NCBI RefSeq assembly: GCF_022512515.1
Contig: NZ_JAKWBK010000001.1
Location: 3,224,001 to 3,288,000, forward strand
DNA: 64,000 nucleotides
Reading direction: 5' to 3'
Origin: Paraniabella hibiscisoli
GTDB lineage: Bacteria; Bacteroidota; Bacteroidia; Chitinophagales; Chitinophagaceae
In this document: positions 1 through 64,000 of the stretch, in pieces
Layout of the letters: each line of letters opens with the position of its first letter
Numbering within the stretch: the stretch's first letter is position 1
Made by a program: the position numbers and the translations under genes
The notes under the pieces: generated by a model
Told to the model about the DNA's origin: nothing
Database searches by the model: none
The model's input: the letters and a program-made list of their open reading frames with translations, nothing else

Positions 1-39
1 TATATTCCCTGCGCTGAACCTTTTTTTAATTGCCTGTTT

Positions 40-3000
40 TTAATCGGGGCGTTGAAGTGTGAGGCTCATTAAACCGATAACCACTTCGTTCGTTAATGTT
101 TTTAAAGTAAGCGTACTTAATGTTTTTTCTTTATTGAGGGGAATATCAAGCAGCGTGCCTGCGCCTCCGTCAATGCCCATATTGGTAAACCCTTTAATGG
201 AACTGTAATGGCCATAATTTCTGGTTAGTTCTCCGGTTTTAAAGATCAACCGGTAAGGCTTAGGCCCGCTTTTAAAGGCAAAGCCGTCATCCATATAATC
301 CTGTTCTATCGGCCACCAGTTCACCGGGTTAACCAGCTCCAGCGAGTCTTTGGAGCCATCTGTGTATTGAATATGAATAACGCCGTTGGCCATCTGGCTT
401 TGCTGATGATTGGTAGTTCCCGCCATTAGTAAATAGGCATGTGAGGCGGAGCCGCTCAGGGAAACTTGCAGAGAGTCGGGGAAATTATCCCACCTGGAAG
501 TGTAAGCAATGTTTTTATTGGTGCCTATTGTAAACGGAATTCGACCCAGGCTAAGCTGCTCTTTGTTTTTAATACCATCATCACTGATCTCCGGTTGTAT
601 TAATGGGTAACACCAGTTGCCAATGCCCTGCCAGGGGATCTGTAAAGTGGTGCCTGCAGCACGAGGCGAGAGGTATTGATGCTTAAAAGTGTTGACAACG
701 TTATCATTCAGAATACCTGTGATATTGATTGCTTCATACTTTCCTGCACCTTTTACTTCCCAGTTGACAAAGTTGCTAATACTGGTCGAGCCATCTTCCC
801 ATTGAATAATGACTTTATTCGTTCCGGTTACAAGTAATGATTCTTTGATGGTGTAGTTTATTGTATTGCCTGAACCAACAGCAATAGCATCGGCATGACC
901 ATTGATCAGCATACGGCCTTTTTTATTGGAAGGACTGTGATTAACAATTTTTAATTGTGTCTTCGAACCTGATAGTGTTGATTTTATTGCTACTGCGGGG
1001 GCCACATTTATAATGACGGGTTGGATCCATACTGCCTGCCCTTGTTTTAGTGAAATCGATAAAGTATGGTTGCCGGTAGAAGCTCCAGCCAGCGTTAATG
1101 TCCGAGCTTTTCGCTCCATCGTTTTAAAGGCATTAGCTTCATCAGTAACAGATTGTATTTCCGCATTTGTGTAATGGAGCTGAAGTGGCGCTCCTTCAAT
1201 CGCGTTATAATTATAAAGCGATTGCTCAATTAACTCGCCTTCCCATTCTACTTTGACGTTATATGTACCAGAAGGCGGGGCCGCTATTTCAATGGCCGGA
1301 CAATGCAAAGCATTTGGAACCCGGTTGAAGGAAGCTTTTTTGCCATTTACCCAAACGTTTTTGATTCCATCTCTTCGTGCTGGTATCCTCAAATGGAGTC
1401 GCATCAATGTACTATATGACTGGCTTATATTATAACTGGATATATTGCCTTCTTCTTTGAAGTTGAAGGAGATATTGGGTAGGGAAAGTTCGGCGAATTT
1501 CCAATGAGATGGAAATCCCGGTTGTATATTCAATTGGTTGTTCAATGCATCGGGTACAATACCAAACAAACCTTCAGTAAGAGTTCGGGCAGCAACACCG
1601 ATCGGATCTGCAAAGTCGCGGTAAAGCTCGCCTCTTACAGCATCATAAAAGGAAAGTTGCTGAAAACCACCTGGACTGGAGCTTAGGTACATGCTTTCAA
1701 CAATACTATTTTTCCAGAGATTAAATGCGTTGTCGTTTTCGTGGGATTTCCAGTAGGCCCAGTGCGGTATGCAGGTTTTCTGCCAGCGCTACATTATTAA
1801 TGCTCCAGGTATAAGGTTGCCAGTTGGTAGTAGCCAGTAAGAACATGTTGTTAAACGGAAGGTCTTTTGCTTTTACCGGTATATGCGGTATAGTCTTATC
1901 AATGTAACGCAACATTTGAAATTGCTGCTCTGCTGTAGCTGTCCCCTCATCAATAGCGTGGTAAATGGTCCAAAGTCCCGGAGTTGTATGAAGAAGCTGT
2001 AATCCTTGCAGATCTTTATATTCTGCAAATACCCCCTTGTCTTTTGCCCAAAGCTTTTGATTCATGGCAGCCAGGATCTTATCGGCTTCCTTTTGATAAG
2101 GTGCCGGATCTTCATTCAATAATTGGGCAAGCTTTGCAGCCACTTTATTAGCCCGGTAGTTGTAAGCAGAAGAATGGGTTACTCCACCACCGCTGTATTG
2201 CAGCGCATCGCTGGCCCATATACAAGCATAAGCATCATATAAACCATCACCATCCGCATCATAGTTTCTTTTCTCCCATTGCAGGTGCAGTTGTAAAGCA
2301 GTCCATATTTTCTTTACATAATTAAGGTCGCCTGTATATTGTAAATGGGTCAATAACTGGTCCATAAAAACCAGGTTCATATCATAGTGGTGGGGACGTA
2401 TATCACCATTAGGATTACGGCAGATATATCCATTGCTAAACATAGCGGTTCCCATTTTTTCCAGTTGACGAGCAAAATGAAGGGCTGTGTCAGGTGTTAC
2501 GGGGCCGGGCGCTATTTGGGTAACCTGTGATTTCAGGTAGCTATCGAAGTGAAGCCTGGCACGGTCATGCCAACCCAAAGCGTCTGCTGCATAAGCGCCC
2601 CGCCAGGCCGGAAGCCTCATGCGCCAGGCGATAGCGCCGTGCATATAGCTGGGTTCTTCCCAAATAGCATCGGCTGCAATCGCTAATGCACTACCCAGCG
2701 GATTAATATAATCATCTGGCGTATTTAGCTTCACTCTTTCCGATATTTTTTACGGGCAGCTTCGGCGCGGGCAAATAATACCGGTGTTTCATTGTAATTC
2801 CTTTTTTATCCTGGCTTTCAACAACCCAGTAATAAATATTGTTAGATGACGCTTTAACGGAAGCTGTTATTAATGGACTTTTGGAACGTGTGTCGGAAGC
2901 CATCAATGTAGCTGGATTTTCCTGACGGTTCGCATCAGCTGCTCTTAAAACAGCCTGTACGGGAAACAAGCCGCTTATTAGTTTAGGTTTGTCTTTAGCA

Positions 3001-3698
3001 GCTGTATCAAATTGTTTTTTGCCGTATTGGATCTCGTATCGCTCATCTTCGCTTAAAGGCTTAGTAAAACCATAATACAGCCGGAAGCTATTTTTTTGGA
3101 CCTGGTATTGATTGTCCTTGCAATAAGCAGGTTGCAGGTAGAAAGATGATTCCGGATCTGCACCTATATCACCATCACGGCTGAACTTTTTACCGGTAGC
3201 ACCACCATAAGCAAGCATTAGCGATAGTCCTGCCGGGGTATTATTTGACTTGGTTTGTATAATCATGCCATCTGCATCTGCCAACGCCAATACTGTCACA
3301 GTAAGTGTACCATTATTCAATAAGGGGTCTTTGATCTCGTAGATCATTGAACCTGGCCGGTAAATAGTTTTTATATGAGTGGCTTCGGTAATCCATTTGC
3401 TTTTACCGTTTATCATAAAGCCGATCTTACAATTGCCACCCATGCCAGGCATGTACATGGCAAACTCAGGCAGGTCGCCGGCCTCCACCCGAAACCCCGT
3501 ATTGGTACCATACAATGCCCGGTTAAATTTCTTGGTACCACTATGTAAAACAAAATCTTTCCCTTCAGGCTTATAATGAAGTGTTCTTTCTTTGTTATGC
3601 CATGGCGCTGTGGGAGTTTGTGCTGGAAGGGTGTTGATACAATAAGTCAATAGTATCCCTGCAAGTAATGATAGTCTATATGGTAGTCTTAAACTCAT
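40..3698 (-). CDS. DUF4450 family exported protein, probable polysaccharide-active enzyme (frameshifted)
   Basis: About 1220 residues if read as one gene. It begins with a signal peptide (hydrophobic run ending near PAQTPTA) and continues in three reading frames with no gap in similarity. The first part (3698 to about 2795) is a beta-rich N-terminal domain; the second (about 2734-1721) is helical and rich in W, H and Y like an (alpha/alpha)6 barrel; the third (1692-40) is a C-terminal beta domain. Adding one A to the run near 2795 restores the reading NETPVLFARAEAARK, and a missing G near 2728 rejoins the next segment; a third break lies near 1700. The start overlaps the stop of the GH43-like gene by four bases (ATGA), implying translational coupling at the 3' end of the pectin operon. 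I recognise the DUF4450 pattern from Bacteroidota polysaccharide loci; substrate and reaction are unknown to me. The breaks look like sequence errors rather than decay. Confidence 0.7.
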
Positions 3699-4753
3699 GA
3701 ATCAATTTTAAATATAAACGAGGAGGCTGTCATAAATTGACCACCCTGGCTGGCTGTAAATAAATAGGAGGGCTTGCCATCTTCGAGCAATAGTTGTGGA
3801 CGCTCGAACCGGCCATAACGGGATAGGTGAGAAGGCGCAGGAGGTTGATTAATATACTTATCAGCTTCATAAAAAGCTATCTCAGGCTTGCTCCATTTTT
3901 TTCCATTGCGGGTATTCATAATAATACCATATTGATGGTTGTAGTAGCCCATATCCCTTGCCAGCATGTGAAAGCGGTTATTTTCATGCCATACAAAAGC
4001 GTCTTCCAACTGTGCGTTATTGCCTCTTGCTGAAAAATCAATAACCGGATTACCGGTATATTTTTGATAGGGACCTTCGGGTCGATCAGCAATGGCTAAA
4101 CCATATTTCCGGTTACCTCTCACAGAGCCACTGGCCGATTCATAATCCTTGGTGTTCCAGGATTTATAATATAAAAGATATTGCTGGTTGTGATGAATGA
4201 CAGAGGGATTGGTAGTGCAATGATCGTCCCAGCTACCCGCTTCGCCAGGTTGTAGTATGGGTGCATCCATTCGTTGCCAGGGTCCATATAAAGAATCAGA
4301 CACTGCCAGACCAACCCGTTTGGTATTGGTTTTGCCATTGCCATTACCCATATAATAGAGGTAGTATTTTCCATTGAATGAAGTGATAAAAGGATTATGG
4401 CAGGTAGTGGCATCCCAGTGGCCCGGCCGTGGTTGCAATACAGTTCCCGTAACACTAAACTTTGATTCGGGATTATCCGCTACTGCATGAGCGATCTCAC
4501 AACCATTGATCCAACCGCTCATTTTCTTTTTGGCATCCCATCTCGAAAAGAACACATGAATTTTACCATCGGGTCCTTTGATGGGTGTATTGCACCAAAC
4601 GTAGTATCCCTCCAATTCCAAAGCTCTACCCACCGGCTTCAATTTTTTGGCAAAGTCGCTAACCGGTGGATTAGGATCCAGGAATCGGCCGGGAAGTATA
4701 GAAATACCCAAGCCCGTTAAACTACTTTGCTGTATGAAAGCTCTTCGTTTCAT
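3695..4753 (-). CDS. Exported GH43-like five-bladed beta-propeller hydrolase
   Basis: Intact, 352 residues, within the usual range for single-domain GH43/GH117-type enzymes. The N-terminus (MKRRAFIQQSS, then a hydrophobic stretch) resembles a twin-arginine-type signal. Repeating beta-propeller blade signatures follow: GYYVWCNTPI near 50, HWDATTCHNPFI near 110, YYLYYMGNG near 125, SWDDHCTTNPSVI near 165, QLEDAFVWH near 235 and RFERPQLLLEDG near 320. Acidic residues in the NPFI, LEDAFVW and RFERPQ regions fit the catalytic positions of clan GH-F enzymes, but I cannot assign them firmly. It follows the PL1 gene by about 10 bases and overlaps the DUF4450 start by four, so it belongs to the pectin operon. 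A role in removing side-chain sugars such as arabinose or galactose from pectin is inference from context. Confidence 0.72.
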   Translation of the reverse strand: MKRRAFIQQSSLTGLGISILPGRFLDPNPPVSDFAKKLKPVGRALELEGYYVWCNTPIKGPDGKIHVFFSRWDAKKKMSGWINGCEIAHAVADNPESKFSVTGTVLQPRPGHWDATTCHNPFITSFNGKYYLYYMGNGNGKTNTKRVGLAVSDSLYGPWQRMDAPILQPGEAGSWDDHCTTNPSVIHHNQQYLLYYKSWNTKDYESASGSVRGNRKYGLAIADRPEGPYQKYTGNPVIDFSARGNNAQLEDAFVWHENNRFHMLARDMGYYNHQYGIIMNTRNGKKWSKPEIAFYEADKYINQPPAPSHLSRYGRFERPQLLLEDGKPSYLFTASQGGQFMTASSFIFKIDS

Positions 4754-4762
4754 TATTGTCGT

Positions 4763-6177
4763 TTAATGTTGTGGCATTACTGTAGTCAGCCCGTTGATAT
4801 AGACTTCGATATTGTAATAACCCGGATGAGTGCTACTCATCTTTAGCGCATCTGAAGAATTGTTAGGATTTAGTCCCATTTTCTTTTCTGCTTCGTCCGG
4901 AATACCGTCCTGGTCGCTATCTTTTAACGGTTTTGACCTTTCAAATTCACCCAGTCCGCCATTTGCTAATAGCAGATCGCTTTCTTTAAAAACAAGATTA
5001 CCTTTTTTACCTTTTGACAAAACTTCTGATAATATCAGATTATCAACCTCATCTCTCGAAGGAAGAACAGCTCCGGCCTGCTGAATAACCTGCCCGAATG
5101 CTTCAGCTGCGCTAACTTCTTTTTTCTGAAAGGATAGGCAAACGCTTCTTTTGCAAAATTGGAATCGTTAAGGCCCGGATATCCTTTACTATCCCTGGAT
5201 AGTACTAAACCATTTAAGCTCCCGTCTTTATTGCTGTCATAATAGTTCCCCGCTGCATAAAGATAAAAGGTTCCGGTTCCTCTTGATAATGGAGATTCCC
5301 TGGGTGGTGTGGCAGGGCCGGCTACAAAATAATTATTAATAATATTTACTTTAGATACGCCTGCTGAACCTCCCATAATATAGCCATCGCCTGAAACGGA
5401 GTGCCCGTAGTTGTTCCCCGCATTGCCCCAGTTATATACTACATTATTTACAAATTCGTTATAGCCTTTAACCTTAGGATTGCGCGTTTTATTACTGGCA
5501 TATAAGCTTTTTAAGATGCTTACATGCCCATTCATGGTTTGAATCAATCCACCAGCGGAATGGTTATGGATATTTAGTCCCTGGCTTATGATACAATGCT
5601 GAAGCGTGATGCTATCGGGCTCAAAGCCCCTGCGGTCCCAGTTGATAGAAAATACTTCATCCTGTCCCCATGAAAAGGATACATGGTCAAAGATAATATG
5701 CTTGCCGTTGGCAATACCTGATGCATCGTCATTGCGGGTAGCTCCTGCGTCAGCGCCCAGCCTGATCCGTATATAGCGGATTATTGAATGGTCGGCACCG
5801 GTAAATGAAACCTTTCTGCCGTATAGCGTTATACCTTTACCAGGAGCAGTTTGTCCAGCTACCGTAGTATAAGGCGCCACCGTTATATTAGATTGGAGCT
5901 TTATTATTCCAGTAACAGCAAAAACAACAAATCTTCCAGGCTTACTTACGGCATCCCTGAAAGAACCCACGCCATTATCGTTTAAGTTAGTAACAATATA
6001 TATAGATGGGCTGTTGTTACCTCTGGCGCCCTGAGCAAACTGGCCAAAGCCTTCGGCACCGGGAAATGCTTTTACCATATCAATGTTATTTATTTTATCA
6101 CTGATCCGGGCACTTCCCGTTACACCCAGGAGCAAATGAACAGATAATAATACGATTATAAGTTTCATAACAGGCAA
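4763..6177 (-). CDS. Pectate lyase, polysaccharide lyase family 1 (one frameshift)
   Basis: Secreted pectate lyase cleaving de-esterified homogalacturonan by Ca-dependent beta-elimination. After a signal peptide (start at 6177 or at the Met at 6168) comes the family opening AFPGAEGFGQFAQGARG, then parallel beta-helix repeats: GSFRDAVS, ITVAPYTTVAGQTAPGKG, IIRYIRIRLGADAG and IIFDHVSFSWGQDEVFS, which supply the acidic Ca-binding residues. The frame breaks near 5130; one extra base there reads PFQKKEVSAAEAFG and continues to a C-terminal segment with a DSDQDGIPDEAEKK calcium-binding repeat, typical of this Bacteroidota subgroup. Total about 471 residues. It sits 4 bases from the GH28 gene, and the two probably act together on the same backbone. 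Family assignment is firm; exact specificity is not shown. Confidence 0.88.
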
Positions 6178-6181
6178 ACAA

Positions 6182-7609
6182 TTATTTAGTCAGGGGGATG
6201 TTCATATTCTCGGATTTTTCGACAGCCAATGATTCACCATCACTACCTTTTATGGATACATTGCTAAACTTCCAGTCTTTGGCATTGCTGATAGTACCTG
6301 CCTTTGCACCGGTTATGTCAATATCGGTGAAGTTGAAATTAGTTGCCGGAGATTGAGAGATTCCGTTACAATAAACGATATGGTTGGTAATGCCGGTAGC
6401 CTTTATATTAGAAACGTATATATTTCTGAAAACGGGAATACCCTTTGAAGATGGATCTACCTTTTGTAATAACGTTTTCCAGTGCTGTGGAACTGAATCA
6501 TAATTATATCCCGCAGGAAGAAGCGAATTGCTGTATGCAGGATTCCAGTTCATGGTAAAATGAAAGGCATTGCGCACACTATCCATTTTGATATTATGCA
6601 GGTAAATATTTTCTACCGTACCACCGCGGGTAGTGGTAGATTTAATATGGAATCCTTGCCCGGTTTTAAAAGCCTGCAGATCGTAAGCTAACACATTTCT
6701 TATACCGCCCGATGTTTCGCTGCCAAGGGTCAACAAGCCACCGCCTTTGCGGGCAATATTTACGGATCACTACGTACTCTGTTGAGCGGTTTACCCGTAG
6801 CCCATCCCAGTCGCGCCCGGCTTTTAAACAAAAGTCATCGTCATTACAATCAATATCACAGTTCTCAATCAATACCCAGCTGGAGGAGTCTACATCAATG
6901 CCGTCTGTGCTGGGGCCGTGGCCATCTTCGTTGTTCCTGATCACTATGCCATCTACTGTTAACCGGGTAGAGTAGAGTAATTGAACCGTCCAGAAGCCTG
7001 CATTTTTAAAAGTAATACCTTTCAAAGTGATATCTGATGCGTTTTGTGTGAGAAAGGTTCGCACCCTTTTGGCATCGTAATCTACGATCCATCTTAATCC
7101 TTTGGGTTCATATTCTTTTCTCATCGCCCAGTATTTGTCCCAGCAAAACTTACCGCGGGCATTCACTATTCCCTTCCCGGTAACTGCCACATTGGATGCG
7201 TCAATGATGTTGATCAGTGCAGCAGGCCATTTCATCTCTATCCCAGCGATACGGGTGTCTATCTCAGGGTAGTCCTCCAAATTTTGAGAGCCTAACAAGA
7301 GTACTCCCTGGTCTATTCTTAAGTGTACATTGGACTTCAGAAAGATAGAACCGGTTACGTAAATTCCAGGCTTAAATGCTACAATGCCGCCTCCGGCTTT
7401 CGCACAGGCATCAATGGTTTTCTGAATAGCGCTGGTATTGATCGTGACGGTATCCGATTTCGCCCCGAAACTATTAACGTAAAATATTTTTTGCTAACCG
7501 GGAATTTCTTCGCACCTACTTCTTTAGCCCAGGGCAGATCGGGTAGTTGAGCCCGGGTATTGAGACTTCCCAGGAACATCAGTAAAAGAATAGTGCAATA
7601 TTTAGTCAT
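6182..7609 (-). CDS. Glycoside hydrolase family 28, polygalacturonase-like (frameshifted)
   Basis: About 476 residues after joining three frames. A signal peptide (MTKYCTILLLMFLGS) is followed by a pectate-lyase-3-like start: VNSFGAKSDTVTINTSAIQK, recovered by adding one A to the run near 7495. The right-handed beta-helix then carries the GH28 motifs STDGIDVDSS and CNDDDFCLKAGRD, which hold the catalytic aspartates, and FHIKSTTTRGG, the basic substrate-binding motif. Between them, where most GH28 enzymes have a Gly-His-Gly motif, the rejoined reading near 6725 gives ARKGGGLLTLGSETSGG, with no His. The break there needs one base removed or two added, so it is the least certain join. Likely substrate is galacturonan or a rhamnogalacturonan oligomer. 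It lies between PL22 and PL1 with spacings of 2 and 4 bases. Confidence 0.85.
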
Positions 7610-7611
7610 AC

Positions 7612-8848
7612 TTATTTTTTAGAAGATTTAATTTCTACTGCATAGATATTTTCCTTTCCTTCAAAATTGGCTCGGAAAATGATCCATTTCTGGTCAGGAG
7701 AAAAGTGAACATTAGGCTCCAAACGGTATTGATGGTGTTTCATATTCACCAGCTTTTCCGATCGAAAGCGATTGCCTTCAGGTTTGAAATAGTAGATCCA
7801 TTGCCCGTCTGGTGCTTTGGCTACGGCACCCGGATCTCCGCCGTCTCCTGCGAAAAACTTATTATCGGCGGAGCTGGTATAATGTACCGACCACTCATTT
7901 CTTTGCAGTTCATATTTTGTGGATTTGCCTGTGGCCAGTTCTACGCCAGCTACGAAAAGGTGGCTCCGCGTGGCTGTTGCAGGTCGAACCATATATAGCG
8001 CCCATCCTTACTTAACCATTCGTGCCCTGCAATCTCCATCGGCATGGTGCGCTTATGAATGAGCTTTGTTTCTCTACTGTTTACATCAATCGTCCATATC
8101 CTGTCCACTTTGTGCCAGGGGCCTTCATGGCAAAACATCAAAAGGGAAGGCTCTGTGGGAGAGAACTGTATATGATTCAACCAGGCACTATCCGTGAATA
8201 TTTTGTTGAGCTTTCCTGTATTGATGTCAATGGTAAATAATGTTCGCGGCAGCTTAGCTTCATAGATGAGGTTGAAGTAGCTGCTCTTACCCGGATTTTG
8301 TTTCAATATTTCCTTTTCTGTATCACTTACTTTAGCTCCTGCCAGCAAGGTTCCATTTGCATTAACGGTAGTGATGCGGCTTTAAAATCATCAGGAAATG
8401 TATAAACCAGTCTTGTCTTTTTTGTTGAAAGGTTCACCGCAAATACGCTGTCTTTTACCTGGTAAAATGCTTCATTTCGCTGAGTAGAAACGATCTCTCC
8501 GGTAATAGGCGATGATTGATTCGTTAATCGCTCTGATTGCAGGGTTTTAAGATCCAGTATATACAGTTGGCGATCTCTGGCGTTACTGTTATAAGTTTCT
8601 TGTTTTGCAGCGGCATCTACAGTTTTTTCAGTACTGTAGAAAACCATTTTATTTCCTGTAAAAGGATTGTTATGGAAATAAAAGCTCAGGTTACTACGTT
8701 CGTTATTGGTTAACCGGACTATTTTATGATGGGTGTCCGCATCAATCCATTTGTTGGGCATACCGGGACCTGTGGATAGTACTGGCTGTGCATTTAGTGT
8801 AGCACCAGTTGCAACGGATAATAAGAGGCAAAATATTTTTTTCACCAT
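7612..8848 (-). CDS. Oligogalacturonate lyase, polysaccharide lyase family 22 (frameshifted)
   Basis: About 412 residues, a seven-bladed TolB-like propeller that cleaves short oligogalacturonides to unsaturated monomers. It has a signal peptide (MVKKIFCLLLSVATG) and a first blade with NPFTGNKMVFYS. The family core is well preserved: NHIQFSPTEPSLLMFCHEG, HKVDRIWTIDVN and MEIAGHEWLSKDGRYIWFD, whose conserved His residues fit the PL22 Mn-binding and catalytic set. The third part holds VHFSPDQKWIIFRANFEGKE. Breaks lie near 8360 and 7965, each needing one extra base. It is 2 bases from GH28 and shares its operon. A signal peptide implies a periplasmic form, in contrast to the cytoplasmic enzymes of enterobacteria. 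Confidence 0.85.
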
Positions 8849-8923
8849 GGCAGGATGTTTAAAGTAATGAAGAGTACGGTAAAGTAGACAGATCAGGGTA
8901 CCGAACCGTCATGGTTCGTCCTG

Positions 8924-11065
8924 TTAAGGCATTTTCTGTAATCCTTCAAATTTTACTTTCCATTTGCCATCCTTAGGAATTCCCGGCAAAGTGCCTGTTG
9001 CCTGGTCGTAACCGGCACACATCATCGCAATAGCTGTTAGTAAACCTCCGTTGCCAGGTAAATATATGGTTAATCGGCCTTCCTGGTAATTATGGCCATT
9101 AGGTAAATAGGTATTGGTCTGGATGTCCATTAACAAAGCCTGTATAGCTTTTTCCGAATCACCTAGTCTTGTTGCGGTCATAGCTGTCATGGGGAAGTCC
9201 CAGCCCCAGGTCTCATGCCAGCTCCAGTTGGTCCATATCCAGTTAAAAGTATTCTGCATTAACCCAGTATTAAGCATGGGCGTTTGAGGCATCATACCCA
9301 GTGCGCCAAAAACAGAAGGATGATCAGTTTTATATTCTGGATTAGTGTAAGAGTCGGTTCCACTTTCAGTAAACAGGTATTTATTATCCTGAACAGGCAG
9401 AGGTGATAATCTTTTTACCACATCATCCCACTTGGAGTTTCTGGGTAATCCTAATCTTTCTCTCCACTGCTGTGCTATATTCAGCGCCCAATGCCAGTAT
9501 ACCAGCTCGTAGGTTGGATTAAAAGTTTCTTCTGCTTTAAAACGTTCCTGTGCCGGTATTAATCCTTTACCCAGCACATATTTTTGTTTAACGGAATCGA
9601 AGCGTGCAAAAGAAGCCATGAAGTCGGCAGTGCCAAATACCAGGTCCTTGTATTTATTCAATATGGATTTGTCTTTTTGTGCACGGTACAATAATTCTGT
9701 GAAATAGATAAAATGAGGTTGTTGCCAGATCAGGAAAGAGCCTATGGACGACGGAACTTCACGCCCTTTATTATCTGTCATCTTCTGCCAGCGAATACCC
9801 TCGTAACCCTGTCTTTTAGCAATGCCTTTGGCTATATCCTGTACTTTGAAATACCAATCCACGCTTTTTTGCATCAGCCCCGGACGGCCCCATAAAGCAA
9901 AATGCACCCCATGCCACCAATGCATTTCGAGGTGAGGTTTTCCATACCAGCTATTATAAGTAAGCCCCGTTTCCTGCGGCGGGTAGTCATCGGCACATTG
10001 TATGCGGGTTAAGTATTGCGATAAAATGATCCTGCGCTCCAGTTCAAAAGCTCTTTTGTCAATACTCCCCGAAAAGTCAATAGCACCACCACTTTTCCAG
10101 AATTGTTGCCAACCCTGTGTACTGCTTTGTTGTGTAGCAATGAAAGAGGGTAGAGTAGGCTGCACCTGTGGGCTAAATGAACAACTGTATTCGAAGCTAC
10201 TGCTACCGCCTGATGTAAGTGTGAAATAATGTGCTTGCTTCTCTTTAAAAACAGCTTTGCCGGTCCATTGCGATTGCACATAATAGCTGGTAGTATCCAG
10301 TATATGCTTGATCGTAGCAGTATTGGCTGCGTTATTGGTTAAGGTAGATTGATGCTTGTCGGCAGCTTCCCAATGATTACCCCTGTCGCCCCAGTCTCCG
10401 CTAGGGTAGGGCAATCTTACCCTTATCGCAATGCGTCCGTTTTGCAGTAGAGGGGATATTACTTTTACGGCAATAGCATCTTTGCTATGATGTCCATAAG
10501 TGGTGACCTGTACCGGAACGCCCTCTATAGAAAAGCTGCTATTTACACTGCCATTCCACATATTAAGTGACTGCCGGATATTTTTAATGTCGGCCAATGT
10601 GGCTAAGGAACCGTCTTTTTTGGTGATATCGAAACCTATATTGGCCAGGTGAAGCCTGTGCTCATTGATACGGAAATAATCGGCCGTTTTTTTGCTGATC
10701 TCCGGCCCCTGGTTATTTTGTACTGAGTAGGTTACATCGCGCCCGTTGAGGTGATAGGTTTTTAAAGCATCATCCTGTTTGTATTGCTGCGTATTGGGAA
10801 AAGCATGCCACCCCCAGGCGCTCTGTGTGCCGAGGGGAACGCCGTTGGCATAATCATCCGGGAAAGATTGCAGGCCGGTCACATCCACAGTAAAAGCAAA
10901 AGAGCCGTTACCTACCGAAAGAGAAGCCAGTGTATCGGCTTTATTAAGGCGAACGGTATGGCGCTCTACCAGTTGTTGCCGGTTAATACCGGCGGTTTTC
11001 TGCGCTTGTATTGTAGTGCTAAATAATGTTACTGCTAAAAGAAGGGTACTGCGAAACTTCATCAT
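8924..11065 (-). CDS. Six-hairpin glycosidase-like protein (GH65-like), specificity unknown
   Basis: Intact, 713 residues; the start is MMKFRS (11065 or 11062) and a signal peptide ends at IQAQKT. The N-terminal 300 residues look like a beta-sandwich with VGNGSFAFTVDVTGLQSF. The rest looks like an (alpha/alpha)6 barrel with rich aromatic motifs: GKPHLEMHWWHGVHFALWGR near 385, WQQPHFIYFTELLYRA near 465, FNPTYELVYWHWALN near 530 and WSWHETWGWDFPMTAMTATR near 630. This layout resembles GH65-type proteins, but I do not see the complete GH65 catalytic or phosphate-binding set. It follows SusD by 113 bases and precedes PL22 by 75. The context suggests an exo-enzyme removing a sugar from pectin fragments; that is inference. 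Confidence 0.6.
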   Translation of the reverse strand: MMKFRSTLLLAVTLFSTTIQAQKTAGINRQQLVERHTVRLNKADTLASLSVGNGSFAFTVDVTGLQSFPDDYANGVPLGTQSAWGWHAFPNTQQYKQDDALKTYHLNGRDVTYSVQNNQGPEISKKTADYFRINEHRLHLANIGFDITKKDGSLATLADIKNIRQSLNMWNGSVNSSFSIEGVPVQVTTYGHHSKDAIAVKVISPLLQNGRIAIRVRLPYPSGDWGDRGNHWEAADKHQSTLTNNAANTATIKHILDTTSYYVQSQWTGKAVFKEKQAHYFTLTSGGSSSFEYSCSFSPQVQPTLPSFIATQQSSTQGWQQFWKSGGAIDFSGSIDKRAFELERRIILSQYLTRIQCADDYPPQETGLTYNSWYGKPHLEMHWWHGVHFALWGRPGLMQKSVDWYFKVQDIAKGIAKRQGYEGIRWQKMTDNKGREVPSSIGSFLIWQQPHFIYFTELLYRAQKDKSILNKYKDLVFGTADFMASFARFDSVKQKYVLGKGLIPAQERFKAEETFNPTYELVYWHWALNIAQQWRERLGLPRNSKWDDVVKRLSPLPVQDNKYLFTESGTDSYTNPEYKTDHPSVFGALGMMPQTPMLNTGLMQNTFNWIWTNWSWHETWGWDFPMTAMTATRLGDSEKAIQALLMDIQTNTYLPNGHNYQEGRLTIYLPGNGGLLTAIAMMCAGYDQATGTLPGIPKDGKWKVKFEGLQKMP

Positions 11066-11178
11066 AATCTTTTGTTTAGTGCGAATTATTGATTCGCTTT
11101 TTCAATAGTGACCTTTTTCTTAAAGCAGCGAGTTTTGGTTGATTCAGCTTTTAATGCTGATTAGTATAATAGAATGAA

Positions 11179-12846
11179 TTACCATTTGAAAGGTAAGTAC
11201 CAGTTTTCTTTATTCATCAGTTTGGCTCTTACCGTTGCTGCCGATGGATCATTTTGCTTTCTCAGTTTGTCGTAAATTTTATCAGCCAGGAAAGCCGGTT
11301 CGTTTCTGCGCAAGGCAATACGTAAAAGATCTGACCAGCGTCTTCCTTCAAATGCCAGTTCTAGGCCCGCCTCATCTACGATCATGTTTTCAATAGCAAT
11401 AGTACTGTCGGTCGTAATAGGAACGGTATACAAGTTGGCCCGTCCTCTCAAACCATTGTTTAAATACCAGTCTGCTGCCACCTGCGGATTATCGCTTTTA
11501 CGTGCGTCAAATAAATAAGGGCCACCCTCGTTGGTAATTCTGTTACCCAGTGTAGGTTGAATACCCTGGTTGACCAGGGCGTTGGCAATAGCCCTGTGAC
11601 CATCCCGGTTAGCCGCTTCGGCAAAAGCGAGGTGTAGTGCCGCTGCACGGTATAAAAACCATTTTTCGGTATTGGCATTATATCCATATTTGGACACCTG
11701 TGGTTCGCTACCCACCATGGTATAGCTAAACTTCGGACCGCGGGCATCATAAGGAAAATTGTTTTTTTGAACCTGTTTATTCCAGTTGTCAACTGCCTGT
11801 TGAGAAGGTTTGAGCAGGAAGTTAGTCGCAAACAGTTTGGTAAAAGGATTCATCGGCTGGAACAGGCTATTGTAGGGGAGATACCATACCCATTCGTATC
11901 CGAAAAGGCGATCTTCTGCGCGGGCAAATATCGAACGCCAGCCCTGGCTGTTATTGTTGATCAGTGAGTATTCATCCAATTCATTGTACCTGATATAGCC
12001 AACAGCTAAGTCGTTATTATCACCTTTGGAAGCACCTGTTATACGATAAGTAAAGAAATCTCCGGTTCCACCCGTTTCCATAACCTGCTTCAATACTGTA
12101 GCTGCTTTGTTATAGTCGTTGTTTTTTCCTCTCCATAAATACAATTCACCCAGCATTACTTTTTTGTTGATGAAGAATTTGGCTGTACTATAGCCGTCCA
12201 CGGTAGTAACCAGATCGGTGCCCGCTGCATAAGGATCCATATAGGGTAATGATTCCTGCAGGCTGATCAATGAGTCTAATAATGCGCTGAATGCAATTGG
12301 TTTGGCCGCATCTGATTGCATTAAGGTTTCCAGCGAGGTAACAGAAGGGATATGATTAGAGATATAGGGTACATTTCCAAAATGAATACCCAGCTGCAGG
12401 TATACCCAGGCTCTTAAAGAAGCCACATCGGCATAGCGCATATTATATTGCGTTTGGTTCAGCGTTTTTTGAGCCAGCATCTGGTTGAAATTGTATAGCA
12501 GGTCGTTGCAATTCAGTATAACATCGTAATAGGGTTTAGGATTGGCATACGGGTTACCTGTTTTAACATCGTGCCTGTTTAATTGGATCAGGTTTTCGTT
12601 GGCGTTGGTAGTGGTGGTTAGCAAATCAGCCCTTAGCTCATTTAGTACCACATAATTCTCCGCCAGCGTCAGAAAACGTCCGTACAACCCAATAATAGCG
12701 GCATCTGCATCGTACACATTACGATACATATTCTTTTCCTCCAGTACGCCTGGTGCATCTACATCTATCAACTTTTTGCAGGATGCCAACAAGGCGGTGC
12801 AAAGGGCAAAAGCAGTTAATAATTGTATAGTGCTAAGTTTTTTCAT
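11179..12846 (-). CDS. SusD/RagB-family surface glycan-binding lipoprotein
   Basis: Intact, 555 residues from the chosen start MKKLSTIQ at 12846. An upstream in-frame Met at 12885 would place 13 charged residues before the signal peptide and overlap SusC, so I reject it. The lipobox is LLASC at about residue 20, then the SusD opening KKLIDVDAPGVLEEKNMY. TPR-like helices include ASLRAWVYLQLGIHFGNVPYI, the typical arm next to the binding site, and the C-terminus carries LELAFEGRRWSDLLR, a signature of the family. It docks as a lid on the SusC transporter to capture oligosaccharides. Located 28 bases after the SusC stop; partner for uptake of pectic oligomers. Confidence 0.93.
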   Translation of the reverse strand: MKKLSTIQLLTAFALCTALLASCKKLIDVDAPGVLEEKNMYRNVYDADAAIIGLYGRFLTLAENYVVLNELRADLLTTTTNANENLIQLNRHDVKTGNPYANPKPYYDVILNCNDLLYNFNQMLAQKTLNQTQYNMRYADVASLRAWVYLQLGIHFGNVPYISNHIPSVTSLETLMQSDAAKPIAFSALLDSLISLQESLPYMDPYAAGTDLVTTVDGYSTAKFFINKKVMLGELYLWRGKNNDYNKAATVLKQVMETGGTGDFFTYRITGASKGDNNDLAVGYIRYNELDEYSLINNNSQGWRSIFARAEDRLFGYEWVWYLPYNSLFQPMNPFTKLFATNFLLKPSQQAVDNWNKQVQKNNFPYDARGPKFSYTMVGSEPQVSKYGYNANTEKWFLYRAAALHLAFAEAANRDGHRAIANALVNQGIQPTLGNRITNEGGPYLFDARKSDNPQVAADWYLNNGLRGRANLYTVPITTDSTIAIENMIVDEAGLELAFEGRRWSDLLRIALRRNEPAFLADKIYDKLRKQNDPSAATVRAKLMNKENWYLPFKW

Positions 12847-12874
12847 CTTTCGTTTTTTTGAATCTATTCTTCTA

Positions 12875-15800
12875 TTACAAACCAAATCTTACACCCAGTT
12901 GCATGTATTTGTACTGAGGTTCCAGGAAAGTGTCTACTCCCTGCCCATAAATACCGGATGCCGCACTAAACTCGGGATCATAACCCAGGTATTTGCTGAA
13001 TGTGATCAGGTTATTGCCGGTTGCATAGATATGTATGTATTTTAAAGCAGTAGGCTTGATAGGCACTTTATAGGAAAGGGAAACCGTTTTTAATCTCAGG
13101 TAAGATGCATCTTCGATCCACCTGTCGGAAAACCTGCTGTTCCCCATCGGGTCACCCCAGGTAGCTTTCGGCATGTCTGTTTGTTGACCATCGGTTCTCC
13201 AGCGGCGCATTACAGCTTCTGTCTGGTTGGCATAGCCACTTTGAGATTCCAATTGCCTGCGTGCATAGTTATAAGCATCTCCACCTACGCTAAACGTAGC
13301 TAATGCATCAAGTGTCCAGTTCCCATAAGTGAGTTTGGTATTAATACCCCCGAAGAAATCAGGGTTAGGGTTTCCAATTACCTGCATATCGTTTTCATCA
13401 ATAATCTTGTCCCCGTTGTCGCTGAAGATTACGTCACCACCACGGAAAGCAGTGGAAGAACCATCCGCATTTTTGGTCCTCAGGCCACTAGCCGCAGCGG
13501 CTGCATCAGTGCTGAAAACGCCATTGGTTTTATATCCATAAAATACATTAGGTGCATTGCCCACACTAGTAATTGTATTGCCACCTGCATAGCTGGTAAT
13601 AAAGCTGCCCGCTGGTAATTCGGTTACACTGGTTTTATAGGCTGCGATATTAAAACCCAGTTGCCATTTAAATTTATTTTGGTTGATTAGCAAACCGGTA
13701 ATGGCGGTTTCCCAACCATTGGTTTTCATTGCACCGCTGTTTTTTATGATGTATTCCTGACCTGTAATTGCTGGTCCGGGCTCGTATACGATCATATTGC
13801 TGGTCTTGTTGCTGTATACATCGGCAGTTATTTGTAAGCGTTCATTAAACAATGCAAGGTCCAGGCCCAGGTTTAATTTGGATACCTGCTCCCATTGTAA
13901 CCGCTCGTCAGCAATACCACCGCGTACCAGGCCTGCTACACCTAACAGGTTCTGCGATACATAATAGCTGCGGGCTGTATAGTTGCCAATATCATCGTTG
14001 CCGGTAATGCCGTAAGATACCCTTAATTTGGCCAGATTGATGGCAGGTGCTGCTGCCATAAAGTTTTCTGATGAAATGAGCCAGGCTGCGCCTACGGATG
14101 GGAAAACGCCAAACCTGCGACCGCCGATTTCAATACCCGCATCTTCAATTTTATGACCGAAACGGGAAGAAGCATCCAACGCATTAGCCATCGTAATAAA
14201 ATATTTATCGGCCATATTGTAATCGGCATTAACGTACATATTCAACCAGGTTGCCGATCCCAGGCTTCCGCCTATTTGCCGGAGCGTATTTAAGCCATAG
14301 CCCACGCCGGTAAGCTGGTCGGTAGCCGAGTTAAAGCCCAAACCGTAATCCTGCTCGCCGTTTGTTTTGTTATAACGTACACCTGCTTTAACATTCAGCT
14401 GGTTACGTTTATTAAAAGCTTTATAGTAACTGATCCTGGTATCATTAAAAGTATTGAAGGCCTTAATTACCTGTGCCCCCGATCTGTTCCGCGCTAAAGT
14501 GCCGTTAAACAAAGTGTCCGGCGCTATTCCTCTTTCAGGAATAAAAAAGTTTTCCCTGTTTTTCTGGCTGGTAATAGCAATAGTCGTTCCCAACGTAAGG
14601 CTATTAGATAGCTGATAGTTAAAGGTAACGCCGCCCACAAACCTGTAGCTGGTATTATTGCTGGTCATGCTCTGTATGATAGCAGCAGGGTTACTGAAAC
14701 CAAGGGTATCTCTGCTGGCCAACAGGGGAGATTCCAGTCCGTTATCGGCAATTACATGCGTAGGTAAAAAGGCGCTTTTACCAGCGATGTATAAATAGGA
14801 TTGGTGGTAGGGTTGATGCCCTGGTTCTTGAGATCGTTGCTGCTTCTGAAATACCCTATATTCGCGGAGGCTGTTAATCGTTTACTCAGGTTCAGATCGG
14901 CATTAAACCTCATATTATAGCGGTTCAGGCCGGTTTCTTCCAGTGGAGATTGGCTATTAAGATAACCTATGGATAATCCGTACTTAGCAATATTATCACC
15001 ACCGGTAATTTTCAGATACGCATTTTGTGTATATCGTTGACTAAAGACCTGATCTTGCCAATCGGTATTGGAATGATATCTATAGTATTCCGGATTAGTT
15101 ACGTCATCATTCATGTACGGCAGCTGCTGGATTTCTGAAGCAGATAAACCTTTTGACTGCAACATCTCCGACAAGTAGCTTCTGTAGTTACCCGCACCCA
15201 TAACCGGGATGGCTGAAGGAGCAAAAGATACACCTCCATACACAGCCGCATCTATTTTTGTAGCTTCTTCCCGGGCTCTTGCAGTAGTAACAATGATGAC
15301 CCCATTGGATGCTTTAGCGCCATATAAAGAAGAACCATCTTTTAATACTGTAATATCATCAATGTCTTTCAGGTCGATAAAAGAAAGAGGGTTATTGTAG
15401 TATCCTGAAATCAGGGAGTTGCCATAAGAGCCGTTATCGTAATACACACCATCCACAATAATCATGGGTTGGTTAGAAGCAAAAAGCGAGTTATAGCCTC
15501 TTAGAAAAAGGTCAGCGCCAATACCCGGTGTTCCTGACCGGCGAATGGACTGTAATCCTGCTACACGCCCTTGCAAATATGCATCAGGTGTTTCGGGAAC
15601 GTTGGCCCAGGCGCCATCCGTTTTAACAGTAGTTGCTGCGTTGGCAATTTTACTGCGCAACATAGTTCCCTGGGGAAGCGTTATTTCTTCGTAAAAAGAA
15701 GAAAAGCCGGTTTTCGACAATTCTATCGTAAGGTCCTTGCTGTTTTTTAAAGCAATCTCTTTTGCCTGGTAGCCATCAGCAGTTATTAATAAAGTGATAT

Positions 15801-16056
15801 CATTCCAGGGAGCATCAATAGTAAACTTCCCGGAAGTATCGCTTATGGCTGCAGCAAATTCTTTATAAGTAATGTTGGCACCCACCACAGGTTTGCCGGT
15901 AACTGCATCTCTGATCGTTCCGGAAACCGGGTTAGTCATTTTTGCAACAGCGGCCGGAACACGCTGGGGTGTTTGTTCCTGCGCATAAGCCGTAGTGCAT
16001 AAAACCGGGAAGCACATTACCGGCAGTATCTTCACTATATTAAATAATCTTCGCAT
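12875..16056 (-). CDS. SusC/RagA-family TonB-dependent outer-membrane transporter (one frameshift)
   Basis: About 1060 residues. It has a signal peptide, a carboxypeptidase-like regulatory domain (SGTIRDAVTGKPVVGANITY), and a plug domain with LQGRVAGLQSIRRSGTPG and LKDGSSLYGAKASNGVIIVTT, the classical SusC signature. The barrel follows in a second frame and ends with the aromatic barrel-closing residues LQLGVRFGL-like. The break near 14765 is repaired by one A, giving APFLPTHVIADNGLESPLL across the join. It imports the oligosaccharide bound by SusD using TonB energy. Preceded 50 bases upstream by a FAS1 lipoprotein and followed by its SusD. Confidence 0.93.
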
Positions 16057-16105
16057 AATCTGTTATAAGTGATAATAGTCGTAAATATTAGCCAATCAGT
16101 TTTCT

Positions 16106-17640
16106 TTAAAACACCGGTTCAAATCTTAAGTAATTCACCGTAAGATTAAACGGACGGCCGGTTGCTGTTGCAGGTGCCACTACCCTGATATACCTGGTAG
16201 CCGGGTTAAGCGTATAGGCCATGCCGTTAGGACTGCTTGCCGGGTAGGATAATAACCAGTTATATTCGTCATTGGTAAATTCTCCCAGGTAAAACTCTGT
16301 ATAAGTGTTCGCCGTTACGTTAACGGAATTTTCAAACCTGAGCGCCAGCGTATCTGCCTGCCTGTTGAATATCCGGACAGTATGGCTAAGCGTTGAGTCC
16401 GTGCCGTAAGTTCCATCTGCCTGGGGAGAGACTACTTTATCGTTTAACGACATCAGGTATACTTTGTATTTGGTGGTATAGAGCTGATTCGTATAATAAG
16501 ACACGTACCTGTTTGCGCCGCTGCTTCCCATATTCAGGTATATATCTTTAAAATTTGTACCGGTAAGCGGGTTCATTCTGTCCCGATAGAAAATAGTAGC
16601 TGAATTCGGAACTGAAAAATTATAAGGCGTTTCTCCCTCCACATATACCACCGGTATCTTTTCCTGTATTGCAATGCCAGATGTATTCATTACGTAAGCA
16701 ATACCATTGCTCAGCTTTTTACGGAAACAATAGAAGAGCGATTCATCGCGATCTTTACACCGAATTTGGATTCAAGAACGGCAGGTAAATTAGCTTCGGT
16801 ATACAATCCTCTCACTGCAAAATCTTTTACCGCCGCCCAGGAAGTGTTGGCGTTTGCTGTATCGATATTCGCGCCATTAAAATAGGGACGTAACCTTGTT
16901 TTTTCTGCATTAAAAGCATCATTGGTAAGCAATATATAGGTAAAAAGACTGTCTTCGTTGGCTACATCCAACACTTTTGTTTTAAACGTATTGATGGTAA
17001 CAATACCTGTACCTGGTTTATAAACCGGTTCGCCGGTAGCGGGATTAATACTGTCTAATTCAGCAAGATTGGGGTCCTGTCCTATATAATTCAGCGTGGA
17101 TATATAATTGTTTTGCGTGAAGCTGCTCCGGCTATCTAATATATATTCCCATATGCTTTGCAAAGGAGTGATAGCTTTGTCAATTTTGTGCAGCACTCCG
17201 TTGCTTACATAAATGTCACTTTCTGTAATATTCGCCTCGTCAAATTTCTTAGCTATAAAAAATACTTTCTTACCATTTAACAAGGGTACCCTCAACGAGT
17301 CAACGGCGTCACGGGTAAAGTAGGCATTCGTAGATATATGGTTTTGCAGAAACGCTTTCAATTGTGCGGGGTTTGATGTAACCGAACCGGGAAGAGATGC
17401 CAATGCATCATTACCCGGGGCAAAAACAGTTATGTTTTTGGAGGATTTCAGGAGGCTGTCCAGCCCGGTTTGTTCCACATAGTTGGCAAAGCTGCTTAAC
17501 TGGGGATCTTTTTTGATATGCTCCATTAATGTTTCAGATAGCTGCTGCTCCGGAAGGGCTATATGATCTTCCCATTTTTTGCAGGCCTCCATCGTTACAA
17601 GAAAAGTGAAACTAGCTACCAGAAACGAAAATCTTTTCAT
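16106..17640 (-). CDS. FAS1 (fasciclin) domain surface lipoprotein (one frameshift)
   Basis: About 511 residues. The lipobox is near residue 20 (VTMEAC), followed by a FAS1 domain with the box motifs ITVFAPGNDALASL and SNGVLHKIDKAI, then a second, weaker FAS1-like module around FTYILLTNDAF. After the break near 16716, one A added to the run rejoins SSIVSVKKLSNGIAYVMN, itself the closing motif of the second module. The C-terminal 190 residues are beta-rich and end in YLRFEPVF, resembling a jelly-roll binding domain. It is the first gene of the distal pectin unit, just before SusC. Its position matches that of SusE/F-like surface glycan-binding proteins, but a binding role is inferred. Confidence 0.82.
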
Positions 17641-17694
17641 CTATTTTTTTTAATATTCGGCTATAATTACTCCTGCCTGAAGCAAAAGAGTTAT

Positions 17695-17726
17695 AAAAGC
17701 GGTTCCGGTTTATTGAAACCGCTTTT
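17695..17726 (-). terminator. Hairpin terminator between two FAS1 genes
   Basis: Ten-base-pair inverted repeat AAAAGCGGTT / AACCGCTTTT (17695-17704 and 17717-17726) with a 12-base loop. Read on the minus strand the stem is followed by T-rich sequence. It lies 23 bases after the stop of the upstream FAS1 gene (17749) and 54 bases before the next start (17640), so it probably ends or attenuates transcription between the two SusCD units. Confidence 0.7.
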
Positions 17727-17748
17727 TATTCATCTGTATTATTAAGGC

Positions 17749-19450
17749 TTAGTAAACGATCTTACCATCCGGGTCAAAACGAGGACTGGTTTGGCTTGGC
17801 CAGTCAATAGGTATAAAATGTACCATATCGAAATTACAGTCAGCGTTCTGGCCCGACAGTAGTTCAAATTTGATCTTATGACGACCAGTAGAAGTAACAT
17901 CCACAATACCCAGCATACGGCCTACGGTTGAACCAGATGGTGAAGTGCCTGCCCACCATTTCCAGCCAAGCGCTGCCAGGTTGGCTTCGTCTTTCGCAGC
18001 TACCGAAGAGATTTTTTATGGAACTCAATCAATGCGCTTGTAAGCGGTGCTCCATTAAACGAAGCCTGAACCGCACTCACTGTGCTGTTTTGCGTGAAGT
18101 AGCAGAACCAAACCTTGTATTTTCCTTTAACTAACAAAGGCGTAGTAAACTCGATCCAGTTATTGCCCGAGCAGGTACCTGTGTTTTCGGTGTTACTGGA
18201 AGAGCGACCCATACCCATTTGCCAGTAATCTTTCAAATAACCACCCGATGCCACACGATATTTCAGGCAGCTTTTTTCCCATTTCAGGTCTTTGAAAGTA
18301 TTGCCATCACCAAAGTCAAACAAATAGGTTTTTTTACCATAGATGGCACTCAACCTTGTTAATTCTGGCTGTGTGGAGCAAAGATCCCAATACACAGCAA
18401 ATGGTTTTCTCTCTTTAATGGCAATGCCTCCCATCGCGTGATGCAAAACACCATTGGTGGCGCTTCTATCACTGGTCGCAATATTCAGTTCCACACCAGG
18501 CTCATGTACCAGTCCATTAATTGTGGTATAGCTATCATCATTGATCAGTACTTTATTATTGATGAACTTGTTGGTCAATACTTCAAGAGGCGCTAATGTT
18601 TCGTGAGAAGTAGCGGTTACAATATCTGCCAGGAACTTAATATCCGGCAGGATATGATAGGCCACATATAGATACAGCCCGTCAGTAGGAGAAGTGGGAT
18701 TGCCCGATTTGGAATACTTTGTTTTAAGCGCTGTGAAATTATTGATGCCTGAGTCCAGGTAGGTTTGGTTTTTCTCCGCAATAACAGTATACCATAAAGT
18801 ATCGCCATTAGCTACAGCCTGTGTGTTCAGTTTGTTAAAAAGGCCTGTTGCTTTTAAAGCTTCTGTAAAAATGGAGTATTCCGGATCTTGCTCCAGTAAT
18901 TTTGCCAATGTCAGTTCCGTAGGCTCTAAAACATTGTCGATAACATGAATAATGCCGTTACCCAGTTCAATATTTTGTTGTAGTACTTTGCCCTGGCGGT
19001 TCACTATATAGGAGGATATACCATCTACATTAGATACGCTGGTGATCAGGTACTGACCGTAATCTGTAATAGAGGGTAGCTTTCCATCATTGAAGTTATA
19101 GGTATACACTTTTTCTCCCAACAAGTGAAATTTCAAAACATCCTGCAATTGTTCTTTTGTAAAAGATTCAATAGAGGCAATGTTTTTTCACGCATGTATT
19201 TATCTATTGCCTCGTTCGTAGGCGCAAAAAACGTATAGGTTCCATACGTGTTAAAAGCGGTGGTATATCCGGCTTTGTCGATCAGTGTTACCAGCTTGGT
19301 AAAACGCGACAATGAATCATTTTGCAGGTATTGCAAAATGTTAGGATCGTTGGAAGTGGCTTCCTGCAACTGAGCTTTCTGGCAACTGCTTAAAAACAGG
19401 CTTGAAGCCGCTGCAAGCATTACAATAAGTAAGTAGGCAAACTTTTTCAT
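17749..19450 (-). CDS. FAS1 lipoprotein with C-terminal jelly-roll-like domain (two frameshifts)
   Basis: About 567 residues. The lipobox is LFLSSC, then a FAS1 domain with YTFFAPTNEAIDKYM and GNGIIHVIDNVL, and a second FAS1-like module (LWYTVIAEKNQTYL; ATNGVLHHAMGGI). Breaks near 19178 and 18014 are each repaired by one A; the first restores YMREKNIASIESFTKEQ, the second restores FHKKISSVAAKDEANL. The last 200 residues form a distinct beta-rich module (RVASGGYLKDYWQMGMG; GKYKVWFCYF; RHKIKFELLSGQN; MVHFIPIDWPSQ), which recalls the DUF5108-like domain found after fasciclin modules in this phylum; I am not certain of that number. It follows SusD by 11 bases and precedes a terminator. Confidence 0.82.
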
Positions 19451-19461
19451 CCTCTTTAATT

Positions 19462-20968
19462 TTATTGTTTATAAAATGGATTTTGAATCAACTGCTTATT
19501 GGTTTGCAGTTCATAAAAATATATTGGGAAGTAGTGACTGTTGTGATCGAGCATTTTTGCCTGCGCTGTTCTTACAGAGCTGGCTGGTACAATGCCAGCA
19601 ACCATCTCCTGTAAGTACGCAATATTTGCGTAGTTGTTTTTCTTTACATAGCGTAACACATCATACCAACGTTTTCCTTCAAAAGCAAACTCCCTGGAGC
19701 GCTCCTGTAAAATATAGAGCGATAGCTCGTCTTTGTTAGTAATATCCGGGTTGTTATTAGTTGCATCCGGGGCGGAAGCCCTGTTGCGTACCTGGTTCAC
19801 CAGTTCCAGCGCTTCAGCACCGCGACCATCCATCTGCGCCAAAGCTTCTGCTTTCATCAGTAGTATATCGGCGTAGCGATAAAAAACCAATGTGTATAAG
19901 AGTCGGCTAGTGCAATCATATCTTCATTATTAGTACCGATGTATTTCCAGATGGCATTATCCTCAGCTCTTACAGATGCACCATTGGAACGGATATCTGG
20001 TGCTTGTGTGAACAGATTTAGCTCAGTAGTAAAAATCTGATCCATTACCCTGTTTGCTATATATACCGCCGGGTGGCCGGAAGCGCATGCATGGTATAGA
20101 ACGGGTTGAGTTTTTGCTGGCTGAATTGTATTTCAAAGATACTCTCATTTGAGTTGCCGGTTCTGTACAAAATGTTATACCAGGCTGCACTTGAGGCAAT
20201 CAGGCCAAACCTGCGGGAGCTGATCACCTTGTCGCAAGCTGTAATGGCTGCAGGGTAATTCTCCATCCATAAGGCCACATCAGCCTGAATCGTATTTACC
20301 GTATAGCGGGTGATACGGCCTTTGTCCCGGACATCGCCATAAGTGGTTACGGCGTTGGGCTCTGCCTCGGCAAGGTCCTTTACAATTTGTGTTAATACTT
20401 CCTGTTGTGTGCTTTTAGCCAGTTGAACTATGTCTTCATCGCTCGATGTGGATTTTATTTTCAGCGGCACATCTCCAAAACTTCTTACCAGGTAAAAATA
20501 CATCAGGGCTCTCAGCGTTTTAGCTTCTGCCAGGTATCCGTTCAGGGCTTCCTGGGTGAAGGTCTGATCTTTTGTAATACGGAGGGAGCGAAATCGATTA
20601 CTGTATTACAGTAGTTGATTATATTATAGATTGGTCTCCAGTCTATAATAGTATTGTTAGGTTGAGTGCTTATATTAAAGATCTCATTCTCTTCTGCTCG
20701 GGTACCTAATGAAGGGGTAACCATGTCCGCTCTTATTTCTCCCCATACAAAAAGTTTCGGCAGGTCCTCTCGTAGAGGCACTGGTACCACCGTCCATCAA
20801 TGACGCGTAGCAGCCAATTACGGCGGCATGCACCTGCTCCTTGGTTTGCCAGTAATTTTCCCTGATGATACCATCTGGCGGTATCAGGTCAAATTTTTTG
20901 GCGCAGGAGGAGAGGCCCGCAGTAAAGAATACACTTAAAATAAACAGATATATAGAACTTTTCATCAT
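19462..20968 (-). CDS. SusD/RagB-family lipoprotein (four frameshifts)
   Basis: About 502 residues. Signal peptide and lipobox (TAGLSSC) are followed by AKKFDLIPPDGIIRENYW and then the family pattern across five frames. Repairs of one base each near 20750 (T), 20575 (A), 20065 (G) and 19880 (T) give AEAKTLRALMYFYLVRSFGD, the conserved SusD helix, then FYRYADILLMKAEALAQM and REFAFEGKRWYDVLR. All SusD hallmarks are therefore present in order, so the gene is probably functional in the real genome. It lies 24 bases after its SusC partner. Confidence 0.88.
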
Positions 20969-20992
20969 TTCGTTTTTCTTAGTGTTTATACA

Positions 20993-23900
20993 TTAAAATG
21001 AAGCCGTTAAACCAAGGGTGAACATTTTCACCGGTGGGGTCATGGAATTATCGGTAGCCACGCGGAAGGGATCTGATCCCCTCATGGATACCTCTGGATC
21101 CTGGCCGGTATACTTTGTCAAGGTCAGGAGGTTCTCACCCGTTACATAAGCGCTCAGGTTTTTCAGTCCCATTTTGGTGAGCAATGTTTTGTCGAAATTG
21201 TAACGAAGGGTTACGGTTCTGAATCTTAAAAACGAACCATCCTCTACATACCTGGAAGACCCAAGCCAGTTATAACCTGATTGATATAATGCACGCGGTA
21301 TATCTGTAACATCACCTTCCTTACGCCATCTTCTTTGAACTGCTGTACTTTGATTATCGTAACCAAACATATTGGTGGTAGACATTTCTGTTCCGTTGAT
21401 GATCTCATAACCTGTACGGAAGTTAAAGAAGGTAGATAAACGCAGCTTGTTCTTATAGCCGAGGTTGATACCAAATCCGCCAAATACTTTAGGGTTGCTA
21501 TTGCCCAGGTAAACGATATCGCGGTAGTCGATGGTACCATCTTTATTAACGTCTTCATACATCGCATCTCCCGGCTGAAATACATAGTCTACAACAGGGT
21601 AGTTAAAACGCATATATACCTGTTCGCCATTCGGACGTACGATTACATTGCCGGCTCCATCGCGGGCCAAAGTAGCCTCTCTGTCTTTATAAACACCCAG
21701 GTACTTGTAACCGTAGAATGAGCCAAATGGATTATTAATCTGCATATAGGTAATATTTGACCATTGGCAGCGCTATTCCCTTTCTCTAAAGGATAGTATT
21801 CTGATATTTCGCGGATCATATTCTGGGCGGAGGATATGTTGAAATTAAAATCTACCTGCCATGTTTTGCTTACATAGGGCTTGGTATTTAAGTTAAGCTC
21901 CCAACCCTGGTTATCCATGGTACCTACGTTCATGTTTACGGCGTTATAACCATTAATAGAAGAGATTTGAAGACCGTTGAAAAAAGATCGATCGTCCTAT
22001 TTCGGTATACCTCCATATCTAAGGATACACGGTTTTTAAACATAGCCAGTGTAAGCCCCAGGTTAGTTCCTACAACGGTTTCCCATTTTAATTTTTTCAG
22101 TTCCATGTTGGCAGGGTAAACACCTGACTCACCCATAAAGTCCCAGTCGAAAGTCTCGTAAACATTGTAAAACGTATAGTCAGATTTAGGGGCATTACCG
22201 CTACGCCCGTAACTAAAGCGGAAGCTGAGATCGTCAATTTGTTTAACATTCTCCAGGAACTTTTCACCTGATACTCTCCACCTGGCTGATAGCGTAGGGA
22301 ATAGGCCATAGCGCTCAGATCTGGCAAGTCTGGAGGTTACATCCCCCTCAAGCCAGCATTGATGATGTATCGATCCATGAAGGCATACACGCCATTCACC
22401 AAAACGTTGGCATTGGCAGTTTTATTGGTGCGTGCAGATAAATTAGAGTTGGCGCCATTTACACGGGAGGGGATAGAGGGGTCCTGCAATTCGGATGATG
22501 GCGTATTGGACGTTTGTGCTTGATATGATACGCTGCTTCCATCGTAGGTCATCATATTCACTAAACCTGTAAAATTATGATTCTTGTTTTCGAATTGGGG
22601 CGTCCATACGAGTGATGACTTGGTCTGCACATTAAAATTGTCATTGTCTCCGTCGTAGGCCAGGTTTACATTGGTATTGGTCCAGGGTAAACCCGTAGCA
22701 GTTTGTGGCAGGAAGCTTTTGCTTTTAGTACTGCTCATATCAAACTGAACATCTACCGTAGCTACAAGCGTACGCGGTATGATTGAATAGCGCATAAAGA
22801 ATTTAGGAATGATTCTTTCCTGTAAAACTTTGTTAATAGCAGTATTGGACATAGCCAATGGATTATAAGTGCTGCTGTAGGCCCCCTGGATATTTGAGAA
22901 CGGTGAAAAGTAGTTAGGTGTAAGATTACCATATTCATCATATTCATAAATACTCATATTAGGCATCTTTTTATAAGCCACACTTCTGATGTTATTGCTT
23001 CCTGTTTCCAGATAGTTTCTATTATTATCGGTGGTGGCATAAGATACATCGGTTCTGATATTAATCCTGTCCGATACATCGTAGTCAAGATTGATACGCG
23101 CGGTAAGCCTTTTCAGGTAAGTGCCAACTGTAACACCATCCTGGTTTAAATATCCTACCGAAGTGAAGTATTTTGCTTTTGAACCACCACCAGTCATGGA
23201 CAGGTTATGATCCATAACAGAACCGGTTTGCGTTATTTCATCAATCCAGTTAGTATTCTGGCTGTAGTTGTAAAAATAATACGGATCGTTAGGGTCAAAC
23301 TTAAACTCGTTTACGGTCTGCGTGTTTAAGGGTATGCCATTGCGGTTCATGAATGCTTCGGGGATCAGCGAAGTGTATTGTGAGCCGGTTAGCATGGGAA
23401 TAGCCGCTGGTCTCGGAGACATTGTTCCCTTGAACGTGTAGGTTAGTGACGGTTTTCCGCGAACACCTCTTTTGGTGTTAATTACTAATACTCCACTTGC
23501 TGCTTTGGAGCCCCAGATAGCGGTAGCCGCTGCATCCTTTAAAATGGTAATGTCTTTAATGTCGGTTGGAGCAATATTCAACAGGTTGGCATATCCCTGG
23601 TCATCGGCAGTTCCGAAGTTGAAATCGGTGGGTATCTCTGTTTCAAAAGGCATACCATCTACTACGATCAAAGGAGTGGTAGATGAGTTGATAGACGATG
23701 TCCCCCTGATACGTATTTGCATACCTGCTCCGGGGTCGCCCGAGTTCGCTGCAATGTCAACGCCCGCCATACGGCCCTGTAAAGCCTGGTCGATAGAAGT
23801 AGCCTGCATTTCTTCGAGGTCTTTGGCGTTAATTTTTGATGTAGCCAATGTATTGTAGCGTTCTGGTATGGGCAGCATTCCGTTATCTGTTCTGGCAGAA

Positions 23901-24262
23901 GAAACTACAATCACTTCCTCCATGTCATTGCTGGATTCTTCCAGCGTGATATTGAAAACCCGCCTGGTATTAATGGCCATGTCTTCACGGCTTTTGTAAC
24001 CAATGGCTGAGAACGTAAGGCGATGCTTTACATCACTTACTTTAATGGCAAAATTTCCATCAATATCAGTTGAGGTACCTCTTATCGTACGTTTATCGTT
24101 ATCAGTTTCAGAAACGGATACACCTGAAACAGGAGCTCCCTGCTTATCAATCACTTTACCGGTAAGTACAATAGCATCCTGTGCGCGGGCTTTTCCACTA
24201 ACAACCACTAAGAACAGCGTAGCGCAAAGCACAAAAATATTTTTCATGTCGAATCTTCTCAT
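20993..24262 (-). CDS. SusC/RagA-family TonB-dependent transporter (several frameshifts)
   Basis: About 1090 residues. Starts are possible at 24262 or at the Met at 24247; the signal peptide follows either. A regulatory domain (LTGKVIDKQGAPVSGVSVSE) precedes a plug with LQGRMAGVDIAANSGDPGAG and LKDAAATAIWGSKAASGVLV. The barrel runs through to GLTASF at the C-terminus, with breaks near 22345, 22105, 21970 and 21750, each repaired by one extra base in a short run (for example G5 to G6 near 22345). The rejoined barrel contains GEKFLENVKQIDDLSFRFSYG, trimmed here to its recognisable core RFSYGRSGN. Partner of the SusD 24 bases downstream, and preceded by a FAS1 lipoprotein at 25 bases. Confidence 0.9.
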
Positions 24263-24287
24263 GGCAAATGTTGTATCTGGTTCTTTA

Positions 24288-26518
24288 TTAGTCGTTGTAT
24301 TTTAGATAATTGTCTATCAGGTGAATAATGCTTCGGTTAGAAAGATTATTACTCTGCGCTATGATTACGTTAGCGGTTCTTCCAAAAGCATCTACTATCG
24401 AAAGAGCGTTGGTTGAATTATTGATCTGTAGTCTTAACGCAGTTCCCAGGTTATTTTTCAAGGCAGTTTCGAAACTTCCGGGGAAAATAACATCATCCGG
24501 AACAGCTGTGTGGGAAGCCAGAAAATGGTATTGTAAAAACTTTCTTACTCTGTCTATATCTGCCGGTGTTGTCGGGTTAAATGTGGGAGCGCCCGTTGCA
24601 ATAGTTCCCGGTAAAACACCATCTTTTACAGCCTGCATAATGGCGGCATTGGTAGGCACAAAAATGGTACTGAAGCCTGTAAGCCCGATGATCTGGTTGG
24701 TTGCAGCAGTGTAGGCCAGCGTATTGTTTAGCAATAACTGCCAGAAATAGTTGAACTGCGATGAAGTAGAAGCTCCCAGTTTATTCAGGTGAAAACCGAT
24801 ACCGTTTTCTGAATAGCGCAGCAGGCGGTTTACAAAATATACCTTGCCGTTAGATGCCGTTTTAACACTGTCTATACGGGCTACCTGGCTCGAATCTTCC
24901 AAACCTGCTGTCACTACATTGAAGTTATTATATTTTATATAATCGCCTTCTCCATCAGCGTCTCCGGTTTTTACAATTCCGCTACCCGAAAAATCGTCAG
25001 ACATATTCTTATAGGATCCAAAGAATACCGTGCTGCGTATGATGCGTTCCAGCCTGTCAGGAACACCATTGGTGCTTCCGTTATACAGGAACTGGCTTTG
25101 ATTTACATTATAAGTGAATCCGGCATCCAGGAAGGCCTGGTCGGGAATAAGCATGATGTTTACTGGCACATTCGATTTGGCTATCAGCAATCTTAACCCA
25201 ATGGTATTAAACAGCCTGGTCATAAAAGTGTACCGGGGGTTAAGATAAGCCTCACTGAATACAGTGCTGAATACATCTGCTTCAGATACTTTATTAGTTC
25301 CGTAAACAATACCGTTGCTTAATATTTTGCGATCGAATATATTGGCTATCGGATCAAAGCGTGCCGGTTCTGCAAAACTGTTTCTTGAAGTAGCAAATTT
25401 AGAAGGCCAAACCACGGTAGGAAACAGGTGCGCATTTAAAAAGTCTACAATAATGCCGATGGGCATTTCGTCAAAACTGGGATAGTACCGGCAAAGCGTA
25501 TTTTTTACATAGCTATCAACCGCCTGGTTATTGGGAATAAACATGGTCCAGCAGTCTTTTTGTCCGTCATTATCGCCCAGCTTCATAAAGTTTTCATTGT
25601 TGGGCGCATAAGAAAGCAGGTGGGAGTACACTTTTACATATACCTGGTCGTTCTTACCTGATATAACCTGGTAGCGACGCGTTGCGTCAGCATTGTAAAT
25701 AAAGGAAACAATATTGTTGGTGTACAGCCTGTTCAGTATAGCCCTGAAGCTGCTGAATTCAGGACGGGTGCGTATGTATTCGTCAATGCTGGAAAGAGGT
25801 GAGATAACTTTGTCCAGCTCGTGAATAACCCCGTTCTCTGCGGCAATATTAGCGGTCACTACTTTGGCTTCTAAAACGTTGAAGCCGCTGTACTGGCTGT
25901 TAGGATAGAAGTAATTATAATCCGTCGAAGTGAGCGCCGAGGAAGCCATAAAGGCATCGGTAAAATAAGTAACATACTTGTTATTATAATCTGCAGAAAT
26001 ATAGTTGCCTGTAAGTGAGGAGGCTAAATTATTCCGGTTTGCAGCAATGGCGGTAATGGGCCCGCTAGCCGATGTGTCTTTATAAAAGCCTGTGTAATAG
26101 GCAGTCCTTCTTCTGAATGCAATATTGGGCGTCCAACCTATATTGTTTTCAGAAGCCTGGTAGTCATCCAGCCGGTCTTGCTCAAAGGCATTATAAACCA
26201 GCATATATTGCACCATAGCTCTTGCCGTGGTTTCATCAATAGCATCAATGCCATTAATGCCCTTGTCAGTAAAGTAAGCAGAAAAGGCTGCATCGTTGGG
26301 CGCGAAGAAGGTCCAGTAACCGGCTCCCGATTCAAGCGTTTCTTTATAGCCGCTTTTGTCAATGAGCTTCAGCAACGAACTGAAATTGCCTTTCTCCTGC
26401 AAACGTCCATATATAGGAGACTCCAGGTTGTCTGGTCTCCCGTAAAAAGCATCCCACTCTTTTTTCGGCAACTTACAAGTGCGAGAATAAGCAGCATCGA
26501 TAGTGACAATACGCGCAT
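24288..26518 (-). CDS. Large FAS1 lipoprotein with about four fasciclin modules (one frameshift)
   Basis: About 743 residues. The start at 26518 is chosen because it gives a signal peptide with lipobox LALVSC; one A added near 26460 joins it to KKEWDAFYGRPDN. FAS1 boxes recur: YWTFFAPNDAAFSAYF and NGVIHELDKVI (module 1), WTMFIPNNQAVDSYV and SNGIVYGTNKV (2), NIMLIPDQAFLDAG and NGKVYFVNRLL (3), STIFVPTNAAIMQAV and RSIIHLIDNYL (4). It is the first gene of the minus-strand pectin locus and is divergent from GH105. An extended, tethered multi-module architecture fits a surface adhesin or glycan-binding arm, but FAS1 also binds proteins and calcium; the ligand is not evident. Confidence 0.85.
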
Positions 26519-26921
26519 CGTTCTTATATTATTTTCAGATCAAATAAATTTTTAAAAAACGTATTTAACAGTAGGTGTCGGCTAACCAGGCGAAAAAAAG
26601 ACCGTTACAAATCTCTTTGCAAAATGCATTACCCTGATCCCGGAAATTGTCTACAATAAAATACTCAATCGTTTACAAGCAGGCAAGCGTCAACTCTCAG
26701 TTACAATTATCATGCTTTGTGCTGCGAATATATCCCGCCCAATTGCTACCACTGTCCTGAGCCATCCTGCTTTCTTTCATATTTTTATGCAATCGATTGC
26801 GAAATTGTAATTAATACAATTCTTATTCATTATGAATATCTTAGCTGGCAGGATGCCACAGGATGCCTGCGTTTGGGATTTGCTTTAATATTGACCCTGT
26901 AACGGTTCAAATAAATTTGCC
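26519..26921. other. Divergent intergenic region, pectin operon / GH105
   Basis: About 400 bases between the FAS1-SusCD operon and GH105, with no coding sequence that I can support. It is AT-rich and carries one clear palindrome (26789-26800, separate entry), so it probably holds both promoters and a shared control site. I could not identify a convincing -7 TAnnTTTG box at a sensible distance from either start. Confidence 0.5.
26788..26801. promoter_or_regulatory. LacI/GalR-type operator candidate
   Basis: The 12-base palindrome GCAATCGATTGC, extended to TGCAATCGATTGCG, has the central CG and flanking A/T of LacI-family operators (13 of 14 positions of TGnAAnCGnTTnCA). It lies 121 bases before the GH105 start and 270 before the FAS1 start. 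No LacI-type gene is in the window. Confidence 0.45.
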
Positions 26922-28049
26922 ATGAGATCTAAAATTTTCCTTGCTTTTACAGCTATTATTATCACCGGGAGTTCTGCTTTCGCGCAAAAGCTTCCATCAA
27001 AAAAAATGTACTTCAAACGCTTCGGCTTACCAATGAGTATTTCATGACTAAGTGGCCCGATCCGGGCAAAAGCATTATCACCAATAAAGAAAGGCCCAGT
27101 AATATATGGACAAGGGCCGTGTATTATGAAGGTCTGATGGCTTTAAATACCATCGATCCGCAAAAAAGTACTATGACTATGCAGTAGATTGGGGTGAAAA
27201 GCACAAATGGGGATTAAACGGTGGTACCGCTACCAAAAATGCCGACAACCATTGTTGCGGCCAAACATATGTTGATCTGTACCTCATCGATAAAAAAGAA
27301 GAGCGTGTAAGGGATATTAAAACGAGTATAGATAACGTTATTGCCAGCGGCAAAAATGATGACTGGAGTTGGATTGATGCGATACAAATGGGTATGCCGT
27401 TATTTACCAAATTAGGTAACTTGTATAACGATACTAAGTACTTCGATAAGATGTATGATATGTATGCCTATACAAAAAATACTCATGGCGATAAAGGACT
27501 TTATAACCGGCAAGATCATCTGTGGTGGAGAGATAAGGATTTTGATCCGCCGTATAAAGAACCCAATGGTGAAGATTGCTACTGGAGCCGCGGTAATGGT
27601 TGGGTAGTAATGGCCTTGGTGCGTGTACTGGAAGAATTACCAAAGTCAGATCCTCATTATGCAGAGTACCTGCAAGACTTTAAAGATATGAGCGCTGCAC
27701 TTATCAAGATACAACGTCCGGATGGTTTATGGACAGCCAGCCTCCACGATCCGAATCATTATGGTGGTAAAGAAATTACGGGAACCGCCTGCTTTACCTA
27801 TGGATTTGCCTGGGGGTAAGAAAGGGCATCCTGGATAAAAAAACGTATCAGCCCGTACTAACCAAAGCCTGGAATGCAATGGTAAAAGATGCGGTACATA
27901 AGAATGGGTTTTTAGGGTATGTACAGGGAACAGGTAAAGAACCCAAAGATGGCCAGCCAGTAACGTATACCAGCACACCTGATTTTGAAGATTACGGTTT
28001 GGGCTGTTTTTTATTGGCAGGGACTGAGGTATATAAGTTGACCAAGTGA
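26922..28049 (+). CDS. Unsaturated uronyl/rhamnogalacturonyl hydrolase, GH105 (frameshifted)
   Basis: About 376 residues, an (alpha/alpha)6 hydrolase that hydrates the 4,5-unsaturated uronic acid left by lyases. Start at 26922 gives a signal peptide ending at SAFAQK. Three breaks (A-run near 27003, A-run near 27165, G-run near 27815) are each repaired by one base. The rejoined protein shows RPSNIWTRAVYYEGLMAL, NADNHCCGQTYVDLY, DDWSWIDAIQMGMP with the catalytic-type Asp, LWWRDKDFDPP, CYWSRGNGWVVMALVRVLEE and YTSTPDFEDYGLGCFLLAG. These are GH105 landmarks. It completes the lyase branch of pectin breakdown together with PL1 and PL22, and is transcribed divergently from them. A hairpin terminator follows at 28104. 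Confidence 0.88.
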
Positions 28050-28103
28050 TTGCAGGAACGAGTTGGTAATATATCAAAAACGATATTTATATTTTTCATC
28101 AGA

Positions 28104-28136
28104 AAGCCGGTAATATAAATGCCGGCTTCTTTTTAT
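28104..28136 (+). terminator. Rho-independent terminator after GH105
   Basis: Perfect 7-base stem AAGCCGG / CCGGCTT (28104-28110, 28122-28128) with an 11-base loop, followed by a T-rich tract. It is 55 bases after the GH105 stop. Confidence 0.85.
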
Positions 28137-28249
28137 AAAATATCTTTCATAAAACGGGCTGATATAACAGTACTTTTAAAATGCACCATACGCCTGTCGC
28201 TACAGCAAGGTCCATTGGTTCGAAAGGCGAGAGCAGTGCTTATAAAAAA

Positions 28250-31200
28250 TTAAATAGCAGGGTCGGAAGGTCTTTTGTAATCTTTGGGAGCAACTCCAAA
28301 GTGTTTTTGAATTCCTTACTGAAGTATTTATGATCTTTATAGCCTATCGAATCTGAAATGTCCTGCAGCGAAAATTTTCCTTGTGTTATTAATTCAGCGG
28401 CTTTCTGCAATTTTCTTGTTTTGATAAATTCGTTTACGGTGAGCCCGGTTAATGCAAAAAGTTTTTTGTAAAGTATGGGTGGGCTCATTCCTATTTTTTT
28501 GATAAAACAGCTACACCAAAACCGTCTTTGTCCATTTGCTCTTCAGTTATTTTGATAATTTCATCTAAAAATTCCTGGTCAATTGCTGCCAGTTGATTGC
28601 CGGCAGCATGAGAGGGGGCTGATACGTTTTGTTCTGCAGGTAGTTCGCTCAGCGTCGATAACACGATTTGCTTTTGCTGTTCTTTTAATAGTAAAAGATT
28701 ATTTACATTAAGTTGCAAAACACGTTTACTGAAAGGTTTGGTAAGATAAAGGTTGGCTCCCTGTTCCAAACCGCTTATCTGGTCTGTTTGCGTGTTTTTG
28801 GCCGTAAGCAGGATGACAGGTATATGACTCGTTCTCTTATCGGTTTTGATCTGGCGGCAGAACGCATAACCGTCCATTAAAGGCATCATCACATCACTGA
28901 TAATAATATCAGGAATTTCCTGCCGTGCTATTTGGAGGCCCTCATCTCCATTAACTGCCTCGAGTACTACATATTCAGCTTTAAAGGTATTACATACCAG
29001 TTTCCGTAATTCCGTATTGTCCTCAACTACAAGAATGGTGTATAACAGATCAGCATTGCCCGGCTGATTTGTTGGGTCAATAGTGTTAAATCCTGCTGTA
29101 GGTAAGGGTTCGTCCGGCTCTGTTGTCTGTTCCATATTCATTACAACATGAGGTAGAGCCTGCAAGTGCGCGGCGCCTTTCAATAGCGATACTTCAAAAA
29201 TGGTTTCACCGCGATTGCCCAGTTCTGATCTGGTCGATTGCACCGATATATGCCCTTTATGTAAATCAACAATGCTTTTAGATAAAGCAAGCCCTATGCC
29301 ATAGCCAGTGTTTTGTTTTTCATGTTCACCTACCTGGTAATAATTATTGAAAATATTATTTAAAAATTCAGCTGGTATGCCGGGGCCGTTGTCTGTGACG
29401 CGGGTAATTACCTCCTTATTATTTTCTTCTATCTCTATATCGATCCTGCTATCCGGCGGTGCATATTTTAACGCATTATTGATCAGGTTAAAAAATACTT
29501 TTGATAATTGATTTTTATCGAAATAGGCGGGGATATCGTCGCCATTATAAACTATATTGATGGTGGTGTTTTGCATTTGCGCCATATCCTGAAATGTAGC
29601 AACGATCTCTTCCAAAAGCTGCGGAAGCGAATGTAATGCAGGATATAATCTCAGGTTGCCACTTTCAACTCTTCTAAAATCCATTAGTTCGTTTACCAGC
29701 AGTTGCAATCTTTCTGCATTGTGTTTGATTAACCCGATATATCCGGATTGCTTCGGCAGATCATGGTGCTCTTCTTCGGCGAGTTGTTCAAGAGGAAGGG
29801 TTATGAGCGTTAATTGTGTTCTGATCTCGTGCGAAATATTAGTGAAAAAGTTGAGCTTATTTTGATGCAACGCTTCTTCTTTTTTATAACCGCCCTTAAA
29901 AACAAATAGCGTGTAAACAGAAAGATTAGTGCAATAGCCAGCAGTATATACAATACATAGGCCCACCAGCGTTGCCAGAACGGAGGTCTGATTTTTAATG
30001 TCAGACTAATAGGAGTACCCCATACTCCGTCATTATTGGCTCCTTTTACTTTAAGCACATAGTTACCTGGTGGTACATTGGTAAAAGAGGCAGCAGGTTG
30101 GTCGGTATATATCCAGCTGCGATTATAGCCTTCCAGAATGTATTGGTAGCTGTTTTTGCCCGGTCGAATATAGTTAAGCAAGGCGTAGGTAATGGTAAAC
30201 ACATTTTGATCGTAATTTAAAACGATTTCTTTAGCATTGATGATGTTTTCCGGGATGATATGCTTATCTGTTGTGCTTACATTACTGCTGCTGTCCGACA
30301 ATCTGAGGCCGGTAAAATAAATAGGCGCAATAGCCTTATTGAAGCTGATGGCGGCAGGATCGAATGCTGTTATACCTTTGATTCCTCCGAAGAGCAGCTC
30401 GCCATTTGCAAGCTTTAATCCGGAACCGGTATTGAAATTGTCATTAGCCAGACCGTCGTTTTTGGCAAATAGCCGGTAGCTCATATTGGTGGTGTTCAAT
30501 TGGCATAGTCCTTTGTCCAGGCTTAGCCAGAGTGAGCTTACGTCGTTACCTGGCAACAAACACATAATATTCTTATTGCGGAGGTTTTGCCGGCTTAAAA
30601 CGATCTCAACATTTTTTCCTGCCTGTTGTAACGAGCCAATCCAGTGTTGCTTATGGCAAACCAAATGCCGCCGTCCGGCGATTCACAAATATTATTGGCT
30701 ACATAGTAATTAAATTTTGTTAATACTCTGTTCGTATCATACAAATAGGTGCCAGCCGTTGTGCTTAACCAAATACGATTGTGGCTATCTTTGAAAAGAT
30801 ATTTTATCTGGGCTTTTTTCAAACTATCAAGCTCGGGTAAAACAGCAGGCAGCAGTTGAACACCGGTACGGTTGAAAATATAAAGCCCCATATTGGTGCC
30901 CACCCAAAGCCTGTTTTGAGCGTCCTCGATTATCGATGGTATTTCAGCCGCAGTAGATTGGGTAATTTTGTTGATCAAGCTAAAACGCGTGAAATTGTTT
31001 TGTTTAGGGTTATATAAGTTTAGCCGCCCCCATGAGTCCCGATCCAGATATTCCCATCTTTATCTTTTAAAACTGTTTTGATATTGTTACTGCCAATAGT
31101 TCTTGTGTTGCGGGGATCATTGAGGAATTGATTCGTTCCGCCGGTTGCCATACTAATTTTAAATAAACCTCCGTCTTCGGTACCTACCCACAAATTACCG

Positions 31201-32302
31201 GCATTGTCTTGTTCCAGGCCGCTCGTTACATAATTAAACAGGTAGTCGGGCGCTTTTATTTGGTTGATAAGTGAATAGAAGGGCGTGCTGTAATTGCTTA
31301 ACTGGTTAACGCCACCAAAATAAGTACCAATCCACATACTTCCTCTGTTGTCCTGGTAAATGCTATATACTGAGTTTTGGCTGATACTGCCATTTACTTT
31401 GGCGTCATGAAGGTAACGGATGATTTGTTTGGTAAAAGGATTGTAAACGACGAGGCCCTTTTGGGTGGCGATCAAAAAATATTTTTATCATCAACGAATA
31501 TTTTTCTTACATGTTCATCTTCGGCCAGGGCTGCCAAAGGCGAAAAGCTGGCATCGCCCGGGTTAAACCTGCATAACCCGTTGTGATGCGTGCCTATCCA
31601 TATAAATCCTTCTTTATCTTCCGTAATACTGGTTATGTAATCTCCCGGCAGTGTTCCCGGGCCGTTTCCATTTTTAAAATGTTGAACTTTACTGCCTGCT
31701 TGCCTGAACGGTACCTTGTTAAGACCTTGCGATGTGCCAATCCATAAATTGTGATGACGGTCTTCATACATCGTTTTTATTTCATTTCCCGTCAGTGAAC
31801 CGGATAAAGGATGTTTTTTTACCAGATTGGTACCAGGATCCAGATAATAAAGTCCCCGGTTGGTTCCTATAAGCATCCTGTTGTCACTAGTTTGAAAAAT
31901 GACATCGACCTGACCGGAAGCATCTGTACCAGGCAGTTTTGAAAAAGAGTGTCAAACCCGTCCTTAAATTCATTATATCGGTTCAGGCCATTAGTAGTAC
32001 CTGCCCACAATTGCCCGCTTTTGTCGGTAAACAATGATAATATATAGTTATCTGAAATGCTGTTCGGCTCTTTATTGCGCAGGTAGGTCAAAAACCGGCG
32101 ACCATCGTACCGATTAAGCCCATAAGGCGTGGCCAGCCACAAAAACCTTTACGATCCTGGGTAATAGAAAGAACTGCATTGTGTGAAAGCCCGTTTTCAG
32201 TATTTAATGAATTGAATATTCTTTCCTGACAATAAGCCTGATTGAAAGCCATGCCGAGAAAGCAGCAGACCCAAAGGCAGTTTTGAATGATTTCTTTTTC
32301 AC
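28250..32302 (-). CDS. Hybrid two-component system sensor/regulator (HTCS), frameshifted
   Basis: About 1350 residues, the standard HTCS size. GTG start at 32302 gives a signal-anchor after one repaired A near 32293. The periplasmic part has repeated two-blade propeller motifs (GFLWLATPYGLNRYDG, GQLWAGTTNGLNRYN, NLWIGTSQGLNKV, GFIWIGTHHNGLCRF, GSMWIGTYFGGVNQL, NLWVGTEDGGLFKI) and a YYY domain (YQYILEGYNRSWIYTD, then FTNVPPGNYVLKVKG). After a membrane helix come HisKA (FFTNISHEIRTQLTL), HATPase (NLINNALKYAP; TDNGPGIP; GYGIGLALSKSIVDLH), a receiver (ILVVEDNTELR; SDVMMPLMDG; LTKPF) and an AraC-type HTH ending PKDYKRPSDPAI. About nine breaks, mostly single missing bases in runs. It senses an oligosaccharide in the periplasm and activates utilisation genes; the nearest target is the divergent plus-strand locus. 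Confidence 0.9.
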
Positions 32303-32602
32303 TTTATTCTTTAAATGGGCTTATACTGTATAACTAAGCAGCCGAATTGTGTAAGATTATTTTTTTAAATAATTGAATATCAGTATTTTGGCAATGGCTT
32401 TAAGATATTCTCCTTTTTATTTAAAATATTCTCCACACTTCGTAACTAAAATTAGCACATTTGAACTAAAGCTGTATTTATTTATGAGAATACATGGCTT
32501 TAAGCAGGAGGGGATGGAGTTTTGTAACACCCCAATCCCGGCTGAAGTACAATTATTTCACAACCTGAATCGCGGGCTTATTTTAAAAGATGATTAATTC
32601 GT
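32303..32602. promoter_or_regulatory. Intergenic control region between HTCS and GH29, with direct repeats
   Basis: 300 bases, AT-rich, no gene seen. It contains two copies of ATATTCTCC (32405-32413 and 32426-32434) in direct orientation, 21 bases apart start to start, that is two helical turns. HTCS-type AraC domains usually bind paired sites, so this is a candidate operator for the divergent GH29 operon, or for autoregulation. No clear TAnnTTTG box was found. Confidence 0.35.
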
Positions 32603-34110
32603 ATGAATAAAAAACTGTTTTTAGTACTTGCTACGGTATATATACTATACGCTGCTGCGGCAAATGCACAAAATTTTGTACCCATTCTTCCAACGGACAC
32701 AAGGGAAGATATTATCAAAAAAGCAGCGCAGGTAAAACCATCCGCGCGCCAGTTGCGTTGGCAGCAATTAGAGCTAACTGCTTTCTTCCACTTCGGTATT
32801 AATACTTTTAGTAATCTTGAATGGGGTACAGGAAAAGAGCCTGCTTCTTTATTTAACCCTGTAAAACTAGATGCAATGCAGTGGGTGAAGACAATGAAAG
32901 AAGCAGGTTTTCGCCAGGTCATTCTTACGGCTAAACATCATGATGGATTTTGCCTGTGGCCCACAGCAACCACTACCTATTCTATTGCTCAGTCACCCTA
33001 CAAGCAAGGTAAAGGTGATATAGTTAAAAAGTAGCGGCAGCTTGTAAAAAATACCAGGTGGGATTTGGGGTATACCTATCTCCCTGGGATCGAAACGCCC
33101 CAGTATATGGGGACTCTGTAAAGTATAATGATTTTTTTACAGCACAGCTCACCGAATTGCTTACCCGGTACGGAACAATTGATGAACTTTGGTTTGACGG
33201 AGCCAATGGAGAAGGGCCCAATGGTAAAAAGCAATGGTACGATTTTAACCGCTGGTATCAACTTATTCGCAAGCTTCAGCCTGCTGCAGTAATTGCTGTT
33301 ATGGGTCCTGATGTTAGATGGGTGGGTACTGAAACAGGTATAGGGCGTTTAACGGAATGGAGCGTTCTACCGCTCAATGCCGCATCACAAAAGGAGCTAG
33401 CCGAAAATTCGCAGCAAGAGGTAAATGTGAAACCTGCTATTACCGGCTCCTTTAAAGATTCGGTACGTGGCTCGCGTGAACAGCTTTATAGCTCCAGGGG
33501 ACTGGTATGGTATCCTGCCGAAACAGATGTCAGCATCCGGCCGGGATGGTTTTATCACCCGGCAGAAAATAGTAAGGTGAAGTCTCCCGAAAATTTGATG
33601 CATATTTATCTTACCTCGGTAGGTCGAAATGGTGTGCTCTTATTAAATGTACCTCCGGATACTGAAGGCCTCATCAATGCCGCTGATGTTAAAGCATTGG
33701 AAGGGTGGAAACAACTATTTGATAATACTTTTACGAAAAACCTTTTACAGAATGCCCGTTTTCAAAATAAGAAAGGAGCGAGCGTAGCAGGATTTACAGA
33801 CGGTAAATTATCTACCTATGTTACCACCCAACAGGTAACTGCCTTGCTACCTGCGCAGATATCGTTTAATCTTATCAAGTTACAGGAAAATATTGCACTG
33901 GGTCAGCATATCGAGCAATTTACGGTTGAGGCCTGGATCGACGGTAGTTGGCAAACTATTGCAGAAGGAACAACCGTTGGTTACAAGCGATTATTAAAAT
34001 TGAATAAGACAATTACAACGAATAAGATCCGGTTTAGCATTCCTGCTACAAGGGCAACACCGCTATTGCGGAACTTGGGTTATACACCGCCGCATTTGAT
34101 TAATACATAA
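32603..34110 (+). CDS. Alpha-L-fucosidase, GH29 (one frameshift)
   Basis: About 502 residues with a signal peptide (ending ANAQNF). The catalytic domain shows LTAFFHFGINTFSNLEWGTG, VILTAKHHDGFCLWPT, then after one added A near 33028 CKKYQVGFGVYLSPWDRN and IDELWFDGANGEG, whose Asp in WFDG is the expected nucleophile. NGVLLLNVPPDTEG marks the end of the barrel, and a C-terminal beta-sandwich (QFTVEAWIDGSWQTIAEG) follows. It probably removes terminal alpha-L-fucose. It is the first gene of the plus-strand locus and is 25 bases before GH16. Confidence 0.9.
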
Positions 34111-34135
34111 CTACTATTCTGGGAAATTAAATCGA

Positions 34136-34913
34136 ATGAAAAATAAGAAGTGCTTGCTATTATTGCTGGTGTTGATAGGTCAGATGCCGGTGATGGGCCA
34201 AAAAAATGGAAGCTTAAATGGGCCGACGAATTTAACTACAGCGGCCTGCCGGATTCTACGAAATGGGGATATGAGTCGGGTCTTGTTCGTAATAAAGAAC
34301 CTCAGTATTACACCGTAAAAAGACAGGAAAACTGCCGCGTTGAAAATGGTAGCCTGGTAATAGAAGCCCGTAAGGAACCTTATGAAGGTGCTGCTTACAC
34401 ATCAGCCAGCCTTACTACCTTAGGTAAAAGGTCTTTTCGTTACGGACGTATAGAAGTGAGGGCCAAAGTGCCCAAAGGACTGGGTAGCTGGCCAGCTATT
34501 TGGATGCTCGGTACCAACAGGGGGCCTGTAAAATGGCCTCATTGCGGAGAAATCGATATTATGGAGTTCGTGGGCAAGGATTCGTCACTGGTGTATGGCA
34601 CTTTACATTATTCTGATAAGGAACAAAAATACCAGATGAAAGGCGCTAAGCCTGCAATGGGCGCTCCTTATAATGATTACCATCTTTATGCCATAGAACG
34701 TACAGCCGACGTTATCTCATTTTTTATGATGACAAAAAATATTTTGCTGTTAATATAGCCGGTCTTGACGCATCTGCCCGTGCTATATTCCAGAAGGATT
34801 TCTATTTATTGCTCAATCTCGCATTAGGACGCGAAGGCAACCTGGGCGGAAAGCTAAACCCCGACATATTGCCTCTGAGGTACTATATAGACTATGTACG
34901 CATGTATGAATAA
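34136..34913 (+). CDS. Glycoside hydrolase family 16 endo-enzyme (frameshifted)
   Basis: About 259 residues with a signal peptide. Repairing A-run 34201 and T-run 34730 gives one continuous reading: KWKLKWADEFNYSGLPDSTK, NKEPQYYTVKRQENCRVENG, RYGRIEVRAKVPKGLGSWPA, then the catalytic GEIDIMEFVG with nucleophile and acid/base glutamates, and LLLNLALGREGNLGG. The pattern is GH16_3-like (laminarinase branch). In a locus with GH29, GH2 and GH20 an endo-beta-galactosidase type activity is equally possible; the sequence alone does not decide. Confidence 0.87.
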
Positions 34914-35134
34914 TAATACTTTCTGGCCCTGGTATCGGCACAGCGGCTCTTCATGAAATTGCTTTATGAAATAAAATATAATCTCCAATATAAAACAGGA
35001 AAAAGATCATAGTCGTTCAATAAAAACCAGAACGAACGCAAGCTGCCAAAAATAAGCGATAATACTTTTATTGCAAAGTAATTGCGATCCTGGAAAGATG
35101 TGCTCTTACTCCTTTATTTTTAATCCTTGAATGT
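34914..35134. other. Intergenic region GH16 / GH2
   Basis: 221 bases without a gene. I see no hairpin with a T-tract and no clear promoter box. The gap may hold an internal promoter for the GH2-SusCD part of the locus, but nothing specific supports that. Confidence 0.4.
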
Positions 35135-37203
35135 ATGAGAAACTATCTATTGCTTGTATTTTTTATTTGCTTTTTTACGACGGCTTTTGCACAGTCCCAC
35201 CGGCAATGGCTATCTTTAAATGAAGGCTGGGATTTTTATTGGGCCTATGATATGCGTCCTAACATTCCTAAAGAAAAAGTAAACCTGCCGCATACCTGGA
35301 ATGCACAGGAGGCACTCGAAGAAAAAACGCGTTATACGCGCGACGCAGCTTTTTACGAAAAGAAAATTCAGTTGCCCGCTACTACGCAACAACAACGGTA
35401 CTTCCTATATTTCGAAGGAGCCAATTCGTTTGCGCAGGTGTTTGTAAATAAAAAACTGGCGGGCGAGCATAAAGGGGATACACTGCTTTTTGCCTGGAAA
35501 TTACGGCTTTGGTACAGGCAGGGAAAGAAAACCAGCTACAGGTGTGGGTGTCGAATGCCATGCGTCCGGATATTTTGCCACTAACTGGTGACTTTAATAT
35601 TTACGGAGGTCTGCACCGGTCCGTACATTTACTAATAACCGGTGATAACTGTATTAGTCCTCTTGATTATGCATCGCCCGGCATTTATCTTACTCCAAAA
35701 CTGGTAACAAAACAAGCGGCAACGGTTGATATTGCTACCCGGCTATCTGTAAAAAAACCGGCGTGCCACTTACCGTAAGAAGTATATTGTATGATGCCAG
35801 CAAGAAAACAATCGGAATGGTGGAGTCGGCCGTCAAAAACGGAGATACCAGTGTTAATGCAGTATTAACTATACAAAACCCAAGGCTGTGGAATAGCCGG
35901 CAGGATCCGTATCTATACAAAATAGTAACCCAATTGAGGGAGCAGGGAAAAGTAGTGGATGAAGTAGAACAACCGCTGGGTTTGAGATACTACCGGGTGA
36001 GCTCCGATTCTGGTTTGTTTTTGAATGGCCGTTATCTCGATTTGTATGGCTTCGGCTTACATGAGGACGTTGCGGGGAAGGGTTCTGCAATGAGCCGCGG
36101 AGATTTTAAAAAAGATATAGACCTGGTATTGGAAACAGGTGCTAATGCTCTTCGTTTTACCCATTACCCGCATTCAGGCGAAATGTACCGCCTGGCAGAT
36201 AGCAGCGGCATTATTTTATGGTCAGAAATCCCGTTAGTAGGTCCGGGAGGTTATACCGGTACAGGTTATATGGCGAGCGCCTCTTTGCAGCACCAGGCTC
36301 GCCAACTTATGATAGAAATGATCCGTCAAAACTATAATCATCCTTCTGTTTTTTTCTGGGGCCTGTTTAACGAATTGAAGTTGGATTATGATAATCCAAT
36401 CCCTTTTCTTGAAGAATTAAATGCTCTGGCAAAAAATGAAGATCCATCAAGGCTTACAACCTGTGCCAGCTTTCTCGATAATGATCAGTTTAACCATGTG
36501 AGCGATCTTATTGCCTGGAATAAATACTATGGCTGGTATGGCGGTAAATTTTCAGATATAGGGCCATGGGCTGATAAACTACATCATCAGTTTCCCCGCA
36601 AACCAATAGCAATAAGCGAATATGGCGCTGGCGCGGCATTACCCAACATGCCGATTCATTACTGGCACCTGTTCCTACCGGAGAGTTTCACCCTGAAGAA
36701 TGGCAGACCGCTTTTCATGAAGCACATTGGAAAGAGATGGCAAAAAGGCCTTATCTCTGGGGTAAGTACATCTGGGTGTTGGCTGATTTTGGATCTTCTA
36801 TACGCACAGAAGGGGAGCGCGATGGCATTAATGATAAGGGATTGGTTACCTACGACAGGATCACTAAAAAAGATGCTTTTTTTATTACAAAGCCAACTGG
36901 AATTTTTCACCAATGATACATATTACTCAAAAGAGATTTGAACAACGTGCTAATAGCTTAACAGATATCAAAGTTTTTTCTAATCTCCCCGAGTTGGTGT
37001 TAATGATAAACGGGAAGTATGTAGCAACTGTAAAGCCCGATGCATTTAAAACCGCTGTTTTTAGCAGAGTAGAATTGCAGTCAGGTAATAATAAGATTAA
37101 AGTAACCGGTTCGGGGTCTTACAAAAATTTTAAGGATGAGTGCAGTTGGCTGGTCGAAGGTCATGGCTTCATAATACGCCCGCTAACCCAAAATAGTTTG
37201 TAG
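35135..37203 (+). CDS. Glycoside hydrolase family 2 (beta-galactosidase/glucuronidase-like), frameshifted
   Basis: About 690 residues with a signal peptide (TTAFAQS). The N-terminal sugar-binding jelly roll reads LNEGWDFYW and VNLPHTWNAQEALEE. An immunoglobulin-like domain follows, then the TIM barrel with YGFGLHEDVAGKG, TGANALRFTHYPHSGEMYRL and LWSEIPLVGPGG. FFWGLFNELK contains the acid/base Glu, and AISEYGAGAALP the nucleophile. Breaks near 35505, 35755, 36650 and 36900 split it into four segments; the third segment reads GLVTYDRITKKDAFF, then continues to a C-terminal beta domain (LVLMINGKYVATVKPDAFK). Most like Bacteroidota exo-beta-galactosidases. Sugar specificity is inference. Confidence 0.85.
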
Positions 37204-37268
37204 GTTGTTGACAATTAGAGTATTGTGAATTGTTAAAGATTTTCTCCCTCATTTTTTATGATTTTCCT

Positions 37269-37299
37269 TGACTTACTTCGGTAAAGAGTTCAAATTTGG
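37269..37299 (+). promoter_or_regulatory. Candidate sigma-ABfr type promoter of the SusC gene
   Basis: TTG at 37269-37271, a 20-base spacer and CAAATTTG at 37292-37299, seven of eight positions of TAnnTTTG. The predicted transcription start is about 37306, some 50 bases before the SusC ATG at 37355. It follows the GH2 gene by 66 bases. Confidence 0.5.
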
Positions 37300-37354
37300 G
37301 AATATATACGGTTAAGCGGCTGTCATCAATTATTTTACAAAACAAATTCAAAGT

Positions 37355-40300
37355 ATGAGAATGTTTTCTTTTAAAGAAAAATGCCCATTTTTTTATCTCT
37401 CAATATTATTTTTAATAACAGGAGGGCATTTATTTGCCCAAAACCAGCAGGTGAGTGGGTTGGTAACCGACTCATCGGGCACACCGATTGCTGGTGTATC
37501 AGTAACCATCGAAGGAAGTAATCTGAGCACTCAAACCAATGCCTCAGGGAAATACACTATAAACACATCCCCCAATACCATATTGATATTTTCATTTATT
37601 GGATATGATACTGAAGAACGTAAGATAACGGGTAGTGTTTTAAACATAGCCCTGCGCAGGGCCGCTGCCGGATCGTTAGATGATGTAGTGGTTATTGGAT
37701 ATGGAGCAGTGAAACGTAAAGATCTTACCACAGCTGTTGGATCGGTAAATATGCCGGATCTGCAGAAGGCACCGGTGCGTTCCTTTGATGAAGCATTGGC
37801 CGGCAGGGTAGCCGGTGTACAGGTGAGCTCCCAAGACGGCCAACCCGGGGCCGGTATTAATATACTGGTAAGGGGGCCGGATCTATTAATCTTGACGCGT
37901 CGCCCTTGTATGTAATAGATGGCTTTCCTATGTATGCCTCTAATTTTAACACGAATCAGTTAGATCCAAATAACATTGAGTCGATCGAAGTTTTAAAAGA
38001 CGCCGCTGCTACAACTATATATGGTGCCAGCGGTGCCAATGGTGTTATACTAATTACCACCAAAAGAGGTAAAGTGGCCCCTCCTTCTATTTCTGTTACT
38101 ACCTGGTATGGTGTGCAGAATAATATAGGGAAAATGGATATGCTTAATACAGAAGAATGGGCCAAGTTGCAAATAGATAATAAGCTAACCGCAGCCACTT
38201 ACACTAATCCTAACTTATATCCCCCGATTATTACAGCAGTAGTTATGCCATCTCTAATAACCCCTTGCACCTTTATAACTATTATAAGGATAGCACGACT
38301 GCTTTCGATATGGGTGACCTGATTTACCGTTCAGCCAATTCGTATAATGTTTCTCTTGATATAACCGGCGGAAACGATAAAACCAAGTATTCCATATCAG
38401 GAAACTATAATAGCCAGGAGGGTACTATTATTAACTCGGATTATAAGCGGTATCTTGGTAAATTGACCCTTGATCAGGTTATGAGTGATAAGTTTAAGGT
38501 GGGACTTTCGGTATCTTATATTTATGCTATACAAGGCGGTATTTCTACTTACACCGGTTTTAACGGCTCTAATACGGCCAGTCTGATGTATAGTATTTTG
38601 GGTTATAAGCCTTTTCTGGAGCCAGCTAACCTGGATGCTGCTACCGATGATTTAACGGACCCGACCATTACCAGTCAATTCAACTATTTCTTCAATCCCT
38701 ATATCAACCAAAAGCATTTATATCGCAAAAACCATAGCACTACCTTGCTTGCGAACGGTTATGCTGAGTATGCTATCAACAGTCATTTAAAGCTAAGGTC
38801 AACCGTGGGAGTTAATTACCTAAGCTATAAGAGTCTTGCTTTTAACGATTCTCTTACCGTTTATGGGAGCAGGCTTACGACCATAGGTGCAGCCGGTCCT
38901 AACGGCTCTGTTAACCAGGGTAGTCAACCCACCTGGGTAAACGAAAATGTATTAACGTATATCAATACTTTTAATAAGAATCATAATCTTACAGCTCTGG
39001 TTGGCCAAAGCCAGTCGGGATTTAGAGCTGTTAATTATGGTTACTCGGGTCTGGGAGTTACAAATCCCGGATTAGGTATTTATGGTTTATCGCAAACCAA
39101 TAGTGGTACGGTAAATCCAATCGGTACCAGCGCTGTTGAGTGGACAAAAGCATCTTTTTTGGCAGATTTATGTATAATTATAAGTCAAGGTATTATCTCT
39201 CAGGTACTTTACGGCGCGATGGCTCCTCGAGATTTGCAGCGGGCAACAGATGGGGACTTTTCCTGCTTTAAGCGCGAAATGGAGTGTTAGTTCGGAATCT
39301 TTCTGGAAAAAGATCAAGCCTGTTGTTTCTAATGCCGGCATACGTTTTAGTTATGGAGCTACCGGTAATGATAATACAGCGGCCATCAGCAATTATCCCT
39401 TCCTAACATTAATACAAACCGGTATCGCGCCCAACGGTGGCCTTACTATTATTAATGGAACTACTAACGGTGTATCTCAAATCACCGGTGCATTTGTGCC
39501 TGTTGCCGGCAATCCCGATCTGGTATGGGAATCACAAAAAACATATAACGCAGGTTTGGATCTGGGCTTTTTAAAAAACAGGATTACTGTTACCATAGAA
39601 GCCTACGTGAAAACAAGTGATGGCTTGTTATTTAATGCACCTATTCCAACTTCTACAGGATTTAAAACCTTACTGCAAAACATAGGAAAATACAAAACAA
39701 AGGACTGGAATATACGCTTAATACGATTAATGTTCAACATAAAGATTTTAAATGGACATCCAGTTTCAACATAAGTTTCAACGCCAACAAAGTATTGGAA
39801 CTTGCAAATAATACAGACGCGCTGGTATTAGGTGTTCCCTGGGGTAACGCGGCATCGAATGCTTATATTTTAAAAAAGGCCAGGCGCTGGGTTTGATGTA
39901 CGGTTACCTGTGGGAGGGGAATTATCAGTATAGTGATTTTATAAAAAATAGTGCAGGTCAGTTTATTTTAAGAGATGACGTGCCTACCAACCAAACTACC
40001 AGAAGTAACAGTCCAACAAGCGCTCCACAGCCCGGCGATATTAAGTTTAAAGATATCAATGGGGATGGCGTCATGAATAGTACCGACCTGACCGTTATTG
40101 GAAGAGGGTTGCCGGTACACTATGGCGGATTTGGTAATAATATAAATTATAAAAATTTTGACTTGAATATTTTCTTTCAGTGGAGTTATGGCAGTGATAT
40201 TCAAAATGCCAACCGTATGGTATTTGAAAATCCGGGCACAACCAATCTGAATCAGTTTGCATCTGTTACGAATAGGTGGACACCGCATAATCAAAATAAC

Positions 40301-40612
40301 GAACTCTTCCGGGCAGGACAAGGCGCGCCACAAGGGCCTGCTGTGCTGTCATCAAGAACAGTGGAGGATGGGTCTTATCTAAGATTGAAGACAGCGCAAC
40401 TGGGATATAATTTACCAAAAGAGCTATTAAAGAGATCTGGCATAAAGCAATTGCGTGTTTATGCTTCTGCTCAAAATTTAATTACGTGGACTAAATACAA
40501 GGGGTATGATCCCGAAGTTGCTACTTTTTATTCCCAGGTCACGCCGGGGTTTGACTGGGCAGCTTATCCACGTGCCCGAACTGTAACCATTGGTGCTAAT
40601 ATAACTCTTTAA
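37355..40612 (+). CDS. SusC/RagA-family TonB-dependent transporter (frameshifted)
   Basis: About 1086 residues. Signal peptide, regulatory domain (VSGLVTDSSGTPIAGVSVTI), a TonB-contact-like stretch VVVIGYGAVKRKDLT, the plug with LAGRVAGVQVSSQDGQPG and LKDAAATTIYGASGANGVIL, and a barrel that ends in ARTVTIGANITL. Breaks near 37870, 38225, 39145, 39250, 39690 and 39860; checked ones need one more base in a short run, for example G5 to G6 at 37870 restoring VRGAGSINLDASPLYVIDG. It imports the target glycan of the plus-strand locus with the SusD 20 bases downstream. Confidence 0.92.
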
Positions 40613-40631
40613 TACTATTTAAATTTTTGAT

Positions 40632-42400
40632 ATGAACCGTATATTTTATTTGCTTATAGCAGGAGCAGTTTTTTTCTGCAGCTCCTGCGAAAAGTTCCTT
40701 GATAAAGCAGCGCTTGATAAAATCACCAATGATAATTACTACCAGGATGCCAGCCAGCTGAACGCAGCGGTAAACGGTATTTATAACCGGGTGCTTATTA
40801 GCGGATATGGACAAAATGGCCCTGCTGGCCAGGCACAAACCTTAAACGGACATTTCACTTATAGTGATGAAGCTATACAACTTAACGCTGCTTTAAATGT
40901 AAATAATTATGCCAGCTATATTTTTGATAATTCTAATGTAGCTGTGGAGAATCTGTGGCAGGGCATGTACCAGGCTATTTATCATGCAAACAGTTTAATC
41001 GCAAATGTCGATAAAAACCCCGCTATTGATGCTTCAGCCCGTAGCTATGCTTTGGGCCAGGCCCTGTTTTTAAGAGGCTATGCTTTTTATGTGCTTGCAA
41101 GCCATTTTGGAGGCGTGCCACTTAGGTAGAAACCAATATGATTTCCACCAGCAATTTGCCCTTGGCAAGAGCATCTTTGGCCGATACATACGGGCAGGCT
41201 GTATCGGATATCAGGTTATCTATCCCCATGTTAAAGACGGCAGGGGCTACTAATACACCTAGTTTGGTTTCGCGTACAGCTGCGCAGGGTGTTTTGGCCA
41301 GGGTATTTTTAACAATGGCAGGCCCTGGAACCGGTGACCCTGCTACCACCATTAGCCTGAATGATCCCAGGTATTATGATAGCACTATTTATTATGCACA
41401 GCAGGTAGTTAACTCCAATGAACACAGTCTGTATACAGCGAAGCAGGGAATGACCTTTCCTGACAGTAGCTTCGCTTATATTTTCATCAATGAATCCAGG
41501 CAAATAACCAATATCAAAGAATGTATATGGGAAGCTACATTTTCGGGTAATGATGTAGCCTCTCAATACCCTGTAACCTTACAGGGAGCGACCGGTATTT
41601 TTGCCGGCCCGCCCTGTAATGCAACCAGCCCTACAGATTATGGTATTATAGGCACCTGCTTTAATGCGGTAAATGTTCCCAAAGGAGTTTATGACTTATT
41701 TGGTAACGGTGATTTGCGACGTGACTGGACAATATGCCCCTACTACTATACCACTGTAAAAGCTGGCGTTACTCCAACCCAACCTTCAGATTATAACAGA
41801 TCCAATTACCCTACTCAACCACATGAATACTATGTTCGTCCGCAGGGAAAATGGAGAAGAGAGTTTGAAACTATTGTACCCAAAAGCAGGTTCTCTTCCC
41901 CGGAGTCTTTTCCTATACTGCGTTTCAGCGACGTTTTGTTAATGCTGGCAGAAGCCGAGCTGATGTCACCTACTGGCAATAGATCAGATGCACTGGAAAA
42001 AGTAAACATGGTTAGGAGACGAGGTTATGGCTTCCCGGTAAACACCGGCAATGCTTTGTCGGATCTTACGGCACTTACCCTAAACGATATTGTAGATGAA
42101 CGCACCCGCGAGCTGGCTTTTGAAGGACATCGCTGGGTTGATCTGCGCCGGTGGGGTATATACGACACTAAAATGCGTGCGCTTCAGGCGCGCATGGAAG
42201 CTGATGGTGTCAATACTGCCAACGGATCGCATGGTAATGGTAACCAGTTTTATGGCGGTATGACTAACAGAACCATGAATTTTCGATCGGGTTATCAATA
42301 TATAGTTAATGCTAATAGTTCCGACAAATTTGCATTATTGCCAATACCCCTTACAGAAACATCGACCAATCAACTTATTGTACAAAATCCCGGATGGTAG
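40632..42400 (+). CDS. SusD/RagB-family lipoprotein (one frameshift)
   Basis: About 589 residues. Lipobox FFCSSC, then EKFLDKAALDKITNDNYYQ. The conserved helix ALFLRGYAFYVLASHFGGVP ends at a break near 41127; one base rejoins it to the middle and C-terminal parts, which carry FPILRFSDVLLMLAEAELMS and RTRELAFEGHRWVDLRRWG. Complete SusD architecture. Follows SusC by 20 bases and precedes DUF5017 by 34. Confidence 0.93.
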
Positions 42401-42433
42401 TCAACGGTGTTGATACTAAAAAATTAAATAATT

Positions 42434-43417
42434 ATGCGTATTTACTACTCACTAATAGTAAGCTTGCTGCTGGTGGCCGGATTATGGGCCTGCAAGCGGG
42501 AGATAGCACTTTCTCCGTCAGATTTCCAGGTTACAACCGACAGCGCTTCCTATACCCGTGGCGGACTTACAACTTTCAAATTTACCGGCAATCCCGATAA
42601 TATTACTTTTTACTCAGGCAGCTGGGGCATGCGATACCAGTATGCCAACCGGTTCATCGATACCAGCGGTACAGCTATACTTACTTTTTCTACCGCGGTT
42701 AACACAGCCGGTAGCAGCGGAGAATTATCGCTATGGTACTCTACAGACTACACCAACGATACGTCCAGGTTGGGTGCTGCTTCCTGGACAAATGTGAATT
42801 CCATTGCTCCCATTCAATGGGCCACTACCGCTACAGCTACCTCATCGGGCGCTATCGATTTAACCCGGTTAAAATCTGCAGGTAAGCCTATTTACCTGGC
42901 TTTTAAATACACGGCTTCGGCTGGAGCTACGCAAAGAAAATGGACCATAACACCATTAACCCTTATACATAAGCCCGTTAACGACACTACTTATACAATT
43001 TTAAACCTGGCAGGGGTTAATCCTGTATATGCAGCAGGCGCTCCCCAGCTGGTGAGCAGCCCGGGCTGGGTAGCGGTAAACAAAAGCAGGAACCCCACGG
43101 CTGCAGAACGTTGGACACCTGCGGCATCTACCAACGCTACTACCAACTTTGTAATAGGAGGTACCACTAATACGGCTATCGCTGTAGACACAGAGCAATG
43201 GTTAATTGCCGGTCCGATAAATCTTTCCCAGGTGCTACATGATGTGCCCACTGCTATTGTAAAAACAATGAGTAGTGTAGCCGCTGCCGACCTGGCGCCG
43301 GCATATGCTTTCAGATATACCCTGCCCGGAACGTATAAGGCGGTATTTGTGGGAAGCAGCCAGAATCCGGATAAGGGCGAAACCACCGTTCGGTCGGTTA
43401 CGATAATAGTGAAATAA
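42434..43417 (+). CDS. DUF5017-type surface lipoprotein
   Basis: Intact, 327 residues. Lipobox GLWAC at about residue 20, then KREIALSPSDFQV and a beta-rich body (NITFYSGSWGMRYQYANR, ELSLWYSTDYTND, KPIYLAFKYT) and a PKD/Ig-like C-terminus ending TVRSVTIIVK. The YSGSWGMRYQ pattern is what I associate with DUF5017. Its place directly after SusD is that of SusE/SusF-type surface glycan-binding proteins, so a binding role is likely but not shown. Confidence 0.72.
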   Translation: MRIYYSLIVSLLLVAGLWACKREIALSPSDFQVTTDSASYTRGGLTTFKFTGNPDNITFYSGSWGMRYQYANRFIDTSGTAILTFSTAVNTAGSSGELSLWYSTDYTNDTSRLGAASWTNVNSIAPIQWATTATATSSGAIDLTRLKSAGKPIYLAFKYTASAGATQRKWTITPLTLIHKPVNDTTYTILNLAGVNPVYAAGAPQLVSSPGWVAVNKSRNPTAAERWTPAASTNATTNFVIGGTTNTAIAVDTEQWLIAGPINLSQVLHDVPTAIVKTMSSVAAADLAPAYAFRYTLPGTYKAVFVGSSQNPDKGETTVRSVTIIVK

Positions 43418-43539
43418 AAGGTCCTTATAAAGGATCTCTCAATGATAACAAACATCTTACTCGGAACAGAGCATATGATGCAAACACGCCATTACACCAT
43501 TCTTAATAGTAATAATCATAGAACACAACAAAATATTCA

Positions 43540-44942
43540 ATGAAAAAAGTTTCTTTCTCTTTTTTCAAATGGCCTGCAGGGCGATAGCTACTGTGATAAT
43601 TATTTTTTTTATATGCAGTCCAAAGCACAGGAACTGCTTCCAACACCATCCTGGGCAAAAGAAGCACCCGAACAAAAAGCAAAACGTTTAAAGTGGTGGA
43701 CACATGATCGTTTAGGAATGTTTATTCATTGGGGTTTATACGCAGTTCCGGCCCGCCATGAATGGGTACAGTTTAGAGAAAAAATAACCCCGCAGGATTA
43801 CCGTAAGTATTTTGATCAATTTAATCCCGATTTATACGATCCTGTTGAGTGGGCCAAAGAAGCCAAAGCCGCAGGTATGAAATATGTTGTATTAACCACC
43901 AAACACCATGAAGGATTTTGTATGTGGAATACCAAATACACCGACTATAAGGTAACCAATACACCCTACGGGAAAGATATTTTAAAATCTTTTGTAGATG
44001 CTTTCAGGGAACAGGGCATACGTATTGGATTGTATTACTCTCTTATCGATTGGCATCATCCGGATTTTATATATGACAACCAGCATCCTGCTACTCCTGT
44101 GAAACCCGAAGAAAGAGCTGCCGCTAACCAGGCGCGTGATATGAAAAAGTACCAGGAGTATATGAAAAAGCAGGTAACCGAACTGCTTACTCAATACGGT
44201 CGGGTAGATGAATTGTTTTTTGATTTTTCCTACCAGGGAAAAGGACATAATGAATGGGATTCAGAAGGACTTTTAAAACTGGTACGTAAACTACAGCCCG
44301 ACATCATTGTAAACGACAGGCTTGATTTGAATAACACCGACTGGGGGTGGGACTACAAAACACCAGAGCAGTTTATGCCAAAAGAATGGGTAAAAGTAAA
44401 CGGTGCGAAAGTGCCCTGGGAAACCTGCCAGACTTTTTCCGGATCCTGGGGTATTACAGAGATGAATATTCCTGGAAGAGTTCTTTACAACTTATAGTAA
44501 TGCTGATAGAAACGGTGGGCAAAGGAGGCAACCTTTTGCTGAATGTAGGCCCTACTGCACGTGGAAATTTTGATGAACGGGCCAGCGAGCGGCTGGATAA
44601 AATAGGGCAGTGGATGAAATTCAATAGTCCCTCAATTTATGGCTGTACAGCGGCACCTGACATGTTTAAAAACCTGAAAACTGCCTGCTTACCTATAATG
44701 CCGATAAAAAGCGGCTCTATATACATGTATTGAACTGGCCCTTTAAAACACTTACACTTGAGGGATACAAAAATAAGTTTAAATATGCCAGACTTTTAAG
44801 AGATGGTTCTGAACTTAAATTCTCGACGGTAACCAAAGCCGCCGGCCATACTACAGAAACTGCCGGGGAAAATGATGTGATGCTGCAAATGCCCGTACAG
44901 GCTCCCGGCGATGAGGTGCCGGTCATTGAAATGATTCTGTAA
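43540..44942 (+). CDS. Second alpha-L-fucosidase, GH29 (frameshifted)
   Basis: About 467 residues. Start at 43540 gives a signal peptide after two repaired T-runs near 43565 and 43605. The body reads WWTHDRLGMFIHWGLYAVPA, YVVLTTKHHEGFCMWNTKYT and GRVDELFFDFSYQGK, where the Asp of FFDF is the expected nucleophile; one G added near 44452 restores SWGYYRDEYSWKSS, and KGGNLLLNVGPTARG follows. A last break near 44690 reads on to LYIHVLNWPFKTLTL. It differs clearly from the first GH29 (HWGLYAVPARHEW against HFGINTFSNLEW), so the two probably belong to different subfamilies and linkages. Confidence 0.9.
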
Positions 44943-44959
44943 CCACATAAATTACTTAC

Positions 44960-46529
44960 ATGCGATTGTTATTTTTTCTGAGCCTGTTTTTAATTGTCAT
45001 ATTTTATGACACACGGAGCCAGGGTTTATGTCCTGTCATTCCGCAACCGGTTCATGCAAATCAATATGCGGGCAATTTTTTATTAAGTGAAAACACGGCG
45101 TTGGTGCTAGACGATGCTGTTTTGCAACCCGTAGCCTGGTATTTAAAAAGGCAACTGCTATCGCAGAACCATTGTGCCCTTGCCATCCGAAATAATGCTG
45201 GTACAGGTCTCATTAAACTTTCAATCAGTAAAAAGGGACGAAAAGATGAAGCATATGATCTTATGATGAATAGCAAGCAGGTGCATATTTCCGGCGAAAC
45301 TGAGAAAGGTGTTTTTACGGAGTTGTTTCTTTTTGCAATTAGTATATCATGGAGAAAAATTAAATAGTACAGTTGCCATTCCTTGCTGGAATATTAAGGA
45401 TGTTCCTTTATACGAGTGGAGGGGCCTCATGTTGGATGAATCGCGTCATTTTTTTGGTATGGATAAAGTAAAGTCTCTTTTAGACTGGATGGCTTATTAC
45501 AAGCTCAACCGCTTTCATTGGCACCTTACGGATGAGCCTGCATGGCGACTGGAAGTTAAACAATACCCTTTGCTCACGCTTGTGGGAGGAATTGGTACAT
45601 ATACCAACCCTGGCGCTCCTTCGCAATTTTACACGCAAAAACAGGTTGCTGAAATTATACGATATGCTGCCGAAAGAAATATTGTAGTGCTACCTGAGAT
45701 AGACATGCCTGGCCATGCCACGGCAGCCAACAGGGCTTATCCCCAATTTAGTGGCGGTGGCATGAAAAACATCCGGAATTTACCTTTCACCCCGGCAAGC
45801 AGACCACGTATAGTTATTTGACGCATATCCTTAAAGAAGTGAACGCACTTTTTCCATCTAAAATGATACACCTGGGCGGTGACGAAGTGAGTTTTGGTAA
45901 CGATAAATGGATGGCCGATAAAGAAGTGCAAACATTGATACAACAACAGGGAATTAAAGATGTATTAGGTGTGGAGCGTTATTTTATGCGTCGCATAGCT
46001 GACTCTGTATTTAAAATGGATGCCAAAGTGCTGGCCTGGGATGAAGTGGTGGATATGGGTCTTCCGCAGGATCAAACTATTGTTTTTTGGTGGCGGCATG
46101 ATAAACCCGGACAACTATCCAGGTCTTTAAATAAAGGCTACCCAACCGTAATTTGCCCGAGAGTGCCCTTTTATTTCGATTTTGTGCAGGATAGCACACA
46201 TACTATGGGGCGTAAGTGGGATGGCGTTTATAATCCTTTAAAAGATGTTTACGGATTCGATATAAATAAATGGCCGGGTATTACTTCGAAAAATAAAAAA
46301 ATGGTACTGGGTATTCAGGCGAATGTATGGACAGAAACCATGACAAACAATTATAGACTTGACTATATGATCTATCCCAGAATTGCCGCTCTTGCCGAAA
46401 CAGCCTGGTCTTCGGAAGAGCAAAAATTATGATACTTTTTCAAGTAAGTTAAAAAAGCATTTTCCTTTATATGAATCATCCGGAATTAATTTCTATAATC
46501 CTTTTAGTATTGTTGGTATTGCAGTTTAA
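44960..46529 (+). CDS. Beta-N-acetylhexosaminidase, GH20 (frameshifted)
   Basis: About 523 residues with a signal peptide. The N-terminal GH20b domain leads to the barrel: YEWRGLMLDESRHFFGMDKV, LNRFHWHLTDEPAWRLEV, IVVLPEIDMPGHATAANRAY, and the catalytic HLGGDEVSF whose Asp-Glu pair is diagnostic. KVLAWDEVVDMG and GIQANVWTETMTN close the site. Breaks near 45322, 45342, 45768 and 46424, each repaired by one T or A; after the last the frame ends at 46529 with NPFSIVGIAV. It releases terminal GlcNAc or GalNAc, last gene of the plus-strand locus and convergent with the META gene 44 bases on. Confidence 0.92.
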
Positions 46530-46573
46530 AAGCGCTTATCCGCTATCAGGAGATACTGAAATACTGGGCAAAC

Positions 46574-47371
46574 TTATTTTCTTTGCAGCCGCATTACTGC
46601 AATATCTCCCATGATGAGATTTAATGTATTGCCCGAAACGCTGAATTGACTAATGCTTTGCAGTGTTTTAAAGAAAGTACTTTCTCCTGCCCCCGGGCAA
46701 GCCATCCTGGTACTGGCTGGCATACCAAATCTTATTTTACTGCCGTCTATTTTAATTGAAGAGCGGAAGCTATTGCAACTGCTGTTGCCTGTAGCTACAG
46801 TATCTGGCAGGTTAAAGGTGATAGTCGGTTTTTTATCGGGATACAATCCTTCAAATGCAATACGTGGCCCGGAAATATAATCCACTTCCCAGGTGCCGTT
46901 TAGCTGACTGGCAATATTGTTGTCTACTACCTGAAACCGTGCCAACGGAGCCATGCGGGCTTTGTTTAAAGAAAGAACATTGTTGTTGACCGTAAAGTTA
47001 TCTGCTTTACCAAAAACTTCTTTTAACTGGTTTTCTACCATCATATTTTCGCAGGCCATCATAGTAGACATGCCCTGGCTAAACGTTATCCGGCCTTTAT
47101 CGGTAACAGTATAAGTACCTCCCAGTCCATTACATCCGCCGGACGCAGTATATCTTTTATTCGTATCATTAAACTCAATAAACGGTTCTTTGTCGTTAAT
47201 ACGATCAGCAACAGGTTGGCCGTTCAATTCAATAAGCTTCCACTTTTTTCCGGTGATAGAAGTTGCTGTCATAGTGGATGCGGTTTCATTGGACTGTGTT
47301 GCTTTTTTTGTATTACCGCAGGCATTACATAAAAAAGCTAAGCCCAGGATAATATAGTAAGGCTGTTTCAT
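46574..47371 (-). CDS. Lipoprotein with two META (HslJ-like) domains
   Basis: Intact, 265 residues. Lipobox LCNAC near residue 18. The first META domain has KKWKLIELNGQPV, ASGGCNGLGGTYTV and FSQGMSTMMACE; the second has LNGTWEVDYISGPR, GNSSCNSFRSSIKI and ASTRMACPGAGES, so the same Cys-containing layout occurs twice. META domains occur in HslJ-type envelope stress proteins of unclear biochemical function. Neither neighbour suggests its job. Probably monocistronic. Confidence 0.8.
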   Translation of the reverse strand: MKQPYYIILGLAFLCNACGNTKKATQSNETASTMTATSITGKKWKLIELNGQPVADRINDKEPFIEFNDTNKRYTASGGCNGLGGTYTVTDKGRITFSQGMSTMMACENMMVENQLKEVFGKADNFTVNNNVLSLNKARMAPLARFQVVDNNIASQLNGTWEVDYISGPRIAFEGLYPDKKPTITFNLPDTVATGNSSCNSFRSSIKIDGSKIRFGMPASTRMACPGAGESTFFKTLQSISQFSVSGNTLNLIMGDIAVMRLQRK

Positions 47372-47404
47372 GGATAAAAATTTTGCTGCAAATTTACGAT
47401 TGTT

Positions 47405-50014
47405 TTATAAAATCGTTATTTCTGTAGCTACGAGGTCTTTATTTTTAGAACTACCTCCGATCATGATGTCAAACTTGCCTGCATGCGCCTCAACGGAGCG
47501 GGTTTTTTCATTCCACCATTCCAGCTCTTTGGCCCTCAGGTCAAAAGTAACTGTTTGTGTTTGTCCGGAATTTAAGCTGATCCTTTTGACGGAGCGCAAG
47601 GTTTTTACAGGGCCGTTCTTATCGTTTTTCTTGCGGATATATAGCTGAACCACTTCCTCACCATCAACCTTGCTGGTATTGGTTACAGGAATTGATATTT
47701 TTAATGAGCTTCCGGCCTTCACCACTTTTTTGCTGGCCGCCGGTTGGCCGTATTTAAAGCTGCTATAACTCAGTCCGTAACCAAATGGAAAGAGTGGTTC
47801 CTGTTCCATGTACCGGTAGGTTCTGTTTACCATATCGTAGTTTTCAAAATCCGGTAATTGTGTAGTGTCTTTATAAAAAGTTACAGGAAGGCGGCCCGAT
47901 GGATTGTAACGACCCAATAGCACGTCTGCCACCGCTGTACCGCCGGCTTGTCCCGGATACCAGGCTTGCAGGATAGCTTCACAATTAGCTACCTCCGGAA
48001 CCAGTCCTACAGGCGATCCGGAGCAATTTACCAGTATTACTTTTTTACCTGCCTTTTTTAAAGCCGCAATCAATGTTCTTTGTACTGCCGGTAGTTCTAT
48101 GTCTGTACGATCGCCCTTTTTGAATCCGGGCAGGTTAACACCCATTTCTTCTCCTTCCAGCGATGGCGAAATGCCTCCTACAAAAATAACGATATCAGCA
48201 TCGGCTACTTTTGCAACAGCTTTATCAGTATCGGCTGTTTCTCTGAAACCTATATCAAAATTGAGCTGGGCATCGCCACTTCCATGTGCAAAGTCGATTT
48301 GCAGGGTATAGGGTTGGTCTTTTTCAACGTGCATGGCATGCACTACCTTCCGGCTACCATGTCCTGTTTTGGCTGTCTTTACTTCCTTGCCATCCACCAA
48401 TAAGCTCATAATCCCATTTACATAAAACTCTAAAGCCACTTCTCCAGACTTTTGAGGTGTGAACTCAGTGGTATACCGGGCTGTAAAATCTGTTAATTCC
48501 ACACCCGGGGCAAAGACCGTAGCACCGGAAGTGCAAAAAGCAAAAGGAGTGGACACATGGGCGGTGACAGCCGGATCGCCCTTCCTTTCTTTATTGTTCC
48601 AGTATTGAGCGGTAAAGCCTTTGGCCTTTCCCGAGGAGCATTGAGAAAAAACGCTTTGAAACAGGATATTGTCTACTAAACCACAACCTTGCTCGTATAT
48701 TAACCGTTCGGTGGCAGTTAACGCTGTACGCAGACCTTCCAGGATGGTTACTGTTCTGGAAGGTGTACCATTGTAATTACCCCATTGCATCACCGAATCA
48801 TTAGCATTGGGGCCCATTACAGCTACTTTCAATCCTCCTTTTTTAGTGGTAAAATATGGTTCCTGTTTTGCAACAGCGTCATTGACTTCCTGGCCATATC
48901 CAGGGCAATATCATTGTGCGCTTTAGAAGCTACTACATCATAGGAGATTTTGTTCCAGGACACGAGGGTAGGGTCGTCCATTTCGCCCAGCCTGAACCGG
49001 GCCAATAATAACCTTCTTACAGAAACATCAATGTCAGTTTCTTTGATTTGTCCTTTTTGAACTGCTTCAACCAGGGCCTTATAGCTGGAACCACAATCAA
49101 GGTCGGTGCCTTTTAAAACAGCATCAGCCGAAGCGCTACTTGCGTCTTTGTGGGTTTCATGCGTATTGGGTTTGTAGAAGTCAGCAATCGCACCACAATC
49201 GGCTATTACAACTCCTTTAAAACCCCATTTATTTCTTAGGATATCTATCAATAACTGATCACTTCCACAGCAGGGCTTACCTTCAAAACGATTGTAGGCA
49301 CACATTACTTCCTGTACATCGGCTTCTTTTACGAGCGCTTCAAAAGCAGGGAGGTAGGTTTCGAGCAGATCACGATATTTATATTTTTGCATCAAAGCTA
49401 TGCCGGTTCCATTCAGGGCCGGAGTGTACGGCAAAATGCTTGGCGCAGGCGTGTAGCTTATCATATTTATTTCCTTTTGGTCCTTGCAAACCTTTTACCG
49501 CTGCAACACAAAGCAAGCTGGTCAAATAAGGGTCTTCGCCATAAGTCTCTATACCACGGCCCCAGCGGGGATCTCTGAATATATTGATGGTAGGCGTCCA
49601 CATGGTTAGTCCCTGGTAGCGGGCATAACTACCCTGGGATGAATAATAGTAATGTTTCGCCCTGGCTTCGTCCGACACAGCATTAAAAACCCGCGATACA
49701 GCCTCTGCATCAAAAGTAGCGGCCATACCAATCGGCTGTGGGAAAACAGTTGCTAATCCTGTTCGTGCAACACCATGCAGCGCCTCATTCCACCAGTTGT
49801 AGGTTTTAATACCTAAGCGCTCCACTGGCTTCGACGTATCCTGCATCAGCATCACTTTTTCTTCAAGAGTCAACCTTTTCACCAGGTCTTCTGTCCGTTG
49901 TTCAAAACTTAATGCGGCATTCTGGTAGGGAAGTGGTGGTTGTGAAAATGCATTATTGCAACAGGTAAAAAGGGCAAAACTGGCAAGAAAGCTGGCAAAT
50001 TTTTTATAAGGCAT
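47405..50014 (-). CDS. GH3 beta-glycosidase with PA14 insert (frameshifted)
   Basis: About 870 residues with a signal peptide. The first barrel part has DLVKRLTLEEKVMLMQD, WWNEALHGVARTG and KHFAVHSGPEW. After a break near 49430 comes GVVIADCGAI, whose Asp is the nucleophile. After a second break near 48840 the alpha/beta sandwich begins (LKVAVMGPNANDS). Inserted at about 48650-48250 is a PA14 domain (FTAQYWNNKERKGDP; VNGIMSLLVDGKEVK), then the fibronectin-III end (SGQTQTVTFDL). The layout matches Bacteroidota beta-glucosidases and beta-xylosidases. Substrate not determined. A LacI-type palindrome lies 19 bases before the start. Confidence 0.9.
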
Positions 50015-50032
50015 ATCATTGAATTGATAAAA

Positions 50033-50046
50033 TGAAATCGATTACA
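50033..50046. promoter_or_regulatory. LacI/GalR-type operator upstream of GH3
   Basis: TGAAATCGATTACA fits TGnAAnCGnTTnCA at every fixed position and is nearly symmetric. It sits 19-32 bases before the GH3 start. On the minus strand it overlaps by two bases a possible -7 box TATAATTG, which would suit repression by a LacI-family protein. Confidence 0.5.
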
Positions 50047-50129
50047 ATTATACAGAATAAATGTAAATTCAATGGATTGTTTTTAGGTTACTGAAGAATG
50101 GGGTGCGTTTTTTTGTGTAAATACAATAA

Positions 50130-50162
50130 AAAACCTCTTTCAAAATTGATGAAAGAGGTTTT
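50130..50162 (-). terminator. Terminator of purL
   Basis: Twelve-base stem AAAACCTCTTTC / GAAAGAGGTTTT (50130-50141, 50151-50162) with a 9-base loop; on the minus strand it is followed by a T-rich tract, 17 bases after the purL stop. Confidence 0.9.
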
Positions 50163-50178
50163 AAATCTATATTTTTAC

Positions 50179-53100
50179 TTATTGATGCTGGTCTTCGATC
50201 CACTGGCGGGCATTTACAAATGCTTCAATCCAGGGACTTACTTCGTCTTGCCTGTCAGCAGGGTAGTGTGCCCAGTTCCATTGAAATATGGATCGCTCAA
50301 TATGGGGCATGGTAACCAGGTGTCTGCCAGTTACATCACACATCATGGCAGTATTATAATCTGAGCCATTAGGATTGTGCGGATACTGATCGTAAGCATA
50401 TTTAGCCACAATGTCGTATTGGCTTTCTGTCCCCGGAAGGTTGAATTTGCCTTCTCCATGGGAGATCCATACACCTAATGTAGCGCCGGCCAGCGATTTC
50501 AACATCACTGATTTATTTTCCTGCACTTTTACCGAAACAAAGTTCGATTCGTGCTTACCCGAATTATTGTGAAGCATTTTTCCATGCTCCGTGTGATCGG
50601 GATTGATTAGCTCCAGTTCCATGAATAACTGGCAGCCGTTACAAATACCAACAGATAAAGTATCCGGACGAGCAAAGAACTGATCCAATGCCGTCTTGGC
50701 TTTTTCGTTATACAGGAAAGCGCCTGCCCAGCCTTTTGCCGAACCCAATACATCGGAGTTGGAGAATCCACCTACAGCGCCAATAAATTGTATGTCTTCC
50801 AGTGTTTCACGACCGCTGATAAGATCGGTCATATGCACATCCCTTACATCAAATCCTGCGAGGAACATAGCGTTGGCCATTTCACGCTCTGAGTTAGAGC
50901 CTTTTTCGCGAAGAATGGCTGCTTTTGGACGAGGTTTAGAAGAATCAATAACCGGCTTTTTCCCATCAAATTGAGCAGGGAACTGATATTGCAGTGGCTG
51001 GTTTTTATAGTTATTGTATCGCTCCTGTGCTGTTCCGTTTTTAGATTGTTTCTGGTCTAAAAGAAACGAGGTTTTATACCATGTGTCGCGATTTTCAGCG
51101 ACATTAAAGCTAAAGCTGTCTGTATTGTTTTTAACAGTAACAGTGGTGTCTTCTACAACGGTTCCTATTTTAACAGCTTCAATTCCAGCTGCAGCAAATA
51201 GTGCCTCCAGGTTTTCGTCGTTTTGAGCCTGTAACACCAAAGCAATATTTTCATTAAACAAAGCTTTCACTGTATCCGCTTCATTCAATCCACTTAAATC
51301 AAAATTAGCAGCCAGGTTTACATCAGCAAAGCACATTTCCAGTAAAGTGGTAATCAAACCACCCGAACCGATATCGTGTCCCGCTGCAATAAGGCCTTTG
51401 TTAATAGCATCCTGTATCGTATCAAAAGCTTTTGCAAAATAAGCTGCATCTTTAATACTGGCTACTTTGTTACCGATCTTATTAATGATTTGTGCAAAAG
51501 AAGATCCACCTAGCTGTAATGCATCTTTTGTTAAATTAATATAATAAACCGAACCTGCATTCTTTTTCAGTACGGGTTCTACCACTTTATTGATATCAGT
51601 GCAGTTACCCGCGGCAGATATAATAACGGTACCGGGAGCAATTACGTTCCCATCCGGGTATTTCTGTTTCATCGATAAAGAATCTTTACCGGTAGGAATA
51701 TTAATGCCTAAAGCAATCGCAAAATCGGAGCAGGCTTTAACAGCTTCGTATAATCTGGCATCTTCTCCTTCATTATTACAGGCCCACATCCAGTTAGCCG
51801 AAAGTGAAATGCCTTTCAAACCATTTTTGATAGGCGCAAATACAATATTAGACAAAGCTTCACCAATGGCGTTCCTTGAACCTGCAGCCGGATCTACCAG
51901 GGCTGTTAACGGCGAATGGCCAACGGTAGTGGCAATACCTTCTGTTGATTTATAATCCAATGCCATTACACCTACATTATTTAAGGTAAGTTGTAGTGGT
52001 CCGGCACATTGCTGTTTGGCTACACGGCCACCTACGCAACGGTCTACTTTATTGGTTAACCAGTCTTTACTGGCAACAGCTTCCAGTTGTAATACCTGTT
52101 CTAAATAAACCGGTACATTTTTAATATCATAAGACAGCTCCTCGTAATTACGATTGATCTTACTGTCCTTCATAATGGTTTTAGGAGAAGAACCAAAGAA
52201 GTCTTCCAGTGCATAATCCATTGGCTTTTCTCCTTTGGATTTAGATTGGAAAGTAAAGCGATGGTCACCCGTAACGTCACCCACTGTATACATAGGCGCA
52301 CGCTCACGGTCGGCTACTTTCTGTAGTATTTCGATATCTTTTTCACCGATAACGAGGCCCATTCTTTCCTGTGATTCATTACCAATGATTTCTTTAGCCG
52401 AAAGGGTGGGGTCTCCAACGGGCAGTTTGTCCAGGTCGATCAATCCACCTTTTTCTTCTACTAATTCAGACAGGCAGTTTAAATGCCCGCCAGCGCCATG
52501 ATCGTGTATAGAAACAATCGGGTTGTGGTCCGATTCTACCAGTCCGCGGATAGCATTGGCCGCCCGTTTTTGCATTTCGGGATTAGAACGTTGGATGGCA
52601 TTTAGCTCGATACCCGAACCAAAAGCTCCTGTATCAGCTGATGATACAGCAGCGCCGCCCATACCGATACGATAGTTTTCACCACCCAGAATGACGATTT
52701 TATCGCCTTCTTTTGGGGTATATTTTTTAGCTTGCTCCAATTTGCCATAACCTACACCGCCTGCCTGCATGATTACTTTGTCGTACCCCAGCTTTCTACT
52801 CGTTCCACTGAGTTTGTCGAAGTGCTCATGTTCAAAAGTTAATACGGAGCCTGTAATTAAAGGCTGGCCAAATTTGTTACCAAAATCGGAGGCCCCGTTA
52901 GATGCTTTAATCAGGATGTCCATAGGTGTTTGGTACAACCATTGGCGTGCTTCCATAGCTTTCTCCCAGGGCCGGTCTTCCAATAAACGCGAATAAGCGG
53001 TCATATAAATAGCAGTACCCGCCAGTGGTAACGAACCCTGTCCGCCCGCAAGGCGATCACGTATCTCACCACCCGAACCTGTCGCGGCTCCCGCAAAGGG

Positions 53101-53868
53101 TTCAACTGTAGTAGGAAAGTTATGGGTTTCAGCTTTTAAGGATAAAACCGATTCAAATTCTTTTTCTTCGTAATAATCGGGCTTGTCGGCCGATTTAGGT
53201 GCAAATTGCGTTACCATGGGCCCTTTTACAAATGCCACATTGTCTTTATAGGCCGAAACGATATCGTTAGGATGAGTTTCCGAAGTTTTTTTGATCAGTT
53301 TGAACAGCGAGGTCGGCATTTCTTCGCCATCAATCACAAAAGTTCCATTGAATATTTTGTGCCGGCAATGTTCTGAGTTAGCCTGCGAAAAAGCAAAAAC
53401 TTCAGAATCGGTAAGTTTGCGACCGATTTTCTCTGAAAGCTGGTTCAAATACTCCACTTCTTCCGCACTTAGCGCCAATCCCTCCGATTTATTGTAGGCG
53501 TTAATATCATCAATCTCTAATATCGGTTCAGGCGCAATCTGTATTGTATACATTTCCTGTGTTAAAGCCGCATATTTCTGTGAGATCATTGGGTCGAACT
53601 CGTTAAAGTCTGCGGGTACAGGTTGAAACTCTTCTATGCGGATAATCCCTGTAACACCCATATTCTGTGTAATTTCCACCGCATTGGTACTCCAGGGAGT
53701 GATCATTGCTGCACGGGGACCTACATAGTAGTGATTAAGCGTAGCAGTTTCTAGTTTTTGGGCATTACCAAAAAGCCAGTTTAGCTTTAAAACATCTTCC
53801 TGTGATAACTCATTTTGTGTTTGAACACCGTAAACAATATGTTTAGGATTTTGAAAGAAATGGATCAT
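50179..53868 (-). CDS. purL: Phosphoribosylformylglycinamidine synthase (FGAM synthetase)
   Basis: Intact, 1229 residues; the fourth step of purine synthesis, converting FGAR and glutamine to FGAM with ATP. It is the long single-chain type. Start MIHFFQNPKHIV at 53868 is chosen over the in-frame ATG at 53910 because that one lies inside the promoter -7 box. Landmarks: SEHCRHKIFNG and LKAETHNFPTTVEPF in the first AIRS half, GTARGSGG-like AATGSGGEIRDRLAGG, HDHGAGGHLNCLSELVEE, and the C-terminal glutaminase with the nucleophile Cys in VGICNGCQLFMELEL and a catalytic His in WISHGEGKF. Monocistronic, flanked by a promoter and a terminator. Confidence 0.98.
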   Translation of the reverse strand: MIHFFQNPKHIVYGVQTQNELSQEDVLKLNWLFGNAQKLETATLNHYYVGPRAAMITPWSTNAVEITQNMGVTGIIRIEEFQPVPADFNEFDPMISQKYAALTQEMYTIQIAPEPILEIDDINAYNKSEGLALSAEEVEYLNQLSEKIGRKLTDSEVFAFSQANSEHCRHKIFNGTFVIDGEEMPTSLFKLIKKTSETHPNDIVSAYKDNVAFVKGPMVTQFAPKSADKPDYYEEKEFESVLSLKAETHNFPTTVEPFAGAATGSGGEIRDRLAGGQGSLPLAGTAIYMTAYSRLLEDRPWEKAMEARQWLYQTPMDILIKASNGASDFGNKFGQPLITGSVLTFEHEHFDKLSGTSRKLGYDKVIMQAGGVGYGKLEQAKKYTPKEGDKIVILGGENYRIGMGGAAVSSADTGAFGSGIELNAIQRSNPEMQKRAANAIRGLVESDHNPIVSIHDHGAGGHLNCLSELVEEKGGLIDLDKLPVGDPTLSAKEIIGNESQERMGLVIGEKDIEILQKVADRERAPMYTVGDVTGDHRFTFQSKSKGEKPMDYALEDFFGSSPKTIMKDSKINRNYEELSYDIKNVPVYLEQVLQLEAVASKDWLTNKVDRCVGGRVAKQQCAGPLQLTLNNVGVMALDYKSTEGIATTVGHSPLTALVDPAAGSRNAIGEALSNIVFAPIKNGLKGISLSANWMWACNNEGEDARLYEAVKACSDFAIALGINIPTGKDSLSMKQKYPDGNVIAPGTVIISAAGNCTDINKVVEPVLKKNAGSVYYINLTKDALQLGGSSFAQIINKIGNKVASIKDAAYFAKAFDTIQDAINKGLIAAGHDIGSGGLITTLLEMCFADVNLAANFDLSGLNEADTVKALFNENIALVLQAQNDENLEALFAAAGIEAVKIGTVVEDTTVTVKNNTDSFSFNVAENRDTWYKTSFLLDQKQSKNGTAQERYNNYKNQPLQYQFPAQFDGKKPVIDSSKPRPKAAILREKGSNSEREMANAMFLAGFDVRDVHMTDLISGRETLEDIQFIGAVGGFSNSDVLGSAKGWAGAFLYNEKAKTALDQFFARPDTLSVGICNGCQLFMELELINPDHTEHGKMLHNNSGKHESNFVSVKVQENKSVMLKSLAGATLGVWISHGEGKFNLPGTESQYDIVAKYAYDQYPHNPNGSDYNTAMMCDVTGRHLVTMPHIERSIFQWNWAHYPADRQDEVSPWIEAFVNARQWIEDQHQ

Positions 53869-53907
53869 TATAATTGAGTGCGTTTGAACTTCGTGGAAAT
53901 TGAGTGG

Positions 53908-53938
53908 CAAAATTAGCCAAACTTATACTCATATACAA
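53908..53938 (-). promoter_or_regulatory. purL promoter, Bacteroidota type
   Basis: On the minus strand TTG (53938-53936), a 20-base spacer and TAATTTTG (53915-53908), an exact TAnnTTTG. The start of transcription would be about 53901, giving a leader of some 33 bases before the ATG at 53868. Confidence 0.75.
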
Positions 53939-54158
53939 GTTTGAGGATAGTGATATTGAGGATAAGTTTAATGCAGCCGGCTCTATTTATCGCATTTATT
54001 CAGGAAAGTGTTAAACGAAATCTTAGGCCGCTGGTTTTTTCTACTTTATATGATTGTTGTGGTTGGGGATTGATAGCAGTTGACATTTTCTGTCAGATTC
54101 ACAAATAGTAGGGGTAGTAACACAATCCGATGAGTAGTTTTGCAGTAAATGTTCACTA

Positions 54159-55499
54159 ATGCATCAATCAGAAATATCGCGTAAAGAATTTTTAAAGAAA
54201 TCAGGATTAGGTTTGGCAGGAATGGCAGTGCTGCCTGGATTGTCAAAGGGCACTGGTCTTATAGACGGGCAAGGATTAAAAAAAGTGAAAATATGGCAAG
54301 GGCATATACTTTAAAAAATGTGAAGCTTGAAACAGGGTTTGAGTATGAAGGCGATGAAGTTGTTCATACAAAGACTGATTTGTTTTCAGTTAATATTGAT
54401 GATGGCAAGATCAGGGAGATTTTACCCAATACCCCCGGCAACAACAATGCTATTGATGCCAAAGGTTTGTTGATGTTACCTGCGTTTAAAGACATGCATA
54501 TCCACCTTGATAAAACGTTTTATGGAGGTTCCTGGCAGGCTACCAGGCGAAGAACGGGCGGAGTAAAAGGGATGATTGCGCTGGAACAGGAAATTTGCCT
54601 GAGATGCTCAAAACCTCTACGCACCGCGCCGTGGAGCTCATCAAATTGCTTCAATCGAAAGGGTCTTCTTTTGCAAGAAGTCATGTAAATATTGAGCCGA
54701 CCTCAAAACTGCAGTCGTTAAAGAATCTTGAAAAAGCATTGGCGCAAAAGAAAGATGGCTTCCAGGCTGAGCTGGTGGCCTTTCCTCAACATGGTGTTTT
54801 TATACAGATAGTGTGCCTTACCTCAAAGATGCTGCTCAAATGGACATTGACTTTATCGGGGGCCTGGATCCCTATACGATTGATGGTGCTATTGAAAGAA
54901 CAATTGACTTTACCGTTCAGCTGGCACTAGATCATAATAAAGGCATAGATATTCATTTACATGAATCAGGGCAGTCTGGCTTAGATACAGTAAACTATCT
55001 TATAAAAAAGGTCAATGAAAATCCGGTTCTAAGCAAAAAGACTTTCATTAGCCATTGTTTTGTTTTAGGAAAACTGGAAAAGACAAAACAGGAAGAGATC
55101 GCTGAGCAACTCGGTGCCGCTGGTATCGGTATTGTTTCTACAATACCTTTCGGCAGCCTTATTATGCCGATCCCCGTTTTATATAAGCATAATGTTACAG
55201 TGCTGACCGGTAATGACAGCATCATTGATCATTGGAATACCTGGGGTAGTGGAAGCGTTTTGCAAAAAGCAAATCTTATGGCGCAGCTTTACGGATATTC
55301 TACTGAATTCTTATTGTCAAGGAGTTTGAAGCTGGCAACAGCCAATATCCTTCCGCTGGATGATAAAGGAGTACAGCAATGGCCCAAAGCAGGTGATACA
55401 GCTGACCTGGTATTGATCAACGCAAGCTGTTCGGCGGAAGCTGTATCAAGAGTTTCACCGGTGCAATCACTCATCAGCCAGGGAAATATTGTTTATTGA
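54159..55499 (+). CDS. Exported amidohydrolase, cytosine deaminase-like (frameshifted)
   Basis: About 447 residues after joining breaks near 54285 (A-run), 54590 and 54812. The N-terminus (SRKEFLKKSGLGLAGMAVLPG) resembles a Tat-type signal with Arg-Lys in place of Arg-Arg. The metal-dependent hydrolase core follows: MLPAFKDMHIHLDKTF with the HxH metal pair, DIHLHESGQSGL with the next His, TFISHCFVLG, and VLTGNDSIIDHWNTWG with the catalytic-type Asp. DIHLHE and LTGNDSI fit the deaminase branch of the superfamily. A periplasmic site is unusual for a cytosine deaminase relative; substrate unknown. Ends just before a two-way terminator. Confidence 0.78.
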
Positions 55500-55555
55500 A
55501 ATGTACCTGATTTTTAACTTTTCCGCGAGAGAATGCTTTCAATGGTATTTAAAAG

Positions 55556-55591
55556 AAAAAGCCTGCAATTCAAAAGAATTGCAGGCTTTTT
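55556..55591. terminator. Bidirectional terminator
   Basis: Eleven-base stem GCCTGCAATTC / GAATTGCAGGC (55561-55571, 55576-55586) with loop AAAA, flanked by five A on the left and five T on the right. It serves the amidohydrolase on the plus strand and tRNA-Ser on the minus strand. Confidence 0.9.
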
Positions 55592-55617
55592 CTTTATCAA
55601 ACGTCTCCGCTTTTCAG

Positions 55618-55702
55618 CGGAGAGAGAGAGGATTCGAACCCCGGACCTGTTACAGTCAACGGTTTTCAAGACCGCCGCATTCGACCACTCTGCCATCTCT
55701 CC
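55618..55702 (-). tRNA. tRNA-Ser, anticodon UGA
   Basis: Acceptor GGAGAGA pairs with TCTCTCC, the D-arm begins GCAG, the anticodon loop CTTGAAA carries TGA, and a long variable arm typical of serine precedes TTCGAAT. CCA is not encoded. By hand the T-arm fits only if one extra base is left between it and the acceptor, in a CT repeat. Confidence 0.95.
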
Positions 55703-55707
55703 GGGCG

Positions 55708-55737
55708 CAAAATTAGGGGTGTGGTCTCAAATAGCAA
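55708..55737 (-). promoter_or_regulatory. tRNA-Ser promoter
   Basis: On the minus strand TTG (55737-55735), a 19-base spacer and TAATTTTG (55715-55708), an exact -7 box that ends five bases before the mature tRNA 5' end. Confidence 0.75.
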
Positions 55738-55770
55738 AATACATTTTAAATAATTGCTAACTTTTTTAAT

Positions 55771-55800
55771 AAAAAAGACCTGCTGGCTGAGGGCAGGTCT
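55771..55800 (-). terminator. Terminator of the sigma factor / barrel operon
   Basis: Stem AGACCTGC / GCAGGTCT (55776-55783, 55793-55800); on the minus strand it is followed by a run of T. It lies 20 bases after the stop of the barrel gene. Confidence 0.88.
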
Positions 55801-55820
55801 GATCATCATAAGGACGTAAT

Positions 55821-57290
55821 TTATAAATCAACTTTTAACCGGATACCGGTACCCATATATTTTAGATTTTCCTGTGTTACATTTCTCATAGGAACCTTCA
55901 GGAAAGGCTCTAATGCCACTCCCGTTCTGCCAGATATCTTTTGGCGGTATCCCATCGATATATTGTAAAACCCAAGGAAAGGCGTATTTTCTGTTGGGGC
56001 CTGCATGGGTTGCCTGGTGGTGTTCTGCTCTGTGAACATAACAGATTTATCTTCTTTAAGAGCTCCTCTGTTTGTTTCTACCGACACTTTTATATTTCGA
56101 TTGTCAACATAGGTATATTTCTTATTATCGTTAATTACAACAAGACCAGATATACCTGCCGAAGCGTATAACTTTTTACTGATATTGTAATTGACCTCAA
56201 CCGGAATGTCAATACCTGACAAAAATCCATCAATTTGCTGTAAGGAAGTAGTTTGCTGACCGGCTACTACATTATAAGATGATGTAAGCAACCCTTTTGA
56301 ATCCAGTGAAGAAGATGCACCGGCAGCGCCAGTGGCTCCGGCTGCTCCGGTAGCCCCACCCGCGCCAATCGGTCCGTTAGGACCACTAATTCCATTAACC
56401 GGAGCTGAAGCGATGTTACCAGCAGGTCCGGCACCATAATTCCTGGAGGCCGAAAGTTTGTTATAAGCAATACCTGAACTGATTTGTATCTTATCATTGA
56501 TCACATACCCAACAGATACGCCATAGCCCATGTCTATGCCGAGGTCGCCAAATAATGGTGATACATAAAGACTCGGCTGCCATTTTTTATTTTTGTCTTT
56601 GGCAGGTTTTTCAGTTAAAACAGGTTTATTTATAGCGATGTGTTTAGGCTCTTCTTTATTAACCGGTGGTGTATGAGCAATTTGCGGTGTGCTTGGTTCC
56701 ACCCGGTTTTTCCAGAAATTTATTTCGGGTTTTGGAGTGGCAGGTGTTGCAGTACCAGGCGCTGCAGGTATTATTATTGGTTGGGGCGCTGAAACAATGA
56801 GTTGTGATACGGGACCAATGTTTGATTTTGCCAATGCAATTGCCGACGGAACACCAGGCTTATAGGTGTATAAAGGAGCTGCCTTACTATTTGCATTGCC
56901 AGCAACAAGGTTGGTACTTTTATTATTATTATTATTGTCGATCGTTTCGTTTCGCTCTTCAGGGCTATTAGCCGGCTCTGTTCTAATTGAAGGAGTAGCC
57001 TGGGTAATATTAGTGGAAGAATCAATGGGCTGCAAAGCCACGCTTTTTCCATTTGGTGAAGGATTGCCGCCAGGATCAGATGCATTAAAAACACGGGCGA
57101 GAAGAAATACAGCAGTTATAACCGCCGCTGCGGCCATAGCCCATTTCCACATGCTTACTGCTCCCTTTTTAACAGGGGCGGTAGCAGGCAGCGCTTTAAA
57201 ACGCTCCCAGGCGCCTTCCTCATAAGGCTCCTCGTGCTCGCGCATGACGCTTTTAATGTGATCAAAAATATCGTCGTTAGACTCAATCAT
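55821..57290 (-). CDS. Membrane-anchored protein with collagen-like segment and outer-membrane barrel
   Basis: Intact, 489 residues. The N-terminal 45 residues are acidic and helical (DDIFDHIKSVMREHEEPYEE, then GAWERFKALP), followed by one membrane helix (MWKWAMAAAAVITAVFLLARV). A long low-complexity Pro/Asn/Thr-rich linker leads to a predicted beta-barrel of the OmpA/porin kind (SLYVSPLFGDLGIDMGYGVS; SSGIAYNKLSASRNY). Within it near residue 310 is a short Gly-X-Y stretch (GPNGPIGAGGATGAAGATG). The start overlaps the sigma factor stop by four bases. In this phylum such sigma-linked proteins are common; the N-terminal part may act like an anti-sigma segment. Function unknown. Confidence 0.72.
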   Translation of the reverse strand: MIESNDDIFDHIKSVMREHEEPYEEGAWERFKALPATAPVKKGAVSMWKWAMAAAAVITAVFLLARVFNASDPGGNPSPNGKSVALQPIDSSTNITQATPSIRTEPANSPEERNETIDNNNNNKSTNLVAGNANSKAAPLYTYKPGVPSAIALAKSNIGPVSQLIVSAPQPIIIPAAPGTATPATPKPEINFWKNRVEPSTPQIAHTPPVNKEEPKHIAINKPVLTEKPAKDKNKKWQPSLYVSPLFGDLGIDMGYGVSVGYVINDKIQISSGIAYNKLSASRNYGAGPAGNIASAPVNGISGPNGPIGAGGATGAAGATGAAGASSSLDSKGLLTSSYNVVAGQQTTSLQQIDGFLSGIDIPVEVNYNISKKLYASAGISGLVVINDNKKYTYVDNRNIKVSVETNRGALKEDKSVMFTEQNTTRQPMQAPTENTPFLGFYNISMGYRQKISGRTGVALEPFLKVPMRNVTQENLKYMGTGIRLKVDL

Positions 57291-57814
57291 GTTTTAAAAT
57301 TTTCACTATACAGGGATTTTAGTTTGTTTTTGGCCCTGGATAGATAGGAACGGCTTACATTTTCAGGAATGGCGAGAAGCCCGGAAATTTCCTGGTGTGA
57401 AAACCCTTCTATTTCATATAAATTAAAAATTGCCTGTTGTGTTTTGGGCAACTCATTCAATAGTTTTAATATATCCTTTGCTTCAGTACTTTGCACCTGC
57501 GCTTCTGCAATCGGGGCAAAAGGAATATCTGAAATATCATCCTTGGCAAAATCTATTTTTTTCTTTCTTAAAAAATCAATAGCCGTACGCGATGCAATTT
57601 TGGCAATCCAGGCCTTGAAAGAAAGAGAAATATCGCCACTTTGTCCCAGAGCATTAAAAGAAGAAATATTATTGAAGATCTTTATGAAACTATCATTTAC
57701 TAATTCTTCAGCAAAATGATAGTCACTGACATAACGGATCACCACGCCTTTCAGGTAGCCATAAAAGCCCTTATAAAGCGCCTCTCTTTTTGATGCCCGC
57801 GATTGTTTTGGCAT
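57287..57814 (-). CDS. ECF-type RNA polymerase sigma factor
   Basis: Intact, 175 residues. Region 2 is seen as FAEELVNDSFIKIFNNISSF then FKAWIAKIASRTAIDFLRKK, which bind the -10 element; region 4 as LLNELPKTQQAIFNLYEIEG and HQEISGLLAIPENVSRSYLS, the -35 HTH. No signal or TM. The overlap (ATGA) with the downstream barrel gene shows co-transcription, so the barrel protein is a plausible partner or target. Confidence 0.92.
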   Translation of the reverse strand: MPKQSRASKREALYKGFYGYLKGVVIRYVSDYHFAEELVNDSFIKIFNNISSFNALGQSGDISLSFKAWIAKIASRTAIDFLRKKKIDFAKDDISDIPFAPIAEAQVQSTEAKDILKLLNELPKTQQAIFNLYEIEGFSHQEISGLLAIPENVSRSYLSRAKNKLKSLYSENFKT

Positions 57815-57984
57815 CCTTTTAATATATCTTCCAATTCATCCCCGCTTATCGCCAATGTCTGTTTTTTTACAGCTTACTTACTTCTTGATCAAAATATTAC
57901 CCCCAAAGGGTAGAATTGTTCACAAATGACTCCCGGTCTGCGTTATATTTCTAACAGTATACTCGTTTATTTACTTATCCTAAA

Positions 57985-58023
57985 AAATCAGCCTATCCCG
58001 GTATGTGGGATTTGGGCTGATTT
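57985..58023 (-). terminator. Terminator of the DUF4397 gene
   Basis: Stem AAATCAGCC / GGCTGATTT (57985-57993, 58015-58023), extended inside by TCCC/GGGA; on the minus strand it ends in a T-run. It is 43 bases after the stop. Confidence 0.8.
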
Positions 58024-58065
58024 ATTTTATTAAAGGTACGGATCAATCAAAAATCAGTCATGCAA

Positions 58066-58790
58066 TTAATGCGCGAACCAATCCAAAGTTATTTTTGTGC
58101 CAGCTGCCGGATTGCCGTTTACATATCCTCCGCTCCATATCGTATAAAAATTTGAGTTTACTTTAGACAACGTAAAAGGTTCAGAAGTAGCCAGCAATGT
58201 ACTCTGCCCTGTTGCTCTTAATTCAAACTCAATATTGACAGTAGTTTTATAACTAAAAAACACCCCTGCTTTTTTATAAGTGATATTGGTAGCCACTGGT
58301 ACCGGGTTACCTTTTACATAGAGGTCTAAAGCGGGCGCATCCGGGCTCATGTTTGCAAAACGTACACGAACGGAGTCCGGCCCTGCCGCAATGGCGCTAT
58401 CACGAATTAAAACAGCATCCATTTTTGACGCAGTGTCTGTAATGAACACGGTATATGATTTAGGAGCTTCAAAAACCAGGTCTTTTGCAAAAAGAGGTGT
58501 TACGGTGGATGTCCAGGCGCCATATACTCTGAAATTTCGGGTGCCGGGCTTTACGGGCAGGTAATCAATCCTGTCGGTATAATTAAAAACAGTTACACCT
58601 AATCTGCTGTTATCGAAGGCGATATCAAGGGCTGGTACGCCGGCAGACGCATGAACTATGCCTACACTGGCGGGAGGAGCGCCATCGTAGTTAGGGTTTG
58701 AGTCGGACTTTTTGCAGGATACAAAAGCTAGAGTGGCAAAAGCTACAATAGCCAGTTTCCAGGGCTAATATTTAAAAAATTATAATTCAT
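58066..58790 (-). CDS. DUF4397 domain lipoprotein (frameshift near start)
   Basis: About 241 residues. The ATG at 58790 reads MNYNFLNISP; one C added at the run 58762-58764 joins it to WKLAIVAFATLAFVSCKKSD, a signal peptide with lipobox FVSC. Two DUF4397 beta repeats follow: ASVGIVHASAGVPALDIAFD with VKPGTRNFRVYG, and VRVRFANMSPDAPALDLYVK with FELRATGQSTLLATS. The family is a surface or periplasmic beta-sandwich of unknown role. It is separate from the sigma operon by a terminator and about 250 bases. Confidence 0.78.
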
Positions 58791-59028
58791 TTCGAATAAA
58801 TCTTGTTTAAAATAGGGGGATTAAAAATCGGTAACCAGCTGATTAAATGTTATAACGTCAATTGGGCATTAAACGCAACAGCGTTATCAAAAAACTTTTT
58901 TAAACCTAAACCGCACAATAATAGGGGGACTGTCATTTTTGCATGTTTTTAGCTTCGGCACAATCATTGAAAATGAACAGTTGCCGCAGAAACGGCAGAA
59001 TTATAAAAAACAAGAAAACATAAATATT
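58791..59028. other. Intergenic region upstream of dnaK
   Basis: About 238 bases between divergent DUF4397 and dnaK. It must hold the dnaK promoter, but I see no CIRCE-type inverted repeat and no exact TAnnTTTG box; CATTTTTG at 58934-58941 is a one-mismatch match without a -33 TTG at the right distance. Confidence 0.4.
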
Positions 59029-60948
59029 ATGGGTAAAATTATTGGAATCGATTTGGGAACTACCAATAGTTGCGTTGCGGTAATGGAAGGTAACGAGCCG
59101 GTGGTTATTGCAAATGATGAAGGTCGCCGTACTACACCATCAGTTGTAGCGTTTTTGAAAAATGGCGAGCGTAAAGTGGGTGATCCAGCAAAACGTCAGG
59201 CAATTACCAACCCGCAGAATACCATTATGTCAGCAAAGCGTTTTATGGGCCGCAGGTATGATGAAGTGGGCGAGGAAATCAGCCATTGGGCGTACAAAGT
59301 AGCTAAAGGAGATAATAATACTGTTAGAATAGATATTGACGGACGTTTATATACACCGCAGGAAATTTCTGCTATGACATTGCAGAAAATGAAAAAAACT
59401 GCAGAAGATTACCTGGGACAGGAAGTGACAGAGGCGGTTATTACCGTGCCGGCTTACTTCAATGATGCGCAGCGCCAGGCAACTAAAGAGGCTGGTGAAA
59501 TTGCAGGATTAAATGTTCGCCGTATTGTAAATGAGCCTACTGCTGCGGCTTTGGCTTACGGATTGGATAAAGGTGGTAAAGACCACAAAATTGCTGTATT
59601 TGACCTGGGTGGAGGTACTTTCGATATTTCTGTGCTGGAGCTGGGTGATGGTGTTTTTGAAGTGAAATCGACCAATGGTGATACTCACCTGGGTGGAGAT
59701 GACTTTGATAAAGTGATCATGGACTGGTTGGCAGATGAATTTAAAGCAGAGGAAGCGATAGACCTTCGTAAAGACCCAATGGCTTTACAGCGTTTAAAAG
59801 AAGCTGCTGAAAAAGCTAAGATCGAGCTTTCCAGTTCTTCAGAAACAGAAATAAACCTGCCTTATATAACGGCGGTAGATGGTGTACCTAAGCACCTTGT
59901 GAAAAAATTAAGCCGCGCTAAGTTTGAGCAACTGGCAGATGATTTGTTTACCCGTTGCTTGAAACCATGTGAAGCTGCTTTAAAAGACGCTGGTATGGAT
60001 GCGAGCGAAATTGAAGAAGTGATCCTGGTGGGTGGTAGTACCCGTATCCCTAAAGTACAGGAAATTGTAGAAAAATTCTTCGGCAAAAAACCTAACAGGG
60101 GTGTGAATCCGGATGAAGTAGTGGCTATTGGTGCTGCTATCCAGGGTGCTGTATTAACCGGTGAAGTAAAAGATGTATTATTATTGGATGTTACGCCACT
60201 GTCAGTGGGTATTGAAACATTAGGCGGTGTAATGACAACATTAATTCCTGCTAATACCACTATTCCTACTAAGAAGTCGGAAGTGTTCTCTACGGCGTCC
60301 GACAATCAGCCAGGTGTACAAATTCACGTGGTACAGGGTGAGCGTTCTATGGCGAAGGATAATAAGAGCCTGGGTATGTTTAATCTGGATGGTATTCCGC
60401 CAGCTCCACGTGGCGTTCCCCAGATCGAAGTAATGTTTGATATTGATGCCAACGGTATTATGCACGTTACCGCAAAAGATAAAGGTACCGGTAAAGAACA
60501 GAAAATACATATTGAAGCGGGAAGCGGTTTGAGCAAGGAAGAAGTAGAGAAAATGAAAGCCGAAGCGAAGGCTAATGAAGCGACTGATAAGGTAGAAAGA
60601 GAGAAGATTGATAAATTGAACCAGGCAGACAGCTTAATTTTCCAGACTGAAAAGCAGTTGAAGGAATATGGTGATAAAGTTCCTGCTGATAAAAAAGCGG
60701 CTATTGAAAGTGCAGCTGGAAAATTAAAAGAGGCACATAAGCAACAGGATATCGCAGGTATAGATGCGTCTATGACTGAACTGAATAATGCCTGGACTGC
60801 AGCCAGCGAAGATATCTACAAATCTGGCCAGGCTGGTCCTGATGCAGGAGCGCAACAAGCTCAGGCTGATCCCGGTCAACAAGGCGGTCAAGCGGGTAGT
60901 GCAGCTGCTGACGATGTAACGGATGTACCTTACGAAGAAGTAAAATAA
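59029..60948 (+). CDS. dnaK: Molecular chaperone DnaK (Hsp70)
   Basis: Intact, 639 residues. The start [20 protein letters not shown] at 59029 is the universal DnaK N-terminus; the upstream in-frame Met at 58939 would add 30 unrelated residues. Nucleotide-binding motifs [29 protein letters not shown] and [13 protein letters not shown] are all present, then the linker [18 protein letters not shown]. The substrate domain ends in a Gly/Gln/Ala-rich tail ([18 protein letters not shown]) and DVPYEEVK. No dnaJ or grpE in the window. Followed by a strong terminator, so monocistronic. Confidence 0.99.
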
Positions 60949-60970
60949 GCTTAACAGCATATTGAATTTT

Positions 60971-61000
60971 AAGCTGTCTCAATTTTGAGACAGCTTTTTT
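60971..61000 (+). terminator. Rho-independent terminator of dnaK
   Basis: Eleven-base stem AAGCTGTCTCA / TGAGACAGCTT (60971-60981, 60986-60996) with a four-base loop and a T-run to 61000, 22 bases after the stop. Confidence 0.93.
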
Positions 61001-61053
61001 ATGCCATTTCATTAGTGGCAATTTTTATTTTTACAGACTTTAGTATTCATTCC

Positions 61054-61205
61054 TATCTTTGCGGCACAAAAATTTCGAATTATGAAAGTATTCATTGCCG
61101 GAATCCTCGTACGAATCTAATTGTACTACCGGTTTTATTTTTATCATTATCAGGTATTGAGCAACTACCTCAATACTGTATTACTTTCATTCATAATTTT
61201 TACAA
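61054..61205 (+). promoter_or_regulatory. Promoter and possible structured leader of the MATE gene
   Basis: TATCTTTG at 61054-61061 is an exact TAnnTTTG with only TTA 20 bases before. Transcription from about 61068 would give a 138-base leader. By eye it can form a closing stem (AATTATGAAAGTA at 61078-61090 with TACTTTCA near 61182 and ATAATT near 61193), an inner CCGG/CCGG hairpin (from 61100) and a strong hairpin GTATTGAG / CTCAATAC (61154-61161, 61169-61176). I do not recognise a known riboswitch. Confidence 0.4.
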
Positions 61206-62630
61206 ATGACGACGATACAAAAGAGTCCTGGAAAGGCAACTCTGTTTCTGCAATTACTAAAAGAATCGCTGCAGGGAAAAGAAATTGATTATACAACAGT
61301 CAGTATTCGTAAGGCCGTAATCATGCTGGCTATTCCGATGATGCTGGAAATGATGATGGAATCGGTTTTTGCATTGGTGGACCTGTATTTTGTGGGCCAT
61401 TTAAAAGAAAGCAGTATAGCCATTCAAACAGTTGGATTAACTGAATCGGTTTTGACCGTTATTTATTCTGTTGCTATTGGTATGAGTATGGCTGCTACTG
61501 CCATTGTAGCCCGGCGCATAGGCGAGAAAAATACCGAGGGAGCTGCTCATAGTGCTGCCCAGGTGCTGATTGTAGCGTTTTTAGTAAACATGGTGCTAAG
61601 TGTAGCCGGAATTATTTACGCCAAAGATATTTTGATGGCGATGGGAGCAACGGAAGAGGCTGCGGAGCATGGTAAAATGTTTACCAAAATAATGATGGGA
61701 AGCAGTATCGCTATTATGTTGTTATTCCTGATCAATGGTATTTTCAGAGGAGCAGGTAATGCGGCCATAGCCATGAAGAGCTTATGGGTGGCCAATATTT
61801 GCAATGTGATTTTATGTCCCGTTTTAATTAATGGGCTAGGTCCAATCCCAGCAATGGGGTTAACAGGCGCCGCCATAGCAACAGCTACCGGGAGAAGTAT
61901 TGGAGTACTGTATCAATGCTATCATTTGTTTTGGGGCAAGGGCCTGATGCGTTTAGCCACCAGGCATTTTAAAGTAGATGTAGAAGTCATCAGATCCTTG
62001 GTGAAGATAGCTACCCCGGGTATCTTTCAGTTTGTTATTGCATCATGTAGCTGGATCGTTTTGGCAAGATTAGTAGCCGTTACCGGCGGCGAGGATGGGA
62101 GCGCAGGATACCAGACTGCCCTGCGTTTGATGATGTTTTTTATGCTGCCCGTCTGGGGATTGAGTGGTGCTGCTTCAACCTTAGTTGGACAAAACCTCGG
62201 TGCTAATGCACCAGACCGGGCTGAACAAAGTGTGATGCGAACGGTGAAGTATAATGTAATATTTATGCTGACAGTATCTCTTATCTTCTTTTTACTGGGC
62301 GATTGGTTGGTAGGCTTTTTCAGCGAGGTTGAAAGTGTACGCAAAATAGCAAAGAATGCTATGTATATTATGGCCAGCGGATTTGTTTTCTATGGAGTGG
62401 GTATGGTGATGATCAACGCTTTTAACGGGTCGGGCGATACCTGGACACCAACAAAAGTTAACTTTTTCGGTTTCTGGCTGTTCCAGATACCGGTAGCTTA
62501 TTTACTGGCAAAGCATTTTGAATTGGGAGCTACCGGAGTATTTATTGCGATACCTGTAGCGGAGACTGCGATAACGATCGTTTCGTTTATCCTGTTTAAA
62601 AGAGGTAAGTGGAAATTAAAGAAAGTGTAA
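61206..62630 (+). CDS. MATE-family multidrug/cation antiporter
   Basis: Intact, 474 residues, with the 12 hydrophobic segments of the family in two halves. Diagnostic stretches: ISIRKAVIMLAIPMMLEMMM-like (VSIRKAVIMLAIPMMLE) in the first helix, FALVDLYFVGHL, AAATAIVARRIGEKN, MGLTGAAIATATGRSIGV, and WGLSGAASTLVGQNLGA in the second half. It exports drugs or metabolites in exchange for Na+ or H+; the substrate is not predictable. It has a long leader (previous entry) and a hairpin after the stop. Confidence 0.95.
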   Translation: MTTIQKSPGKATLFLQLLKESLQGKEIDYTTVSIRKAVIMLAIPMMLEMMMESVFALVDLYFVGHLKESSIAIQTVGLTESVLTVIYSVAIGMSMAATAIVARRIGEKNTEGAAHSAAQVLIVAFLVNMVLSVAGIIYAKDILMAMGATEEAAEHGKMFTKIMMGSSIAIMLLFLINGIFRGAGNAAIAMKSLWVANICNVILCPVLINGLGPIPAMGLTGAAIATATGRSIGVLYQCYHLFWGKGLMRLATRHFKVDVEVIRSLVKIATPGIFQFVIASCSWIVLARLVAVTGGEDGSAGYQTALRLMMFFMLPVWGLSGAASTLVGQNLGANAPDRAEQSVMRTVKYNVIFMLTVSLIFFLLGDWLVGFFSEVESVRKIAKNAMYIMASGFVFYGVGMVMINAFNGSGDTWTPTKVNFFGFWLFQIPVAYLLAKHFELGATGVFIAIPVAETAITIVSFILFKRGKWKLKKV

Positions 62631-62653
62631 AAGATCATTCTCATTTGGCTTTC

Positions 62654-62686
62654 AACCCCGGCAGGCTTCATAGGCTGGCCGGGGTT
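62654..62686 (+). terminator. GC-rich hairpin after the MATE gene
   Basis: Nine-base stem AACCCCGGC / GCCGGGGTT (62654-62662, 62678-62686) 24 bases after the stop. There is no good T-run, so termination is likely but weaker than at the other sites. Confidence 0.6.
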
Positions 62687-62805
62687 ATTGCTAAAGTCAT
62701 GTATTGTTACAGCTAAAAGATATAGCGCCTCTTTGAACAGACGGATAGAGGGACATGGTTGAAGAGCCCATAAAAATCAGTACATTTAGCTTTTTTGAAA
62801 AGGCT

Positions 62806-63549
62806 ATGACTTATTGCTTAGGAATTAAATTGAAAGATGGACTGGTAGGTATTTCGGATACCCGTATTTCTGCCGGTACGAATGTTACTACCCGGAAAAA
62901 AGTATCGGTACACGAGGATGGCAGCAGCTCGCTTTTTATAATGACCAGTGGTTTAAGATCGGTAAGAGATAAGGCGATTACGTATTTCCAGGAGCTGGTG
63001 GCCGACGGCATTCCTTATAATAAATTATTTGAAGCAGTGAATGCTTTTGGTGAGCAGATCAAAAGAGTAGCACGGGAAGATGAGGCAGAGCTGGCAGCTT
63101 CAGGCTACAAATTCAACCTCAACGCGATTGTTGGCGGACAGTTAAAAGATGATAAAGAGCATAAGCTTTTTTTATTGTATAGTGAAGGTAACTGGATAGA
63201 GATGGCCATGGGCTCCCAGTATGCTATTATCGGCAACAGTGGCCAGGGGAAAGCCATTTTGAACCGGGTGCTGGACGAGAACACTACTATTAAGCAGGCG
63301 CTGAAAGCTGGTTTTTTGTCTTTTGATTCTACAAGGGTTAGTTCTAATGATGTGGATTTTCCGATAGATGTGGTTATCTACGAAAAAGATCAGTTCAATA
63401 TTATAGAGAACCGGTACGAGTATGATGAGCTGAAACCTGTAGCCGATGCATGGGCTCAAAAACTACACGAAGCACTGGATGAAGTGCCGGATGCATGGAT
63501 GGAAAAGGCTTTCGAACAAAACGGGTCTGAAGAATCTTCTATCCAATAG
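62806..63549 (+). CDS. Anbu, proteasome/HslV-like peptidase
   Basis: Intact, 247 residues. The start is set at 62806 so that Thr2 of MTYCLGIKLKDGLVG becomes the N-terminal nucleophile after Met removal; an in-frame ATG at 62755 would bury it. The fold's next landmarks are GISDTRISAGTNV, the SDTR aspartate, KKVSVHEDG with the Lys, and FIMTSGLRSVRDK, then FNLNAIVGGQLKDDKEHKLF and DVDFPIDVVIYEKD. Anbu forms an open ring peptidase related to the proteasome beta subunit. Downstream, 147 bases away, starts a transglutaminase-like gene, the usual partner. Confidence 0.93.
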   Translation: MTYCLGIKLKDGLVGISDTRISAGTNVTTRKKVSVHEDGSSSLFIMTSGLRSVRDKAITYFQELVADGIPYNKLFEAVNAFGEQIKRVAREDEAELAASGYKFNLNAIVGGQLKDDKEHKLFLLYSEGNWIEMAMGSQYAIIGNSGQGKAILNRVLDENTTIKQALKAGFLSFDSTRVSSNDVDFPIDVVIYEKDQFNIIENRYEYDELKPVADAWAQKLHEALDEVPDAWMEKAFEQNGSEESSIQ

Positions 63550-63695
63550 CATTATTGAGCAATGGTTAGGTTGGCTATTCGCAAGGGCTAACTAATAAAC
63601 ATGCACTGTACTGGTGAATGGTGTGCGGTAAACATTATTCTCTAAACAAAAAATAAACAGCCCACCGGGCTCAACAACTATTAACAATATACTGT
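63550..63695. other. Short gap between Anbu and the transglutaminase-like gene
   Basis: 146 bases, no gene or clear hairpin seen. The two genes may still be in one transcript. Confidence 0.4.
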
Positions 63696-64000
63696 ATGAA
63701 GTTTAAGATTTCAAGCGGGTTGTCATATCGTGTAAAAACAAACACGACTTTTTCTTCAATATCCAGGCAGCTCAAACAAAGTCTCAGGCGATTACAGAAG
63801 AACAGATCATAACTAAACCGGCAAAGCTGAAAGTGGAGCAGTTTGACCTCGGTATCAGAAAAGCCAGGTTTATCCGTGTGCAGGTTCCTAAAACTGATTA
63901 TTTCGAAATAAACTATACCGCAACAGCCGAGCTGAAACTAAAACCGGTACGTTTGAAAAAGAGGAACTTCAGTTAGGAAAGATCCCGCCGGATGCTATAT
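63696..64000 (+). CDS. Transglutaminase-like protein, N-terminal part (frameshifted, runs off the window)
   Basis: The N-terminus MKFKISSGLSYRVKTNTTF is typical of the bacterial transglutaminase N-terminal region. Adding a T near 63755 continues FFNIQAAQTKSQAITEE, then KARFIRVQVPKTDYFEINY, and a second added T near 63950 reads VRFEKEELQLGKIPPDAI. The catalytic Cys-His-Asp region lies beyond the window. Such proteins accompany Anbu in conserved operons, with ATP-grasp and alpha-E proteins. Confidence 0.75.

Follow-up and report, generated by a model that had tools for sequence, protein, structure and literature searches.

Rhamnogalacturonan-I (RG-I) ranks with the most complex polysaccharides of plants, and some genes in the bacterial loci devoted to it have as yet no assigned function. 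One of these lies in a pectin operon of Paraniabella hibiscisoli, in the window studied here (the whole analysed stretch of 64,000 nucleotides), and raises the question of what kind of glycosidase it encodes and which bond that enzyme might cleave. The reading that we favour, with a probability of roughly 0.55, is that of an inverting exo-alpha-glycosidase which trims rhamnogalacturonan oligosaccharides in the periplasm, with E507 as the acid, a base other than that of GH65, and an alpha-L-rhamnosyl bond as the leading guess for the substrate.

The gene and its operon

The target gene occupies positions 8924-11065 on the minus strand as an uninterrupted ORF of 713 residues, predicted to encode an exported six-hairpin glycosidase with an N-terminal beta-sandwich and an (alpha/alpha)6 barrel. 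A genome of the same genus (G119) encodes a homolog with 94% identity over the whole length, and relatives with 35-42% identity, aligned over 92-99% of the query, occur in nine plasmid records; a chance ORF can therefore be discounted. The plasmid hosts are Streptomyces, Arthrobacter, Paenarthrobacter, Nonomuraea and Asticcacaulis, and the product is called a "hypothetical protein" wherever it is annotated. A single full-length copy is found in the genome itself, where the next match has an E-value of 0.29 over 47 residues. Among 195 genomes of the same taxonomic family, 47 match the target, and 44 are counted as full length once the fragments in G113, G189 and G164 are left out; in a sample of the phylum the gene was found in 20 of 296 genomes, the present one included. 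A scan of the collection gave at least 589 relatives among 597 pattern matches, and 80 loci were retained from these for the context counts given below. The family is widespread in Bacteroidota and also occurs in some Actinomycetota and Alphaproteobacteria. The N-terminus is hydrophobic and, by eye, resembles a Sec signal peptide, and a crude pattern finds such an N-terminus in 67 of 78 aligned copies, which points to export in Bacteroidota, most likely to the periplasm.

The transcribed order in the window is SusC, SusD, target, PL22, GH28, pectate lyase, GH43 and DUF4450, all on the minus strand. On the upstream side lie an intact SusD-like glycan-binding protein (11182-12861; PF07980, 91% identical to the gene of the same-genus genome), a SusC-like TonB-dependent transporter in two frames (12878-16062; plug domain on one piece, both spanned by the same-genus gene) and a fasciclin-domain protein in two frames (16109-17640, minus strand; PF02469 and same-genus mapping). 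Downstream follow a PL22 oligogalacturonate lyase-like gene in three frames (7615-8893), whose pieces fall below or over the PF14583 cut-off and to which an intact same-genus copy maps, a GH28 gene in two frames (6188-7514; 91-93% identical to a same-genus protein of the GH28 cluster, with PF00295 found on one representative), and a pectate lyase-like gene in two frames (4787-6180), mapped by its same-genus counterpart and with a representative matching PDB 9buj, "Pectate lyase", at E 3e-27. The operon ends with an intact GH43-like gene (3698-4759; cluster label PF04616) and a DUF4450 protein in three frames (46-3698; PF14614 at 2799-3452), both also mapped from the same genus. Upstream of the operon are more SusC/D genes and, beyond them, a divergent gene for a PF07470 (GH88/GH105) unsaturated glycuronyl hydrolase-like protein in several frames on the plus strand (26898-28046; cluster label and same-genus mapping). 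The first-pass annotation had described an intact gene lying between SusD and PL22, and both points hold.

Compared to the intact same-genus copy, the frames of most operon genes are split (46-24286 and 26898-28046), with the target, SusD and GH43 whole, and the completeness of the genome is 83%. The split frames suggest an error-rich assembly rather than gene decay. In the same-genus genome the gene order is identical and the frames are intact, with an additional SusC/SusD pair between the target and PL22, and the order was likewise found in Niabella aurantiaca (L058).

Sequence family and predicted fold

The target protein had no match among Pfam, NCBIfam and PDB sequences, and none to PF03632, PF14498 or NF053734 at E-values up to 10. 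A strong match to a characterized family, which would have spoken against the earlier description as an unassigned six-hairpin glycosidase, was thus not found in these three databases. When 15 diverse family members were compared, PF03632 was matched by five (best E 2.6e-4), PF14498 by four (best E 4.4e-5) and the kojibiose hydrolase model NF053734 by five (best E 1.3e-9), and a family profile weakly reached seven GH65 chains in the PDB (E 6e-4 to 4e-3, best 6.1e-4). With no match of its own and weak matches of its relatives and profile, the target is, as judged by sequence, a remote GH65 relative outside the curated GH65 models of Pfam and NCBIfam. The GH95 model PF22124 was absent among the families matched by the 15 members at E-values up to 10, and the GH78 and GH106 models PF17389 and PF17132 gave no match to the target in Pfam. 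Novelty was here judged against Pfam, NCBIfam and PDB in place of CAZy/dbCAN, so that the family could already carry a number. According to the available text of De Beul et al. (PMC8537180), GH65 in CAZy was split into 22 subgroups, many of them then uncharacterized, and given these subgroups CAZy may already place the target family within GH65.

An AlphaFold model built with 78 sequences (mean pLDDT 95, pTM 0.93) has the full-length architecture of GH65-type proteins, with an N-terminal beta-sandwich followed by the (alpha/alpha)6 barrel. The closest fold is that of the kojibiose hydrolase FjGH65A (PDB 7fe3), a GH65 alpha-1,2-glucosidase ranked first by both Foldseek (E 1.5e-25) and VIA-align (Z 38.4, rmsd 2.8, 580 aligned residues, 16% identity). 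Human PGGHG (Z 31-35, best 34.6) and GH65 phosphorylases (Z 25-32) come next, followed by GH95-type alpha-L-fucosidases (Z about 24-29.5) and GH139 (Z 28-29). The GH65-like barrel proposed from the sequence is thus confirmed by the model and the fold comparison, and a common fold alone proves no function.

Active site

Two alignments of the family were used, one of 15 diverse members and one of 78 sequences, comprising the target and 77 of the 80 loci (L105, which is partial, L129, which is overlong, and L131 were left out). The GH65 comparison set consisted of eight of the 12 kojibiose hydrolase loci from relatives, all over the curated cut-off. In hhalign, the 15-member profile aligned to these eight sequences with a probability of 97 and E 3.4e-11, and the 78-sequence profile with a probability of 79 and E 1.5e-5. 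E507 (codon at 9545-9547, minus strand) fell on the acid glutamate of GH65 in the hhalign profile alignment and also in an alignment to kojibiose phosphorylase, and is invariant in 15 of 15 diverse members and 78 of 78 copies, making it the predicted general acid. Its counterpart in FjGH65A is Glu472, described as catalytic in the available text of PMC10316084. Between the numbering of that paper and that of the PDB chain an offset of three fits both Glu472 and Trp391-Glu392. In human PGGHG, the PDB titles E430Q and E574Q mark the same two glutamates in the alignment, with a numbering offset of one.

The second catalytic glutamate of GH65 (E574 of PGGHG by the PDB titles) falls into a six-residue gap in the target profile alignment; in FjGH65A it is E616. 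The target thus appears to have no equivalent of the GH65 base, and its own base would be unlike that of GH65. Two columns past the gap, position 662 is Asp or Glu in 69 of 78 copies; as it is Ala or Ser in the other nine, and acidic in just eight of the 15 diverse members, it is an unlikely base for the whole family, and a possible alignment error around it leaves a small doubt on the absence of the GH65 base. Invariant in all 15 diverse members and all 78 copies are, among others, E365, H378, E380, H385, R394, K428, H451, E507, E520, H582, D623 and N672. By its invariance D623 (codon at 9197-9199, minus strand) is a candidate base, or else a sugar ligand. The first-pass annotation had seen no assignable catalytic pair; this holds for the base, and the acid half can be assigned by alignment.

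The same conservation bears on a catalytically dead protein with a binding or accessory role, a reading that the lack of a canonical base would allow, and which we consider very improbable with the acid and many other polar residues invariant across phyla. A glycoside phosphorylase seems just as improbable. Many of the matched GH65 structures are phosphorylases, no GH65 base is recognizable in the target, and the copies on the Paenarthrobacter and Nonomuraea plasmids (L033 and L034) have no signal-like N-terminus by eye; the hydrophobic N-terminus of most copies nevertheless argues for export, and phosphate is not kept high in the compartment of exported proteins.

The sugar-binding positions differ from those of GH65 as well. 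The Trp-Asp position of GH65 is L379-E380 in the target, and the Lys-Gln pair aligns with K579-T580, two residues that vary within the family; both GH65 positions presumably bind glucose. With no curated match, no equivalent of the base and altered positions around the sugar, a plain assignment as a GH65 enzyme was dropped. A divergent GH65 alpha-glucosidase of the kojibiose hydrolase type, serving a minor glucoside in pectin loci, would explain FjGH65A as the best structural match, the relatives matching NF053734 and the common acid, but it is an unlikely reading, as the target itself matches neither PF03632 nor NF053734, the segment bearing the GH65 base falls in a gap and the glucose positions are replaced. 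GH65 hydrolases such as FjGH65A and human PGGHG share the two-domain fold and the acid glutamate with the target at about 15-16% identity, and are set in an alpha-glucan context, whereas the target is found in a pectin context, not one of dextran or starch. In the available text of PMC10316084, the residues of the +1 subsite in GH65 are Trp391-Glu392. These align with K428-M429 of the target in a weak local alignment; R425 is present in 78 of 78 copies, but in 13 of the 15 diverse members, with Trp in the other two. For the exo-alpha-glycosidase that we favour, K428 together with R425 would suit an acidic +1 sugar, e.g. galacturonate.

Alignment of the family to 12 GH95 proteins ran almost end to end with the 15-member profile and was non-significant with both profiles (probability 1.4% and E 0.037 for 15 members; probability 2.0% and E 0.024 for 78 sequences). 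In this non-significant alignment the GH95 motifs are roughly collinear with the target: the second Asn of NIN is matched by H378 and the second His of HRHxSH by H582, while W622 and D623 lie on the Trp and Ser of TGWS, and P670 and N672 on the Asp of FQIDGN and the Asn of DGNF, respectively. In GH95 the base is presumably the Asn of NIN, held by the Asp of FQIDGN, and the Glu of SPEN presumably the acid. The base-pair positions of GH95 would thus correspond to H378 and P670 in the target, and the SPEN acid aligns with A505, which precedes E507 by two columns. GH95 was dropped as the home family, given the non-significant comparison and the displaced acid. The GH95 catalytic domain gives thirteen matches in the genome itself, and several of these are fragmentary.

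Association with rhamnogalacturonan loci

Some of the 80 loci are cut by contig ends, and their neighbor genes were labelled from one representative per cluster; "GH105" is the label of the PF07470 cluster and "CE12" that of the GDSL cluster. At least one gene for a GH105-type enzyme, PL11, GDSL esterase, GH106, GH28, PL22 or DUF4450 was found in 64 of the 80 loci, and at least two of these pectin genes in 53. The most frequent were DUF4450 (41 of 80), GH28 (39), GH105-type (35), PL11 (25) and the GDSL esterase (24), and the gene next downstream of the target is GH105-type in 16 loci and PL11 in 11. GH43 and GH2 genes are also frequent neighbors. Genes of L-rhamnose catabolism were found in 14 of the 80 loci; among them the rhamnose isomerase cluster has no Pfam match and is named by gene position alone. 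A fused aldolase-dehydrogenase of the target loci fits RhaEW as described in the available text of PMC3870299.

The other 16 loci carry none of the listed pectin genes. Four are short stretches of 4.5 to 13.5 kb (L062, L072, L078 and L128), three have a gene of the pectate-lyase cluster, which is off the list (L089, L090 and L131), one has GH43 alone (L101), and in eight no pectin context was recognized (L070, L094, L111, L117, L121, L129, L130 and L136).

Co-occurrence was counted across the 195 genomes, 44 of them with the full-length target. PL11 was found in 31 genomes with and four without the target (p 2e-21, kinship ignored), the weak matches in G117 and G147 having been dropped from 37 genomes, and PL22 likewise in 31 with and four without (p 2e-21, kinship ignored), counting those 35 of the 48 PL22 genomes that passed the cut-off. 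Five of the 44 target genomes had neither PL11 nor PL22 over the cut-off. The PL11 rhamnogalacturonan lyase of the P. hibiscisoli genome lies in two pieces on another contig (G000:C2:247479-248935). These data support a link of the target family to RG-I and pectin loci well beyond the operon in the window.

GH106, a known alpha-L-rhamnosidase family, was found in 41 genomes with and 39 without the target (p 2e-16, kinship ignored). In the 41 of 44 target genomes its gene is separate from the target, often tens of kb away on the same contig, often also in the same gene cluster. It was likewise present in all seven genomes checked individually (six Chryseobacterium and one Epilithonimonas), which ruled out the target as a substitute for a missing rhamnosidase there; in each of the seven, the single PF17389 match over the cut-off is a frame of 1190-1210 residues, equal in length to DUF4450 proteins. 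With GH106 this common, the target fills no obvious gap. The presence of a rhamnosidase thus counts against a second one, and rhamnose remains our first guess as to the bond cleaved, without implying that the step is otherwise lacking. Compared to the GH78 and GH106 alpha-L-rhamnosidases, the target possibly cleaves the same type of bond, without a match in sequence.

The rhamnosidase supplied by GH106 also lends weight to the removal of a side-chain sugar of RG-I or arabinogalactan, such as alpha-L-fucose, alpha-L-galactose or arabinopyranose. GH95 and GH139, whose substrates are sugars of the alpha-L-fucose type, are next in fold, and the frequent GH43 and GH2 neighbors fit the same idea. 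We nevertheless regard it as a possible but clearly weaker explanation, as the commonest partners are backbone enzymes, rhamnose catabolism genes accompany the target and the base pair of GH95 is not recognizable in the non-significant profile alignment. The first-pass annotation had suggested rhamnogalacturonan side chains; the link to rhamnogalacturonan stands and extends beyond the operon, and action on side chains is possible only, since with PL11, GH105-type, GH28 and esterase partners and rhamnose catabolism in 14 loci a backbone sugar fits at least as well.

The DUF4450 partner

DUF4450 shows the closest association, being found in 36 genomes with and none without the target (p 7.5e-32, kinship ignored), and absent from eight of the 44 target genomes. 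It lies directly upstream on the same strand in 31 of the 80 loci and directly downstream in five. Among the 36 genes, 23 are within 35 kb of the target, four are farther away on the same contig and nine are on other contigs; the copy in L058 lies at 17322-20975. A model of one member (L100:6326-9886), based on an alignment of 30 of the 41 proteins, was most similar to GH78-type rhamnosidases (Z 28), in a tied ranking with GH94, GH116 and other six-hairpin enzymes. DUF4450 is thus a second six-hairpin family in RG-I loci that lacks an assignment; it shares loci with the target and differs from it in family and in length (about 1100-1250 residues). No mention of DUF4450 was found in the PMC literature searched, which leaves most subscription papers outside its scope.

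Proposed function

In the proposed route, lyases and GH28 would release oligosaccharides from RG-I and neighboring pectin, and SusC/D would import them. The target would then remove the non-reducing-end sugar from the imported oligosaccharides, most likely in the periplasm. E507 would act as the general acid, and the best candidate for the base is D623, or else a water molecule held by H378, E380 and D623; the bond cut would, as a leading guess, be alpha-L-rhamnosyl, with galacturonate at +1 held by K428 and R425 assisting. An activity of any member of the target family was not found in the literature searched, mostly open papers on pectin PULs, GH65 and rhamnose regulons in the text available.

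In sum, this is a GH65/GH95-like glycosidase family, unassigned in Pfam, NCBIfam and PDB, and strongly linked to RG-I and DUF4450. Whether it forms a new GH family within the GH65/GH95 fold group, with a base unlike both, and together with DUF4450 accounts for one or two steps still missing from RG-I breakdown, is a claim that we rate at about even odds; if true, it would add a new enzyme family and another catalytic solution within this fold. The surprise is moderate: orphan families are to be expected in pectin loci, and it is the breadth of the family, its close partner and the missing base that stand out. At least 589 relatives, the company of backbone enzymes and the presence of the target in 36 of 36 DUF4450 genomes make it a focused target for enzyme discovery.

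Relatives outside Bacteroidota

Plasmid context was read from the annotation in four of the eight other types, with the Asticcacaulis record H9 left out. On two Asticcacaulis plasmids the target adjoins pelA; a TonB receptor, GH88, an oligogalacturonate lyase (PL22) and kduI are no more than about 11 kb away, and DUF4450 lies on the other side of the target; in a third record pelA again adjoins the target and DUF4450 is about 6 kb off. The actinobacterial settings are of another kind. The plasmids of Paenarthrobacter and Arthrobacter D5-1 carry near-identical clusters of an MFS transporter, the target and GH3, and that of Nonomuraea encodes a divergent LacI, then GH1, the target, an ABC binding protein and a permease, followed by GH1 and GH2. 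On the Streptomyces plasmid GH97 was the sole recognized neighbor, and in Arthrobacter StoSoilB13 (L167) no partner was recognized, with N-termini judged by eye. In the first three of these actinobacterial records the target is thus paired with a transporter and with GH1 or GH3, an arrangement to be expected if small mixed glycosides are taken up and hydrolyzed step by step. Between the beta-glycosidase setting there and RG-I here, alpha-L-rhamnose suits as the common sugar, as do other alpha-linked sugars. The plasmids of Paenarthrobacter ureafaciens (L033) and Arthrobacter sp. (L168) are both typed as conjugative and share protein accessions in the cluster, which suggests horizontal transfer.
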